Assembly: GCA_033065855.1 (NCBI GenBank)
Contig: JAVXUO010002668.1
Coordinates: forward strand, 60,959-124,958
Direction: 5' to 3'
Length of the DNA: 64,000 nucleotides
From: Escallonia rubra
Lineage: Eukaryota; Streptophyta; Magnoliopsida; Escalloniales; Escalloniaceae
Below the pieces are notes generated by a model. It worked only from the letters and a program-made list of their open reading frames with translations. It searched no databases and was not told the origin of the DNA. Position 1 is the first letter of the stretch. Each line of letters starts with the position of its first letter. Position numbers and translations under genes: made by a program. Below are positions 1-64,000 of the stretch, piece after piece.

Positions 1-2593
1 ATCCCCAATGCTATATGGCCGGCTGCAGTAGACCCGTCTCGCAATATTGCACTTGCCATGCTTTCCATGGCAGTTTTCGCTTCGCCACCCCATAGGATTC
101 GGGTTTCATAATTCAGTTAGGTGTGTGACCATCTCAATGATTTTTTGCTGGATTAGATATCATTGAGGACTAAAATCAATTTGGCAGTTGAAGCATTAAT
201 TAGCGCTCAAAATTAGTAGCTATGAGTGAATCGTGTTGATTGACCTGGCATGCATATGCTTTCCCGTCATGGTTGGATGGGCCACCGGAGCCTGGCCTCC
301 AAAGATCGTGTTGATTACAGGACGATCCTTGGAAAGATTGTCGTTTTGCTTTTTGGGTGTCTGCACGTTGCGGTTAGGACGTCCTCCTTAGCCTTCGACA
401 AAATTCTTGGGGTAGCCCAGCGAGATGAGATTCTCAGTTTCCCACATCGTAAGTAAGGAACATTTCCCTTAGCATAACGGGTCTATATAATAAGTGAATG
501 AATTACAGGGGTTAAGTGATATATACGGGGAACCCTAGGGTTTACAGTGAATGTAATCCATTTGACTTGATAAATCTCACCCTATATGAGTTTAGACCAT
601 ATTATAATAGCAGCTGTTCTTTATGATACAAGTGCTCCTTTAATGATACCCCGTCGATAAGAGCTCTTGGAAAGTCATCAGCCTTGAAGTGTTCGAACAA
701 CAGTCACTAGAATGCTACGTTGTTCTTGACCTTAGGAAAGGATTGCGGTACCTTACACTGTTTTTTAGATCTAGGAGTTCGATACTGTTAATCGTTATTG
801 GAACAAATAAACAACTCTCCGAGAAGGTGTTTTGGGGTTTCGGATTGGGGGGGGGGGGGGGGGGTGCGGGGAATAGGGTTTTTTGGCAAAAAAAATGTGA
901 ATTAAAACTTAACCACAATTACATTGTTCAAACAAAGTATAGAATATGATCTATTTACCTACTAAATAATCACAGCCTTTCCGACGAACAAATTAAGTTA
1001 TCTGCATCTACTCAATCTCATGCAAATGTTATGTGACAAAGTAAAGCATATGGGGTTATTGATACTTGACACAATGATTGAAGTGATTCGGTTTGACCAA
1101 CCCTCCATCCCTTAAAGCCCCTTGGAAGAGCACTAGAATCCACTAACAACAATTTTTTGTGGGTGAATATCAAAGCGCTTGCAATCCTTGGTGGTATTTT
1201 CAACTAATAATAATTGTCGGATTCGCAATGCTCCCTAGACTTGACAATTCCAAGCCTTGTTACAATTACCTTCTACAATGATTAATTATGTATTTTTGAA
1301 ATTTTCTTTGAGGAAATAATTACAAGTAAAGATTTATCTACAGAGAGACGAGAGACTTGAGGAGTTGAAGATTTCCCTCTCGAGTTCTGAGGGTGATGAA
1401 TAAATGCTCTCTCTAAAAATTTGTTGCTCGCATATGATGCTCTCTTTGATGATATGAAAATCAATTAGATTGAGGAGAGATGATTAAAATCTTGAGCAAA
1501 TGTTTTTCTAGTGGCCTAAAATTGTGTTTCCATAAAGTTTGGCATAGCCTTAACTCATTAATACAAGGTGGAAAGCCGAACTAGCCGTTATTGGGTGTCC
1601 AAAGCATGACATCTTGAAAAACTAACTTTATTCATGCTATAGCAGTTGATCAAACGGAGTCAAATATGCGTTTTTAGACCGAAAGCGAACTTTAGGTTGA
1701 CTGAAAATTTTACTTCCGACGAAAACAGTCTTTCAGAAAGTTTGGATTTTGGCACCTTTTTCTGTGTTGAAAAGTTAGTGAATAGATCAATGGAATAATG
1801 GAAAGTTTAGCCCCAAACAAATTTTTGAGGAAATCGAATTAACTCCATGGTTGACTCGTTTGCTGGAAAGCACTTCTATTAGGATAATATTAACTCATGT
1901 GCAAGGCAGAAGTGTCCGATGGTCATTCTAGGCCATGGTCCAAGCATAAAACCTAGACTAGTTGCACTCAAAGCACACATTAGAACACAGTCAACGTGTT
2001 TTTACCATCAAAACAAGATCCAGGCCTTGTTATCCAACAGGTGACCCGTAATTCTGATGTATGTTTGGTTCTTTTCTTGAAGCAAATAAATTACAACAAT
2101 GTTTGTCTACTATATTTCTTGTTGGGTTTAAGAAGCTCCCTTATTCGTCCAATATTCCTTTCCATGCGACACAACTGACATGGCATACGAGCAACTGTTT
2201 TTCAAATGACACACTGCTATGTCCCTGCCTAATGATGCATGGGAGATGAACTGCTTTCTGGGGAGTGATGGTCTAAACTTCTTTCTTATCTGCAAATTGA
2301 TGTTATTTGTTTGTTGATGAGGCAAGACATATCCTGTATCTGGACCAAGTATTTCTTTAATCGAAATGGTAGGTTTACGTGCCGTTAATTTTGATTTTTT
2401 GTTTTTCTATAGTACTCTAAAACTGCAATCAAGGCATTTTCACAATCGCTTGTGTTTGTCAATGTGCATAGTACACTATGGTTGTTACACCTTGTTACGA
2501 ATTCCTTTGATGTTAATACATAGAACTTAAGCTCGCTCTGTTTGGGAAGGCTAAGCTGATGATTTAAATCTTTTCTTAATGCCTGATCTATAG
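1..2593. other. Upstream stretch, no confident gene
   Basis: No domain or repeat family is recognised here. One open stretch at 250-448 ends at a good-looking splice donor (GTAAGTAAG at 449). Because the RING-H2 gene downstream clearly lacks its 5' exons, this could be one of them, but it ends in phase 1 while the exon at 2594 starts in phase 0, so the two cannot be joined directly. The rest is AT-rich with a G homopolymer near 850. The missing 5' exons of the RING gene may lie here unrecognised or beyond the window edge. Confidence 0.3.
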
Positions 2594-5246
2594 GGTTTGG
2601 ATGAGATTCATCGCCAGCCATTGTCTCTTTCAGTTGTGCTCTCACTTCCAGCTCCAGAGTCTGTTGTAGACTCGCTTCCTCTTAAGAATCATGGCAAGTT
2701 AGATCTGGCTGAAAGTGGGCCAAATGACGTGCAACAGTAAGTTTCTCTCACTTATTTGTTGAAGATATGCATGTTTAGTTTGAATCAGTTCGTGCTTATA
2801 CATCTCTTCATGAGAAACAGAAAAAAAAAAAAAAATTGAAAAAAGAAAAAAGGAAGAAGAATCTTAGGAAGGTTTAGTCAATTAACTGTTGAGTAAGGTT
2901 CTGTGTGATGTTTGGCGGATCTCATCATGTTATAGGGTGATTTTATCACGACTAAAGATGAAAGCAAAGGTGATGCATCACATGACCAAGATGAATCAAA
3001 GTAACAAACCAAAGGTTACATGCAAGCAGCTCTAAACATGATAAAGGTTTCAGCCAAGATAAATGATAGTATTAGCCGAAATTGTTTGGTTATAGTCAGC
3101 AATTTGATGCTTCGGAAAGAAGCTAGATGCTAGGACTATGTGGAAACGTGTATAAAAGAATTTCAGATTAATGTATATGTGTTGGAAACATATACAAGTA
3201 GATCCGAGCAGGGATACATGTGCAACAAAATACTTCATTTAACTGTCCAAGGCATCCACTGAATATCAAATGGTCGCGGTGAGATTTAAAGAAAGTCAAG
3301 GACTTCAGACTCCAGTAAATATATAGACATATAGTAATGATGCAAATGCAGTCTACATTATAGGCAGTACAAGCTGTTCATATCTATTTGAACTAATCGC
3401 AGTTGGTGGCCATATTTTTCTGTTTGAGCGAGAAGCCCTTGGTTCAACACCCCTTCCTAACCCTCCCCCCCCCCCCCGCATCCCTTCTCACCCATTTTGT
3501 ATTTTGGAGTTTCTGTGTGGGGTTCTTGTTGGGGGTTGGGGTGATGTTTGGTGGGGGAAGGGAGAGTTTGGTGATTATCCATATTCATGCATCATTGTTA
3601 AGGCACATAGGAATCCTTATGAATCGTATAGAGAAGGAATCTGACCAAAAAGAAGAGAAATAGAAGATGAAAAAAGGGGGCATGCGTGTATCCTGCAATT
3701 AGTTGTCTTTGTTTAAATCTTAATAGATATGTTATCCTAGAGAATTTGCAGATTGCCGAATCTTAGTTATTGTGCAATAAATACGAGTAAAGTGTTTTAC
3801 ATTCTTGTATCTGACCTTTTGGCTTGGCATGCATACTTGGATAATATTACTCCCTCAGTTGGATATTTTGTCCCACAATCCTTTTTGGGAAGTTTTAATG
3901 ATATTGCCCCCTTTTGAAAATTAGCAGCTAACATTAAATGATTTCGTTTTGCCTCTCAAAAGGATGGAGTCAGAAAAAAGAGACCTTTTATGCTTATTAG
4001 TCCAAGTCTGACTGGTACACCACATCACCTCCCCGACCCCACCCCAGACCGGCTATGGTGGCCGGCAAGCCTCAGGCAGATCTCGACTGAAGTTAAGATT
4101 ACATGTTACATGAGTTTGAGAAAGTGATCACTGATCACCGAGTGAGAAAGCAAAGTTGGTCCCTGACTGCGCTGGTATCTTATTCAATCATCACTGTCTA
4201 GATCCTACAATGTCCAAGGGGTTTGTGGTGGCACTCCTTCCACGGCATGGTCATCCCTGCACTTTAACACCTGCGGCTTCAACTTCGAGGTTATATACAG
4301 AACAGTCAAAACGATCTGGTCTGAGTCTGACTCATGCAGCTGATTGGCCAACGAATTGGGTGAAAGCACAAGAATCAGGAAACGCCCGATCTTTGGAAAC
4401 TTAGGGCGAACAGGACAGCAGATGGTTAAAAAGAGACCCGTTCACATAAATCCTAAACCTAGAGAGAAGGTTAACTATGTTAAAAAGAAAACAGAATCGA
4501 CAAACCTACCTATAAAATGTGTTCTGCTGCTTCAATGAACCCACTTCCTTCCATCTAAACCCTCAATTTGTCACATGGTAATAAAACCCAAGTTTATATA
4601 CGAGAAAGAAATGGGGAATTTTGCAAAAGAGGTGTAGTGGAAGCAAGAAGCAAGAAACAAGAGCATGAAAATGACTTCGGGTACCTCTTTTGCCCTTCTC
4701 GTGCATTTACCAGTTCTGATGAGATGCACCGTGTGGTGTTTCTGTATCGTTTGTCGTTTGATGGCAATTATATATATGGTTCAAAGGGTTGTTTCGGAAA
4801 GTTAGAATTGCCCCTAAAGATGTAAATTTTAAAACTGGGTCAAATATAATGAAATGGAGGGAGTACTTTTGTTGTATAATGATACAGCATTCTACTGCTA
4901 ACTTTTGAGTAATTCTCCTACTGGGCATAGCTGCTAAAGGGGGTCAATTATTCTGTATTTTTATGTCATACCTCAAAGCTTGTCCCTTTGCAGGTGTTAC
5001 ATATGTTTGGTAGAGTACGAGGAAGGTGATGAATTAAGAGTTCTGCCTTGCCACCACGAATATCACGTGTCATGCGTTGATAAGTGGCTTAAAGAAATAA
5101 AGGGGTATACCACTCGCCCTTCTCTTATTCCTTTTCTTTAAAAATGTAATGATGTTACTGACACTTCCTTTCTTGCTCCTTTGCTGGTGCTTTACAGTGT
5201 TTGCCCAGTTTGCAGATGCAATGTTCGTGAAGGTGCTGACTGCTGA
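2594..5246 (+). CDS. RING-H2 E3 ubiquitin ligase, C-terminal three exons
   Basis: This is a probable RING-type E3, which would recruit an E2 enzyme to ubiquitinate a substrate. Three exons fit GT-AG rules: 2594-2736, 4994-5104 and 5198-5246, ending in TGA. Joined, they read through a linker ([12 protein letters not shown], then PESVVDSLP) into the RING: CYIC, then CHHEYHVSC, then CPVCR. The spacing C-x2-C, C-x-H, H-x2-C, C-x2-C is a complete RING-H2. The pattern of an LDEIHRQ linker plus a terminal RING of the [12 protein letters not shown] type is familiar from plant RING proteins of several hundred residues, so the N-terminal part is missing. Intron 1 is about 2.26 kb and carries a transposon-like insertion. 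The tail is short, about 8 residues after the last RING cysteine pair. No 5' exon or promoter could be assigned. The RING identification is firm; the substrate is unknown. Confidence 0.85.
3850..4863. mobile_element. Stowaway/Tc1-mariner-like non-autonomous element in RING intron
   Basis: The left end reads CTCCCTCAGTTGGATATTTT. The right end, in reverse complement, reads CTCCCTCCATTTCATTATAT. Both are flanked by TA, the expected target duplication of Tc1/mariner elements. The CTCCCTC terminus is typical of plant Stowaway elements, but about 1 kb is long for a MITE and only the outer 8-20 bp match well, so this may be a larger deletion derivative or a composite. No transposase reading frame is seen inside. 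It lies within intron 1 of the RING-H2 gene. Confidence 0.45.
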
Positions 5247-6992
5247 CCTGGGTTCTTTCTCAAACTAGAGCTCCCATCTCAGTAAGCCATCTGTATGTAA
5301 ATATACATGTTTATATGTCTATAGGATGATTTATTGAGAAATGGGATTCCTTACTTTGTATATATATCTTGTTCCCGTTTTCGATATCTTTTAGCCTGTA
5401 AAAAGCTCTACAACCTGCTCCTGGAAAGTTACCTATCAAAAAAAAAAAAGATAAAAGATCTCCATAACCTGCAGTTTGGGTTTTTTGTTTTCTAGATATG
5501 TCTTTGCTAATATGACACCTCTATTTTGGTCTTTCGGTATCAGTCTAATATGATGAACAGGATTGGGGAGTGCAACTATTGCTACTGCCAAAATCCTTGC
5601 ATTCTGCCCCACCACCACCAGAAAGTTAAAAATAGAAGAATAGAGGAAAGGAAATATATGAGTTAAGATTGAGTTGTTTTCATCAGATACATACGCAGAC
5701 CTATAGACCATTTTACGGCAAACAGTCGTGTTGATGGACAGATAACGGGTCTCTGGTTTTGACAGAACTGTTGGACATGGTCCAGCTGTCGGTCCTTTCT
5801 GTGCGCATGAATCGATCGAACAGATAAGTGCAACTGCATAACTGACAAAAATATCATATGCGTTACACAGAATTATGACGAAAGTAAGTTATACATGTTA
5901 CGTATCAAGAAAGAAGAAAATCCTCTAAGAAAACGTCTTCTAGGTGCATTTTATGTAGGGTTTTGAGTTCTTTCCTGGGGATTCTAAGCTTATGTTACGG
6001 CCATACTCAGGTTAACATGGCATGTTTTGTGTGTGTGCTGGTACTTGGCACATGCTGGTAACTACTTTCCAGGTGAAAACGGAACTGCTTCCTGGAGAGC
6101 CATGTTTGTCCTAGATATTGGGCTGCATGCGTGTATTAGAGTTGTATGGGATGAAAACCTCATACAGGATCTTGTCTTTGTCCATGTAAACCTTAATATA
6201 TTCAGACTCTTTGCTTGGGTCATGAGATTGCAAAATTACATGCTAATGAAAAATAGCTAATGCCCTTTAAAGAGAACAAAATAGAACAAAACAAAACGAA
6301 AACAAAACTTTGAGCCAAACATAGGTGTATGATGAAAAGGTTTTGCTTACCATCATATTTTGGGGTATGTTGACATCATGTAATCTGAAGAGCTCCCAGT
6401 CCCGGAGTTTGATAAAATGCTTGGGATGGGTTGGTTTAGCTTACGGCAATATTTCTTGTTATTAATTAGATTTCAAGTAGATGTAGCATGCGGGGGGAGG
6501 GGGAGATAGCCTCACATTTTCTTTTCCCATCATTTGGCTTCTTGTTATTTCAAAATTTCCAGCTATTAGTGTTATTTCAAAATTTCCCACATTTATGAGT
6601 ATTTTTTTTTCTATATTACTCTCTCTGTTTCACTGGATTTTTCACTTTCGACTTTCGGCAAATTTCTAGCATAGATTTAGCATATGTACGCATTTGATAA
6701 ACATATTTAGTACATGATTTCTACCCTAGCTTCATTTGCTAAATAGTAAATACTATTGTTATTGGAGTACAGTTACATGTTTACATGGTACCAGATATAT
6801 CTTAGTAATTGCCAATAATTCGAAGGAGAAAATTGAATGGAATAAAAGTAGTATTATCCTGGTTCTATGTTGACGAAATTCCTACCATATAGCATTCGGT
6901 GGTAGTTCGATTTATGGTCCAGCGGTGATCCATCGACAGTCGCCTCCTTGTATAACACAAGGATAAATAAGCAGAATATATCAATACTTACT
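5247..6992. other. 3' flank and intergenic, nothing recognised
   Basis: AT-rich sequence after the RING stop codon, presumably its 3' UTR followed by intergenic DNA. No convincing ORF, RNA gene or repeat structure was found. A short CTCTCTCTGTTTC motif near 6620 hints at another Stowaway-like end, but I found no convincing partner. Confidence 0.4.
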
Positions 6993-7000
6993 CTTCTTGG

Positions 7001-8368
7001 TAGCGCTGTAAATGAACCGAGCTGTTCATGAACAGCTCGCCGTTCGTTCTTCTAAAAGCTCGTTCATGTACGTTCATTTGCTTAACGTACCGAATGTTTA
7101 TTAAACGAGCCGAGCATGAACATTCACAATGGTTAGTGAATATGTTCACGAACAACTTTGTGTATATGTATAACATATTTCTCTAATGCAGTTTACATGT
7201 CTAAATACAACTTATAATTTAAACTTGAACTATAAGGTCATTTGATCCCACTTAACTCAAAGAGAATCCAACTACGCTAACGGTCAAACAGCCCAATAGT
7301 CTAACTACACTTACAGACGAACTACACTAAAAGCCCAGCAGCCCAAAAACAACCTAAACATCCTAGAGTGCTTATCTTTTATCCTTGTTAGAATGTCAAT
7401 CGGAAATCTCATGAGACACGCCTCTGTACACTTGAACCGTGCATTGACCATTTTCTTCAAGAATTTTCAAGGCTTCATCTTCTCATATGTAGCTACTCTC
7501 CTTTAGGTAGTCATTCGGGTCAGAGAAGGGAAAACCATCCCACAGACTTAAGATTAGAATTTTCTGATACAAAACTAGTAGCGCTTTACACGAGTCTTGA
7601 AACAGCCCTAATGAGTGATTCAAACTAACTACTAGAACTTTAAACAACCAAGACGGAACAGTTACACTAAACGAGAAAAGGTGAATCTTTATGCCAGCAG
7701 AGCCCAAGAAACAACCTAAACATCCTAGAGTGCTTATCGATTGTTATCCTTGTTAGAATGTCAATCGGAAATCTCATGAGACACGCCTCTGTACACTTGA
7801 ACCGTGAATCCTAAACTCTGACAACATAATTTACTAGATCAAAGAATTTTCAAGGCTTCATCTTCTCATATGTAGACCCAAGCCTCTGTATCTTCTCTCC
7901 TTTCATCTCCAGAGAACCAAAATGATGTAGATCACGTGACTCTACGTCAATTGCTTCTTCCTCTACATGGCATCGCCTCAGAGACGATGAAATGCAAGTT
8001 TGATTTCTTTTCACTTACAGAGTTACTCCAGTCATTTTCTTCTAGGTATGTTTTATTTTAGACGATTTAGTGAAGTTAATAACTTGACTAATTGATGGAG
8101 TATCAATTATGGGATTTGTGCAAAATTGGGGATTTACAGAGAGATTGAACACGAAGTCGCCGAGCTTTTGAGGTCATGTTTTGCTCGTATAGTTAGACAA
8201 GTCGAACGAGCCGAGCGCTAATTTGATGGAAACGAACTCGAGCTGAGTTCAAACATTATCCTTTGGCTCTTAGACGAACTCGAGCCGAGTTAGAACATGC
8301 CAAAACTTAAACGAACCAAGCTCGAACACCGGCAAGTTCGGCTCGAACTCAGTTCGTATACAACCCTA
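7001..8368. mobile_element. Non-autonomous hAT element
   Basis: The left end TAGCGCTGTAAATGAAC pairs with the reverse complement of the right end, TAGGGTTGTATACGAAC (13 of 17 identical). The flanks CTTCTTGG (6993-7000) and CTTCTCGG (8369-8376) agree at 7 of 8 positions, as expected for an 8-bp hAT duplication that has since acquired one change. Both subterminal regions are filled with GAGCTCG / CGAGCCGAGC-type repeats in opposite orientations, a common hallmark of plant hAT termini and the probable transposase-binding region. No transposase ORF is present, so it would need a relative to move it. The inner part contains a direct duplication. Confidence 0.85.
7347..7880. repeat. Direct duplication inside the hAT element
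   Basis: A block beginning CAACCTAAACATCCTAGAGT occurs near 7347 and again near 7713, each continuing for about 95 bp. It is followed in each copy by a second shared block, TTTTCAAGGCTTCATCTTCT, at about 7463 and 7851. The offset is about 365-390 bp, so a segment was duplicated within the element. A few substitutions and small indels separate the copies. Confidence 0.8.
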
Positions 8369-8376
8369 CTTCTCGG

Positions 8377-9862
8377 AACGAATTGAACTCTACTGAAAAG
8401 GTGAATCTTTATGCTTTTTGCTGGAGCATTAGGTGAGAGCTCAAGTTCGGAATCATGACTCTCTTAAAACCACGCTGAAGTAAAGAATGTGGGATGTTAT
8501 TCTAGATCTTATGAACATGCTCCCTTTTTTTTTTTGATTGATTATAGAATAGTTACTGGGCATATCGATTATGTAGGGATGGTCATGAAGGAAGATGTTG
8601 CGGAATTAGGGAGGAAAAAAAAATAAAACCATCATAGGCACACATTAAAACACAAACTGTACAGTGTAAACGTCATTAGAAGAAGCCTAGTTAGGGCAAT
8701 ATGTTTGTGCCCCGAATATTAGTGACGTTCTTCTGGGGCGGACGTAGGATTATGTATTGTGTGGGCAGGTAGGGGGATGTTCTTTGTGGAGCTTTCGACC
8801 TAAATATTTGATAATAATACACAACATTTGTTAATTTGTGTAGCTTTGGAAAACGGGTTTTTGGAATCGAACCAAGAAAGTTAGGTTCCAAAAATCACGT
8901 TTCTAACGAAAATCTAAAAAAGAAAAAAATTTGCATAATTGGAAAATTCGTGTTTCGAAACTACATGTTCTCAGAAATACCACTTTGATCTGTCATGTCT
9001 TTCAAACTAACACAACTTTTGAATATAAATGCAATTTATGGATAAGTAACTTAATAAGCTACATGAATCCTAAACTCTTAATTTTATACCAGAAAATGAA
9101 TTCATATTCTAAGTTGTAGTATTTTTCGAAAAGAAAGTATTCGAATGAAATATAGGATTGGCTTGTAAAACAACTTGTTTATAGATCCAGTAATCGTACC
9201 TGATAGTGTTGTACCTGATAGTGCATTATTTTAATGAATATATCCTAGGTGGGGATTGCAAATTATTTTGTACGAGTCTCTCTTTTTGATAAAGAAGTGG
9301 TTCTTGTAAGTATTAATGGAGGCTATCCAAACAATAGGGTTTATCGCAATCATCCCTCTTAATATGCTGTTACCGTTAGTCCTTCTAGACCAGCTTTATC
9401 TCCTATTTTAGTTTTTAGCATGACAGTTATAGTCATGACTTATTATGTATAGCCTGGGGGCTAGACTGTAAAATTTTATTTATCTTTAAATGCAATTCTC
9501 TTTTCTACCAAAAAAAAAAAAAAACACGCGCATGCCGAATGTACTCTTGGGCATTTAATGGCCAATATAATGTAATCATAAGTTCTACAACCGAGCAAAC
9601 AGTCATAATGGACAATTTTCTCAACATAGTAAGTAGATAACATACTGGAAAAAAGCTCAATATAGTAAGCAAATAATTTTTTTTCTTTGAAAGGTTAAGA
9701 ACCCTATTATTAAGATGAACATCATAAACTGATAAAAGTCACACCATGCCCAGAAAGGCAAGCAACAACTCACGGATGAGATCCCTATCTGATAGGAATA
9801 ACAATAAAAGAAAAGCCGACAACAATATCAATAAATAAACCAAACTATAATAGCTAGAAAAT

Positions 9863-9865
<3 letters not shown>
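8377..9865. other. Intergenic, nothing recognised
   Basis: AT-rich sequence with poly-A/T tracts (about 8526 and 9510). The reading frames are short and carry no recognisable domain. An 18-20 bp piece around 8395 (AAAAGGTGAATCTTTATGC) also occurs inside the neighbouring hAT element near 7676. Confidence 0.4.

Positions 9866-9927
<62 letters not shown>
9866..9927. repeat. (TA)n microsatellite
   Basis: About 30 uninterrupted TA units. It abuts the left end of a short MULE-type inverted-repeat element. Similar TA tracts border several other elements in the window. Confidence 0.95.
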
Positions 9928-9929
<2 letters not shown>

Positions 9930-10129
9930 ATAGCGCTAGCAAGTTGCTAGCGCTGTTTGGCCGTCCGCTACATAATGTAGCGGTCGATAATTTACTGTCC
10001 GCAATGTAGCGGACGGTGAAAAAATTCGCTGTTGTGGCGCGCGATCTGACCGTCCATTCTCGCCCGTGGACGGCCAGATCGCACTAGCAACTTGGGTTAA
10101 GTTGCTAGCGCTATCATTTTATCATCTCC
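9928..10129. mobile_element. MULE-related MITE between TA tracts
   Basis: A 200-bp fold-back unit with (TA)n on both sides. It has TGATAGCGCTAGCAA near the left and TTGCTAGCGCTATCA near the right, plus an internal palindrome CCGCTACATAATGTAGCGG. Read in reverse complement it shares with the TIR of the large MULE at 41083 the block GCGATCTG, then two CGTCCA-type arms, then CAGATCGCGC. It is therefore probably a miniature derivative of the same or a related MULE family. No coding potential. Confidence 0.7.

Positions 10130-10157
<28 letters not shown>
10130..10157. repeat. (TA)n microsatellite
   Basis: TA repeat between two MULE-related elements. Confidence 0.9.
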
Positions 10158-10160
<3 letters not shown>

Positions 10161-11357
10161 GAGAGCTTAGCAATATTTTCCACATATGCCCCTACAAATT
10201 GTCTACTTCTTCTGTCTTCATAGAATTGTCTTTCTTCTCTCCGTCTCTTGCACTTTCTCTCTTTTTCCCCTCCATACCCATCGATGCCGCCACCGAGGCC
10301 ATCGCCCAGGCTACCACCATTCCACTGCCACCCCCGAGATCGTGTGATCTGACGGCAGCAATGGGATGATGATGGTGCAGTAGCTGGCGATACATTTGGT
10401 GGTGGTAGGAGGCAATGGTGCTCAACAAATCCAACGGCTAGGGTGGTGTTACTCAATGATTTCACGGTTAAGATGGTGCTCAGCGATTCGACAGTGAAAT
10501 GGGTTATGGTATCTAGCAGTGGTTGATAAGATGTGAGGGGCGGCAATGCTCGACCATTTCACGACAATGGGTATGATGGTAGTGGTGGTGCGTGAATAAT
10601 GGTGGTAGTGACAGTGGTGGTGGTGGTTATGCATTTTGGATGCTTTAGTTGCGTGATGGTGGTACTGAGGGCGGTGGCGGTGTGACGATAATAACGATTC
10701 AACGACAATGCTTATAACGGTGAGGGGTAGTGGTGCTGGGAAATTCCACGACAATAGGTATGATGGTGGTGGTGGTGGGTGCATGATGGTGGTAGACAGT
10801 GGTCGTGATTGTGCGCGCGTATATGATGGGGGTACTAACGGCGGTGTCGGTATGATGCCGGTAGCACTTCCTAGGTTTATTCTAATTTGCATGCATTTTT
10901 ATTAAATTGTGATTCCTGGAATTGATACAAAATAAGACATTTTTCGAGTGGCAATGCCGGCGAAGGAAGGAGGTTGCATAGATGGTTGTGGGTGAAATAG
11001 GCTGATGGAGACGGTGGTGAGATTGGTGGCCGATGGTGGTGCTTGTGGGGGGTTTGGCGGCAGTTGACGGCCAGGTGTGTTTGGCGGCTATCAACAATTC
11101 AGGTGGATTCGGGATTGGGTTATGTTGGTGTTGGAGTTCATGGTTGTAAGAGAAGTTGGAGATTGAGATAGAGGGATAGAGAGAGCGACAATTGTGTCCA
11201 AAGTGTCATATTCACTGACCGCTCCACTTAGGGCAGTTAGATGGGGTGATTGACAAAAAAAAATAAAATCTCAGCCGTCCACAATCACACATAGACAGTA
11301 GGATGACAGTAGGAGAAATAAGGTTTTCTCCATCGGTAGATAGGGATCTGCCCCCAC
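10158..11357. mobile_element. Probable MULE-related non-autonomous element
   Basis: It lies between TA microsatellites (10130-10157 and about 11358-11375). In reverse complement its right end (GGGGGCAGATCC ... ACCGATGGAGAAA ... ATTTCTC) is clearly related to the left end of the MULE at 52746 (GGGAGCCGATCC ... ACCGGTGGAGAAA ... ATTTCTC). The left end (GAGGAGAGCTTAGC) is not an obvious match, so the other boundary is uncertain. The interior is full of GGTGGT/GATGGTGG-rich sequence, which creates spurious His/Ser/Pro-rich reading frames. I do not regard these as genes. Confidence 0.5.
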
Positions 11358-11629
11358 ATATATATATATATATACATACATACATATACTTGTAAGATTT
11401 CCTAGCTTTGGGTTCAAGCTTTCCCAGTCCCTTCTCAGGCCAGAAGACACAGAGCCCATGGGAAAATATCCATCACATGGTCCAGGGTGGAGAAGTGGGA
11501 TCCATAAATCAGGGTCATCGATGACTCTATTTCCCTCTGTTATCGAATGGACTAATACGAAAGAGGGAATAGCATGAGTGCGTGTGTGTCTATATATATA
11601 TTCGTTAATATTTATTTAATTTCAAAATA
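11358..11629. other. Short spacer with TA tracts
   Basis: Contains TA/TACA microsatellite (about 11358-11390 and 11590-11600) and unremarkable sequence between the MULE-type end and the truncated 3' end of the next retrotransposon. I did not find the missing 3' LTR here. Confidence 0.4.
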
Positions 11630-12383
11630 GCCTTATTCGAACCCTTCGATTGTAGTGCCGCGCAACCCTCTGTTTTGTTGAAATCACTCGATCTAGGGCT
11701 TGGGCGCATACATCGTCTAATAGGTCTAGATTTCCTTGACGGTCCGCCTCATTCTCTGCTTCCGAAAATTGTAACACTCGAACTGTGGGAAGACCTACTT
11801 CCGCTGGTAGCAGTGCCTCTGTCCCAAAACACAATAGAAATGAGGTCTCTCATATTACAGAATAGGGTGTCGTGCGGTATGCCCAGAGTACTTTGGGGAG
11901 TTCGTCTACCCATGCTCTCTTAGCTTCGTCCAGCTTTCTATTTAAACATTGAAGGATAGAGCGATTCATATTTTCTGTTTGCCCATTTGATTGGGGATGA
12001 GCAACTGATGTGAAACGGAGGTTGATGGAGAGGCCTTCACAAAAATTTCGAAAGTTGGAATTGCTTCCCATTATCGGTGATCAGAACCTTGGGAACCCCA
12101 AAGCGGCAAACGACATGGTAGCTAATGGTTCAGCCTCAGTCCACTTCGTGAAATAGTCGATGGCGACTATCACAAAACGTCGTTGACCCGTAGCCATCGG
12201 GAACGGGCCCAAAATGTCCATTCCCCACATCGCGAATAGAATTGGGGAAGTCAAGATGTTAAGTGGAATCGCCGGCGTGTGTGAGAGGGGCAAATTTTTG
12301 GCATTGGTCGCACCTTCTCGTGAAGTTAATTGCGTCCTTCTGCATTCCGGGCCAGTAGTAACCTTGCCTCAAGATCTCGTGTG
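11622..12383 (-). pseudogene. Integrase fragment of Tat-like element
   Basis: Two to three broken reading frames together show an integrase core: GMDILGPFP and AIDYFTKWTEAEP (first catalytic Asp region), then HPQSNGQTENMNR (catalytic Glu region), then ALLPAEVGLP and QRVARHYNRRVR of the C-terminal part. The central Asp motif falls at a frame break near 12075. The sequence ends abruptly after NRRVR, which marks the truncation. Integrase would insert the cDNA into the genome; this copy cannot work. Confidence 0.8.
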
Positions 12384-13230
12384 CTAAGTTTCTTCTGCCC
12401 AAGTGTTGCCCACAAATACCTTCGTGTACTTCCCGCAACGCATAATCTGCTTCCCTAGCGGCTCAAAACACCTAAGATATGGCAAACTAAATGACTTCTT
12501 ATACAACACTCCATCCACGAGGACAAACCGGGCAGCTTTAGCACGCAAATTGCGAGCTTCACTTCGCTCTTGGAGTAATGCTCCCGAGGTGAGATACTGC
12601 ACAAGTGGGTCCATCCAGCAAGACTCATGTTCCACTATGTCGATCTCCTTTAAGGCCCGAATACTCCTTTCTTCAAGGAGTTCAATATATACCGCTCGGG
12701 AAAACTCTGAAATGTCTGTGGAAGTCAGTCGCGAGAGTGAGTCTGCTTGAGCATTTTGATCCCTCGGTATGTGGCGAATGACAAAGTTTTTGAACTTTGC
12801 AGCCTCAATTTTCACAGCTTGAAGATACTGGACCATTCTCTCGTCTCTTGCCTTGAATTCCCCCAAGATATGGTTTACCACCAACTGGGAGTCGCTGTGG
12901 ACAGAGAGAGAATCGACCCGTAACGAGTGTGCCAGCCTTATTCCACCTAAAAGTGCTTCATATTCGGCTTCGTTGTTTGATGCCTAAAAGCTAAAGCAAA
13001 GGGCGTATTCGATCACACTTTTCTGGGCTGATAAGTATGAGACCAGCCCCACTGCTCCCTGTTTTAGACGAGCCATCAACATAAAGAAGCCACGGATCCG
13101 AAGTTTCTGAGAGAATTAAATGTGGGGGATCTTCTGGTACCGTGCATTCGACAATGAAGTCTGATAAGGCTTGGGCCTTAATTGCCGCACGAGGCTTGTA
13201 CTTGATATCAAATTCTCATAGTTCCACTGA
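12384..13230 (-). pseudogene. Second RNase H-like region and integrase zinc-finger zone
   Basis: The frame at 12384-12884 starts in the end of an RNase H-like fold: VVNHILGEFKARDERMVQY, then HIPRDQNAQADSLSRL. In plant Tat elements this corresponds to the additional (archaeal-type) RNase H. The first half of the domain, 12885-13200, is translatable only with stops. The segment downstream with LVDGVLYKKSF and PLGKQIM leads to the integrase N-terminus. Degenerate and non-functional. Confidence 0.7.
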
Positions 13231-14496
13231 TCAGTTAACCAATCTTCCCGAGGCATTCGGGCTTTGGAGAACCTTCCCTAAAGGCTGATCGATCAAAACA
13301 ATGATTGTATGCGACTGGAAGTAAGGACGCAACTTTCTCGCTGAGGAGACGAGGGCAAGGGCCACTTTATCTATTTGAGGGTTTCTTGTTTCCACGTCTT
13401 GGAGAACCTTGCTCAAGTAGTAAACAGGCTTTTTCCTGCCTTCCTCTTCCCGAATCAAAACCGTGCTTACTGCTACCTCACTAACCGATAGGTAAGGAAA
13501 TAAATCTTCAGCAGCGACTGGTTTGGTAAGAAGAGGTGGGGACGCCAAATAGTGCTTCAACCCTTCAAATGACTTATGGCACTCTTCAGTCCATGCGAAA
13601 TCTTTCGCCTTTCTAATGGCCTTGAAGAAGGGCAGGCATCTTTCATCCGATTTAGACATGAATCGTCCCAAAACAGCAACTCTTCCCGTGAGTTCTTGAA
13701 CTTGTTTGATTGTTTTGGGCGGCTTCATGGCGTGAATAGCGTCGATCTTCTCTGGGTTGGCTTTAATGCCACGATGGGAGACCATGAACCCCAAAAACTT
13801 ACCAGAGGCTACTCCAAATGCACACTTGAGTGGGTTTAACTTCATCTTGTAAGTTCTCAGTATGTCAAAGGTTTCCTTGAGGTTCCTTACATGAGCCTGG
13901 GCCTCGACGTTTTTCACCAACATGTCATCCACATATACCTCCATATTTTTCCCAATTAAGTCACGGAAGACCATATTGACCAGTCGTTGGTATGTGGCCC
14001 CTGCGTTCTTAAGTCCAAAGGGCATTACTTTGTAGCAGTAGAGTCCCCGCTCTGTGATAAAAGAGGTTTTAGGAATATCGTCTTCGAGCATCTTTATTTG
14101 GTTGTAACCTGAATACGCGTCCATGAAGCTCAACAACTCATGGCCCGAAGTAGCATCGATGAGGATATCAATTCGCGGAAGGGGATAACTGTCCTTCGGG
14201 CAGGCTTTGTTGAGGTCGGTGAAATCGATGCATATGCGGCAACGGTCACCCGACTTGGGAACCATCACAACATTGGCTATCCAATCAAGATGCTGAATCT
14301 CCTTAATAAATCCAGCGGTCAATAACTTGTCAACTTCTTCATCGATTTTTACTTGTCTTTCAGGAGCGAATGTTCTCTTCTTTTGCTTGACCGGTTTTTT
14401 GAGTGGGTCTACGTTCAATTTGTGAGTGATTACTTCAGGGTCAATTCCAGGCATATTCGACGCCGTCCAAGCAAAGATATCTGCGTAGCTTCGCAA
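13231..14496 (-). pseudogene. Reverse transcriptase-RNase H of Tat-like element
   Basis: A 421-residue open frame. It shows the start of RT (GFIKEIQHLDWIANVVMVPK), the DFTDLNKACPKDSYPLP block, SFMDAYSGYNQI, MPFGLKNAGATYQRLV and the active site YVDDM, followed by the connection and the start of a Ty3-type RNase H (KPVYYLSKVL, ALALVSSARKLRPYFQSH). This copies RNA into DNA in the retroelement life cycle. It is the longest intact piece of the element. The frame begins and ends within the original polyprotein, so it is a fragment rather than a gene with its own start. Confidence 0.88.
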
Positions 14497-14521
14497 AAGG
14501 TCTACAAGCTTGAGCTTGAGG

Positions 14522-14740
14522 TCATATGCCAGAGATATTCATCTTTTGGAAAGCTTCATAAAAAAGCACTTTCGTCGAACTTCCGTTATCCACAAGTATT
14601 CTCTTCATATCAAAGTTTCCCACTCGGAGCGTAACCACCAGAGGGTCGTCATGTGGCGTTTTTGTGTCGCCCACATCCTCTTCAGAGAAAGATATTGTTG
14701 GGACCGGTTCCATTTTCTGCTTCTTGGCCGACGACCTCAC
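14522..14740 (-). pseudogene. Aspartic protease fragment
   Basis: A short frame with LVVTLRVGNFDMKRILVDNGSS followed by KVLFYEAF, the retropepsin region of plant Ty3/gypsy elements. The expected active-site D-T/S-G triad reads D-N-G here, which would probably impair catalysis. A stop separates it from both gag and RT. Confidence 0.75.
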
Positions 14741-14770
14741 AGTGGTGCAAACCTCTCTTGCATAAGCCTT

Positions 14771-16142
14771 TCATCCTTGGCTGGACGATCCCCCTGAGGC
14801 GATTCCCCTCGAGATAGTATTGATAACGCCCGAGTTTTCTTGTGCCTCTTCTCGTTCCACTAAGGGAGTGGCCTCCCTCCTTTCACCCATTCGATTGACA
14901 TATTTTCTCAGATGTCCATGCTTGATAAGAGCCTCTATAGCGCGCTTGAGCGACTCATAGTTGTCTGTGGTATGGCCGTGGTCACTGTGGTAACGACACC
15001 ATAAATTTCTATCCCTCTTGCTTGGTGCCGATCTCATCTTGTCTGGCCTCTCCAACATCTCTGTCCTTAATTTCGTGAAGGATCTACGACGGCTTGGCGT
15101 TCAATGGCGTCAAATTCTTCATATCAAATAACTCCTTTGGGCGTCGCTCATCCCTTCTTGAACGTTTGAGGCCTCGTCCAGACTGTCTTCTCGGGTTCGC
15201 TTTCCAGGCTCTTGCCCATTGTCCCCTCGATTTCCTTTGTGGGTCTCCAAGTACTCTTCAGCTGTATGTACTTGTTAGCCTTGTTCAGCAAGGCGCTCAT
15301 GTTCCCTGGGGGGTTCTTGTTTACAGCGAATGCAAACTTGGAAGTGAGGCGAAGCCCGCGCAAAAAAAGGCGGTGTACTTTACCGACTTGTCTAGATTGT
15401 CGATTTCTAAAGTTGCCGCATTGAAACGCCCCAAATAATGCGTTAAAGACTCATTTCTCTCTTGCACCACATTAAGGAGACTCGCATAATTCTTCCTCCT
15501 AGTTTTGCTGCTCACAAAATATTTCTGGAACAAATAGGAGAGTTGAGCAAAGGAATGGATTGACCTCGGGCGGAGAGATTTAAACCACGCGTGCGTCGCC
15601 TTCCTCAAAGTGGTTGGGAAGGCCCTGCACATGACGACATCTGAGATCTGGAGGAGTAGCATATTTGTTTTAAACTGGTAGACGTGCTCACTAGGGTCTC
15701 CGCTTCCATCATACAAATCGCACTACGACATCCGAAAATTTGGAAGAAGTTTTGCCTTCTCGATTGTCGTGGACAGGGGGTATCCAGAATCCTCCCTTGG
15801 GGGAGTGAATTCTTTCGGGCATGGACCAGAGATGGTTTTATGAGAAGCTCGCCCTTGGGGGTGCACTTCTCGTGTAAGACCACGAACTCGTCCTTGGGGA
15901 CGATGTCTTTGGTCTGTGCAACGTCGACCTTGAACTTCGCCGCTTGACGAGATTGACGTCTCATCTTTTGGTAAAGCTTCATATAAATCAATCTGTTTCT
16001 TGTCCTGGAAGGTCTTCAGTTCTGATCCACGGGAGTTCGATCTCTTACTATTTAAGTCATGGAAGATTTGCCGAACAACTTCCGGAGGTGTGTCCACCTT
16101 TAAAGGGTCGTCAAGTGGCTGTTCGTTTTCGGGGTCCGTCAC
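14771..16142 (-). pseudogene. Gag region of Tat-like element, several frames
   Basis: Overlapping minus-strand frames cover gag. The part at 15321-15716 has YDGSGDPSEHVYQFKTNM, AFPTTLRKATHAWFKSLRP and the SYLFQKYFVSSK region, the typical retrotransposon gag core. The part at 14771-15058 has DRNLWCRYHSDHGHTTDNYE, the conserved zinc-knuckle-like C-terminal motif of this lineage. The N-terminal leader at 15723-16142 is less conserved. At least three frameshifts or stops separate the pieces. Gag forms the particle shell. Confidence 0.75.
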
Positions 16143-16261
16143 CGATCATCACTAGAATATCGATGACCGGAGAGCCACTAATTCGTGCTCGTCGGTTCTA
16201 GACTGAGCGACTGATCGGAGGGGTATTAGAAGACGATTGCCTAGCCATGTTCCCAGTCGGT

Positions 16262-16279
16262 CCCACGGATGGCGCCAAA
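16262..16279 (-). other. Primer-binding site of Tat-like element
   Basis: On the minus strand the sequence TTTGGCGCCATCCGTGGGA lies directly inside the LTR end. TGGCGCC...GTGGGA is the familiar primer-binding context of plant Tat-type elements. I have not assigned the tRNA. Confidence 0.7.
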
Positions 16280-16280
16280 A

Positions 16281-16687
16281 TGTTGCTACTTGAATATTGA
16301 TCGGGAACCACAACCAGGAAATGGACATGCAAAATAGAGCTCGGAGTGACCGCCGGGTGTGTTCCGGCAGAGGAAGCTCCGATGCTAAAGTCAGAATATT
16401 GCTACATGGAGTAGAGCTCTGAATAGCCGAAATGCACTAGGTGTGCGTGTGTGAACTTAGTTGTGTACCTGAGGCCTCGTTCATAATATAGCCTCGCCTC
16501 CCTAGAATCCTTCTTACCTCAGGAATCTCCTCTGATAGGCCTCCTAATTAGTTAGAACCATATTAGGACTCTGCTGCCGTACCCAAAGGATAACGTTTAC
16601 ATTCTATCAGGACTCTATCACCCCTAGTAGAGCTTATCTCGAACACATGTCCTTAGGTTAACTCGGAGTTAACCTTGCCACGTGTCA
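16281..16687 (-). repeat. Single LTR (5') of Tat-like element
   Basis: It starts (minus strand) TGACACGTGGCAAGG and ends ...CAAGTAGCAACA immediately before the primer-binding site, giving TG...CA ends and about 407 bp. The outer edge is chosen by the TG dinucleotide and could be up to about 40 bp further out. The R/U5 part contains CTGACTTTAGCATCGGAGC, a common motif of plant gypsy LTRs. No second copy is in the window. Confidence 0.65.
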
Positions 16688-17017
16688 CTTCTTGGTTGGA
16701 TGAGTACATGTAGTCATATCAGTGTCAAAGGCTGGTGGGAGGCGTGCAAGGTGCAGGGTGGTTGGCAGGAAGCATGTGGGGTTGAGAGAGGCGTTGGAAG
16801 GGGTGGAGGGAGGGAGGCGGTGGGATGGGGAGTATGGAGTCTCGACAGGGCCAAGAGAAATGGAAGGAAGGGAAAATGAAAAGTTTTGGCAGGTGCACAA
16901 CTTTGTTAGGAAAGAAAGGAGGAAGGCAGTGGAAACCAAAAGAATTTGGGTTTTTCATGTATTCGGATGTGTGCAAAAATATTGCGATGTGTATATATTA
17001 TTTTATTTATAAATAAC
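16688..17017. other. G-rich spacer
   Basis: Purine-rich, with GGGAGGGAGGCGG-type runs at 16750-16830. Open frames here exist on both strands only because of composition. No feature was identified. Confidence 0.4.
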
Positions 17018-17232
17018 TTAGACAAGTTTTTAAAGCTCGGTTTGGCTCAGCTCGTTTAACTATACAAGCATAACGTTCACGAGCTTTAATGAGTCGAGCT
17101 ATATGATGCTCAAGCTCGGGTATATTAATTGAGCTCAAGCTTGATTCATTATTTTGTGAGTGAACACGAACGAGTTTTAAATGAGCGAACACAAGCTTTC
17201 TTCATGAAAAGCTTGGTTCGCTTGTAGCCCTA
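17018..17232. mobile_element. hAT-like terminal remnant
   Basis: Dense AGCTCG / GAGCTCAAGC repeats and a right end which in reverse complement reads TAGGGCTACAAGCGAACC. This resembles the hAT terminus at 8368 (TAGGGTTGTATACGAAC). The two sides partly pair as an inverted repeat. No clear opposite TIR or target duplication, so it is probably a truncated or internally deleted relative. Confidence 0.5.
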
Positions 17233-17492
17233 GTAATAGCCAAGGCACAGTAGGGCCACTGAGTAGTAATTGAGTCATAGCCGAGTCATCAAACACCACC
17301 TTCGTTGTCACAACAACCATGTAGAAACCTCCGATCCCAAAAAAAACAACATACATTAAATAAATTTGAGCCCTTTCTCGCCATTAACGCGACTAAATCC
17401 AGGCGCTCTTGTTTACCTTGGCAAACCATGCCGCCGTCAGTTAGTCCATTGTGGTGCATCTGGATGGATATATTTAATAAATTGAATACTAA

Positions 17493-18522
17493 GGCCATGT
17501 TTGTTTCACGGAAAATGCTTGACGAAAAACGTTTTTCAAAAAATACTTTCTTGAAAATAGCAGCCTCTTAAAAACGTGTTCATGAATTCTATTTTCCGTT
17601 GTTTGGATGACGCCTAGAAAAACAATAGAGCAACATAAATCAAAACGTCTCTCAGCACCACAACACAGTAATTTGGACTAGCACCGGTGGTCAAACATCC
17701 AGTCCTCATCCAAAACCTACAAGTCCATCATCAACACCCCACCCTCCACGCTACTAGTTAGGACCATCACTGGTGGTCAAACACCCACCACTGGTCTCTA
17801 ATCCTCCAACTCCAACTCCAACTCCAACTCCAACTCCATCAACAAAACCAACACCTACCACACAACTAGTTAGGACCACCAACGGTCGCCCACACTCCGC
17901 CACTATACCAGCGAAGATCGGCACTCAAGGAACACCCAAGACCACCGAATCGACATAAAAAACCAACCATTTATTCAACGCCAAACACCATAACAATCAC
18001 TGTTGTTGCACTCCCCGCCGTACCCAACACCAGTGAATCGGCATCACCTCCGGTAGTAAACGTCAACATCCACCCACCACAACCATCAATCACCCCAAAA
18101 CCTAATTTCATAAACCAAAGCCATCCAATTAAAATCAACATGAAGTAAAAAGCATAATACCCAACCATGAGCCGTAATCTATGCGATTGATGTTGATGCT
18201 TTCGTTACATCTTTGGTGACGACTGATTTTGAGAGGATGCCAAATGGGCCGTGGGGGTGGAGAAAGTTGTGCTAGCAGTAGTGGTGCAGTGATGGGAGCG
18301 ATAGAAAGAGAGAGAAGGGGGGGGGGGGAGAGAGACTATCGGGTTTTAACGTGGAAAATGACTTCCCGTTTTTATTTCCGTAATTCGTTTTCCAAGAAAT
18401 TTGTCTTGCTTTTGAGTGAACTGTAAATATTTCCTGGAAGTAGTTTTCTAATAAACACGCCGAACAACTGAAAATGTAGAAAACTTTTTTTGAAAAACGT
18501 TTTACATGAAACAAACAAGGCC
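17493..18522. mobile_element. PIF/Harbinger-like non-autonomous element
   Basis: The left terminus GGCCATGTTTGTTTCACG pairs with the reverse complement of the right terminus GGCCTTGTTTGTTTCATG (16 of 18). Both are flanked by TAA, the 3-bp target of PIF/Harbinger elements. The subterminal regions repeat GAAAAACGTTTTTC-type sequence in inverted orientation. No transposase ORF. The interior is CA/CAACT-rich and includes a minisatellite. Confidence 0.75.
17813..17848. repeat. 6-bp minisatellite (CCAACT)n
   Basis: About six tandem CCAACT units inside the PIF/Harbinger-like element, giving a Pro-Thr reading frame that I do not treat as a gene. Confidence 0.9.
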
Positions 18523-19669
18523 TAAAAGACAAATAAGACATTCAGGAACACGCGCTTGACTTTTACTTGAATGATCACAAAAAATAGAAGACCCTAATAA
18601 AATAAGGACAAATAAGTCAAATGAGAGGGAAGTAAGTAGAAGGGTGAACTTCTCTCGTTTCAAGAAAGTATAAATTTGGCTCAGAGATAGTGAAATGAAG
18701 TGTTTATAGGATAATTCATTGGTGTTTGGAGTTTTGAATTGTATGAGTAATTAGCTTAGAGGTAGTGGTTTACAGTCGGTTCCATTTGGAAGCTGAATAC
18801 AAAATCAAACTGACCAACATCACTTAAAAAAAAACCAAAGAACCAAATCGGAGTAGAATGGCCTGATTACAACAATTTGGACAAATGTGGCAGATCCATT
18901 GAACATGTAGACCAACTTGGACTTGTAGTTATTTTTGAACTTGTTTGGGCCTAGTCATTGACTATCAAATCCTTATATCACAACATGAACAAAAGCAAGA
19001 AGCCAAAAAAAAAAAAAACATTAAATTTCTAGCAGAAAGCATACAAGAGTCTAACATTCTAAATCATATTAATGAAAACTCAAAAAATTAATGGGAAAAA
19101 CTGATGTGTTATAATGCCGTATAGAGCTTCTCTATGGCATAGAATCAAAAAGACAATTATGCCCTTATATCGATCCTAAACGTATTAATCCACTAAGGGT
19201 AGATAGGTAATTTTAATTTTGCAAATCCACTTTCTTCCTTAGACGTCACCACCACCCGCATTCTGCGTGTGGTGGCGGTGATGAAGTGAGATATGATGGA
19301 AATACACTCCATCCTCCCCTCGCCCTATTGTCCTTAAATCCCACTAGCATGTTCATTAGATTCGGCAGATGGTTAGTTGTTACGGTGATGGTGCTGCTGT
19401 GTTGAGTGGGGCGACCATGGGGGGTTTGTCGACGTAATGGTGGTAAAGGCTGGGGATGGGATAGCAACTGGGAGAGAAAGAGAAAATAATTAGGGCTAAA
19501 TTAGGTTTACTAATTGATGCCAAGGAAAGTGGGTTCGCAGTCGACGTGGAGGTGCCACAAGAAATACAGTTCGAGTCAGATGCCAAGTGTACTGATGTGG
19601 GACACAACAAGGGTGGAACAAGGGCAGAGATCAAGGGATTCCTAGACAGAGCCTGAGGGTGGCAGTGCT
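18523..19669. other. Intergenic, nothing recognised
   Basis: AT-rich, with a poly-A tract near 19006. No domain-bearing frame, TIR pair or RNA gene seen. Confidence 0.4.
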
Positions 19670-20930
19670 GCGAGGGTGATGGCGCATGATGAATACACGA
19701 CGACAGTCATAGTCCGATGCTTAGGTCCAGAGTCAGGGTCCTGTATGTTTCTCTATAGGATTTTAGAGTGAGAAAGTGAAAAGTCTGAAAAATGTCCCAG
19801 TCGTCCGTGTTCCATCCTGAATGAATTCTCAAGACCCCTATTTATAGAGGTTCAGATGATGATGTCATCAACCGACACGTGGCGCTCCCAGGGAGTGACA
19901 CGTCACCGAGGGTTCCACGGGTGTCGGTGCTCCACGGACTGTCGGATATCATATTGACCCGGCCTGCCCCGCACATCGTTGCTCTGTCTATCTGGAAAGA
20001 CCGGCTCCCACTGCGTCGGTCTAGCCAGAGAACCCCTTGATCTAGCCTCCAATCCAAGTAGCCCTTGCAGAGTCCCATAGGCCTGGCAGCGGTGGGGAAG
20101 ACCTGACGCCCAATTACCAGGCGAACTAGGCGCGATGCCCTCCAAAGACCTGCTCTCGACTCGAAGTGACCCGGGGGTCATAGTCTCTAGGGGTGCCGAC
20201 GCAAGCCCCCAGCGCCAGAGCACGTATGCCAGTCACGCAGGCACCCTGACAGAGATAGTGTCTTGGAGGAGTCACATATTCCGTGGGCCGAGGTAGCATC
20301 CTGGAGGAGCCGTCTACTTGGCAGGCCGAGGTAGCATCTCAGAGGAGCCATATGCCTGGCGAAAGGGGAGTCTTTGAGCCGGAGCACTTAGAGCTCCCTG
20401 GCGGAGATAGTGTCCCGGAGGGGTCGCCTATCCCCGCGGGTGAGTCCTTGTGCCGGAGCACTCGGAGCGCGTCAAGGTAGCATCCCGGAGGATCCGTCTT
20501 CCTGACGGGCCGAGGTAGCATTCCAGAGGAGCCGTCTACCTGGCGGAATGAGAGTCTTCATGCCGGAGCACTTAGAGCTCCCTGGGGGAGATAGTGTCCC
20601 AGAGGAGTCGCTTATCCCCGCAGGATGATGCGCACTCCGGAGAATGGGTCGAATCATGTTCCACGACCAAGGCAAGGTGCGCATGGTGTGGTGAATGAGT
20701 GTGGTGCCCGTGGGGCATATAACATGATTGTGGCGCATGGGCGCGAAAGAGTGAGTGAGGTGCCGGGGGCACGTCTGTGTTAGTGGCGCCGCGCATGGGT
20801 GCGGCGGAGTGCGTATGGTGCTGGGGGCACGGTAGTGTGACAGAGAGCCCGTGGGCACGGGGGCGGCAGAGTGTTGGAGTGCGGCGCCCGGACACCGGCG
20901 ACGGGGGTCGCGAAGAATTGAAAGTTCAAA
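19670..20930 (-). mobile_element. LTR-like GC-rich fragment, solo or truncated
   Basis: On the minus strand it shows LTR promoter features in order: an ACGTGTCGG/ATGACATCAT region, a TATA box TCTATAAATAGG (about 19838-19850), and about 110 bp downstream CCTAAGCATCGGACT, resembling TAGCATCGGAGC in the LTR at 16281. The upstream part (20220-20630) is built of diverged tandem repeats. No coding region accompanies it, so it may be a solo or broken LTR of a gypsy element. The ends are approximate. Confidence 0.5.
20247..20632. repeat. Diverged GC-rich tandem repeats
   Basis: A GGAGATAGTGTC block recurs at about 20251, 20403 and 20588, with related GCCGGAGCACT, AGAGCTCCCTGG and GAGGTAGCAT blocks between. 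The period is irregular (about 150-185 bp). It lies in the upstream part of the LTR-like fragment. Confidence 0.75.
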
Positions 20931-23228
20931 AAGGGATTTAAATGAAAGTGGTATCCCTTAATTAAATACAAGTTTTATATCTCATATTGCACATGTGTAT
21001 AGATGAAGTTAACAATATGATATTTTTATAATACCAAGCTTGACCTTTAAAATACATTTTAATTACATTTTTTAATCAATTTTAAAATGTGAAGACCAAA
21101 CATGTCCTTATAGATAATTATTTATTAGTTAACATTTTTCTTAGGATGTCAAGTGTTACAATTTTAAATAGATAGTTATGTAACACTAAAAGAAGTGTTA
21201 CTCCAAAAGGCGTATTCCTTTTATACGTGGTATAGATATATAGATATAAATAGAATTCACAAGTTCTTATATGAGCAAACATGACCTGATTTCGTCGTAC
21301 AGGCTATTCAGTTCCATTATGCAAATGAGAGCATGCCAAGAGTGTGAAGAAAGCGATAATATTGATGTGCCTATGCGTGAGAGAGAGAGAGAGAGAGGTG
21401 TGAATGATGGTGGAATTTTAATACTGTTGTACCGAACAAGAAGGTAGTGAGGGGGGGAATGATGGTGGAATTTTAATACTGTTGTACTGATCAAGAGGGT
21501 AGTGCGACAGTTAAGGCTGTATTTTAATGGTAATGAAAGAGTGATGAGATAGTTATGGTAGGTACTTCGATATAACAATAACAATAATAGTAATACAATT
21601 AACTAGAAAGCTATGGAGGATGAAAGGTGGCATGGTCGTAGTATTATTGTGCAGAAGGGGGCTTATGCCGCATATTTAGGGTGGTCTGCACCATTTTACA
21701 CTACAAGGCTGCCGCCTGTACTAGCAGGTCATCATTCTGTACCATTCCAATATTAAATGTGACAAACAAGTCATTGACCAACTTGTGGTTGAGTGTAACA
21801 GGCAAAACAGATGGTGGAAGCGAGGTGACCCTAGCTTACTCTGAATGGAAGACAAAAGCTTGCATTGGCCTCGATCTATATGGCAAGAGTACGTCTCTAA
21901 GCTATGCAGCTCCGACCCACTGTCATTCTGGCCTCACCCCCGACTTGTATTTTCGGTTTTGATTACAAACTGTAGTATCTTCCATTAGTGCCCTAAAAAG
22001 GTACTATTTAGAGTTGATATCTTGCAACAAATTTTCAATGACTATTATTACGTTAAGTAGTAGTGTACTTTCAACAACTATCAGTAAACCTCCAACTTCA
22101 TTTTATTAATTTATCTTGGTGCTTGTACAACTATGATCAAGCTATTTAATCTCACACTTTATGGGTTTTGCATACAAGAAGAGTCACGTAATTACTTTTG
22201 ATTTTCCTTCACTCACCGACAACGTGTTTCATGAGTTGCTAAGAGTACATATTTAGTGAGTGGAAGCAATGCAATTACTCAAACTTTAGGCAAAGCATCA
22301 CTGCTAAAACGATCTGGAACAATAGAGGTGGGTTTGTTAGAGGATTGTCAAAGAAATTCTTCAGACACGTCTATGGCTGAGGGGGCATAATCGAGAGCAG
22401 CCTTAGAGCCACGTCTTTCGCAGTGGCGTCAAAAAATAAAAGCTAAAGGATCTAACAGAAAGTGTGAGGGGTATGAGCATAATTGAGACTAAGAAAATGA
22501 CTCAAGAGATGCCATTAATGTAATTCAAAAGTTACCGCCTTATATGAAGATATCAGTAAGAATATCTTTGGGGTATTCCTCGCCCTTTTGCTGTCCTAGA
22601 TACCTATTGTGTTATGAATCGTCATGTATAAAGAGAGATGTCCACAAGATAGATATAGTCGGATTTACGTGTGACATACTTATACGTATCAATAATGCCA
22701 CACATGTCAATATCATTTCCCAACAACAATAATTACATTAATATATGCAGACTCTTTAGATCCTAGCAAAGAGCGAATGTTAGGTGGTTAATTAAGGGAA
22801 GGATTAAAGTAACATCATTGCATACAACGAAAAGAAGTACTGCCATTTAGATGGATCAAGTCAACCCAGTTGCCAAGTAGAAGATGAATTTTATCCAAAT
22901 AATTTCAAGGAAAAATGTTAAAAGGAGATTAATAGTGTTTTTATGCACTCTCTGACTATGTTTGACGTGCCGAATAAAAGTGTTGAATTTGATGGATATA
23001 TAATATCCAATGTTTGATACAAAATTAAGAACCGGATTTAGAATCCCCCACACCCACCCCATACAAACGCATTGATGCAAAGCTCTGATCAGTTCCTAAT
23101 AACTTGAGGGTGGAGTAATCTGATGTGTTGCTATCAATGTGTTTTTTTTTTTTTAGAAGATTGGAGATCTCAAATTTTGGTTTTATTTTCTAGTTTCCTT
23201 TCACTCTTGTAGTTTTTTTAGAAAAATA
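20931..23228. other. Intergenic, mostly nothing recognised
   Basis: AT-rich. It contains a (GA)n tract at 21381-21397, a two-copy tandem repeat just after it, and poly-T near 23143-23154. The open frames are short and without recognisable domains. Confidence 0.4.
21402..21510. repeat. Two-copy 55-bp tandem duplication
   Basis: GAATGATGGTGGAATTTTAA begins both units (21402 and 21457), and the copies stay alike for about 50 bp with a few changes. Confidence 0.85.
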
Positions 23229-23471
23229 GATGAGTTTGAGGTAAGGTTCTCGTGGCTGGCGAGGTTTTCAGATAGGATGCTACCAACAGAGGCTAACAGA
23301 TGCCAAAAATTTGAGTGGGGACTCAGGCCTGATTTGAGAGATGGAGCAATCTCTGCTCGGCTATTGAGTTATGTGGAGTGTGTGAACCTAGCACATGGTT
23401 TGGAGCAGTCCAGGTCTGACAAGAAAAGAGGTTTAAGCAACATCAGGGTGGCTAAGAGGGATAGACAGTAG
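23229..23471 (+). pseudogene. Gag fragment of Tekay-like element
   Basis: The frame reads EFEVRFSWLARFSDRMLPTE and then CQKFEWGLRPDLRD, the conserved C-terminal part of chromovirus gag cores. It ends in a stop at 23469 and then jumps into the protease tail, showing that the zinc-knuckle region has been deleted. Confidence 0.7.
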
Positions 23472-23489
23472 AGTAGAACTTCAGAGGCT

Positions 23490-24560
23490 GACAATTTTGA
23501 CTGTTCTTTGTGATTGCACTATTTGTGTTGGTGATAGAGATCTTCCTATGGATTTCATTCCATTAGTTATATGGGACTTTGATATCATACTAGGCTTGGA
23601 TTGGTTATCTGCCAAGCATGCATCTGTGGACTGTCATGGGAAAGTAGTTTGTTTTGATATTCCGGGACAGTATGAGTTTGTTTATCACAGGTCTAAATCG
23701 AGTGGGCTTGTTAGTATTATTTCCGCTATCAAAGCAGAACGGTTATTGTGCCAGGGTTGTCAGAGATATATTGTACATGTCATTGATACGCGTCAGAATG
23801 GTCCTGAGTTGTCATCTATCTCTGTAGTGAAGCAGTATCCGGATGTTTTTTTTCTGAGGAGTTGCCAAGAGAGCCTATTGACTGCGAGATAAAGTTCGTG
23901 ATCGATCTTGTCCCTGGTGCGGAGTCTCCGTATCGTATGGCTCCAGCTGAGACGAAAGAGCTAAAGGAGTAGTTGTAAAAGTTGCTTAATCGGGGATTCA
24001 TACGTCCCTGTGTATCCCCATAGGGTGCCCAAGTCCTCTTTTTGAAAAAGAAGGACCGCGTACTGAGACTCTGTATTGATTATAGAAAGTAGAAGAAGAT
24101 CACGATCCATAACAAGTACCCATTGCCCCGCAATGATGATTTGTTTGACCAGCTTCAGGGTGCTTGTTATTTTTCAGACATCGATCAGAGGTCCGGGTAT
24201 CATCAGTTGAAGGTGAGAGAGGAATATGTCCCGAAGACAGCATGGGAACACGCTACGAACATAGAGTTTTTTGTCATGCCTTTTGGTTTGACGAATGTCC
24301 AGGCAGCATTCATGGATCTGATGAACAAGGTATTTAGGGACAATTTGAATCAGTTTGTCATCATGTTCATTGACGATATTTTGGCATACTCTAAGTCTGA
24401 GGAGGAGCATAGGGAACATTTGAGACTGGTGTTGCAGCGACTGATAGGCCACAAGTTGTTTTGGCTTCAGCAAGTTGGGTTCCTTGGAATGTGGTGTCTA
24501 AGGATGGTATTTCTGTAGACACGGGAAAGATTAAGACAGTGACTGAGTGGCAAAGACCTA
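23490..24560 (+). pseudogene. Protease tail and reverse transcriptase, Tekay-like
   Basis: PMDFIPLVIWDFDIILGLDW is the C-terminal part of the protease; the catalytic DTG is absent. SVVKQYPDVF leads into RT after a frameshift near 23850. RT blocks are VPGAESPYRMAP, then after stops [35 protein letters not shown], and the catalytic box read here as FIDDILAYS. Several nonsense codons at 23950-24100 and a frameshift after 24460. Confidence 0.75.
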
Positions 24561-25140
24561 GCTCAGTGAAATAAATGCATAATTTTCTCGGCTAAGCAGG
24601 TTACTATAGGCGATTCGTGGAAGGCTTCTCCAAGATTGCATGACTGTTGACTCGGTTAACGCACAAAAATGTGATGTTTGTTTGAACTGATGAGTGTGAG
24701 TCCAGCTTTCAGGAACTAAAATAGATACTACTGACAACACCAGTGTTGACATCGCCGTTAGGTTCAAGAGGGTTTGTATTCCATAGTTACGCCTCTAGGA
24801 GAGGACTTGGTTGTGTTTCAATGTAGCATGGGAAGGTTATTGCCTATGCATCAAGGCAGTTGAAGACTCATGAGCAGAATTATCCAACCCATGATCTAGA
24901 GTTGGCAGCGGTTATCTTCGCTCTGAAGCTATGGAGGCATTACTTGTATGAAGAGGGAGCTTAATATGAACCAGCGTAGATGGTTAGAGCTTCTGAAGGA
25001 TTATGTATGTTCGATTCATTATCATCCTAGTAAGGCCAATGTAGTGGCCGATGCTCTTAGCAGGAAGAAGGAACCTAATAGTATTGATTACAAGACAACC
25101 TTAGTTGTTAGAGGATATGAGGCAATTGGACCTTGAAATT
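24561..25140 (+). pseudogene. RNase H region, Tekay-like, broken
   Basis: The three frames together show GYYRRFVEGFSKIA-like sequence, an RNase H segment ([20 protein letters not shown]) and the end [20 protein letters not shown] with ADALSRK at 25050-25075. There are multiple stops. It would degrade the RNA strand during reverse transcription. Confidence 0.7.
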
Positions 25141-26605
25141 TGGTGTCTGGGATATGATGCAGTGTTAGCAGCTATGCAGGTTAAGCCCATATTGATTAGC
25201 AAGTTTAAGATGGCACATGTGAACGACTCTGAATTTGCTAATAAGATCATTGGAGGTAGTGGAAGCGGGAAATAGACTGAGTTCGAGGTTGATTATGAGA
25301 GAGTGTTATGGTTTGGTGGTCGGTTGTGTGTCCCTAATGACGAGGAGCTGAGGCGATTGTTGTTATCTGAGGTGCATGGTTCATATTTTTCAGTGCAGCC
25401 TGGAGGTACCAAGATGTATCAGGACCTTTGAGAGCATTTTTGGTGGTCAGGAATGAGGATGGACATAATGGAGTTTCTGTCTCTATGTTTGGTGTGTCAG
25501 CTAATAAAAGCTGAACACCAGAAACCATGAGGAACTGTATAGTCACTGGAGATTCCCGAGTGGAAGTGGGAGCATGTTACTATAGATTTTATGGGTGGTT
25601 TTCCCAAGCCGGTTTAAAGTTATGATATGATTTGGGTGGTGGTCGACACCCCTCACCAAATCGGTGCACTTTTTGCCTATTCAATCCAATTTCACCATGC
25701 AACAGGTGGCCCAATTGTATGTAGATTCGATCATGAGTCTTGATAAAGTATCTATATCAATTGTGTCTGATAGGGATTCGCATTTACTTTGAAATTATGG
25801 GAGAGTTTCCCGAATGCTATAGGGAATGATTTGAGATTCAGTACTGCCTTTCATCCCCAGACAGATAGCCAGTCAGAGAGAACCATTTAGACTTTGGAGG
25901 ACATGCTGAGGGCTTGTGCTATGGATTTTCAGGGTAGTTAGGATGCCCATCTACCGTTGATTGAGTTTGAGTTCGACAATTGTTTTCAGGCCAGTATCCA
26001 GATGGCGCCTTTCGAGGCTTTGTATGGTCAGAGGTGCAGGACTTCGTTATGTTGGATGAGGTTGGTGAGCGACGGTTCATTGGGCCGGAGTTAGTTCAGG
26101 TGACCTGTAAGAAAGTTGACCTGATTCAGTCACACATGAGAGCTTCACAAGACATACAACATATGTATGCCTCTAAGTGTACGCGGGATTTGGAGTTTGC
26201 TGTTGGCGATCGTGTTTTTCAGAGGATTCTCCTTGGAAAAGAGCGATGCACTTCGGGAAGAAGGGGAAGCTCAGGCCTAGATATATCGGTCCTTATGATA
26301 TTCTTGATAGGATTGGACAAGTAGTGTATCGACTGGCATTGTCTCCGGATTTGGCTGATGTCCATAACGTGTTTCATGTGTCAGTTTTAAGGAAGTACGT
26401 TCATGATTTGAAGCATGTGTTACAGCACCTCCCCGATGATATTCAGACAGACTTGAGTTATAAAGAGGTGCCATGTGATAAAGTTGTTCGGACTAAAGTG
26501 ATACCATCGGTAAAAGTTTTCTGGAGGAATCATACCTTTAAGGATGCTACTTGGGAGCCGGAGGATACCATGCGCAACACTTATCCCAACTGTTCGATAT
26601 GGTAG
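25141..26605 (+). pseudogene. Integrase and chromodomain-like end, Tekay-like
   Basis: Broken integrase: traces of the zinc-binding region (about 25360-25530), then LPSRFNPISPCNRWPNC-like degenerate core, then FRTAFHPQTDSQSERT-like sequence near 25840. The last frame (26177-26605) is well preserved: KGKLRPRYIGPYDILDRIG, LADVHNVFHVSVLRKYVHD and a terminal FWRNHTFKDATWEPEDTM, the chromodomain-like tail of this lineage, which targets integration to chromatin. Confidence 0.72.
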
Positions 26606-26649
26606 GTCTGTGAAATTTTGAGGAAATTTTTTTTATAAGGTGGGGAGAA

Positions 26650-27520
26650 TGTAACACCGCGTTAAATCTTTCTAGTACATATTAGGATTATGGTATAATA
26701 TAATAGGTCGTGTCCTGATAAATAATATGACCAAATCTAGGTTAATTCAATGGATTGTTGATCGAAGTCTCATTAGTGTTCATAGATGTTGTTGATTCGA
26801 GCATTACACACACATGTTGTATAATGTGCATTTCTTCTGAATATTGACAGGAGATAATAATTCTGAGGCGTTATAACAATGGTATATTCTTTGGGTGTTA
26901 TAAGGCTGGTCTGTTATGTTGGTGTTATAAGGTTGGTTTGTTTTGTTTGGGTTACAACTAGTACCTAAGTGGACTAGTCTTATACATATGCATATGTACT
27001 CTGTATCTATATCTGAGTACTATCGGTGTGACTTTGCTAATCTGTACTATTCATGTTCATTGTTATCTGTTTTTGTTTTATCGTATTTGAAATGTTTTGA
27101 AATGCCTTATAATTTGAGGGAACGAGTTAATACTCTTCCGTATATCTATATTGAGATTCTTTGATTTTATTTAAAATCCTTTTTAGAGTTGTCATTTGAC
27201 TGCACATGAAAAATCATTCGAGTCGCACCGTTTTAAATTCTTGATCGACCTTACTGGGCCCTAAAAAGCTCACTCTCGTTTGATTTCCTTCTGCATGTAA
27301 CGATCACCAGTAGGTTGCTTGGGGATGGGTTTAGAGCCTGAGTGAGAAGCTGGACCTATATATGATTATTTTATTTAGTAGGACCCCTGCGTGGGTAAAC
27401 ACTGATTAGCTCGTACTATAGTGAGCTTAAAACTTTTCGTTTGTGACCATTTATTTTAAAGAATTGAGATATTGCCCGGATTAGAAGCTCTGATATATAT
27501 ATTCGAAGGTTTTAGTTGCA
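26650..27520 (+). repeat. 3' LTR of Tekay-like element
   Basis: It starts TGTAACACCGCG directly after the polypurine tract. The right boundary is uncertain because there is no second copy to compare; the end near 27520 is a guess. It contains a CCCTAAAAAGCTCACTC block as in Del-type LTRs. Confidence 0.55.
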
Positions 27521-28421
27521 GTGGAAGAACCAGGATTTCACCCCATGGGGTACTAAAACGGAGTACACTTTCCGATAATACACAAAAAACACACACTAAA
27601 AAGCATCCAAAAGTTCTTATTAAGTTTCATGAGAGCCACTAAAGACTCTTTTCGGCACAAAATAAGTAAATACAAAATATTACTTCAGTATTTACAAACG
27701 AAAGCACTAAATAACTACTCGATGAGGAGCCGAAGATTGGTAGAACTTGCTAATAGCCTCATTCTCAATAGTTTTGACAACATATTGACGTTTAAAATTA
27801 CTGCTTATTTGCACTGTTTTCTTTTATTCTGAGCGGGTTTAATATTTGCAAGACATAGTTACTTTTGTTATTAATAAAGCCTTAATGCGCCTTTTTTTTC
27901 TTTGTTTTATTGAAAAATGAATGAACTCTAAAATTGATTGGTTCAATAGAGTTTTTTAGTTCAGTTCTGAAGTAAAATTATCAATTACATTTCTTGCTAA
28001 AGATAAATTCTAGGTGCATCTTCTATCAAAGTCATCCCATGTTTTAAGGAGATGTACCATTCGTTTCTTTTGGTGCACCTTGCTTTGGGCGGAGTCATTT
28101 TACTTTTAAACAGAGATACCATATGTTAATCCAACAAAGTTAGGAGTTAAATCTGTACTAGTATATAGAATTCACCCCAAAACACTAACAAAGTCCTACA
28201 ACTATACTTACTCTAGCAAGAATTTATTTTCAGTATCTAGATGTAAGCTAGACTAGTGATATGAGCACTTATATTTCTGATGAGTTTCCTAAAAACCACT
28301 TAATCTGGTTATCCTCATTTGAGCTGAATGAATTTTGTCTTCTTACTGTGCTCCAAGGTGGTTATATTGTTTTCGTTGTAGATTTTAAACTGCAAAGTTT
28401 ATGGATATTGTTCAACAATAA
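27521..28421. other. Intergenic, nothing recognised
   Basis: AT-rich sequence between the LTR and the Pack-MULE. No supported feature. Confidence 0.4.
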
Positions 28422-28725
28422 AAAATGAATGCGTTAATTACACCATTGACAATCGAACTATTAGGCAAATTTCATTTTGACCACTGGACATCAATTTGTG
28501 TCAAAGTGACCACTGAACTCTTCAATTGCACTCAATTAAGTCACTCTGTTAGATTCCGTCAAATCTAAGTCGGTTAATTTAGGGGCAAATCCGTCCCTCA
28601 ATAAATTTCTCTCTCTCTCTGCAAATTCCGATGGTCTCGGAGGCGAAGACTGGGGCTCTCTTACCTCGGAGACACGCTTTTTCGGTGACCTAAGCGGCGG
28701 CGAAAACCTGTACAATGACAAACCC

Positions 28726-28965
28726 ATGAAGATCCAAGAAAAGGGACTCCTGGGAGATTCCAGAGGATCAAGCGATCCTCCGTTCACGACGACGGAGGTG
28801 AAGATAAAGATCACGAAGAAGCAGTTGGAGGAGCTTCTGGGCAAGATTGACGTAAAGGGGCTGCCGGTACAGCAGGTGCTAGCCCAGCTGATGAGCGCTA
28901 GTGATGGGTACGAGGCACATCAAAGGTCCTGGAGGCCAGCGTTACAGAGTATACCGGAGGTTTAA
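28726..28965 (+). pseudogene. Captured fragment of a plant gene (unnamed small family)
   Basis: The frame reads [32 protein letters not shown] and then [16 protein letters not shown] recognise this as a widespread family of small plant proteins of unknown function ending in [16 protein letters not shown] sequence, but I know no gene name. The fragment includes the conserved C-terminus and a stop. It lies inside a Pack-MULE, so it is a captured copy rather than the parental gene. Whether it is transcribed cannot be told from sequence. Confidence 0.7.
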
Positions 28966-29002
28966 TAGATCGGCTTGATCCGTACATAGCGCCTCCTTCA
29001 TC

Positions 29003-29266
29003 ATCGCCTGTTCCTGTGTATAGCCCAACTTCATCCACAAGCTTTGTGCCACCGCTGAACTCACTAAAGATCTGGCGTAGTGGCTTCCTAACAACATTAC
29101 CCAGAACATTCAATCTTCCTCTGTGAGACATTCCAATGACAATGGTCTCAACCCCAAGATCTGCCGACCGATCAAACATCGCTTTCATGCCAGGAATCAA
29201 AGTCTCACAACCTTCAAGGGCAAACCTCTTGGCTGCAGTCCACTTTGTGGCAAAACAAATTTCAAA
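29003..29266 (-). pseudogene. Captured fragment of 2-oxoglutarate dehydrogenase E1
   Basis: On the minus strand 88 residues run [37 protein letters not shown] and [20 protein letters not shown]. This is the core region of the thiamine-diphosphate E1 subunit of the mitochondrial 2-oxoglutarate dehydrogenase complex of the citric acid cycle. It is about a tenth of the usual E1 length of about 1000 residues and ends at GTGD, a plausible exon boundary, so probably one exon was captured. It is fused in frame to antisense sequence of the second captured gene, giving a 224-residue chimeric frame (28898-29572) that has no reason to be functional. Confidence 0.9.
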
Positions 29267-29329
29267 CTGGGGCTCTCTTACCTCGGAGACACGCTTTTCC
29301 GGCGACCCAAGCGGCGGCGAAAGCCTGTA

Positions 29330-29591
29330 CAATGACAAACCCATGAAGATCCAAGAAAAGGGACTCTTGGGAGATTCCAGAGGATCAAGCGATCCTCCGT
29401 TCACGACGACGGAGGTGAAGATAAAGATCACGAAGAAGCAGTTGGAGGAGCTTCTGGGCAAGATTGACGTAAAGGAGGAATCTCCATCAATCTGCTCAAC
29501 CTTTCGATCTCCGACGACATCTCTCTCTCCCCTCTTTGCAAGCGAGATTTCACACTTGGAAAGGGAGATCACTGGTCAATGGCGTCAGTGA
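29330..29591 (+). pseudogene. Second copy of captured plant gene fragment
   Basis: Repeats the fragment at 28726 almost exactly ([40 protein letters not shown]) up to about 29477, then diverges into unrelated sequence. The inner duplication shows the element was rearranged after or during capture. Confidence 0.8.
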
Positions 29592-29950
29592 GCAATGCAG
29601 GAAGAACGTGGTGGTGGGTAAGTGAGTAATGGAGGAAGAAAAATTGGAAAAGAAAAAGAAGAATAAAGAAAAAAAAAGAATAGAAAAGAAGAAGAAAAAA
29701 GAAGTAAATTGATGTCCAGGCAAATTGACGTGTTTACCCCTCACTAAAGGGAATTAACGGGACGCCGGTAGGCTTAATTCAACGGAATAACCTTATTTGG
29801 ACAAAATTAAAAGATCAGTGGTCACTTTGACACAATTTGATGTCCAGTGGTCAAAATGAAATTTGCCTATAAGTTCAATGGTCAATGGCGTAATTAACTC
29901 AAAATGAATTTACAATTTTGTCATAATTTTGTCTTCTTACTCTGTGCGTG

Positions 29951-29952
29951 TA

Positions 29953-30024
<72 letters not shown>
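29951..30024. repeat. Palindromic microsatellite (GT)n(TA)n(CA)n
   Basis: About 10 GT units, about 17 TA units and about 9 CA/AC units in succession form a near-perfect long palindrome able to fold into a hairpin. Confidence 0.95.
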
Positions 30025-30041
30025 AACATATACGTAATACA

Positions 30042-30109
30042 TGACTACAAGAAAATAGACTTTTAGCGACGGACGATTCTGTCACTAAAAGTCCTCCAAT
30101 CCGTCGCCA
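30042..30109. mobile_element. CACTA-like terminal fragment
   Basis: The sequence TGACTACAAGAAAATAGAC followed by TTTTAGCGACGGAC resembles the CACTACAAGAAAA terminus and the AGCGACGGAC subterminal repeats common in plant CACTA (En/Spm) elements. Within it, TTTAGCGACGGA and a diverged inverted copy (TGTCACTAAAAG) are present. No partner terminus found. Confidence 0.45.
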
Positions 30110-30136
30110 TAGAATTCTCAAATATATATATATATA

Positions 30137-31950
30137 CACACGTACACCGGTTCGGGATTTTTGGACGAAACTTTTGTAAAATACTTTTTAGATCAAGAAT
30201 GAATTCAGAAAGCTTAAAATAGCATTTCAAAACACTTTTGAGATTTTCCGATGCAGGGGGCATTTCGGTTATTTGCCACCCCGAGAGGGGTATTTTGGTA
30301 ATTCTACACTGTTAAAATTTTCCAATGTTAATTCTACAATGTTAAGTCAACGATGGTGTTGCGTTCCCTTTTTTTTTCTTTTTTTCGTGGGCCCCCCACC
30401 CCCTGCCCTTTTTTCTTTTCTCTTTCTTACGTGGCCCCCAACCCCCCCAACCGCAACTCCTTGTTGCGGTTCCTTTCCCCCCGTGGCCCCCAACCCCCCA
30501 CCCCCCGGTTCCCGTGGGCCCCCGACCCCCGAACCGCAACAAGGAGTTACGATTCTCTGTTCCTACTTTTTCTTTCTGGCCCCCACCCCCCACCCCCGGT
30601 TCCCGTGCACCCTCACCCCCCACTCCGAACCGCAACAAGGAGTTGCAGTTCTCTGTGCCTACTTTTTTCTTCGTGGCCCCCACCCCTCACCCCCGAACCG
30701 CAACAAGGAGTTGCGGTTCTCTATCCTTCCCACTTTTTTCTTCGTGGCCCCCACCCCCGTGGGCCCCCCCCGGTTCCTTTTTTGTTTTCTTGTTTTCTTT
30801 TGCGTGGCCCCCCACCCCCGAACCGCAAGGAGTTGCGGTTCTCTGTGGCGTTCCACTTTTTTCTTCGTGGCCCCCACGGGCCCTTCAGAAGCCGTTAGCC
30901 ATTTTTTTCGCCGAACGAGCTTTTAAGCGCTCGATCCGAACATCGGTTGGGATTTTTGGACGAAACTTTTGTAAAATACTTTTTAGATCAAGAATGATTT
31001 CAGGAAGCTTAAAATGGCATTTTAAAGCACTTTTGAGATTTTCTGAAGCCAGGGGGCATTTTGGTAATTTGCCACCCCGAGAGGGGTGTTTTGGTAATTT
31101 TTCCGGTAAAGTTTTTCAAAGGACTTTTTAGTCCAGAAATGTAAGTAAAACACCTGAAATGTTGTTTTGAAGCTGATTGCGGGACGTAATTGTCGCTAAA
31201 GGTGAAAACTTAATTAGACAATTTTTCATGAATTTAAAAAACATAACTAGAGCTAGATTTTGCCAAAGTGTAAAAATGAGACCCTAGTTATTTTTAAAAG
31301 ATCTGTATCATGAAAAAATTTCAGAATTTTCCAAAGACTGGAAAGGGGTTAACTGATACGTAGAACCTTGTAACTTTACCGTGTAATTTAAAATATCAAG
31401 CTAGCGCGATTTCCCGCGAAACTTTTATGAGAACCCTAAGATGTTGGGAAGTTCCATTTCCCACGAATTCGGGCCCTTCCGAAGCCGTTAGCTATTTGTT
31501 TGGCCGAACGGGCTTTTAATCGCTCGATTCGGACACCAGTTCGGGATTTTTGGGCGAAAAATCCCGAAAAATAATTTTTAGATCAAGAATGAATTGAGGA
31601 AGCTTAAAATAGCATTTTAAAGTACTTTTTGAGATTTTCAAAAGCCAGGGGGCATTTTGGTAATTTGCCACCCCGAGAGGGGTGTTTTGGTAATTTTCCC
31701 GATAAAGTTTTTCAAAGGACTTCTTAGTCCAAAAATGTATGTAAAACACCTGAAATGTTGTTTTGAAACTGATTGCGGGGCGTTAGGGTGATAATGAATC
31801 CCCGGGGGCATTTCAGTAATTTGTCGCTCAGCGGGGGTATTTTGGTAATTTAACATTGTAAAATTTTCCGACTTACTTTTAGTTCGGGAAGGGGTGTAAG
31901 ACACCCGAAAATTTATTTTTTCCAGTTGTTCTGAGATGTTTGTTGGGGTG
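30137..31950. repeat. Left inverted arm of MULE-A with reiterated modules
   Basis: A module containing CGGTTCGGGATTTTTGG, TTTTTAGATCAAGAATGA, GAAGCTTAAAATAGCATTT and GGGGCATTT(T/C)GGTAATTTG recurs three times (about 30140, 30945, 31530). Outer and inner pieces contain further TTTTGGTAATTT repeats. About 31240-31870 is collinear, inverted, with about 39250-39860. Confidence 0.85.
30365..30890. repeat. C-rich tandem array with CCGCAAC palindromes
   Basis: Five units of about 80-110 bp combine C-rich sequence with the palindrome ACCGCAACAAGGAGTTGCGGT or shortened forms. Strongly strand-asymmetric (C-rich on plus). Long Pro-rich reading frames through it (for example 30273-30926) are artefacts of composition. 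Confidence 0.85.
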
Positions 31951-32332
31951 ATGGCTGTCAGGGGGTATTTTGCATAAGTTGGGGGTGTTTTGTTAACTTT
32001 CCCCCTTAAATTACCCTGAGGAAATATTTGGTATATAATTGACGTAATACATTTAAAAAGTGGTCTTAAAGCGATTTTGTGGCGTTGGTGGTGTAGCGGC
32101 CGTCGGGGGGTATATTGGTAAATTGTCACGTTGGCTCTAAAATTTTAGGGAAGTAGAGTAATTAAGCGTTCGGAGTGGTGGGAAGTGAGGAATTGTTTTA
32201 ATACACTGAAATAATGAGATAATGACTATTGCTAATGCGTTGGTAAGCTAGGTTTAAGATCCAGTTATATTTTTGGAATGTAAATATTATGGACGTTAAG
32301 TTGGTTTACGATTATATTTTGTTCTTGGAGAT

Positions 32333-34203
32333 ATGGATTTCAACCCCGGACCTCATGATACATCAATCCTATACGATGACGATGACCACGTCGCGAGGTA
32401 CGTATTTGATGGTGTCGATAGGGGTGTTTTGGAAACAATTCAAAGCACAAGTCACCTCGAAGAGTGGGTATTGAACGAGGAACAAATACAACTATTACAC
32501 CGTCAAAATTTGGCCATATTCACCGATTGCGGGATTTGGTCTCGACATGACGATTGCCTTATATCCGCTCTAGTTGAACGATGGAGGGGCGAGACGAACT
32601 CATTTCACTTCCGATTTGGTGAAATGACTATTACATTAGAGGACGTCAGATTTATACTTGGAATCCCATGTCACGGCAAACCCATTACTTCGAACAAAAC
32701 GTCTGCATCCATAGTGAAGATGGCTAGGCAGTATTTTCCGGGAATCCCGAGGGAAGCTCTTACGTCTAATGGCATCAAACTTAAATGGCTGAGAGAGCAG
32801 TACGGCATGCTACCAGATGAATACACTCCTCATGATTTGGTGACGTATACGAAGGCATTCCTTCTGTATATTATTGGAGCCATATTACTTCCGACGCATT
32901 CGAAAAACACGGTGCATCCGAAATATATGGTGTTCTTGGAGGATCTTAAGGAGGTATACTCGTATTCGTGGGGTTCAGCTGTTCTTGCGCACCTATATCG
33001 AGCACTGCATAAGGCTACGAGATTGGATGCCAAGTCTATTGCCGCCTGCCTGACTCTATTACAGGTATGAGCATTTATATTCTTGTTTTGACGTGTCAAA
33101 ATATTCGTGATTAATTACTAATTCCATATAATGTTTGCATTCACAGGTTTGGTCTTACGAGAGGCTACCCACGGGACGTCCACAACCGCGGGAATATTCC
33201 GATGAGACGTGGCCCAGGGTGTGGGCCTGAGGGCCGGAGACCAACCGGAAGAGACGGGTAAACCCTCACTACCATCTACAGTTCTATCGGGGGGAACTAG
33301 ATATGCTGGATGCACCCCAGGTGACGTGGCAGCCATATGGCAAGGTGATGCATCGGTTAGATGAGTGGTGTTGGCAACTTCCGGTATCGTACGTGCTGGC
33401 AGGTTTGGTTCGGGTGCCGCTTATTCACTTCGAAGTATGTGAGTTTTAGATGCCCGATCGAGCTATGAAGCAAGCTGACTGTCTACAAGGGATACCAAAA
33501 CCCCCTGTAGACATGCGGTCATACATGAGTGTTCGAGGGCCAAAATTTGAGGTGCCTGATGCCTTGAATTTGTTGAGCGACGAGGTGGAACAGTGGAATA
33601 CTTGGCAAGAAATGTATGGTAGCCTTGTATTGCTCAAGCACGACGGCACCAGTCTTGAGGAGTACCTGCAATGGTTTCTCAAGGTGATGCGCACGAGGGT
33701 GAATCGCCCTTCCCAGCCGATGAAGACATCGTATGCGCCACGTGAGTTCTATGACCAGTTCTGGGCATTGAACATTGTAAGTCACCCTAGTGTTGTTTCA
33801 AAATTTATTTGCGCACCTTATCGACAATGCCTGAAATGATGACGATGATTTTTCTATGCATGTTTTTTAGGTTGACCAGGGCACTGAGGTGTTCAAGCAG
33901 CTGGAGTCGTTTGACTGGTTTGTCGCGCAGGCTCCTGTCAGTCTCAAGAGGTCCATTGAGAGGTACAAGAGTGATCTTCACAACTTCAGTGTTGCGTACC
34001 GGGGTTACCAAGGGGAGCCGTCTAGTCGCTTGCCTCCTAACGCGTACAACTCTCAGCCCCAGAGTCAGGTGGGGGAGCCGTCTAGTCGCTTGCCTTCTGA
34101 TGCGTCTTTACTGCAGACGGAATTCTGGGAGCCGTATAGGCGCTTGCCTCCTGACGCGTATGACTCTCAGCGCCAGAGTCAGGTGACCCAAGTAGGAATC
34201 TAG
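32333..34203 (+). pseudogene. PMD (plant mobile domain) part of MULE-A PMD-Ulp1 gene
   Basis: The exons fit GT-AG rules: 32333-33064, 33147-33776, 33871-34203. Exon 1 starts MDFNPGPHDTSILYDDD and encodes the aminotransferase-like plant mobile domain: LISALVERWRGETNSFHF, GEMTITLEDVRFILGIPCHG, GIKLKWLREQYG, then VLAHLYRALHKATR and CLTLLQ at its end. Exon 2 continues it (FYRGELDMLDAPQVTWQPYG, VPLIHFEVCEF, PDRAMKQADCLQGIPKPP) but contains a stop near 33229 and a frame change near 33240, plus another stop near 33450. Exon 3 carries a repeated EPSSRLPPNAY-type linker and ends in a stop at 34201. PMD occurs in MAIN/MAIL1-type cellular proteins and in mobile elements. The role in the element is unknown. 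Confidence 0.8.
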
Positions 34204-34339
34204 GCCTCGCGCTCAAGCATCCGGTCGGACAAAGGACAAGCGACGAAGACATTGAGGCAGGACAAGCGAGGTTGGATCGACCAGCACTACTTCGGGCATG
34301 AGTCTGTCGATTCAACATATTTTCCTCTTGCGACATTCC

Positions 34340-35048
34340 TAGGTCATGGGGATATGAGAACGTTGGCGCCGGAGACAGATATTTGAAAATTTGTCATGAA
34401 CGCTTATATAGATCTGCTCCGGATTAAAGAGCTACAGTTTAACCGTTCTGAATATTTGAAGCTTAACATGTATCCCACTTATTTTGTGGAATTAACGGTG
34501 AGGGAATTCACAGAATGGAGGAGGCGAGGGGCAGGCAGAGGTAAGTGGAAACCAGCTGGAAACGTGTTAGGCATGTTGAACTCAAACTATCAATGTCACG
34601 CTGCTCATGCGAACCTTATCATGATACCTTGTCATCATGCAAACCCAGGGAGGACGATCCTGGACAGCTGCTGGCACAGATGTAAAGCGAGTACATCACT
34701 TTAGTGGTTAGTTTTTATTTTTTGACCTTTGCTCATAGTATATTCTTCTTGTTACATAGGCTTGATGACCTTTTTTAATGTTGGATGCAGACTACTGTCC
34801 TCTCGCTAGCGTGCGAACGGCCATCGAGGGAGCCTTGGACGGTCGTGATGATAAAGGACCGACCAAAGCAATATAACAGTCACGATTGCGGGATTTACGT
34901 CCTCAAGTACATGGACTACATTGCTCGCTCGGAGGTGCTCAAATATACGTCGTGGACTAGGAAGGATGCCTTGACGTTTAGGTATAGGATAGCCTGGGAG
35001 CTGAAAAAGAATGAAGCTAGACGCCTTCATTACCATTATCCTAACTAG
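34340..35048 (+). pseudogene. Ulp1-like C48 peptidase part of MULE-A gene
   Basis: After the stop at 34201 a peptidase-like region follows: a degenerate N-terminal half (34396-34704, FVMNAYIDLLRIKELQFNRS, EFTEWRRRGAGRGKWKPAGN, NLIMIPCHHAN) and, across an intron (about 34704-34790), the catalytic cysteine exon 34791-35048 with QYNSHDCGIYVLKYMDYIA. This is the Ulp1/SENP family signature (SUMO-type isopeptidases). The segment between PCH and the donor is shortened relative to the copy at 57578, and the usual His-Trp motif is not seen, so activity is doubtful. Ulp1-like peptidases are known cargo of plant MULEs (Kaonashi-type and others). The host gene from which it came is not identifiable. Confidence 0.78.
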
Positions 35049-36160
35049 CGTGGCTAAGGTTCAATGAACAAAGACCACTGCACAAAAAAGAAATGTACAT
35101 AATTTTTTGCAAGCTATGAATTTGGCGCTAAAGTGTGCGCGAATAGACCTTTCATAAGACGCATTCGAAAAAATTACGTGTCTCGTTTTTCACTGAAATT
35201 CTAAAAATGAGCTAACTAGCGTGCCTGAGGTGCAACGAGCGAAAAAAAAAGTGACAAAAAAAATTACAACATTTCTCGCAAGCTACGCATTGGGCGCCAA
35301 AGTGTGCCCGAATAGGCCCTTCGTAGGAAAACCCGAAAAAATAATTTATCTCGTTTTTCACCGAAATTCATAAAAATGAGCTAACTAGCGTGCCTGAGGT
35401 GCAACGAGCGAAAAAAAAGTAACAAAAAAAATTACAACATTTCTTGCAATCTACGCATTGGGCGCTAAAGTGTGCCCGAATAGGCCTTCGTAGGAAAACT
35501 TGAAAAAATAATTTGTCTCATTTTTCACCGAAATTCATAGAAATGGGCTAACTAGCGTGCCTGAGGTGCAACGAGCGAAAAAAAGTGAAAAACAATTACA
35601 ACATTTCTCGCAAGCTACGCATTGGGCGCTGAAGTGTGCCCAAATAAGCCCTTTGTAGGAAAGCCCGAAAAAATAATTTGTCTCGTTTTTCACCGAAATT
35701 CTTAGAAATGGGCTAACTAGCGTGCCTGAGGTGCAAAGAGCGAAAAAAAAGTGAAAAAAATTACAACATTTTTCGCAATCTAAGCATTGGGCGCTAAAGT
35801 GTGCCCGAATAGGCCCTTCATAGGAAAACCTGAAAAAATAATTTGTCTAGAAACGGGTTAAGTAGCGTGCGTGAGGTGCAATGAGCGAAAAAAAACTGAC
35901 AAAAAAAATTACAACATTTTTCGCAAGCTAAGCAATGGGCGCTAAAGTGTGCCCGAATAGGCCCTTTGTAGGAAACCCTGAAAAAATAATTTGTCTTCTT
36001 TTTCCCCGAAATTCATAGAAATGGGCTAAGTAGCGTGCATGAGGTGCAATGAGAGGAAAAAAAACTGACAAAAAAAAATTACAACAGTTTTCGCAAGCTA
36101 AGCGTCGGGGCGCTAAAGTGTGCCCCAATAGGCCCTTCCAAAAATATCAATAATCCACAA
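35049..36160. repeat. Tandem repeats (~165 bp) between convergent MULE-A genes
   Basis: About seven units, each with CTAACTAGCGTGCCTGAGGT, a GAGCG plus poly-A stretch, TTACAACATTT, TTGGGCGCTAAAGTGTGCCC and AATAATTTGTCTCGTTTTTC. They start right after the PMD-Ulp1 stop and end about 90 bp before the MURA stop. Units vary in A-tract length. Related repeats occupy the same position in the MULEs at 41083 and 52746. Confidence 0.9.
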
Positions 36161-36246
36161 ACCAAATCACAAATTAAAGATTTCACAAACCAAATCACAA
36201 ATATAAACATTATAAAAGTTCAATTTATACAACTTAAACATTAACC

Positions 36247-38530
36247 CTAACACTCTTCCTCATCATCGTCCTCCTCGACCATACTGCCAGGTTCGATACT
36301 TAGCACTTTATAATGATTTCTCTTGTCATGATCAATTACACAACGCACACTTTTGCAACTTTTTTTGACCCGTTGCTTCTTCAATCGGATTCTTCATACG
36401 TATTGCTCGTTTTCGCCCTTTTGTTTGAGAAATAATTGGATAAAAAATGTCGTCCTCCTCACCTTGCAGGCTAGTGCTGTCAATGACTGGCTGTGAAGCT
36501 CGATTGAATCTACCGACTAGAGTCGTCCGAGGGTCCTGTCTTTCTGGTAATGCCATTCTAAATTGTGCATGCTTAGCCTTATCCCGTGCGGCTGCTTCAA
36601 CTTGATACTTGTACCCATCAAATTTTGACGCTGCATCCAATGATAAACCGTGCATGATGTTACAAAGGTGATTATATCGCAGCGTCTCAGATTGCTCGAA
36701 ATCAACTGAAACATTGGGCACGTTAGGAATGTGACCGTGGACTCTATTGGCTTCCTTCGTCCACCGATCCAAGATATACTCTGGAGGGATTTCACGAGCA
36801 TTCTTGGCGCTAAAAAACCTCAACGCGTGTCGACAGAGTATACCTTTATGCTTAAACAGTTGACAGTTGCAATTAACACCCCCGGTCTCCATACACACTA
36901 CTACGGTAAAATGTCTTCTGTTCTTCGGAGCCGACGAAGAGCACGGATTGGCAAAAATCGTCACATTTGTCAAAGCATAAACCTTGAGATATCTGTTGCA
37001 TAACTTGCGCAACTTTGTCATGCTATATTGATTCGACTTTAGTAGTTCATCCTGAAACTGTCTAAACATTTCCTTGGTATAGACTTGAGCCGCATGAGCC
37101 TCCAAAGGTGAAAAAACTAATATTTGTCTTTCTCTGTAAACTGTAGCCGCGTCGGCTTCTCTCTCAAGGTAAAATTTCCTGTCAAGGGCTTTCTGCATCT
37201 GTAGTACGAACTCTGTTATACTTGAAGACGAGCGTATGTACCCATCAAAGAATGAATTCATACCTTCGCTTCTCGAGGTCGTAGTCATTCCGGCTGCAAA
37301 AAACTTTTTGGTGTAGGCACCGATCCACTGTGTCCTGATCTCATACAACGCTTGCAACCATTCATGACTGTGCAATTAGTAGTCATCCATTAACTTGGCC
37401 CACCTCTCCTCGAACACGTCTACCGTCAACGATTTCTTCACACATGTATTAAAGTCACTCTTAAATTTCGGATGGTTTGCATATACATTGTGAAGCCGTT
37501 CGGGATATTTGTTGCTTATGTGCCATGTGCACAGGCCATGGTGAGTATTTGGAAGGACCTTAGCGATTGCATTTTTCATTGCCAGATCTTGGTCGGTGAT
37601 GATGGTCTTTGGAGGAATATGATACATTGTTTCAAGCTACGTTTCAAATAACCACGTAAATGATTCCTACGTCTCATCCCTAAGCAGGGCAAAGCCAAAC
37701 AAGATTTACTGATAGTGGTGGTTCACCCCGGTGAACGGCGCAAAAGGCATAGAGTACTTATTTGTGCGGTATGTGGTGTCAAACGTCACAACATCGCCAA
37801 AATTTTGGTAAGCAGCTCTAGAACGGGCATCTGACCAAAATATATTAGTAATGCGGTTCTCGTCATCCAGTTGGAGACTATAGAAAAAGCCAGAATTCTC
37901 CCTCTGAAGGCGCCTGAAGATATCAAGTGTAGCTTGAGAATCACTCCTACAGGAAGACTCTCTCCTCTGAGCACGAAGTTCATTTCGGAGGTCTACTTCT
38001 TTGAAGCTCAACTTGTCAACCCCCCCAGCCCGGCTTGAGAAAACCCCCATCATTCTAGAAGTTGGAATTTTAGCCTCGGCCATTGTAAATTTCAGTTGTC
38101 TGTGTGTCGCGCTTATTTCTCGGTGCTGATGAATTTGACCAATCTTACTAGGGGTCATCAACTGATGGTTATGGCTCAACTCCACTCCCGTCACAACCCA
38201 ATGGTTTTCATTTTTCCGGTGTACTGCATACACATGGGCCTTGCAGCCGGTACCCAGAAATGTGTCCCGTTTTCTTTGTCTTGATGGCCCTTCGTCATTG
38301 ATCCGAACAACCGGGGGTACATGCGGTGCTCCTCTATGACACTCAAATAGTCTTCCACAAATTTGATCTGTATTCGCCCGTTTTCTAGTCGTCTTAATTC
38401 TAATACCCAAACCTATCGTTTTCGAATATGCTCTATAGTATGCTTCAACTTCGTCCAGTGTGTGATAAACTTGACCTAAGTAAGGTGGATCAGAATCTTC
38501 ACAAAAATTATTTCCTCGAGTTGCATCCAT
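36247..38530 (-). pseudogene. MURA transposase of MULE-A
   Basis: Full-length relative of MuDR-type transposases with N-terminal FAR1-like zinc region (ICGRLFECHRG, GCKAHVYAV, ELSHNHQLMTPSKIGQIHQH), MULE catalytic domain (DVVTFDTTYRTNKYSMPFAP, IITDQDLAMKNAIAKV, WHISNKYPERL, SRSEGMN) and SWIM finger (NCNCQLFKHKGILCRHALRF), then a C-terminal KGRKRAIRMK and CALC knuckle. It starts MDATRGNNFCEDSDPPYLGQ at 38530. Broken by a stop at about 37706 (after GVNHHYQ), further stops between 37627 and 37706, one at 37376, and a small deletion near 36332 that removes the end of the knuckle and causes an early stop. The nearest relative in the window is the copy at 53530. It would excise and insert the element if intact. 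Confidence 0.9.
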
Positions 38531-38639
38531 ATTTATACTGAAATCTAAAAAATAAAAATTATATCATTCTCAACAAGTCATAGAATTAAATAAAATATGT
38601 ATAAAAATTATTTCCTGCAGTTGTGTGGAAACTTTTGAC

Positions 38640-39860
38640 AGGAAATTACCAAAATAGCCCGATGAGCGGCAAATAACTGAAATGTCCCCCGGGGTTCATT
38701 ATCTCCCACTCCGAACCCCAAATCTACTTCAAAACAACCTTTCAGGTGTTTTACTTAGGTTTCTGGACAAAAAAGTCGTTTGAAAAACTTAACATTGTAG
38801 AATTACCAAAATACGCCTATCGGGGTGGCAAATTACCGAAATGCCCCTGGCATCGAAAAATCTCAAAAGTGCTTTGAAATGCTATTTTAAGCTTCCTGAA
38901 TTCATTCTTGATCTAAAAAGTATTTTACAAAAGTTTCGCCCAAAAATCCCGAACCGGTGTCCGGATCGAGCGCTTAAAAGCCCGTTCGGCCAAAAAAATA
39001 GCTAACGACATCGGAATGGCGCAAATACTAGGGAAACGGAACTTCCCAACATCCTAGGATTCTCATAAAAGTTTCGCGCAAAATCGCTCTAGCTTGATAT
39101 TTTAAATTACACTGCAAAGTTACAAGGCTCCCCGTATAAGTTGACCCCTTTCCAGTCTATGGAAACATCTCAGAACAACTTTAAAATAACTTTTCGGGTG
39201 TCTTACACCCCTTCCCGAACTAAAGGCCAATCGGAAAATTTTGACAGGAAAATTACCAAAATGCCCCCGATGGGCGGCAAATTACCGAAACGCCCCCGGG
39301 GGTTCAATATCACCCTAACGCCCCCAAATCAGCTTCAAAACAGCCTTTCAGGTGTTTTACTTACATTTTTGAAAAAAAAAGTCGTAGACTTAATAGTGTA
39401 GAATTACCAAAATACCCCTCTCGGGGTGGCAAATTACCGAAATGCCCCTTGATATTGGAAAATCTCAAAAGTGCTTTGAAATGATATTTTAAGCTTCCTG
39501 AATTCATTCTTGATCTAAAAAGTATTTTACAAAAGTTTCGCCCAAAAATTCCGAACCGGTGTCCGGATCGAGCGCTTAAAAGCCCGTTGGGCCAAAAAAA
39601 TAGCTAACGACATCAGAATGGCGCAAATTCCGGGGAAAGGGAACTTCCCAACATCCTAGGGTTCTCATAAGAGTTTCGCGCGAAATCGTGCTAGTTTTAT
39701 ATTTTAAATTACACTGCGAAGTTACAAGGTTCCCCGTATCAGTGGACCCCTTTCCAGTTCAGGAACAAATCTGAACATTTTCCCTGCTATAGATCTTTTA
39801 AAAATAACTAGGGTCTCTTTATTGCACTTTGGCAAAATCTAGCTCTAGATATTTTTTATA
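38640..39860. repeat. Right inverted arm of MULE-A
   Basis: Two modules inverted relative to those at 30140-31760 (TTCATTCTTGATCTAAAAAG, then CCCAAAAATCCCGAACCGG). The stretch 39250-39860 runs collinear with 31870-31240 in reverse, including CTAGCTCTAGAT versus the inverse at 31248. By eye the arms are well over 80 percent alike, with indels. Confidence 0.85.
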
Positions 39861-40330
39861 AATTCGTAAAAAAATCCAAAATTTGACGCCCTAAAAAAAT
39901 GGGTATTTTGGAATCTATAAATGTAATACCCTCATTTGTATAAACCTAATTTTGACGCCCTAAAAAAGCGCTCATTCGATCTTCGATTGATCTGATTTTT
40001 GTTTCGTTCCATTTGTATTTTCGTTATCTTCGATTTGAGTCTACAATGACTATTTTTGGACTTTGAATGAATATTCGCTAATAAACGCTAGTTCAATCCC
40101 TAATTTCAAACTCTCAAAAAACACGAATTTTAGACTATGGTAAGAACAATTTAAGCTAAACACAATTTAAACAAATCATTGGTAAGAACAATTTGAAATT
40201 AACATTGAATTATAAGAAAATTCAAAATACTTACTTGTTTTAACTTGATATATTGCTCAAGAAAAATCCACCGATCTTCTACCATAAAAACTTTTTGTTT
40301 GTATTGTTGTGGAGATTATGTAAGTGAGAT
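39861..40330. other. AT-rich outer segment of MULE-A
   Basis: No recognisable gene. Contains two CGCCCTAAAAAA(A/G) motifs and is presumably part of the non-coding terminal region. Confidence 0.4.
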
Positions 40331-40851
40331 ATGGAGTATGAAGTCTATGTTGGTAAAGATGATGGGGAGTGGAAGAAAGGGTTCGGGCAGAAAGGGTTAG
40401 GGAGAGAGATGAAAGAAAACAGAGAAAGGTGGGAAAAAGGACGGGGGGAATCGCAACAACGGGCAAGTGGCAGGGGGGAAAGGGGCACGTGGCAGGGGAC
40501 CGCCAAATTGGGTGGCGGATTTGGGGGGGGGGGACCGCAATAAGGTGTTGCGGTTTGGGTAGGGGGGACCGCAGGGGGCCACGTGGCAGGCAGGGAAGGG
40601 GGGGATTGGGGGGACCGCCTGCCACGTGGCAGGCAGGGGAAGGGGGGACTAGGGGGACCGCCCGCCACGTGGCATGAAGGAAGGGGGGACTGGGGGGCCG
40701 TCTGCATGCCACGTGGCAGGCAGGGAAGGGGGACCGCATGCCATGTAAAGGACGGTTGGGGGGTGGGTGGGTGCGTGGGGGGGTGGGTGTAAAAAAAATT
40801 CAATGATACCCAACCGCGATAATACCCACCGGTAGAGCCTGATCGGCCCCC
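40331..40851. repeat. G-rich terminal region with CCGC palindromes, right end of MULE-A
   Basis: Tandem GGGGGGGACCGC, GCCACGTGGCAGGCAGGGAA units of about 60 bp and one GGACCGCAATAAGGTGTTGC palindrome. It mirrors the C-rich array at 30365-30890 in composition and orientation, as expected for inverted termini. The last bases are GATCGGCCCCC next to TA microsatellite. Reading frames here are compositional. Confidence 0.75.
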
Positions 40852-40885
<34 letters not shown>

Positions 40886-40981
40886 TAGATATAGATATAT
40901 ATGTACATATATGTATATAGATATATATGTACATATATATATAGATATATATGTATGTGTATATATATACATATATATGTG

Positions 40982-41014
<33 letters not shown>

Positions 41015-41082
41015 GTATATATGTGTATATATATACATATATATGTATATATTTACATATATATATATACATATATATACAT
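40852..41082. repeat. TA/TACA microsatellite between MULE-A and MULE-B
   Basis: Mixed TATATA, TACATA and TATGTA repeats over 230 bp. Its last nine bases, TATATACAT, are duplicated on the other side of MULE-B. Tyr-Ile-rich ORFs over it are not genes. Confidence 0.95.
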
Positions 41083-41347
41083 GGGAGCTGATCCGTTGAG
41101 AGCGTGAGCAAAATAGGAGAAGTTGCAAGCGCGATCTGATCGTCCATCCCGTAAGATGGACGGTCCAGATCGCGCCTTTTTCGAAAGCTGTCAGTCGTCC
41201 GCCATACAGTATGGCGGACGGTTTTTTTTACCTTATTGCCCCTCCGCGCCTGTCCGCTACACTGTATGGCAGAGAACATTAAAGTCTTGATGGGAGACAG
41301 CAAAAAGACGTCCGCGATACTGTGTAGCGGACGTCCCCCAGACTGAC
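41083..41347 (+). repeat. Left TIR of MULE-B
   Basis: Shared in inverted orientation with 52082-52346: GGGAGCTGATCCGTTGAGAG, then AAAATAGGAGAAGTTGCAAG, CAGATCGCGCCTTTTTCGAA, and palindromes around CCGCCATACAGTATGGCGG. Its promoter-proximal end leads straight into MURA. Confidence 0.92.
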
Positions 41348-41444
41348 ACCTTACCTTTTTGCCCCTCCACACTGTACGCTATACTGTATCCCGGACTAAA
41401 TTGATTTCCTGACACGAGACAGCAAAAAAGGAATCGGCTATACA

Positions 41445-43728
41445 GTGTATCGGACCTCGCCTAAGTTGACAGCTATCAGGTCTTGTCTAGGACGAACCTT
41501 TCAAACATTGGAGGAAGGTGGAGAATGTTTCCTAGCGTATTCATTGAGGGTTGGATTTGGCATTAGAATAAAGACTTCAAGAACGAGCAACATAACGAGA
41601 AAGATATGCTCTCGCTTATATGAGTGCCATAGGGGCAGAAACCCAGTGCAAAATGAGACACGCGTAGGCAACGATGACAGTGATGATGAAATAGGATATT
41701 CGCGCAGAAGACGGGACTTCTTTGCACGAACGAATTGCCAGGTCAAGATGTTCGTAAGCTATAAAGCCAAGCAAGATCATTGGCTTATTACCAGCCTGGA
41801 ACTGGCACACAATCACCCGTTAGTAACCCCTTCTAAGGTGAGTCAGATGCATCAACACAAGAAGATGGGAAAGGTCGCGAGGAGCCTCATTCACACAATG
41901 AGCGATGCGCGGCTAGGACCTACCGACATGATTAATGTTCTTGCTGAACAGGCCGGGGGAATTCAAAATTTAAACTTTAACACGACAGACGTTCGCAACG
42001 CGGTCCGAACCCATAGACGAGCCACGTATGACCTCAATGATGCTCAAGCCACAATGAGCCTATTGAAGCGGATGCAGATGGAGGACCCGCAGTTTACCTT
42101 CGATTATAAACTTGACGACGAGCATCGAGTTAGCACAATTTTTTGGGTCGACGGTCGTTCGAGGCTTGCTTATAAGCATTTTGGGGATGTCGTGACTTTC
42201 GACACCACATACCGTACCAACAAGTACTCGATGCCGTTTGCCCCTTTCACGGGGGTCAATCATCATTATCACTCCATCCTGTTCGGGTTCGCCTTGTTAA
42301 GGGACGAGAGCGAGAGTTCTTTTGAATGGTTGTTTAGTGTGTGGCTGGAAGCCATGAACTTCAAAGCACCCAACGTTATCATCACCGATCAAGATTTGGC
42401 AATGAAGAAGGCTATTGCCACCGTCTTCCCAGATACTCGACACAACTTGTGCACTTGGCACATAAGCAACAAATACCCCGAACGTTTGCATCACGTGTAC
42501 GCAAAGTTTCCAGACTTTAAACAGGATTTTGACACGTGCGTTAGCAAGTCGTTAACGATTGAGGAATTTGAGGAGAGGTGGGAAAAGCTTGTTGAGGATT
42601 ACTCATTGCAAGACAACGGGTGGCTCCAGCACTTGTACGAGCTCAAAGAGCAATGGATTGGCGTTTACACGAGGAGGCATTTTTCTGCGGGCATGAAAAC
42701 GACGGGCAGGAGTGAATCTATGAATGCCACGTTCGATAGTTACGTGGGTACAACTACCAATTTGAAGAGTTTCGTCACATCCGCACAGAAAGCGGTTGCG
42801 TCGTTGTTCGTGAAAGAAAGGGCTGCAGACTTTGCAACCACGTACAAACAGAGGAGAAGGTTGCTTGAGACCCCGCTGGAGCTGAACGGTGCCAAAGTCT
42901 ATACGAAGGAGATCTTCTTGCTATACCAAGTAGAGCTGCAGAAATCGGGACGGTACTGTATAAACAAGGTGGCAGAAAAGTCTACGCGTGAGTACAAGGT
43001 TTATTCGCTCGTGAATGACCTCGTTCCTGAGAAGCTGCGTAGAATGTATACGGTGAGCCACGACACATTGACGAACTCGGTGACATGTGTTTGCAAGAAG
43101 TTTGAGTGTTCCATGGCATCCTGTGTAGACACATTCTGCACTTTTTCACCCAGAAGAATATCAGGACAATCCCCGATAAATACGTCTTGCCACGGTGGAC
43201 AAAAGGTACTAACAGGTTGCACGGTACCATTGCCTTTCCGGAGCACCCGTATACTGACTTTGAAGAATCAGAGACGTTGCGGTATAATCATCTGGTGACG
43301 AGTTTCACCCGTTTGTCCGTAAAGGCTGCTGCTTCAATGGTCGGTTATAAACATCTCCTCGAGGTAGCTCAGCAGCAAGAGCCCATCGTCGACCAGTTGG
43401 AAGCAGCTTCAGTCACCAATGCGATTGACACCGAGCCTACGACGGGATCAGAAGATGACGAGCCGGGGGAGGAAGACGACAATGATATTTGGCCGTTGGA
43501 TCCAATTATATCACAAACGAAAGGCCGCAAGAGATCTACGCGGATGAAAAGCTCTATTGAAACGGCAACTCAACCTAAAAAGCTGCGAAGGTGTGCATTG
43601 TGCAACAAAATGACCGACCACGACAAGCTGAACCATTACAAGGCACTGGGATAAGTTCAGGGGGTTTGCAAGACGGAGAAGAAGGTGACGCCGAAGATGA
43701 GGACGAACAAGCTGCAGTGGACCTTTAA
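41445..43728 (+). pseudogene. MURA transposase of MULE-B, two small frameshifts
   Basis: A 617-residue frame from 41445, then a shift into the frame 43106-43654. FAR1-like zinc region: Cys55, Cys61, Cys98 and the HNH at 122-124. Catalytic DDE-type residues by motif: Asp253 (VTFDTTY), Asp315 (IITDQDLAM), Glu424 (GRSESMN). WHISNKYPERL follows the second Asp as in other MULEs. The SWIM finger (CVCKKFE ... HGILCRH) is split by the frameshift near 43107. It ends with KGRKRSTRMK and a Cys/His knuckle (CALCNKMTDHDKLNHYK). An acidic tail (DGEEGDAEDEDEQAAVDL) follows after the stop at 43652 in another frame to 43728, pointing to a second indel. The start is taken as the first ATG in frame; relatives begin about 20-25 residues longer. 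Confidence 0.9.
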
Positions 43729-43863
43729 TTTTTTGTATAAGTTTGACATTTGTAATAATTTTCGGAGGGATAATTTTTCGACCGAATACTGGAATTTAAA
43801 AAAAATGGACCTATGAGAGGCCATCGAATCAAATCTAAAGTCTTAATTTTTTTTGTAAGCCCT

Positions 43864-44117
43864 ATCCGCTTTACAATGTAGCGGACGACATCGCAGAACA
43901 ACTTGAATTTTTTGGTTTTCTTTTATGTCCGCTATATAATCTAGCGGACGCAATCGTAGAAAAACTTTTGGTCTTCGTTTATGTCTGCTATACAATGTAA
44001 CGGACGTCATCGCAGAAAAACTTTTGGTATTCTTTTATGTCCGGTATACAATGTAGCGGACGTCATCGCAGAAAAACCTTTGGTATTCTTTTATGTCCGC
44101 TATACAATGTAGCGGAT
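43864..44117. repeat. Five-copy array of CCGCTA palindromes, period 56 bp
   Basis: Palindrome starts near 43864, 43927, 43983, 44039 and 44095, each of type CCGCTATACAATGTAGCGG with small changes. They are joined by CATCGCAGAAAAACTTTTGG and a TTCTTTTATG segment. It lies between MURA and the B3 gene, where it could form part of the 3' end of one or the promoter of the other. Confidence 0.92.
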
Positions 44118-44282
44118 TAGTCTACCCTATTATATATATTAATCATATCGGGCAATCAGCTGTTATCAGTCCGCTTAGGGCACTCTCTCTGTCTCGAACA
44201 TCTAACCCAGGCCGCTACCCCATCTACGGCGACCCACATCTCCGGTGACCCACAACTCCGGCGATAAACCGTCCTCCCCTCA

Positions 44283-44763
44283 ATGCCGACCTCGATGGCT
44301 TCTGGATCGGAGACGACCTACGATTTTATTGACAACTTGCACCTGGCAGGCAAACACTTTTTCAAAGTCATGATGCCGGGGTTTGAGAATGAACTTGTAG
44401 GCCATCCTTCTTTCTCTGTATTTTCGTGTGTTAAAAGTTTGATCTTTGGGTTAAAAACTAACCTATTTTTTGTATTGTGTTCGTTAGGACATACCGGAAG
44501 CCTTGACCAATCAATTTACAACAATTCATGACAGTGCAAGATTATATAGCAGCAAGGGGGCATGGCAGGTTGAAATCAAGCTGAAGCCCGGCCGACCCCA
44601 AAAAAAGCAATTCGCAGAGGGTTGGAACGTCTTCGTGCGCCAGCATGGCCTCGAACTCGGGGACTTTGTAGTGTTTGAACACCTTGGGTGGTGGGATTTT
44701 CAAGTTGTAATCTTTGATCGGAGCGCTTGTGAAAAAATTTATTTCCCCCAATGTGAACCCTAA
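44283..44763 (+). CDS. B3-domain DNA-binding protein encoded by MULE-B
   Basis: Two exons, 44283-44396 and 44488-44763, with a 91-bp GT-AG intron give 129 residues and an intact frame. The whole protein is close to one B3 domain: KHFFKVMMPGFENELDIPEA at residues 24-43, WQVEIK near 61, FAEGWNVFVRQHGLELGDFV and FEHLGWWDFQVVIFDRSACE toward the C-terminus. This pattern (F-x-K-V-M-P ... GW..FV..H.L..GDF.VF) is that of plant REM/ARF/RAV-type B3 domains, which bind short specific DNA sites. It lies downstream of MURA in the same direction, inside the TIRs and beside palindrome arrays. I infer it was captured and kept, possibly to bind element DNA. Which B3 subfamily is uncertain. Confidence 0.88.
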
Positions 44764-44934
44764 TTTATTATTAATAAATTAATTTATGTTCTTGTTCGTT
44801 ATGTTTCCAAATTTTTTCTCGCTTAATTGTGTCGTTTGAAATTCCCTCGATAGCGGACGATCGTTGATTGTGAATCGTACGTTATTTATTGTTTATCGAT
44901 ATTGAGATTGTTGATTCTGTTGCCAAAACAAGTC

Positions 44935-45045
44935 TTCGGGGCGCCAATTTATTAAAACAGCATTACACGCTACAATGTCGCTAAAACAAGTCTTTGGGCG
45001 CCAATTTATTAAAACTGCATTACGCTACAACGTCTAGTTCTACTA
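44935..45045. repeat. Two-copy 58-bp tandem duplication
   Basis: AAAACAAGTCTTCGGGGCGC and AAAACAAGTCTTTGGGCGCC each continue with CAATTTATTAAAAC(A/T)GCATTAC, so the unit is repeated twice downstream of the B3 gene. Confidence 0.85.
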
Positions 45046-45060
45046 TATAGCGGACATAAG

Positions 45061-45611
45061 GCCTCCGCTTAGGCCGGGGTTCGGGAAGGTCAGAACTAAG
45101 TGTCTGGTTCGTGCCAACCATTTTCTGGTCCAAGTTGCAGACAATGATCTGCACCACTGTGACGTAAGATCCTCAGCTGTACACGTATTCTGCTGGGCTG
45201 TCCGCTATACTATATAGCGGACATAGATAGGGGGAAAAAACTAAGTTGGAGACTCTATCCCTGCAGGGCTGTCCGCTATACTATATAGCGGACCTAGGAG
45301 AGAAAAAACTTCGGGTTGGCCATCTATCTTTCTGCTTGGCCGTCCGCTATATAGTAGAGCGGACGGCCAAGCAGAAAGTTTCTTCTGTTTCTATCCAGAT
45401 CCGCCATACTATAAAGCGGACATGATTAGCGAGGAAGTATTATCGTAATACATCCACGCACCACGGAAACCCACACACAAACAAAAGGTGCACAGTTGAG
45501 GATCTCAAGTCATAGTGGTGCAGATCATTGTCTGCAACTTGGACCAGAAAATGGTTGGCACGAACCAGACACTTAGTTCCGACCTTCCCGAAGCCCGGCC
45601 TAAGCGGAGGC
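45061..45611. repeat. ~120-bp inverted repeat around CCGCTA palindromes
   Basis: Left arm 45061-45184 and right arm 45488-45611 are near-identical inverted copies (GCCTCCGCTTAGGCC... against ...GGCCTAAGCGGAGGC). The 300-bp centre holds four CCGCTATACTATATAGCGG-type palindromes. The right arm lies just downstream of the small minus-strand gene ending at 45638. The whole block could fold into a large hairpin or be a nested miniature element. Confidence 0.9.
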
Positions 45612-45637
45612 CATATAGCCTTAGAAGAACTCGATCT

Positions 45638-46069
45638 TCAGTCATCTTCATCTGAAACTGGAGCATCAGAAACAGATCCTTCTTCGAAGCTCATGTTCCA
45701 GTATACTTGTGCTTCATTGTTGTTGCCATCTTCATGTGCATCACGTGCCATACGACGTAAGTTATGCCTACTTTGACGAACTCTCATTCTATTATTTTCT
45801 TCACGTATTCGATGCAGTGCCCTTTCAAGCTCCATGTGTGTAATTCGAGGCATGTTGATTGCCTTTTGTCGAGGTATGGGTATATTCATGCTCCGTGAAT
45901 CAGTTACTAAGACCTCGTATTCATTCATCCGATAAGACCATTCTGCACGTAATGTATTAACATAGCTTGATGAGTAACGCAAACTTGGACGCAAAGAATA
46001 GTGAAATTCATCTTCGCCCGCCCAGTAACGACCCATTGCTTCAAAAATATCTCGTGGAGTATATGACAT
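45638..46069 (-). CDS. Small basic protein, possible coiled coil (MULE-B accessory 1)
   Basis: A 143-residue intact frame with no domain that I recognise. It starts MSYTPRDIFEAMGRYWAGED. The middle is basic and helical in appearance (ELERALHRIREENNRMRVRQ then RHNLRRMARDAHEDG). The C-terminus is acidic (SVSDAPVSDEDD). It is homologous to the divergently transcribed frame at 46436-46870: in both, ERALHRIREENNRM / KAVRRIRMENNRM follow a Pro-Arg-rich turn, with matched Arg-rich helices after it. The start codon is supported by a TATA-like box about 70-80 bp upstream on the minus strand. It may be a small dimerising or nucleic-acid-binding protein, but this is only inference from composition. Confidence 0.7.
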   Translation of the reverse strand: MSYTPRDIFEAMGRYWAGEDEFHYSLRPSLRYSSSYVNTLRAEWSYRMNEYEVLVTDSRSMNIPIPRQKAINMPRITHMELERALHRIREENNRMRVRQSRHNLRRMARDAHEDGNNNEAQVYWNMSFEEGSVSDAPVSDEDD

Positions 46070-46435
46070 TTCCAGAGTTGTTATGAAATTGGGAGTATAT
46101 CACTCTATGCCCTTTGCCCTTCGTGCAATGCATGTACTTATATATACTTTGAAACGGGACCCCTTTATGAAAGAGCTACAGGTTCAACTTTATGAGATGT
46201 GACAAGCCTCTGCAATAGACTAGAGACTTGTCTTGTCACCAAAGACTTGTCAACTTTATGACACGGGCATGCTATTGTCTCCAACTATTGTCATCTTCAA
46301 TGTCCAGAGACTTGTCTTGTCACCAGAGATGGACAGACTATTGTGTAGCTATCACACCAATATATTGTGTATGTGTGTGTGGGCTTATTTATATATGTTA
46401 GCCACGCTCATCGCATTACAATCGCCTAAGTTTTC
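46070..46435. promoter_or_regulatory. Shared divergent promoter of the two accessory genes
   Basis: The 366 bp between the two starts holds a TATA-like motif for each direction: AAGTATATATAAGTAC on the minus strand (about 46136-46151) and TTATTTATATATG on the plus strand (about 46384-46397). Between them a 20-bp block, AGAGACTTGTCTTGTCACCA, occurs twice (about 46223 and 46306), a plausible binding site shared by both promoters. Confidence 0.55.
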
Positions 46436-46870
46436 ATGGCAGGAGTTCCTGGGAGTTCTAGTCTGCGGGGACGTGAGACTGTGTGGTTGTTGTGTGAAAG
46501 GAACGACGACTACAAAGAAGTGAAGTACACGGACCCGAGAGAGTATTATTGCGGTTTACGGAGAGAATGTGCATATCGAGTTGAGGAATCAGAAGCACTA
46601 CACCAAGATCTCACCACGCTGAGGGCACATGTGCCGCAACGTCGTTCACTTACTATGTCGAGGCGTAATGTTAAACAGTGTAAGAAAGCTGTGCGCCGAA
46701 TTCGTATGGAGAATAACCGGATGTTGCTGCGTAAAAAACGATTTTACATGCTTCAACTTGCGGAAGAAATGGCCGAGGCTAGTGGGAGGCACCTCAAATC
46801 AAACGAGAGAAACAATATTTTAACCAATGATCAGTACTTATCTGATGAGTATATGTCAAATGAAGAGTGA
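46436..46870 (+). CDS. Small basic protein, possible coiled coil (MULE-B accessory 2)
   Basis: A 144-residue intact frame starting MAGVPGSSSLRGRETVWLLC. It has no recognised domain. The region YYCGLRRECAYRVEESEALH, then AVRRIRMENNRMLLRKKRFY, then acidic YLSDEYMSNEE parallels the layout of the minus-strand gene at 45638 (LRAEWSYRMNEYEVL, then ALHRIREENNRMRVRQ, then an acidic end). The pair thus arose by duplication and inversion and then diverged; the persistence of both frames suggests selection. The first 25 residues differ. Function unknown; basic helices suggest protein or nucleic-acid contacts. Confidence 0.7.
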   Translation: MAGVPGSSSLRGRETVWLLCERNDDYKEVKYTDPREYYCGLRRECAYRVEESEALHQDLTTLRAHVPQRRSLTMSRRNVKQCKKAVRRIRMENNRMLLRKKRFYMLQLAEEMAEASGRHLKSNERNNILTNDQYLSDEYMSNEE

Positions 46871-46989
46871 TATATATATCTCTTCCTACTGCATGTTAGG
46901 ATTTCATTCCAACCGGCACATATCCACATGTCATTCTAATTAGCGAATCCCGTCTTTTGAAGCATGTAAAATGTTGGGAATTTATGTTT

Positions 46990-47430
46990 CTAACTACATC
47001 CGTCATACTATAATGGGCTAACTAGCATGCCTAAGGTGCAATGAGCAAAACAAATTACAACATTTTGCGCAAGCTATGAATTTGGCGCTAAAGTGTGCGC
47101 GAATAGGCCCTTCATAGGAAAACCAAAAAAATAATTTGTCTCGTTTTTTGCCGAATTCATAGAAATGGGCTAACTAGCGTGCCTAAGGTGCAATGAGCAA
47201 AAAAAACCTTACAAAAAAAAAATTTCGCAGGCTATGAATTTGGCGCTAAAGTGTGTGCGAATAGGCCCTTCATAGCAAAACCAAAAAAATAATTTGTCTC
47301 AATTTTCGCCGAAATTCATAGAAATGGGCTATATAGCGTGCCTAAGGTGCAATGAGCAAAAAAAAAAGTGACCAAAAAAATTCCAATATTTTTCGCAAGA
47401 TATGAATTTGGCGCTAAAATGTACGCGAAT
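46990..47430. repeat. Tandem repeats (~155 bp) in MULE-B, three copies
   Basis: Three units with GGCTAACTAGC(A/G)TGCC, TAAGGTGCAATGAGC, TATGAATTTGGCGCTAAA and AATAATTTGTCTC, the same family as the repeats at 35049 and 55925. Here they read in the plus orientation although MURA is also plus. In the copy at 52746, where MURA is plus too, they read in the opposite orientation. Confidence 0.88.
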
Positions 47431-47451
47431 AGTTTTTCCGGCCCTATCTAC

Positions 47452-48020
47452 GTCCGCTATACTATATAGCGGACAGTCAAACAGAAGGAAGACTCCCCAA
47501 CACTTAGTTTTTTTTGGGCCCTATCTACGTCCGCCATACTATATAGCGGACAGTCAAGCAAAAGGAAGCCTCCCCAACAATTAGTTTTTTTTTTCGGCCC
47601 TATCTACGTCCGCTATACTATATAGCGGACAGTCAAGCAGAAGGAAGACTCCCCAACACTTAATTTTTTTTGGGCCCTATTTACGTCCGCTATACTATAT
47701 AGCGGACAGTCAAGCAGAAGGAAGCCTCCCCAACACTTAGTTTTTTTTTTTCGGCCCTATCTACGTCCGCTATACTATATAGCGGACAGTCAAGCAGAAG
47801 GAAGACTCCCCAACACTTAGTTTTTTTTGGGCCCTATCTACGTCCGCTATACTATATAGCGGACAGTCAAGCAGAAGGAAGCCTCCCTAACACTAAGTTT
47901 TTATTTTCGGCCCTATCTAAGTCCGCTATACTTTATAGCGGACAGTCAAGCAGAAGGAAGCCTCCCCAACACTTAGTTTTTTTTCGGCCCTATCTACGTC
48001 CGCTATACTATATAGCGGAC
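47452..48020. repeat. Eight-copy palindrome array with dimeric ~157-bp period
   Basis: CCGCTATACTATATAGCGG-type palindromes start at 47452, 47529, 47608, 47685, 47765, 47842, 47921 and 47998. The spacings alternate 77 and 79-80 because two unit versions mostly alternate (GAAGACTCC with TTTGGGCCC, and GAAGCCTCC with TTTCGGCCC). A degenerate ninth unit follows near 48065. It lies between the accessory genes and the 3' end of PMD-Ulp1. Confidence 0.95.
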
Positions 48021-48335
48021 AGTCAAGCAGAAGGAAGCCTCCCCAATACTTTCGTTCACTTTCGGGCCCTATCTATGTTATAGGGGACAGTCCAACAGAA
48101 ACAGTCTCACTTGGTTTTTACACTTTGTTTCCCCCTGGTCAAAGCAAATCACACAGAACAAATCAAACACTCAGCTCAACAACACAACGATATCAGTGAA
48201 TCAAATCAATCGCATTCAACAACGATCACATCTCAGTCAACACAAATGAAATCATCAATCGCACTCAACGATAAGATTCAAGAAGTTTAAGGACAATTAA
48301 AAAAGTGAATATAATGTTATTATACGCTAACATTG
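48021..48335. other. Spacer at 3' side of PMD-Ulp1 (MULE-B)
   Basis: Rich in CAATCAAATC/CAACAATCAC-type sequence. No gene seen; presumably the 3' UTR of the minus-strand PMD-Ulp1 gene. Confidence 0.35.
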
Positions 48336-51300
48336 TCAATTGGGTCCCTCGGCCCCCTCGTTACGCGGATTTACAATAAATCTAATAGGTCTAGGCCGGC
48401 CAATGATAATTTGCCAAGTTATCCTATACCTAAGGTAGTCTATGCATTCTTGGGTCCAGACGGTCTTCTTGAGGCTCTCCGACCGACAGATGTAATCCAT
48501 GTACATGCAGACGAAGACGCCGCAGTCCGAGGAATTAAGTTGCTTGGGACTACTCCTCTTCAATCGAAACACAAGCTGCGTCCCGCCCGATGGGAGCACT
48601 GGACTCTCTGGGTTCTCTCGACGACGCTTACTATTGACCATTCCAGCAAATAGATTCTGCGAGACACATAATAAGCATTAAACATTAAACATAGCGAACA
48701 TAATAAGATTAATCAGTTCTACAATATGCAAGTTACAATAAGAAGTAAACAGGATCTTACCATGGCATCCAACTCGCCTAAGCCTCGGTACATTTCAATC
48801 ACACCGATCACGGGGGTATCATCGTAGAGACTGTCGAGGACTGATACAATATTCATTACCAGTTCATAGCAAACCAAGAACCAGTGAGAATTCATTATAG
48901 CTGGGATTAGAAACACGTCCGCTACACCTGCGCTCACTGGACTCGGCCGAGCAAGATATGCTTGTAGGTTAGCGGACGGTCTCCACTGGAGCTGGGCTTT
49001 CCCCTTTCTCGCCTGCTTCCTCGCCTTGTCCCAGTCGTTATACTCTTGTACTAGGATGCCATGAAAGTAAACATCGAGGATAAAAATGCACGGACCGTAG
49101 TTAGGCTGCTCCCGACTCATTTGCCTCAGAATTTGCACGTAGTGCGAAATGACAAAGTTGTCTAACCAAATTCCCGGAGCCAGCGAGGACAGTTCTCGCC
49201 ACGAGGGATTGTAATCCAAGCCCTGCGGGTGATACACGTCATACGACGCTCCGTCTGGGGGGGCCCGCTAAAATAACAGGCTTGGATTAGGTCATGTATG
49301 CGGCTTCAGGGGCCTGGCTGGATGCCCTTTCGGATATTGCCCTCGGGGGTCGACCGGTTGCTCTTGCCCTCCGCAGGGGGGCAAGAGCAACGGAAGAAAT
49401 TGGCCTCCAACCAACGGATCGGCCGGCTGATAATCCCCTTGGGGGGCCCCGGCCGGCTGATATTGCTTGCCGGCCATTTCTTCCACCGGCTGATATTGGC
49501 ATTCGGGGCCGCCAAGTGGTCCCGCCCACGGGACAATGGGCAGTGCCTCGTTGAAACCGTAAGGCCATTCTTACGTGACTTGAATCTGAGAGAGGGGTTG
49601 GGGTTCTGGGAACAAATTGAAGGTCGGGCCGCTGTAATCGGCCCACGACGCTTGAGCATGTCCCATCCCCGGTACAGAGGGACCACCAACTCCCTGGCTC
49701 ACCCCTGAAGCTTGCCCGGAGGGATCAACGTTATACGGGCTGCCGCCCGTATAACCCATTCCCGGGCTGTCGACCGAAGACTGTCCCGATGCTTGCCGCA
49801 CAAAATTCCCGCAGCCTATAGCCAGTGCAGCAGCCTGTTGGCGAAGATCCTCGCCCATTGCGCTCATCAGATCCTTCCGCTCACTCAACTTCTGGAAGAA
49901 TGCAAGCGAGGCATTAACCTACATCCAAAGAGATAACAAATAAGTAACTTTAATCAGACATTTATATTCAAGACAAGTTGGGCAACTTACGAGATTGTAT
50001 GCCATACGCTCGTCGATCTGACCCCTAGGCGCATACCTCGCCCCGCGTTCAAAGTTCACTGGGGCTACTCTCCTCCGCGTGATGCGGGAGTACCACTCAT
50101 CGTACTCCGCGATGCTGATAACGGGGTCCGGCTCTGAGACGATGGCCGCCAGTGTGTCCTGCCAAGAAGTCCAGAGCTCTAGTTCGGCCGCGCACAATTC
50201 TTGCACATTGGCCTTGCCAAACCGCCCGACATCCGGTGGGTCCCTGTTAACCCTCATATCTGGGGCACCGGCCGGAAAAACCTGCTCCAACTCAAAATGG
50301 CGCATTGCTCGGTCTTGCAGCTTCCACTCTGCGACCTCGAAGTGGATGAGGGGTGTGCGCTGCAACCCGGAGAGCGTGAAGACGAACGACTCTTCTACCC
50401 GTCGCGCCAAACGTATGTACGGTGCCCAACGCAATTGGCCCGGAGATAGGCGGTCAAACTCCCCTCGATAGAACGTGATGTTGTGATGGGGATCGACTCT
50501 CCTGCGGTAGTGGCTTTTCTTCCGGCTGTACTCCTAAGCACGCAACCGAGGCCACACTCTATCGGTTCCATCCCTACGCGTCGGTGCACCGGGAGCAAGG
50601 TTTTCATAAGACCACACCTGAGAACATGGACAAATTATATTTATATCGTCGATTCAACAAAAGCAAAAAAAAACAAACAATAACGAAGACATGATTTATA
50701 TGATATACCTACAATAGCGAGAGACATGCACATATGGCTTTGGAGTTGGGCCTCGTTGCCTTGTGCAATGCTCGGTACAGATACGAAAGAACCGCTGCAC
50801 CCCATGCATAATCTCCAACCTCCGCCAGGTTACCCAACAACGATAAATATCTCACACTGACCGTGTTCTTCGACGTCGTTTGGAATAATATTTCCCCCAC
50901 CACCCACCAGAGGAAGGCTTGTGTGTACAGCACAAGGTCACGACTCGTATTGTTTTCCGGCAAAACCCCGTAGGTATCTACCAACCACTTCAACTTGATA
51001 CCACCACTGCTAAATTGATCCTGGGGTATCGAAGTTAAGAAGTCCCTAGCGGTTCTCTTATTCGTTGCTTCTGACGGAGGAGCAATTACCGGCCGCCCCG
51101 TCACCGGCAACCCTAAGATGAACCCTACATCTTCTAGGATAATTGTCATCTCTCCGAGCGGGTCCACCTCTCAACAAGGGAGGCCCGGTCAAGCTGTTGA
51201 AATATCTGCCCATGCGTGAAAATCCCAAACCCAATTCCACGCAGTATCCTCTTCTGGGCGATGTTCAGTTTCCACGTTACTATATCGCGAGATACTTCTA

Positions 51301-51494
51301 CGGTGTTGAGAAGTTCTCTTTCCTACGAATTAATAAATACAATTTAAGCATAACAAACGGTATATACAATGTTCGTAAGCGATAGAAAGTCGATAAATAA
51401 TGTATCTTACTCCACCATCCCATATGAGCGTACTGATATGGTTGGCTTGGTCGTATAACACGGATGGGTCTTCAGGTCCAGGGTTAAATTCCAT
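48336..51494 (-). pseudogene. PMD-Ulp1 fusion gene of MULE-B, nearly complete
   Basis: Six exons (minus) with GT-AG borders: 51494-51411, 51322-50709, 50617-49991, 49918-about 49290, about 49269-48761, 48656-48336. Start MEFNPGPEDPSVLYDQANHI. PMD: GEMTIILEDVGFILGLPVTG, GIKLKWLVDTYGVLPE, VLSYLYRALHKATR; exon 3 has QLRWAPYIRLARRVEE and TPLIHFEVAEWKLQDRAMR. A Gln/Pro/Gly-rich linker with YQPA repeats follows. The C48 peptidase shows His in NSHWFLVCYE, Asp in VSVLDSLYDD and Cys in NSSDCGVFVCMYMDYICRS, so the triad appears complete. Lesions: a collapsed frame after VERW near 51170, a TAG at the last codon of exon 2, a stop near 50535 in exon 3, and one near 49575. It is marked as a pseudogene for these, though a shorter peptidase product is imaginable. 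Confidence 0.85.
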
Positions 51495-51899
51495 TTTTTG
51501 CAACTGAAATTATGGAAAAACCTTCTCAGTTTGGATTTTACATTTTGGATTTTGATAATCGCTCGCAAAAATACGACGCTAGCACATGCATAATACATAT
51601 AACGCAAGCACATGAATGATGCATACAATGTTAGCATATGTACTCATATGTATAAATATATATACATATACGGAATCGGATTTTACAAACGCTTGCACAA
51701 CAACAAAAACATACATATATAAAACCCAATATTCATCACAACTGAAGATTACAAACAAAAAAAAGTGTAGATTTTGTGAACTTACGTGATCGATTTAGGG
51801 TATTAAAGGTGTTCTTAAGACGGAATTTCGTCGATAAGCATACCAACGCCGCTGGGAAATTTTGTGAGTAGAAAGAGTGGAGAAGAGTGTCGTAGTGAC

Positions 51900-52081
51900 T
51901 GTTTTTTGAATGTATATTTAACGTCCGCTATACAGTATCGCGGATAGCTATTACGTCCACCATACAGTATGGCGGATGGCTATAACGTCCGCTACACAGT
52001 GTAGCGGACACTGTTGACGTGACAAATAAGGACAAGAAAACCGTCATTGCGAAAGGACCAACGCGACGGGCCCTGACACAT
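51900..52081. repeat. Subterminal CCGC palindromes next to right TIR of MULE-B
   Basis: Three to four palindromes in a row (CCGCTATACAGTATCGCGG, CCACCATACAGTATGGCGG, CCGCTACACAGTGTAGCGG), spaced about 30-40 bp, just inside the right TIR and upstream of the PMD-Ulp1 start at 51494. Confidence 0.88.
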
Positions 52082-52346
52082 GTCAGCCTAGGGACGTCCG
52101 CTACATAGTATCGTGGACGTTTTTTTGCTGTCTCCCATCAGGACTTTAATGTTCTCCGCCATACAGTGTAGCGGACATGCGCGGAGGGGTAATAAGGTAA
52201 AAAAAACCCGTCCGCCATACTGTATGGCGGACGACTGACAACTTTCGAAAAAGGCGCGATCTGGACTGTCCATCTTTCGGGATGGACGGTCAGATCGTTC
52301 TTGCAACTTCTCCTATTTTGCCAACGCTCTCAACGGATCAGCTCCC
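52082..52346 (-). repeat. Right TIR of MULE-B
   Basis: Inverted copy of 41083-41347, including GCTGTCTCCCATCAGGACTT and CAACTTCTCCTATTTTG, ending ATCAGCTCCC. Differences are few, mostly single bases. Confidence 0.92.
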
Positions 52347-52353
52347 TATATAC

Positions 52354-52394
<41 letters not shown>

Positions 52395-52710
52395 TATACA
52401 TATATATACATACATATACATACATACATACATAAACATACATACATATACATATACATATACATATATATATATATACATATATATACATACATATACA
52501 TACATACATATATATATATATACACACATATATATACATACATATACATACATACATATACATACGTATACATACATACATATACATACATACATATACA
52601 TACGTATACATACATACAGATACATACGTATACATACATACGTATACATACGTATACATACGTATACATACGTATACATACATACACATACATATGTATA
52701 CATACATATA

Positions 52711-52745
<35 letters not shown>
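52347..52745. repeat. TATA/TACATA minisatellite between MULE-B and MULE-C
   Basis: 400 bp of TACATACATATACA and (TA)n, starting with TATATACAT, the right target duplication of MULE-B. Probably continuous with 40852-41082 before MULE-B inserted. Confidence 0.95.
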
Positions 52746-52749
<4 letters not shown>

Positions 52750-53529
52750 AGCCGATCCACACCCACCGGTGGAGAAATAACAATTTCTCTATCATAAATC
52801 TAGCCGTCCACGTGTAGTCATGAATGGCCCAGATCTATTTTTTTTTAGAAGTTGCAACCGCCGCTCTTTGATCCGGTTGCAAAAATGGTCAAAAATGCCC
52901 CGGGGAGCTGAAAAAACCCCATCCGCAAGAAAGACTAGCGGTTGGGGACCATGCAATCATCACCAACCGCTACAAAGTGTAGCAATTGGTGACCCACAAC
53001 TACCATTAAAAATCATAATAAAACCCCCAGCTGCCCCCACTTACCTCGAGCTGGCGCAATTAATGCCCCAACCGCTACAAAGAGAAGCGGTTTGGGGGTT
53101 TCCCTTTACTTCACGATCAGTCTTTTTCTTTCTGGCTATATCTCTCTTTCTTTTTCTTCCCAATTTCCTCACTATCAAACCCTAACCATTTCTTCATCCT
53201 CTATAACCCCTAAACTCCCATTTTTTCATAAAACAAACACTAAAAAATACTTCCAACATCACAGACTTTTAGTGTTTGCTTGCACTATCTTGAAATCAGT
53301 TTATCCAACTTTGGTGATATTATCAAAAAAGCTAATATTGAAGCAATTATCTTGAAGGAGGAGGCAATTGAAAGCAACAATACTACATTGTAAGTTTTGC
53401 CTTTTTCATTTCATTTCATTCGATTTCATGTCATTCCATTTTATTTCTGTTTCTTTACAAAAAAATTCATTTAATTCTATGACTTGTTCAGAATGATATA
53501 ATTTTTATTTTTTAGATTTCAATATAAAT
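52746..53529. promoter_or_regulatory. Left terminal region of MULE-C, probable MURA promoter
   Basis: Contains CCGCTACAAAGTGTAGC and CCGCTACAAAGAGAAGCGG palindromes (about 52975 and 53075), a CT-rich leader at 53110-53170 and a probable 5' UTR intron ending TTTTTTAG just before the MURA start. The same ATTTTTTAGATTTCA context precedes the MURA start of MULE-A. Confidence 0.55.
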
Positions 53530-55825
53530 ATGGATACAACTGGAGGAAATAATTTTTGTAAAGATTCTGATCCACCTTACAAAGGTCAAGTTTTTCAAAC
53601 ACTGGACGAAGTTGAAGCATACTATAGAGTATATTCAAAAATGATAGGTTTTGGTGTTAGAATTAAAACGACTAGAAAACGGGCGAATACAGACCAAATT
53701 TGTTCCCGACTATTTGAGTGTCATAGAGGAGCCCCGCATGTAGCCCCGGTTGTTCGGATCAGTGACGAAGGGCCAACATGACAAAGAAAAAGGGACACAT
53801 TTCCGGGTACCAGCTGCAAGGCCCATGTGTATGCAGTACACCGAAAAATTGAAAATCATTGGGTTGTGACGGGAATGGAGTTGAGCCATAATCATCAGTT
53901 GATGATCCCTAGTAAGATTGGTCAAATTCATCAGCACCGACAAATAAGCGCGGCACACAGACAACTGATATTTACAATGGCCGAGGCTAAAATTCCACCG
54001 TCTAGAATGATGGGGGTTTTCTCAAGCCAGGCTGGGGGGGTTGACAAGTTGAGCTTCAACGAAATAGACCTTCGAAATGAACTTTGTGCTCAGAGGATAG
54101 AGTCTTTCAGTAAGAGTGATTCTCAAGCTACACTTGATATCTTCAGGCGCCTTCAGAGTGAGAATTCCAGCTTTTTCTATAGTCTCCAACTGGATGATGA
54201 GAACCGCATTAGTACAATATTTTGGGCGGATGCCCGTTCTAGAGCTGCTTACCAAAATTTTGGCGATGTAGTGACGTTTGACACCACATACCGCACAAAT
54301 AAGTACTCTATGCCTTTTGCTCCGTTCACCGGGGTGAACCACCACTATCAGTCAATCTTGTTTGGCTTTGCCCTACTTAGGGATGAGACGGAGGAGTCAT
54401 TTACGTGGTTATTTGAAACGTGGCTTAAAGCAATGTATCATATTCCTCCAAAGACCATCATCACTGACCAAGATCTGGCAATGAAAAATGCAATCGCTAA
54501 GGTCCTTCCAGATACTCACCATGGCCTGTGCATATGGCACATAAGCAACAAATATCCCGAACGACTTCACATTGTATATGCAAACCATCCGACATTCAAG
54601 AGTGACTTTAATACACGTGTGAAGAAATCATTGACGGTAGACGTGTTCGAGGAGAGTTGGGCCAAGTTAATGGATGACTACTATTTGCACAGTCATGAAT
54701 GGTTGCAAGCGTTGTATGAGATCAAGACACAGTGGGTCGGTGCCTAAACCAAAAAGTTTCTTGCAGCCGGAATGACTATGACCTCGAGAAGCGAAGGTAT
54801 GAGTGCATTCTTTGATGGGTACGTAGGTCATTCTTCAAGTATAAAAGAGTTCGTACTAGAGATGCAGAAAGTCCTTGACAAGCAATTTTTCCTTGAGAGA
54901 GAAGCCGACGCGGCTACAGTTTACAGAGAAAGAGCCATAGTAGTTTTTTCACCTTTAGAGGCTCATGCGGCTCAAGTCTATACCAAGGAAATGTTTAGAC
55001 AGTTTCAAGAGGAACTACTAAATTCGAATCAATATAGCATGACAAAGTTGCACGAGCTATGCACCAGAGATCTCAAGGTTTATGCTTTGACAAATGTGAC
55101 GAATTTTGCCAATCCGTGCTCTTCTTCGGCTCCGAAAAACAGAATACATTTTACCGTAGCAGTTTGTATGGAGACCGGGTTTGTTAATTGCAACTGTCAA
55201 CTATTTGAGCATAAAGGTATACTCTGTCGATACGCGTTGACATTTTTTAGCGCCAAGAATGCTCGTGAAATCCCTCCAGAGTATATCTTGGATCGGTGGA
55301 CGAAGGAAGCTAGTACACGGTCACATTCCTTACGTGCCCAATGTTTCAGTTGATTTTGAGCAATCTGAGACGCTGTGATATGATCACCTTTGTAACATCA
55401 TGCACGATTTTTCATTGGATGCAGCGTCAACATTTGATGGGTACATGTATCAAGTTGAAGCAGCCGCACGGGATAAGGCTAACCTTGCACAGTTTAGGAT
55501 GACATTACCAAAAAGACGGGACACTCTGACTACTCTGGCGACTCCAGGCCGGTAGATTCAATCGAGCTTCACAGCCAGTAATTGACAGCACTAGCCTGCA
55601 AGGTGAGGAGGATGATATTTTTGATCCAATTCTGTCTCAAACAAAAGGGCGAAAACGAGCAATACGTATGAAGAGTCTGATTGAAGAAGCAACGGGTCAA
55701 AAAAATTGCAAAAGTGTGCGTTATGTAATAAAATGACTGATCATGACAAGAGAAACCATTATAAAGTTTTAGGTATCGAACCTGGCAGTATCGTCGAGGA
55801 GGATGATGATAAGGAAGAGTGTTAG
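53530..55825 (+). pseudogene. MURA transposase of MULE-C
   Basis: It starts MDTTGGNNFCKDSDPPYKGQ. FAR1-like zinc region (ICSRLFECHRG, ELSHNHQLM), catalytic motifs (VVTFDTTYRTN, IITDQDLAMKNAI, SRSEGMS), WHISNKYPERL, SWIM finger (NCNCQLFEHKGILCRYAL, with Tyr in place of the final His) and C-terminal knuckle with an acidic end (EEDDDKEEC). Lesions: TGA at about 53779, TAA at about 54745 and an indel near 55315 that shifts the frame, with more damage after. The loss of the last SWIM His may matter. Very similar to MULE-A MURA; the stops are at different places. Confidence 0.9.
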
Positions 55826-55924
55826 AGTTAATGTTTCAGTTGTTTAAATTGAACTTTTATAATGTTTAAATTTGTGATTAGGTTTGTGGAATCTTTAATT
55901 TATGATTTGGTTTGTGGAATCTTG

Positions 55925-57195
55925 ATATTTTTTGAAGGGCTATTCGCGCACACTTTAGCGCCAAATTCATAACTTGCGCAAGATGTTGTAATTTGTTTCG
56001 TCACTTTTTTGGGGGAAAGTAGGGAATGACCCCCTCTACTTTACACGTTGTGCGAGTTCCCCCCCTCCACTTCAATATTAACCACTAAATCCCCCCACAA
56101 TTACAGAAATTGGGCACCTTAGATGGAAACCGTTAAATATAACAGCGCGTGATCAACACGCGCGTTGACTAACGATTTTTTTTTGTAAAAGACGTTTTTT
56201 GCCCATTCTGTTAGGGGTAATTAACTAATGACCCATGTACTATATACGGTGTGCGATTTCTCCCCCCTACTTTAAACATAACCACTAAACCCCCACACAC
56301 TTATGCTAGGTAGCCCATTTCTATGAATTTCAGCGAAAAACGAGATAACTTATTTTTTGGATTTTCCTATGAATGGCCTATTCGCGCACACTTTAGCGCA
56401 AAAATTCATAGCTTGCGAAGAATGTTGTAATTTTTTTCATTTTTTTTTCGCTCATTGCATCTTAGCCGCTCTAGTTAGTCCATTTCTATGAATTTCAGCG
56501 AAAAACAAGACACATTATTTTTTTTTGGTTTTCCTATGAAGGGCCTATTCGCCCAAACTTTAGCGCAAAAATTCATAGCTTGCGAAGAATGTTGTGATTT
56601 TTTTTTCACTCATTGCACCTTAGGCACGCTAGTTAGCCTATTTCTATGAATTTCGGCGAAAAACAAGACACATTATTTTTTGAGTTTTCCTATGAAAGGC
56701 CTATTCCCACACCCTTTAGCGCAAAAATTCATAGTTTGCGAAGAATGTTGTGATTTTTTTTTCACTTTTTTTTCGCTCATTGCACCTTAGACACGCTAGT
56801 TAGCCCATTTATATGAATTTCAGCGAAAAACGAGATTTTTTTTTGGTTTTCCTGCGAAGGGCCTATTTGCGCACACTTGAGCGCCAAATTCATAGCTTGC
56901 GAAATATGTTGTAATTTTTTTTTCACTTGTTTTTTGCTCATTGCACCTTATGCATGCTAATTAGCTCATTTTTATGAATTTCGCGAAAAAACGACACATT
57001 ATTTTTTTGGATTTTCCTATGAAGGGCCTATTCACGTACACTTTAGCACCAAATTTATAGCTTGCGAAAAATGTTGTAATTTTTTTTTGTCACTTTTTTT
57101 TACTCATTGCACCTTATGCACGCTAGTTAGCCAATTTCTATGAATTTCGACGAAAAACGAGACATTATTTTTTTTGCTCAGTGCACCTTAGGCAC
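55925..57195. repeat. Tandem repeats (~160 bp) between convergent MULE-C genes
   Basis: About seven units in reverse orientation to those at 35049 (GCACCTTAGGCACGCTAGTT, ATGAATTTC(A/G)GCGAAAAAC, GCACACTTTAGCGC). They lie between the MURA and Ulp1 3' ends. The first unit is interrupted by a foreign 320-bp piece. Confidence 0.9.
55997..56325. mobile_element. Insertion inside the MULE-C tandem repeats, unknown type
   Basis: Interrupts a repeat unit. It contains two related blocks in direct orientation: AATGACCCCCTCTACTTTAC...AACCACTAAATCCCCCC near 56015, and AATGACCCATGTACTATATA...AACCACTAAACCCCCAC near 56229. Such AATGACCCC blocks resemble termini of small plant DNA elements, but the direct orientation is odd and no clear target duplication was found. 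Confidence 0.4.
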
Positions 57196-57196
57196 G

Positions 57197-57988
57197 TTAC
57201 TTAGGATAATGGTAATGAAGGCGTCTAGGTTCATTCTTTTTCCGCTCCCAGGCTATCCTATACCTAAACGTCAAGGCATCCCTCTTAGTCCACGACATAT
57301 ATTCGAGCACCTCCGAGCGAGCAATGTAGTCCATGTACTTGAGGACGTAAATCCCGCAATCGTGACTGTTATATTGCTTTGATCGGTCATGTATCATCAC
57401 GACCGTCCAAGGCTCTACCGTCGAATTCCTGGTGATGGTCTCCCCCGAATAATCTTGGAACACTAGCGAGAGGATAGTAGTCTACATCCAACAATAAAAA
57501 AGGTAATCAAGCCTATGTAACAAGAAGAATATACTATGAGCCAAGGTCAACAAATAAAAATTAACCACTGCAGTGATTTACTCGCTGTACATCTGTGCCA
57601 GCAGCCGCCCAGGTCCGTCCTCCCTTAGGCTTTCGTATATGTGGACCACTCTGTTCGCTGGATGGAGAACGAATAGGAAGAAGTGACAAGGTATCACGAT
57701 AAGCTTCGCATGAGCAGCGTGACATTGATAGTCCGAGTTCAACATGCCTAACACGTTTCCAGATGGTTTCCACTTACCCCTGCCTACCCCTCGCCTCCTC
57801 CATTCTGTGAAATCCCTCATGTTGATCACCATTAATCCCACAAAATAAGTGGGATACATGTTAAGCTTCAAATCTAGGCAGTGGTTATAACGTAGCTCTC
57901 TAATCTGGAGCAGATCTATATAAGCGTTCATGACAAAATTTGAAATATCTGTCTTCGGCGCCAATGTTATCATAGATGCATGACCTAG
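57197..57988 (-). pseudogene. Ulp1-like C48 peptidase of MULE-C, cut by retrotransposon
   Basis: The last exon (57197-about 57484) has QYNSHDCGIYVLKYMDYIA. The preceding exon (about 57578-57988) has FVMNAYIDLLQIRELRYNHC, DFTEWRRRGVGRGKWKPSGN, LIVIPCHFFLFVLHPANR and YESLREDGPGRLLAQM. Cys is present, and Asp is probably replaced by Glu in VHIYESL; the usual His-Trp motif reads PCHFF. So the triad is changed or damaged. The LTR at 57989 truncates the gene; the upstream PMD exons must lie past the window. Close relative of 34340-35048. Confidence 0.82.
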
Positions 57989-58665
57989 TGTCACGGGCTG
58001 CCCCTTGCACCCGCCTAGCACCGCGCCCCCGCGCCCATCCTGCACAGCGCCCCCGCGCCCATCCAACACGCGCCCATGCGCCCTCACAAGTTCTTCAAGT
58101 CTCGCACCCATGCGCCCGTCAAGCACAGCGCCCGCGCGCCCAACTGTAGTGCCCGTGCACGTCAAAAGCCAACCGTGAAGATCTGAAGATCCGGGCGTGT
58201 GTTTTTGCTCAATTTTGGTGGAGATCGCCCTTGTATATATTTAAGTTTCCCTGTAAAATTTCAAGTCATTGTATTTCTCTAAAAAGGGGCACTATGACTC
58301 CTCGCACATAGTGACGTCTACTACTGTCACTTAGGAAAATCCTCTTAGTGGTACTATATGGGGAGTACATGTACACCCATACCCGAGAGTCCCTTGCTTT
58401 GTTTTAGCTTGCCTGTTTAGCTAGATTGCACATTGTGGATGCAAACAAAGCCTTCTGTAAGTTGTAATGATGATTTTGAAGTAATGAGAATATTTGTGAC
58501 CGTTTTGCCCTTGTGTTGAAATTACTTCTTTGTGCACTGTTTTATGCAATGTTGATGCACTGATTGCTGTAAATTGTTGAGATTTGTTGGCGGACTCTTC
58601 TTGCAAGAGGCAAGTCGAGTGCCACATACGGTTTCCTTTGTGCCATCAAAGGCCACCGTGTGTCA
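57989..58665 (+). repeat. 5' LTR of chromovirus
   Basis: TGTCACGGGCTGCC at the start and ...GTGTGTCA at the end (TG...CA). It begins with GC-rich tandem pieces (GCGCCCCCGCGCCCATCC, twice). Confidence 0.92.
58234..58245 (+). promoter_or_regulatory. Probable TATA box in LTR
   Basis: TATATATTTAAG in the 5' LTR. The same sequence recurs in the 3' LTR near 63629. It likely positions transcription of the element. Confidence 0.6.
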
Positions 58666-58667
58666 GG

Positions 58668-58679
58668 TGGTATCAGAGC
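58668..58679 (+). other. Primer-binding site (initiator Met-tRNA type)
   Basis: TGGTATCAGAGC two bases after the LTR, complementary to the 3' end of plant initiator methionine tRNA and typical of chromoviruses. Confidence 0.88.
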
Positions 58680-58746
58680 CGCGGTTGCCCAAGGGACCGT
58701 GGCTTCAGGTAAGAATATATTGTGGGATAATTTGTTGAGAAAAACT

Positions 58747-61308
58747 ATGGCCAACACGAAAGAAAGAATGGATGCTTTGGAAGCACAGATACAGAGCATG
58801 TTCAAGAGTGACCAGGATGCTCCAGGCATCCTGAAGCAATTCTCCCTTCGCTTGGACGCGTTGGAAGTGAATGTTGAAGCCACTGATAATGCCCGATATG
58901 CTGAGAACATGGATTGGGAGGGCAAGTTTCAGGAGCTCCAGGATCGAGTGGAGCTTCTTAGTCGTGCAGTGATTAACTCACCCGCAGGGGGTACGGAGCA
59001 CTCATCGAGGCCCCGAGTGCCAGAGCCCAAGAGTTACGGGGGAGCCCGTGACGCCAAGGAATTGGAAAATTTCCTTTTCGATATTGAACAATACTTTCGA
59101 GCCATCAGAGTAGACTCGAAAGCGACGAAGGTATCGATGGCTACCATGTACTTGGTTGGAGATGCGAAGTTATGGTGGCGGAAGAAGTACGCAGAGATTG
59201 AAGATGGGTCTTGCGTCATAAACACATGGGAAATACTCAAACGTGAGCTAAAGAGCCAGTTTTTCCCAGAGAACACTGCATTCAACGCGAGGAAAGCGTT
59301 GTTGGAATGCAAGAACACCGGATCGGTCCGGGAATATTGCCAGGCATTTTCTGCCTTGATGTTGGACATCAGCGACATGTCTGCAGTCGACAGACTCTTT
59401 TTCTTCATGGAAGGGTTAAAACCATGGGCTCGCACCGAGCTTAATAGACGTCGGGTGAACAACCTTAACAAAGCCATCATCGCTGCCGAGAGCCTTTCAG
59501 ATTGCAACTCCGAACCACAGAGACCCCCTCAGAGAGGGAATCCAAGCAGAAGTAATGGTGTCAAGAAGCCAGGGGGTCAAGCGCCAAACCAATGTTGGGG
59601 CAGTAAAAGCAGTTGGGCGTCAAACTCTTCTACCCTACAGAAGAGTGGAGTTGGGTTCAAAGCCAAGCCTGACGCTAGCACTAGCGGAGAAGTGAAGAAA
59701 CCTGCTTTCAGGGGTTGCTTCTTGTGTCAAGGGCCACACGTGATCGCTAACTGTCCGCAACGACAGATGATGAATTCCTTCTTTGACAACATGGGGCAGG
59801 TGCAACGTGGGGAACAATCTGGCTCTCAATCAAGGCATCCACCAACAGAAGAACAAACAGACACACAAGATTACGAAGAGGAAGATGCCGTCGGGGCCTT
59901 TCCTCAGTGGTGTAATGCTGTGACAACGCAGGTTGGGAACCCCGAAGAGAGCTCGACTGGGGAAAAGCCTAAAGACATGCCGCCAAAGAAAAAGAGCGAT
60001 GTACCAGGGAAAGGCTTGATGTATGTGGACATCAAGGTTAACGGGAAGGCCATCAGGGCCATGGTGGACACAGGAGCTACCCATAATTACATTTCAAGCA
60101 CCGAAGTGGAAAGACTGGGTCTAACTCTAGAAAAAGGGTGCGGATGGGTGAAAGCTATCAACTCTGTCGCACAGCCAGTAGCGGGAATAGCGAGATCTGT
60201 TTTGATCAAGATTGGCCCATACGAAGGAAGGACCAACTTTTCAGTAGTCATCATGGACGAGTTTAAGCTGATCCTTGGGTTGGAGTTTTTGCGTGACACG
60301 AAGACCACCGTGATGCCATGCACCAACTCTCTGGCCATGCTTGGGAGTAAACCGTGTGTCATCCCGACTGTATCTCTTAGGGCGGGAGAGCGTTCTATTT
60401 CAGCCCTCCAGTTGAAAAAGGGATTAAAACGGGACGAAACAACCTACCTTGCCATGCTACGGTGGGACGAGATTGAAGAAGTATCGGGACCATTACCCAA
60501 AGAAGTTAAAGTGATATTAAACGACTTTGAAGATGTGATGCCTGATGAATTGCCAAAGAAATTACCACCCAGAAGGGCAATTGACCATGAGATCGAGCTT
60601 GTGCCAGGCACGAAGCCACCCGCCCGAGCTCCGTATCGGATGTCACAACCAGAACTTGCTGAACTCAGAAAACAACTGACAGAGTTGCTAGACGCGGGTT
60701 TGATCACTCCAGCGAAGTCGCCTTATGGTGCACCAGTCCTCGTCCAGAAGAAACAAGATGGTTCCTTGCGGATGTGTGTGGACTACAGGGCGCTAAACAA
60801 GGTGACTATTCGGAACAAGTATCCTATCCCTTTAGTCGCCAATTGTTTTGATCAGCTTAGTAGGGTGAGAGTGTTTACCAAGTTGGACTTGAAGTCTGGG
60901 TATTGGCAGGTCCGAATCGCCCAAGGTGATGAGGCGAAGACAACTTGTGTCACCAGATACGGTGCGTATGAGTTCCTGGTCATGCCGTTCGGCTTGACCA
61001 ACGCCCTGGCCACATTTTGCACCTTGATGAATCAGGTTTTGGGGGACTACATTGATGATTTTGTAGTGGTGTATCTCGATGATATTGTGATCTACAGTTC
61101 CAGCTTGGACGAGCATCTGAAGCACTTGAGGAAGGTGCTTACCCGACTGATGGAGCACGAGCTATATGTGAAGCTGTCGAAATGCACATTTGCCCAGACC
61201 AAGATTAAATTCTTGGGCCATGTGATAGAACAGGGTCAAATCAGATGGACTCAGCTAAAGTTCAAGGGATACAGGAGTGGCAGCCACCAACTAATGTTTC
61301 AAAACTGA
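58747..61308 (+). CDS. Gag-protease-RT polyprotein of chromovirus (first frame)
   Basis: The ORF opens at 58660 without ATG; the first ATG in frame is 58747 (MANTKERMDALE), which I take as the start. Domains in frame numbering from 58660: gag core (residues about 125-285; VPEPKSYGGARDAKELENFL, LKSQFFPENT), zinc knuckle CFLCQGPHVIANC at about 353, protease MVDTGATHNYIS with catalytic Asp at about 470, RT from about 655 with LRMCVDYRALNKVTIRNKYP, KLDLKSGYWQVRIA, MPFGLTNALATF, and catalytic YLDDIVIYS at about 805. The frame ends at 61308 after a shift near 61243, in GHVIEQGQIR. It is probably still readable as gag-RT, but the downstream RNase H is disconnected. Confidence 0.92.
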   Translation: MANTKERMDALEAQIQSMFKSDQDAPGILKQFSLRLDALEVNVEATDNARYAENMDWEGKFQELQDRVELLSRAVINSPAGGTEHSSRPRVPEPKSYGGARDAKELENFLFDIEQYFRAIRVDSKATKVSMATMYLVGDAKLWWRKKYAEIEDGSCVINTWEILKRELKSQFFPENTAFNARKALLECKNTGSVREYCQAFSALMLDISDMSAVDRLFFFMEGLKPWARTELNRRRVNNLNKAIIAAESLSDCNSEPQRPPQRGNPSRSNGVKKPGGQAPNQCWGSKSSWASNSSTLQKSGVGFKAKPDASTSGEVKKPAFRGCFLCQGPHVIANCPQRQMMNSFFDNMGQVQRGEQSGSQSRHPPTEEQTDTQDYEEEDAVGAFPQWCNAVTTQVGNPEESSTGEKPKDMPPKKKSDVPGKGLMYVDIKVNGKAIRAMVDTGATHNYISSTEVERLGLTLEKGCGWVKAINSVAQPVAGIARSVLIKIGPYEGRTNFSVVIMDEFKLILGLEFLRDTKTTVMPCTNSLAMLGSKPCVIPTVSLRAGERSISALQLKKGLKRDETTYLAMLRWDEIEEVSGPLPKEVKVILNDFEDVMPDELPKKLPPRRAIDHEIELVPGTKPPARAPYRMSQPELAELRKQLTELLDAGLITPAKSPYGAPVLVQKKQDGSLRMCVDYRALNKVTIRNKYPIPLVANCFDQLSRVRVFTKLDLKSGYWQVRIAQGDEAKTTCVTRYGAYEFLVMPFGLTNALATFCTLMNQVLGDYIDDFVVVYLDDIVIYSSSLDEHLKHLRKVLTRLMEHELYVKLSKCTFAQTKIKFLGHVIEQGQIRWTQLKFKGYRSGSHQLMFQN

Positions 61309-61700
61309 GATCTTTCCTAGGATTGGCCAACTATTATAGGAAATTTGTTCGAGATTATTCGAGAATGCCATCCCCTAACCGAACTTCTGAAGAAGTGCAA
61401 AGTTTGGGAATGGTCCAAGGAATGTGAATCGGCCTTCTTGGCCATGAAGCGGGCTATGTCTGAAGATCCGGTACTTGCTCTCCCCGATGTGTCGAAGTCT
61501 TTTGAAGTTCATATCAGACGCTTTTGACTTTGCACTTTGAGGGGGTCGAATTCAAGAATGCCAGCCGGTGGCATATGAGAGAGTAGGAAGCTCAACGAAT
61601 CAGAATGTCGCTACACGACTCATGAGAAAGAGTTACTCGCGGTAGTGCATTGTCTCAGAGTTTGGAGGCACTACCTGCTTGAGTTAAAGCTTCATAGTGC
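61243..61700 (+). pseudogene. Broken RNase H region of chromovirus
   Basis: The three frames together show LRSFLGLANYYRKFVRDYS (RT connection), KVWEWSKECESAFLAMKRAM, LALPDVSKSFEVH and, further on, ESECRYTTHEKELLAVVHCL (RNase H). At least four frameshifts or short losses in about 450 bp; the rest of the element is open, so the damage is local. Confidence 0.85.
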
Positions 61701-63580
61701 GGATAGACAACACTGCGGTGAGCCACTTCTTGAGTCAATCTAAGCTCACCTCGAAACAGGCCAGGTGGCAGGAACTTCTGGCAGAATTCAACTTCATGCT
61801 CGAGTACAGGGCCGGCTCAACCAACAACGTAGCAGACGCCCTCAGCAGGAGAGCCGAACTAAATCAGGTAGCATTGATGGCCATGAACGCTATTGTTAGA
61901 GCAGACAGCCGAGTTGCCATCAACATCGGACAGAAGATCAAGAAGGCCCTTACCAGGGACCCGGTTGCCCAACAACTGCTGAAACTGATCGAGAGCGGTA
62001 AAACTCGACAGTTTTGGCAAGAAGATGGTTTGCTGATGACCAAAGGAAGACGGGTATACGTCCCCAGAGTTGATGATCTGAGACGAACATTGATTCGAGA
62101 ATGTCATGACACCCTTTGGGCAGGCCATGCCGGAGGAGAAAGAACATTAGCTCTCCTTCAACAAGGTTACTACTGGCCCCAAATGGGGGATGAAGTGCAG
62201 GAGTATGTGAAGACATGCCTTACTTGTGAGCAGGACAAGGTGGAGCGTAAGAAGAAAGCAGGGTTACTACAACCGCTGCCGATCGCCGAGAGACCGTGGG
62301 AGAGTGTGTCGTTGGATTTCATCACTGGTCTGCCGAAGGTTGGAGACTTAGGCACGATTCTTGTTGTCGTTGATCGGTTTAGCAAGTATGCGAGCTTTAT
62401 CGCAACACCCAAGTATTGCTCAGCCGAAGACACAGCGCAACTTTTCTTTAAGTATGTGGTGAAGTATTGGGGCATGCCTCAAGACATTGTCAGTGATCGG
62501 GACTCTCGCTTCACTGGAAACTTTTGGACTGAACTCTTTAAGTTATTTGGATCCCAACTTTCCATGAGTTCAAGTTATCATCCAGAATCAGACGGTCAGA
62601 CGGAGCGGTTCAATTCCATGCTAGAAGAATACCTCCGCCATTTTGTCAGTGCAACACAGAAAAATTGGGTCAAGCTACTGGACGTTGCCCAGCTGTGTTT
62701 CAATTCACGCAAAAGCTCTTCGACAGGGAAGAGTGCTTTTGAGATTGTGAATGGACAACAACCGTTACTTCCCCACACGGTAAATGTCCCCAACGCAGGA
62801 AAATCTCCAAGGGCCATAAGCTTCAGCGAAGAATGGAGGCAGAATATAGACCTAGCTCACTCCTACCTGGAGAAAGCAGCCAGAAGAATGAAGAAACACG
62901 CAGACAAGAACAGGAGATCTCAGGAGTTTAACGTGGGCGAGAAAGTTATGGTTAAGCTACTGCCACAAGATCGCAAATTTCTAAGGGGAAGAGACTCTCG
63001 TCTTTTGCAGAAATATGAGGGACCCCTGACTATAGTGAAGAAGATAGGCAAGATGGCTTACAAAGTTGATCCGCCAAATTGGTGGAGCCGCCAGCTCCAT
63101 CCCGTCTTTCATGTCAGCATGTTGAAGCCATTCTATGAAGACACAGCAGACCCCTCCAGGGGCCAAATCAAGAGACCAGGACTCAAACCTAAAGCGGCAG
63201 GAAAGCGAGTTGCTGAAGCTATTTTGAATGATAGAGTGATTACAGCATCCCGCAAACGCCATCAGGAGTACCTAGTCAAGTGGCAGGGATATATGGACGA
63301 AGAGAACACTTGGGACACCGACAAGATTGAAGCCTACCACATGCAGAAGTTGACGAGGGCGTCAACAGCTCTAGTGGGGGAGAATGTCACGGGCTGCCCC
63401 TTGCACCCGCCTAGCACCGCGCCCCCGCGCCCATCCTGCACAGCGCCCCCGCGCCCATCCTGCACGCGCCCATGCGTCCTTGCAAGTTCTTCAAGTCTCG
63501 CGCCCATGCGCCCGTCAAGCACAGCGCCCGCGCCCAACTATAGTGCCCGCGCACGTCAAAAGCCAACCGTGAAGATCTGA
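61697..63580 (+). CDS. RNase H tail-integrase-chromodomain of chromovirus (second frame)
   Basis: A 627-residue open frame without a real start of its own; originally continuous with gag-pol. RNase H end (KQARWQELLAEFNFMLEY, NVADALSRRAE), integrase zinc region (HDTLWAGHAGGERTLALLQQ, CLTCEQDK), catalytic core (SLDFITGLP, IVSDRDSRFTGNFW, SYHPESDGQTERFNSMLE) and GPF/Y-like end, then a chromodomain (HQEYLVKWQGYMDEENTWD at about residues 524-542). The frame runs on through the polypurine tract into the 3' LTR, ending at 63580. Confidence 0.9.
   Translation: MRIDNTAVSHFLSQSKLTSKQARWQELLAEFNFMLEYRAGSTNNVADALSRRAELNQVALMAMNAIVRADSRVAINIGQKIKKALTRDPVAQQLLKLIESGKTRQFWQEDGLLMTKGRRVYVPRVDDLRRTLIRECHDTLWAGHAGGERTLALLQQGYYWPQMGDEVQEYVKTCLTCEQDKVERKKKAGLLQPLPIAERPWESVSLDFITGLPKVGDLGTILVVVDRFSKYASFIATPKYCSAEDTAQLFFKYVVKYWGMPQDIVSDRDSRFTGNFWTELFKLFGSQLSMSSSYHPESDGQTERFNSMLEEYLRHFVSATQKNWVKLLDVAQLCFNSRKSSSTGKSAFEIVNGQQPLLPHTVNVPNAGKSPRAISFSEEWRQNIDLAHSYLEKAARRMKKHADKNRRSQEFNVGEKVMVKLLPQDRKFLRGRDSRLLQKYEGPLTIVKKIGKMAYKVDPPNWWSRQLHPVFHVSMLKPFYEDTADPSRGQIKRPGLKPKAAGKRVAEAILNDRVITASRKRHQEYLVKWQGYMDEENTWDTDKIEAYHMQKLTRASTALVGENVTGCPLHPPSTAPPRPSCTAPPRPSCTRPCVLASSSSLAPMRPSSTAPAPNYSARARQKPTVKI
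63374..63384 (+). other. Polypurine tract
   Basis: GTGGGGGAGAA directly before the 3' LTR, the site of plus-strand priming; it lies inside the open frame. Confidence 0.85.
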
Positions 63581-64000
63581 AGATCTAGGCGTGCGTTTTT
63601 GCTCAATTTTGGTGGAGATCACCCTTGTATATATTTAAGTTTCCATGTAAAATTTCAAGTCATTCCGAGTTGTATTTCTCTAAAAAGGGGCACTATGACT
63701 CCTCGCACATAGTAACGTCTACTACTGTCACTTAGGAAAATCCTCTTAGTGGTACTATATGGGGAGTACATGTACACCCATACCCGAGAGTCCCTTGCTT
63801 TGTTTTAGCTTGCCTGTTTAGCTAGATTGCACATTGTGGATGCAAACAAAGCCTTCTGTAAGTTGTAACGATGATTTTGAAGTAATGAGAATATTTGGGA
63901 CCGTTTTGCCCTTGTGTTGAAATTACTTCTTTGTGCACTGTTTTATGCAATGTTGATGCACTGATTGCTGTAGATTGTTGAGATTTGTTGGCGGACTCTA
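63385..64000 (+). repeat. 3' LTR of chromovirus, truncated by window edge
   Basis: 616 bp match the 5' LTR with about 18 substitutions, a 2-bp loss and a 7-bp gain (near 63664). Most differences are C/T or G/A. Confidence 0.92.

Follow-up and report, generated by a model that had tools for sequence, protein, structure and literature searches.

Structure and insertion site of MULE-B

The window (the whole 64,000-nucleotide stretch of Escallonia rubra DNA that was analysed) carries three related MULEs, and the middle one, MULE-B, was placed in a TA microsatellite between MULE-A and MULE-C (Table 1). MULE-B is a real Mutator-like transposon whose frames are now broken in places. The TIRs of about 265 bp, identical 9-bp TSDs, five gene-like units and dense palindrome arrays that the first-pass annotation had noted were all found again, and two large frames among the five units were not intact. 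The TIRs were aligned over 267 columns with 93% identity, and 9 bp was the sole matching TSD length at the ends when lengths from 6 to 13 were tried. Because an identical pair of random 9-mers would occur by chance in 2.1% of cases in this TA-rich microsatellite, the TSD is supported but not strong when taken alone.

Table 1. Features of MULE-B and of the related elements in the window.
Feature	Position	Strand	Description
MULE-A	30137..40851		Ends not fully delimited; PMD and Ulp1 (+), ~165-bp repeats, transposase (-, with stops)
MULE-B	41083..52346		11.3 kb, TIR-bounded
MULE-C	52747..57988		Cut by gypsy element at 57989; transposase (+, with stops), repeats, Ulp1 (-)
MITE	9927..10131		205 bp, gene-less, TA-flanked, one full dyad; resembles MULE-B terminus
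TA-rich microsatellite, left flank	40852..41082		Abuts element end at 40851 (GGGGGCCGATC)
TSD, left copy	41074..41082		TATATACAT; 9-mer identical to right copy
Left TIR	41083..41348	+	248/267 columns identical to right TIR, E 2e-112
Dyad sites	41197..41455		Five; left TIR and subterminal DNA
FAR1-MULE transposase frame	41487-43654	+	Pfam MULE 2e-32, FAR1 6e-14
Dyad sites	43864..44117		Five; 56-63-bp spacing
B3-domain gene	44283-44763	+	Exons 44283-44396, 44488-44763; one intron; 129 aa; splice model
Internal foldback	45056..45616		561 bp; 129-bp arms 94% identical (blastn) around four dyads
Dyad sites	45200..45421		Four; within foldback
Divergent pair, minus gene	46069-45638	-	143 aa, pI 5.76
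Divergent pair, plus gene	46436-46870	+	144 aa, pI 9.25
~160-bp tandem repeats	47012..47432		Common to MULE-A and MULE-C
Dyad sites	47452..48020		Eight; 77-80-bp tandem array
PMD-Ulp1 gene	51494-48336	-	Multi-exon, broken frames; from Pfam, SENP1 alignment and frames
Dyad sites	51923..52232		Six; right TIR and subterminal DNA
Right TIR	52081..52346	-	Pairs with left TIR
TSD, right copy	52347..52355		TATATACAT; 9-mer identical to left copy
TA-rich microsatellite, right flank	52347..52746		Abuts MULE-C end at 52747 (GGGAGCCGATCC)

The MULE transposase domain (PF10551, 2e-32), the long TIR and a TSD within the expected 8-11 bp are those of the MULE superfamily, and the FAR1 N-terminal domain of the Jittery/FAR1 group is present (PF03101, 6e-14). 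TA sequence flanks MULE-B and the MITE and lies beside the ends at 40851 and 52747, as in TA-targeting elements. Pack-MULEs have no transposase gene and carry host gene fragments, whereas the transposase frame of MULE-B is present, though broken. Because the transposase and PMD-Ulp1 frames are both broken, this copy is probably not autonomous.

Transposase and PMD-Ulp1 genes

The MULE-B transposase has a frame change near 43.1 kb and no in-frame start (tblastn of P0001, two frames). The transposases of the three MULEs formed one clade (SH-aLRT 98) in a midpoint-rooted tree of 68 rows, which consisted solely of 3 rows from the window and 65 of 120 listed database hits (614 found). With this root and among the matches listed, the neighbouring clade had 24 rows, and all 15 of the named ones were from carrot or celery. 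MULE-B was a long branch (0.83). A search of viral_contigs with the transposase gave 3 pattern matches, none of which was confirmed.

The PMD-Ulp1 gene is antisense to the transposase. Its PMD pieces matched Pfam at E 1.5e-31 and 3.3e-10, its C48 peptidase (Ulp1, PF02902) pieces at E 0.016 and 2.9e-6, and the Ulp1 Gln/Cys motif was kept in the alignment with SENP1. Compared with DUF1985, the PMD of MULE-A scored 6e-7 (29.9 bits, below the cut-off of 35.1) and that of MULE-B 0.03.

B3 gene and divergent pair

The B3 gene and the divergent pair occupy a 3.3-kb module, known here from the single MULE-B copy, between the transposase end at 43654 and the shared repeats at 47012; the equivalent gap in MULE-A is 194 bp (36332 to 36138). 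Relatives of the B3 protein were sought in Pfam, the PDB and the window. The Pfam B3 domain was matched at E 2.3e-9, and the chains of VRN1, LEC2 and FUS3 were weakly similar (best E 0.022). The first-pass annotation had described a divergent pair of basic proteins; the pair is present and the plus protein is basic (pI 9.25), but the minus protein is not (pI 5.76). The two are paralogs (E 4e-13). When the pair was used for a profile search, the two relatives recovered were a 16-member carrot cluster and a single unnamed protein; judged by these matches, the pair belongs to a nameless protein family. With the plus protein as lone query, none of 9 candidates reached E 0.01 or better. Its best AF2 model (pLDDT 71, against 49-58 for the remaining four) has two long helices, and a comparison of this fold with the PDB gave 12 matches at E 10 or better, the best at 3.6.

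Dyad sites

A regular expression found 30 palindrome matches in MULE-B, and 28 were retained after two weak ones (44210 and 48917) were dropped by eye; 30 dinucleotide shuffles of the element gave 0-2 matches each. The sites are present in five of the six non-coding gaps, that is, gene-gene or gene-end stretches. The core CCGC-N11-GCGG is common to the MULE-B palindromes, MULE-A, MULE-C and the gene-less MITE, with exact counts of 22, 4, 2 and 1, respectively, and it occurs once in the remaining 36.6 kb of the window. One of the 22 exact dyads of MULE-B falls inside the transposase frame. The 16 other spacings of CCGC and GCGG (4 to 20) gave 8 occurrences in total, and none of 500 block shuffles reached the observed count in any of the three MULEs, among which internal arrays were found in MULE-B only. 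Two MULE-A dyads belong to a pair of 37-column blocks, 30445-30481 and 40559-40523, that are homologous in inverted orientation and are located at opposite sides of the element (81%, a match that includes the dyad itself). The two left MULE-A dyads adjoin tandem repeats, which limits their independence.

Several readings of the repeats were rejected. For an RNA-hairpin role, the covariation of the dyad arms was matched by 192 of 500 shuffles; because it is not above shuffles, the symmetry rests on conserved sequence. For whole-turn helical phasing, 8 of 23 spacings (32-109 bp) were at 0.33 turn with a resultant of 0.41, and array copies are not independent. For likeness to the VANC21 motif, YAGTATTAY occurred 0 times in MULE-B and 3 times in the window, always outside the three MULEs. 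The foldback has an RNA MFE z of -29, and it was rejected as a nested MITE because no TSD was found.

Related elements in the window

MULE-A, MULE-B and MULE-C have in common a related transposase, an antisense Ulp1, internal repeats of about 160 bp and the dyad, and outside the module the gene order and shared repeats of MULE-B match those of the other two. The Ulp1 domain was matched at 3.7e-10 in MULE-A and 5.1e-9 in MULE-C, the latter from the minus-strand piece 57200-57481; the minus-strand ORF piece 57578-58000 matched no Pfam family. At the left side of MULE-A, neither an element end nor a recurrence of the end sequence at 40851 could be located. The MITE aligned with the two MULE-B ends at 73% and 72% over 93 columns (E 8e-8 and 1e-6). 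By tblastn, no relative of the B3 or pair proteins better than E 0.3 was found in MULE-A or in MULE-C, which is incomplete in the window; among these three, MULE-B alone shows the module.

Comparison with known systems

The comparisons below follow the excerpted sources. Studies have shown that Jittery-group MULEs (the TA-targeting MuTAnT and the microsatellite SaTar/MiM) have, like MULE-B, a FAR1 N-terminus, a 9-bp TSD, long modular TIRs forming a foldback, insertion into TA repeats, related MITEs and clustering in microsatellites. For the Jittery plant subgroup, the 2019 table lists FAR1 and, unlike MULE-B, no PMD, B3 or further genes; some grapevine Jittery-like families carry ULP, as MULE-B does. 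The antisense PMD/Ulp1 MULEs (MUDR, MUDRAVI2 and grapevine families) resemble MULE-B in having PMD or Ulp1 beside, often opposite, the transposase, but no B3 or pair module is named in those descriptions. MULE-Solanaceae_1, with an unknown ORF and an antisense PMD, is alike by description only, and MuDR (mudrA and mudrB), with a transposase and a second gene of unknown function, by gene content only.

The VANDAL/VANC-KIU elements of Arabidopsis share with MULE-B genes additional to the transposase, a protein of DUF1985/PMD type (with Ulp1 in KIU; in the window, the DUF1985 matches of the PMD are below the cut-off or weak) and tandem motif arrays in non-coding DNA, which are the described target pattern of VANC (PMC5735166). 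In VANDALs, TIRs are characteristically missing or degenerate, whereas the TIR of MULE-B has 267 columns, although this distinction is not strict, with 46-174 bp in some members in the 2019 table. Further differences are that MULE-B is without YAGTATTAY, that its motif is a dyad found inside the TIRs too, and that the B3 and pair genes are extra in MULE-B relative to the VANDALs described. The first-pass annotation had suggested a distinct system comparable to VANDAL; an unusual gene set and motif arrays comparable to VANDAL are supported, but the suggestion that B3 or the accessory proteins act on the palindromes is not.

Which protein reads the dyads

We consider it slightly better than an even chance that MULE-B is a TIR-type, FAR1-group (Jittery-like) MULE in which an ancestral dyad for end recognition by the transposase was multiplied, with a VANC-KIU-like PMD-Ulp1 and with the B3 and pair proteins as added regulators. 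Such an element would target TA microsatellites. The dyad would originally have been a site at the element ends, bound by a homodimer of a protein that all three MULEs encode. Because MULE-A, MULE-C and the MITE carry the same core, the reader is probably a protein common to the MULEs rather than B3, and the FAR1-type transposase is the likeliest candidate; the sites without genes in the MITE were also counted in favour of the transposase. In the B lineage the dyad would have been multiplied into five of the six gaps, where sites and protein may also label the element along its full length and control it, perhaps by serving as promoters or by maintaining it in an open state. Since MULE-A and MULE-C are without internal arrays, the dyads of MULE-B may serve a B-specific protein too. 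PMD-Ulp1 would be the likeliest anti-silencing gene, if there is any, acting like VANC-KIU, because VANC has DUF1985, some VANCs carry Ulp1 and the MULE-A PMD resembles DUF1985 below the cut-off. The B3 and helical pair proteins may regulate expression or transposition. It is possible, but unlikely, that in a TIR-MULE lineage the ancestral end dimer site spread element-wide alongside the gain of B3 and the divergent helical pair, with self-activation or anti-silencing independent of the Arabidopsis VANCs.

An unlikely alternative that deserves some weight is that the dyads are read by PMD-Ulp1 instead of the transposase, with a VANC-KIU-like protein binding the arrays and stripping silencing marks from the element. 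According to the excerpted sources, VANC has DUF1985 and binds motif arrays, KIU is a VANC with Ulp1, and half of the VANDAL-group members listed have PMD and/or DUF. In the window, PMD and Ulp1 are found in MULE-A and MULE-B and Ulp1 in MULE-C, the MULE-A PMD matches DUF1985 at 6e-7, below the cut-off, and the arrays lie in non-coding DNA, where tandem repetition has homogenised them. However, the VANC21 motif is absent from MULE-B, and dyads lie in the TIRs and the MITE, as transposase sites would. VANC sites follow helical periodicity, whereas among the dyad spacings a third of a turn is favoured over whole turns. The proposal of the first-pass annotation, a new anti-silencing system in which the palindromes are bound by B3 or by the pair, seems to us quite unlikely. 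In its favour, B3 domains bind DNA, and module and internal arrays co-occur in MULE-B only among the three elements. Against it, the same dyad core and spacing recur in MULE-A, MULE-C and the gene-less MITE, and neither a B3 gene nor a relative of the pair was detected in any of them.

The B3 gene and the pair could also be role-less passengers captured from the host, as in Pack-MULEs. Host gene capture is described as frequent in MULEs in the excerpts available, and B3 has an intron and some likeness to VRN1, LEC2 and FUS3. We think this very unlikely, as the profile search with the pair led to unnamed proteins, unlike a conserved host gene, the transposase gene was kept, and open frames remain in the three small genes but not in the two large ones, although small frames are smaller targets. 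A chance nest of separate insertions, to which the foldback inside MULE-B might point, is highly improbable: the foldback has no TSD, a single type of dyad is found at both ends and in five of the six gaps, and gene order and shared repeats outside the module match MULE-A and MULE-C.

Significance

With the transposase as the favoured reader, the dyad CCGC-N11-GCGG offers a specific sequence that a FAR1-type transposase may bind, and the motif seems to have spread from the ends of MULE-B into its interior. MULE-B is a known MULE type in a new form, with three genes beyond those of the transposase and the protease, and its divergent pair defines a nameless family left as hypothetical in the carrot annotation. 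The transposon-encoded anti-silencers described in the literature excerpts are VANC proteins. With a candidate VANC-like gene and extra DNA-binding and helical proteins, MULE-B offers a testable case of the origin of an anti-silencing system.

Structure and Integration of MULE-B

MULE-B is a real, integrated, decayed Mutator-like element. The first-pass annotation placed an element with terminal inverted repeats (TIRs) and a 9-bp target site duplication here, and both were confirmed: the inverted repeats were identical in 248 of 267 columns, and TATATACAT lies directly outside both ends. Among lengths from 6 to 13, the flanks matched at nine only; two random 9-mers from the flanking microsatellite are identical 2.1% of the time. 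Both TIRs also carry a second palindromic block (GATCTGA..CGTCCATC..GATGGACG..CAGATC), which recurs in a MITE.

The insertion site is a TA-rich microsatellite, which also touches the element end at 40851 and the MULE-C end at 52747, and the opening bases of these two ends resemble those of MULE-B. The MITE, 205 bp long and TA-flanked, matched the two MULE-B ends at 73% (E 8e-8) and 72% (E 1e-6) over 93 columns. A further element end (GGGGGCAGATCC) adjoins a TA repeat. TA-targeting MULEs have been described, for example MuTAnT (PMC4486113) and the SaTar arrays (PMC5907723), and in carrot 15 TA-flanked MITE families are reported, three of them with putative autonomous Mutators (PMC8227079).

Features of MULE-B and its surroundings
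Feature	Position	Strand	Remarks
MITE	9927-10131
Second palindromic block, MITE	10039-10082
Further element end	11355	-
Direct repeats	28649-28858, 29266-29475		98%; beside an ORF, presumably a 2-oxoglutarate dehydrogenase E1 fragment
MULE-A	30137-40851		Left end unsettled; PMD and Ulp1 on +, transposase on -; ~165-bp repeats in between
Stop in PMD frame, MULE-A	33100-33300
MULE-B	41083-52346
Second palindromic block, left TIR	41126-41180
Foldback	45056-45616		561 nt; 129-bp arms, 94% identical; RNA MFE z -29
Minus gene of pair	46069-45638	-
Plus gene of pair	46436-46870	+
Stop in PMD frame, MULE-B	50530-50540
Second palindromic block, right TIR	52250-52305
MULE-C	52747-57988		Transposase on +, Ulp1 on -; repeats as in MULE-A; cut by gypsy element
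Ty3/gypsy-like element	57989-63999		96% LTRs; type judged by eye from ORF; window stops at its 3' LTR

Coding Capacity of MULE-B and Its Neighbors

The Pfam scan bore out three of the proposed genes, finding FAR1 and MULE domains in the first, a B3 domain in the second, and PMD with a C48 (Ulp1) peptidase in the antisense gene, whose Ulp1 end retains the Gln and Cys motif when aligned with SENP1. The B3 gene encodes 129 aa with one intron in the splice model, and the exon models together span 5950 of 11264 bp. The transposase has a frame shift near 43.1 kb and no in-frame start; of the tblastn query protein P0001, residues 40-597 aligned to one frame of it and residues 581-770 to the following frame. 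Because these frames and those of PMD-Ulp1 are broken, the present copy is probably not autonomous; the frames of B3 and the divergent pair are still open. A stop occurs at about the same aligned place in the PMD frames of MULE-A and MULE-B. The foldback sits between the convergent 3' ends of the B3 gene and the minus gene and, if transcribed, could seed siRNAs.

The transposases of MULE-A, MULE-B and MULE-C formed one clade (SH-aLRT 98) in a 68-row tree, built from three window rows plus 65 of the 120 matches listed out of 614 found. The adjoining clade held 24 rows, of which 15 carried names, every one of them from carrot or celery. MULE-A and MULE-C agreed at 92% over 2554 columns of the transposase region and, in the Ulp1 region, at 82% over 816 columns; their transposase frames had 4 and 2 stops, respectively, in the stretches aligned to P0001. 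The gypsy-like element is inserted in MULE-C beside its Ulp1 gene.

With tblastn, no relative of B3 or the pair better than E 0.3 was found outside MULE-B in the window, where MULE-C is only partly present and MULE-A has no settled left end. The transposase end lies 194 bp from the repeats in MULE-A versus 3.3 kb, holding B3 and the pair, in MULE-B, so this module was gained by MULE-B or lost by MULE-A and MULE-C. B3 in a mobile element is described for Aegilops LTR elements (PMC9289625), and the titles and abstract openings of the papers listed named no MULE carrying B3. A 2019 MULE table (PMC6446971) lists antisense PMD in several groups, a group in which PMD accompanies an unknown ORF, and the Jittery plant subgroup with FAR1 alone; ULP is reported in Jittery-like grapevine elements (PMC2528002).

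The Divergent Gene Pair

The pair proteins were identical in 32 of 108 columns (E 4e-13), and their alignment score of 131 was reached by none of 2000 full and none of 2000 local shuffles; the two genes are paralogs. They had been called basic, which fits the plus protein (pI 9.25) and fails for the minus protein (pI 5.76). Searched alone, the plus protein gave nine candidates, none of which reached E 0.01. With the two-sequence profile, two of 122 candidates reached E 1: a protein annotated as hypothetical in Daucus carota (48%, E 8e-29), from a cluster of 16, and one without a name (50%, E 7e-27). Neither had a Pfam match at E 1, and both resemble the plus protein more closely (50%) than the minus protein does (27%). 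With four sequences as input, the best AlphaFold model of the plus protein showed two long helices (mean pLDDT 71; the four remaining models, 49-58), and Foldseek against PDB gave nothing at E 0.001 or better (best 3.6). The pair represents a real family that has no name.

Palindromic Sites and Their Candidate Reader

The dense palindrome arrays noted earlier were upheld, with 30 fuzzy-pattern matches against 0-2 in 30 shuffles; 28 were kept after two weak matches were discarded by eye. Five lie at the left end, five after the transposase, four in the foldback, eight before the PMD-Ulp1 gene and six at the right end. The gap between the divergent starts of the pair has none, so five of six non-coding stretches are occupied. 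An RNA hairpin was considered and rejected: arm changes were compensatory no more than in shuffles (192 of 500 reached the score), so the palindromes look like a DNA site.

The window has 30 exact copies of the dyad core CCGC-N11-GCGG: 22 in MULE-B (one within the transposase frame), four in MULE-A (the two left sites adjoin tandem repeats and are only partly independent), two in MULE-C, one in the MITE and one elsewhere. The 16 other spacings from 4 to 20 gave eight in total. In 200-bp block shuffles, the observed count was reached in 0 of 500 for each of MULE-A, MULE-B and MULE-C; the two cores of stretch 1-30136, which contains the MITE, were matched by 1 of 500 shuffles, and the gypsy end of the window had none.

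The first-pass annotation proposed that B3 or accessory proteins act on the palindromes. The distribution of the dyad argues against this: MULE-A, MULE-C and the MITE carry it and none shows B3 or the pair, and because of this it should be read by a protein common to the elements. We favor the transposase as the candidate reader, since the dyads occur close to the element ends and also in a MITE. The main alternative is PMD-Ulp1; Ulp1 was detected in MULE-A (3.7e-10) and MULE-C (5.1e-9) by Pfam. In Arabidopsis VANDALs, VANC proteins are described as carrying DUF1985 and binding motif arrays (PMC5735166; PMC10398659), some, named KIU, with Ulp1 (PMC13317346), and PMD capture by MULEs with a possible anti-silencing use has been proposed (PMC5418596). 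The strongest new points of MULE-B are its family of paralogous pair proteins and the dyad that it has in common with its simpler neighbors.
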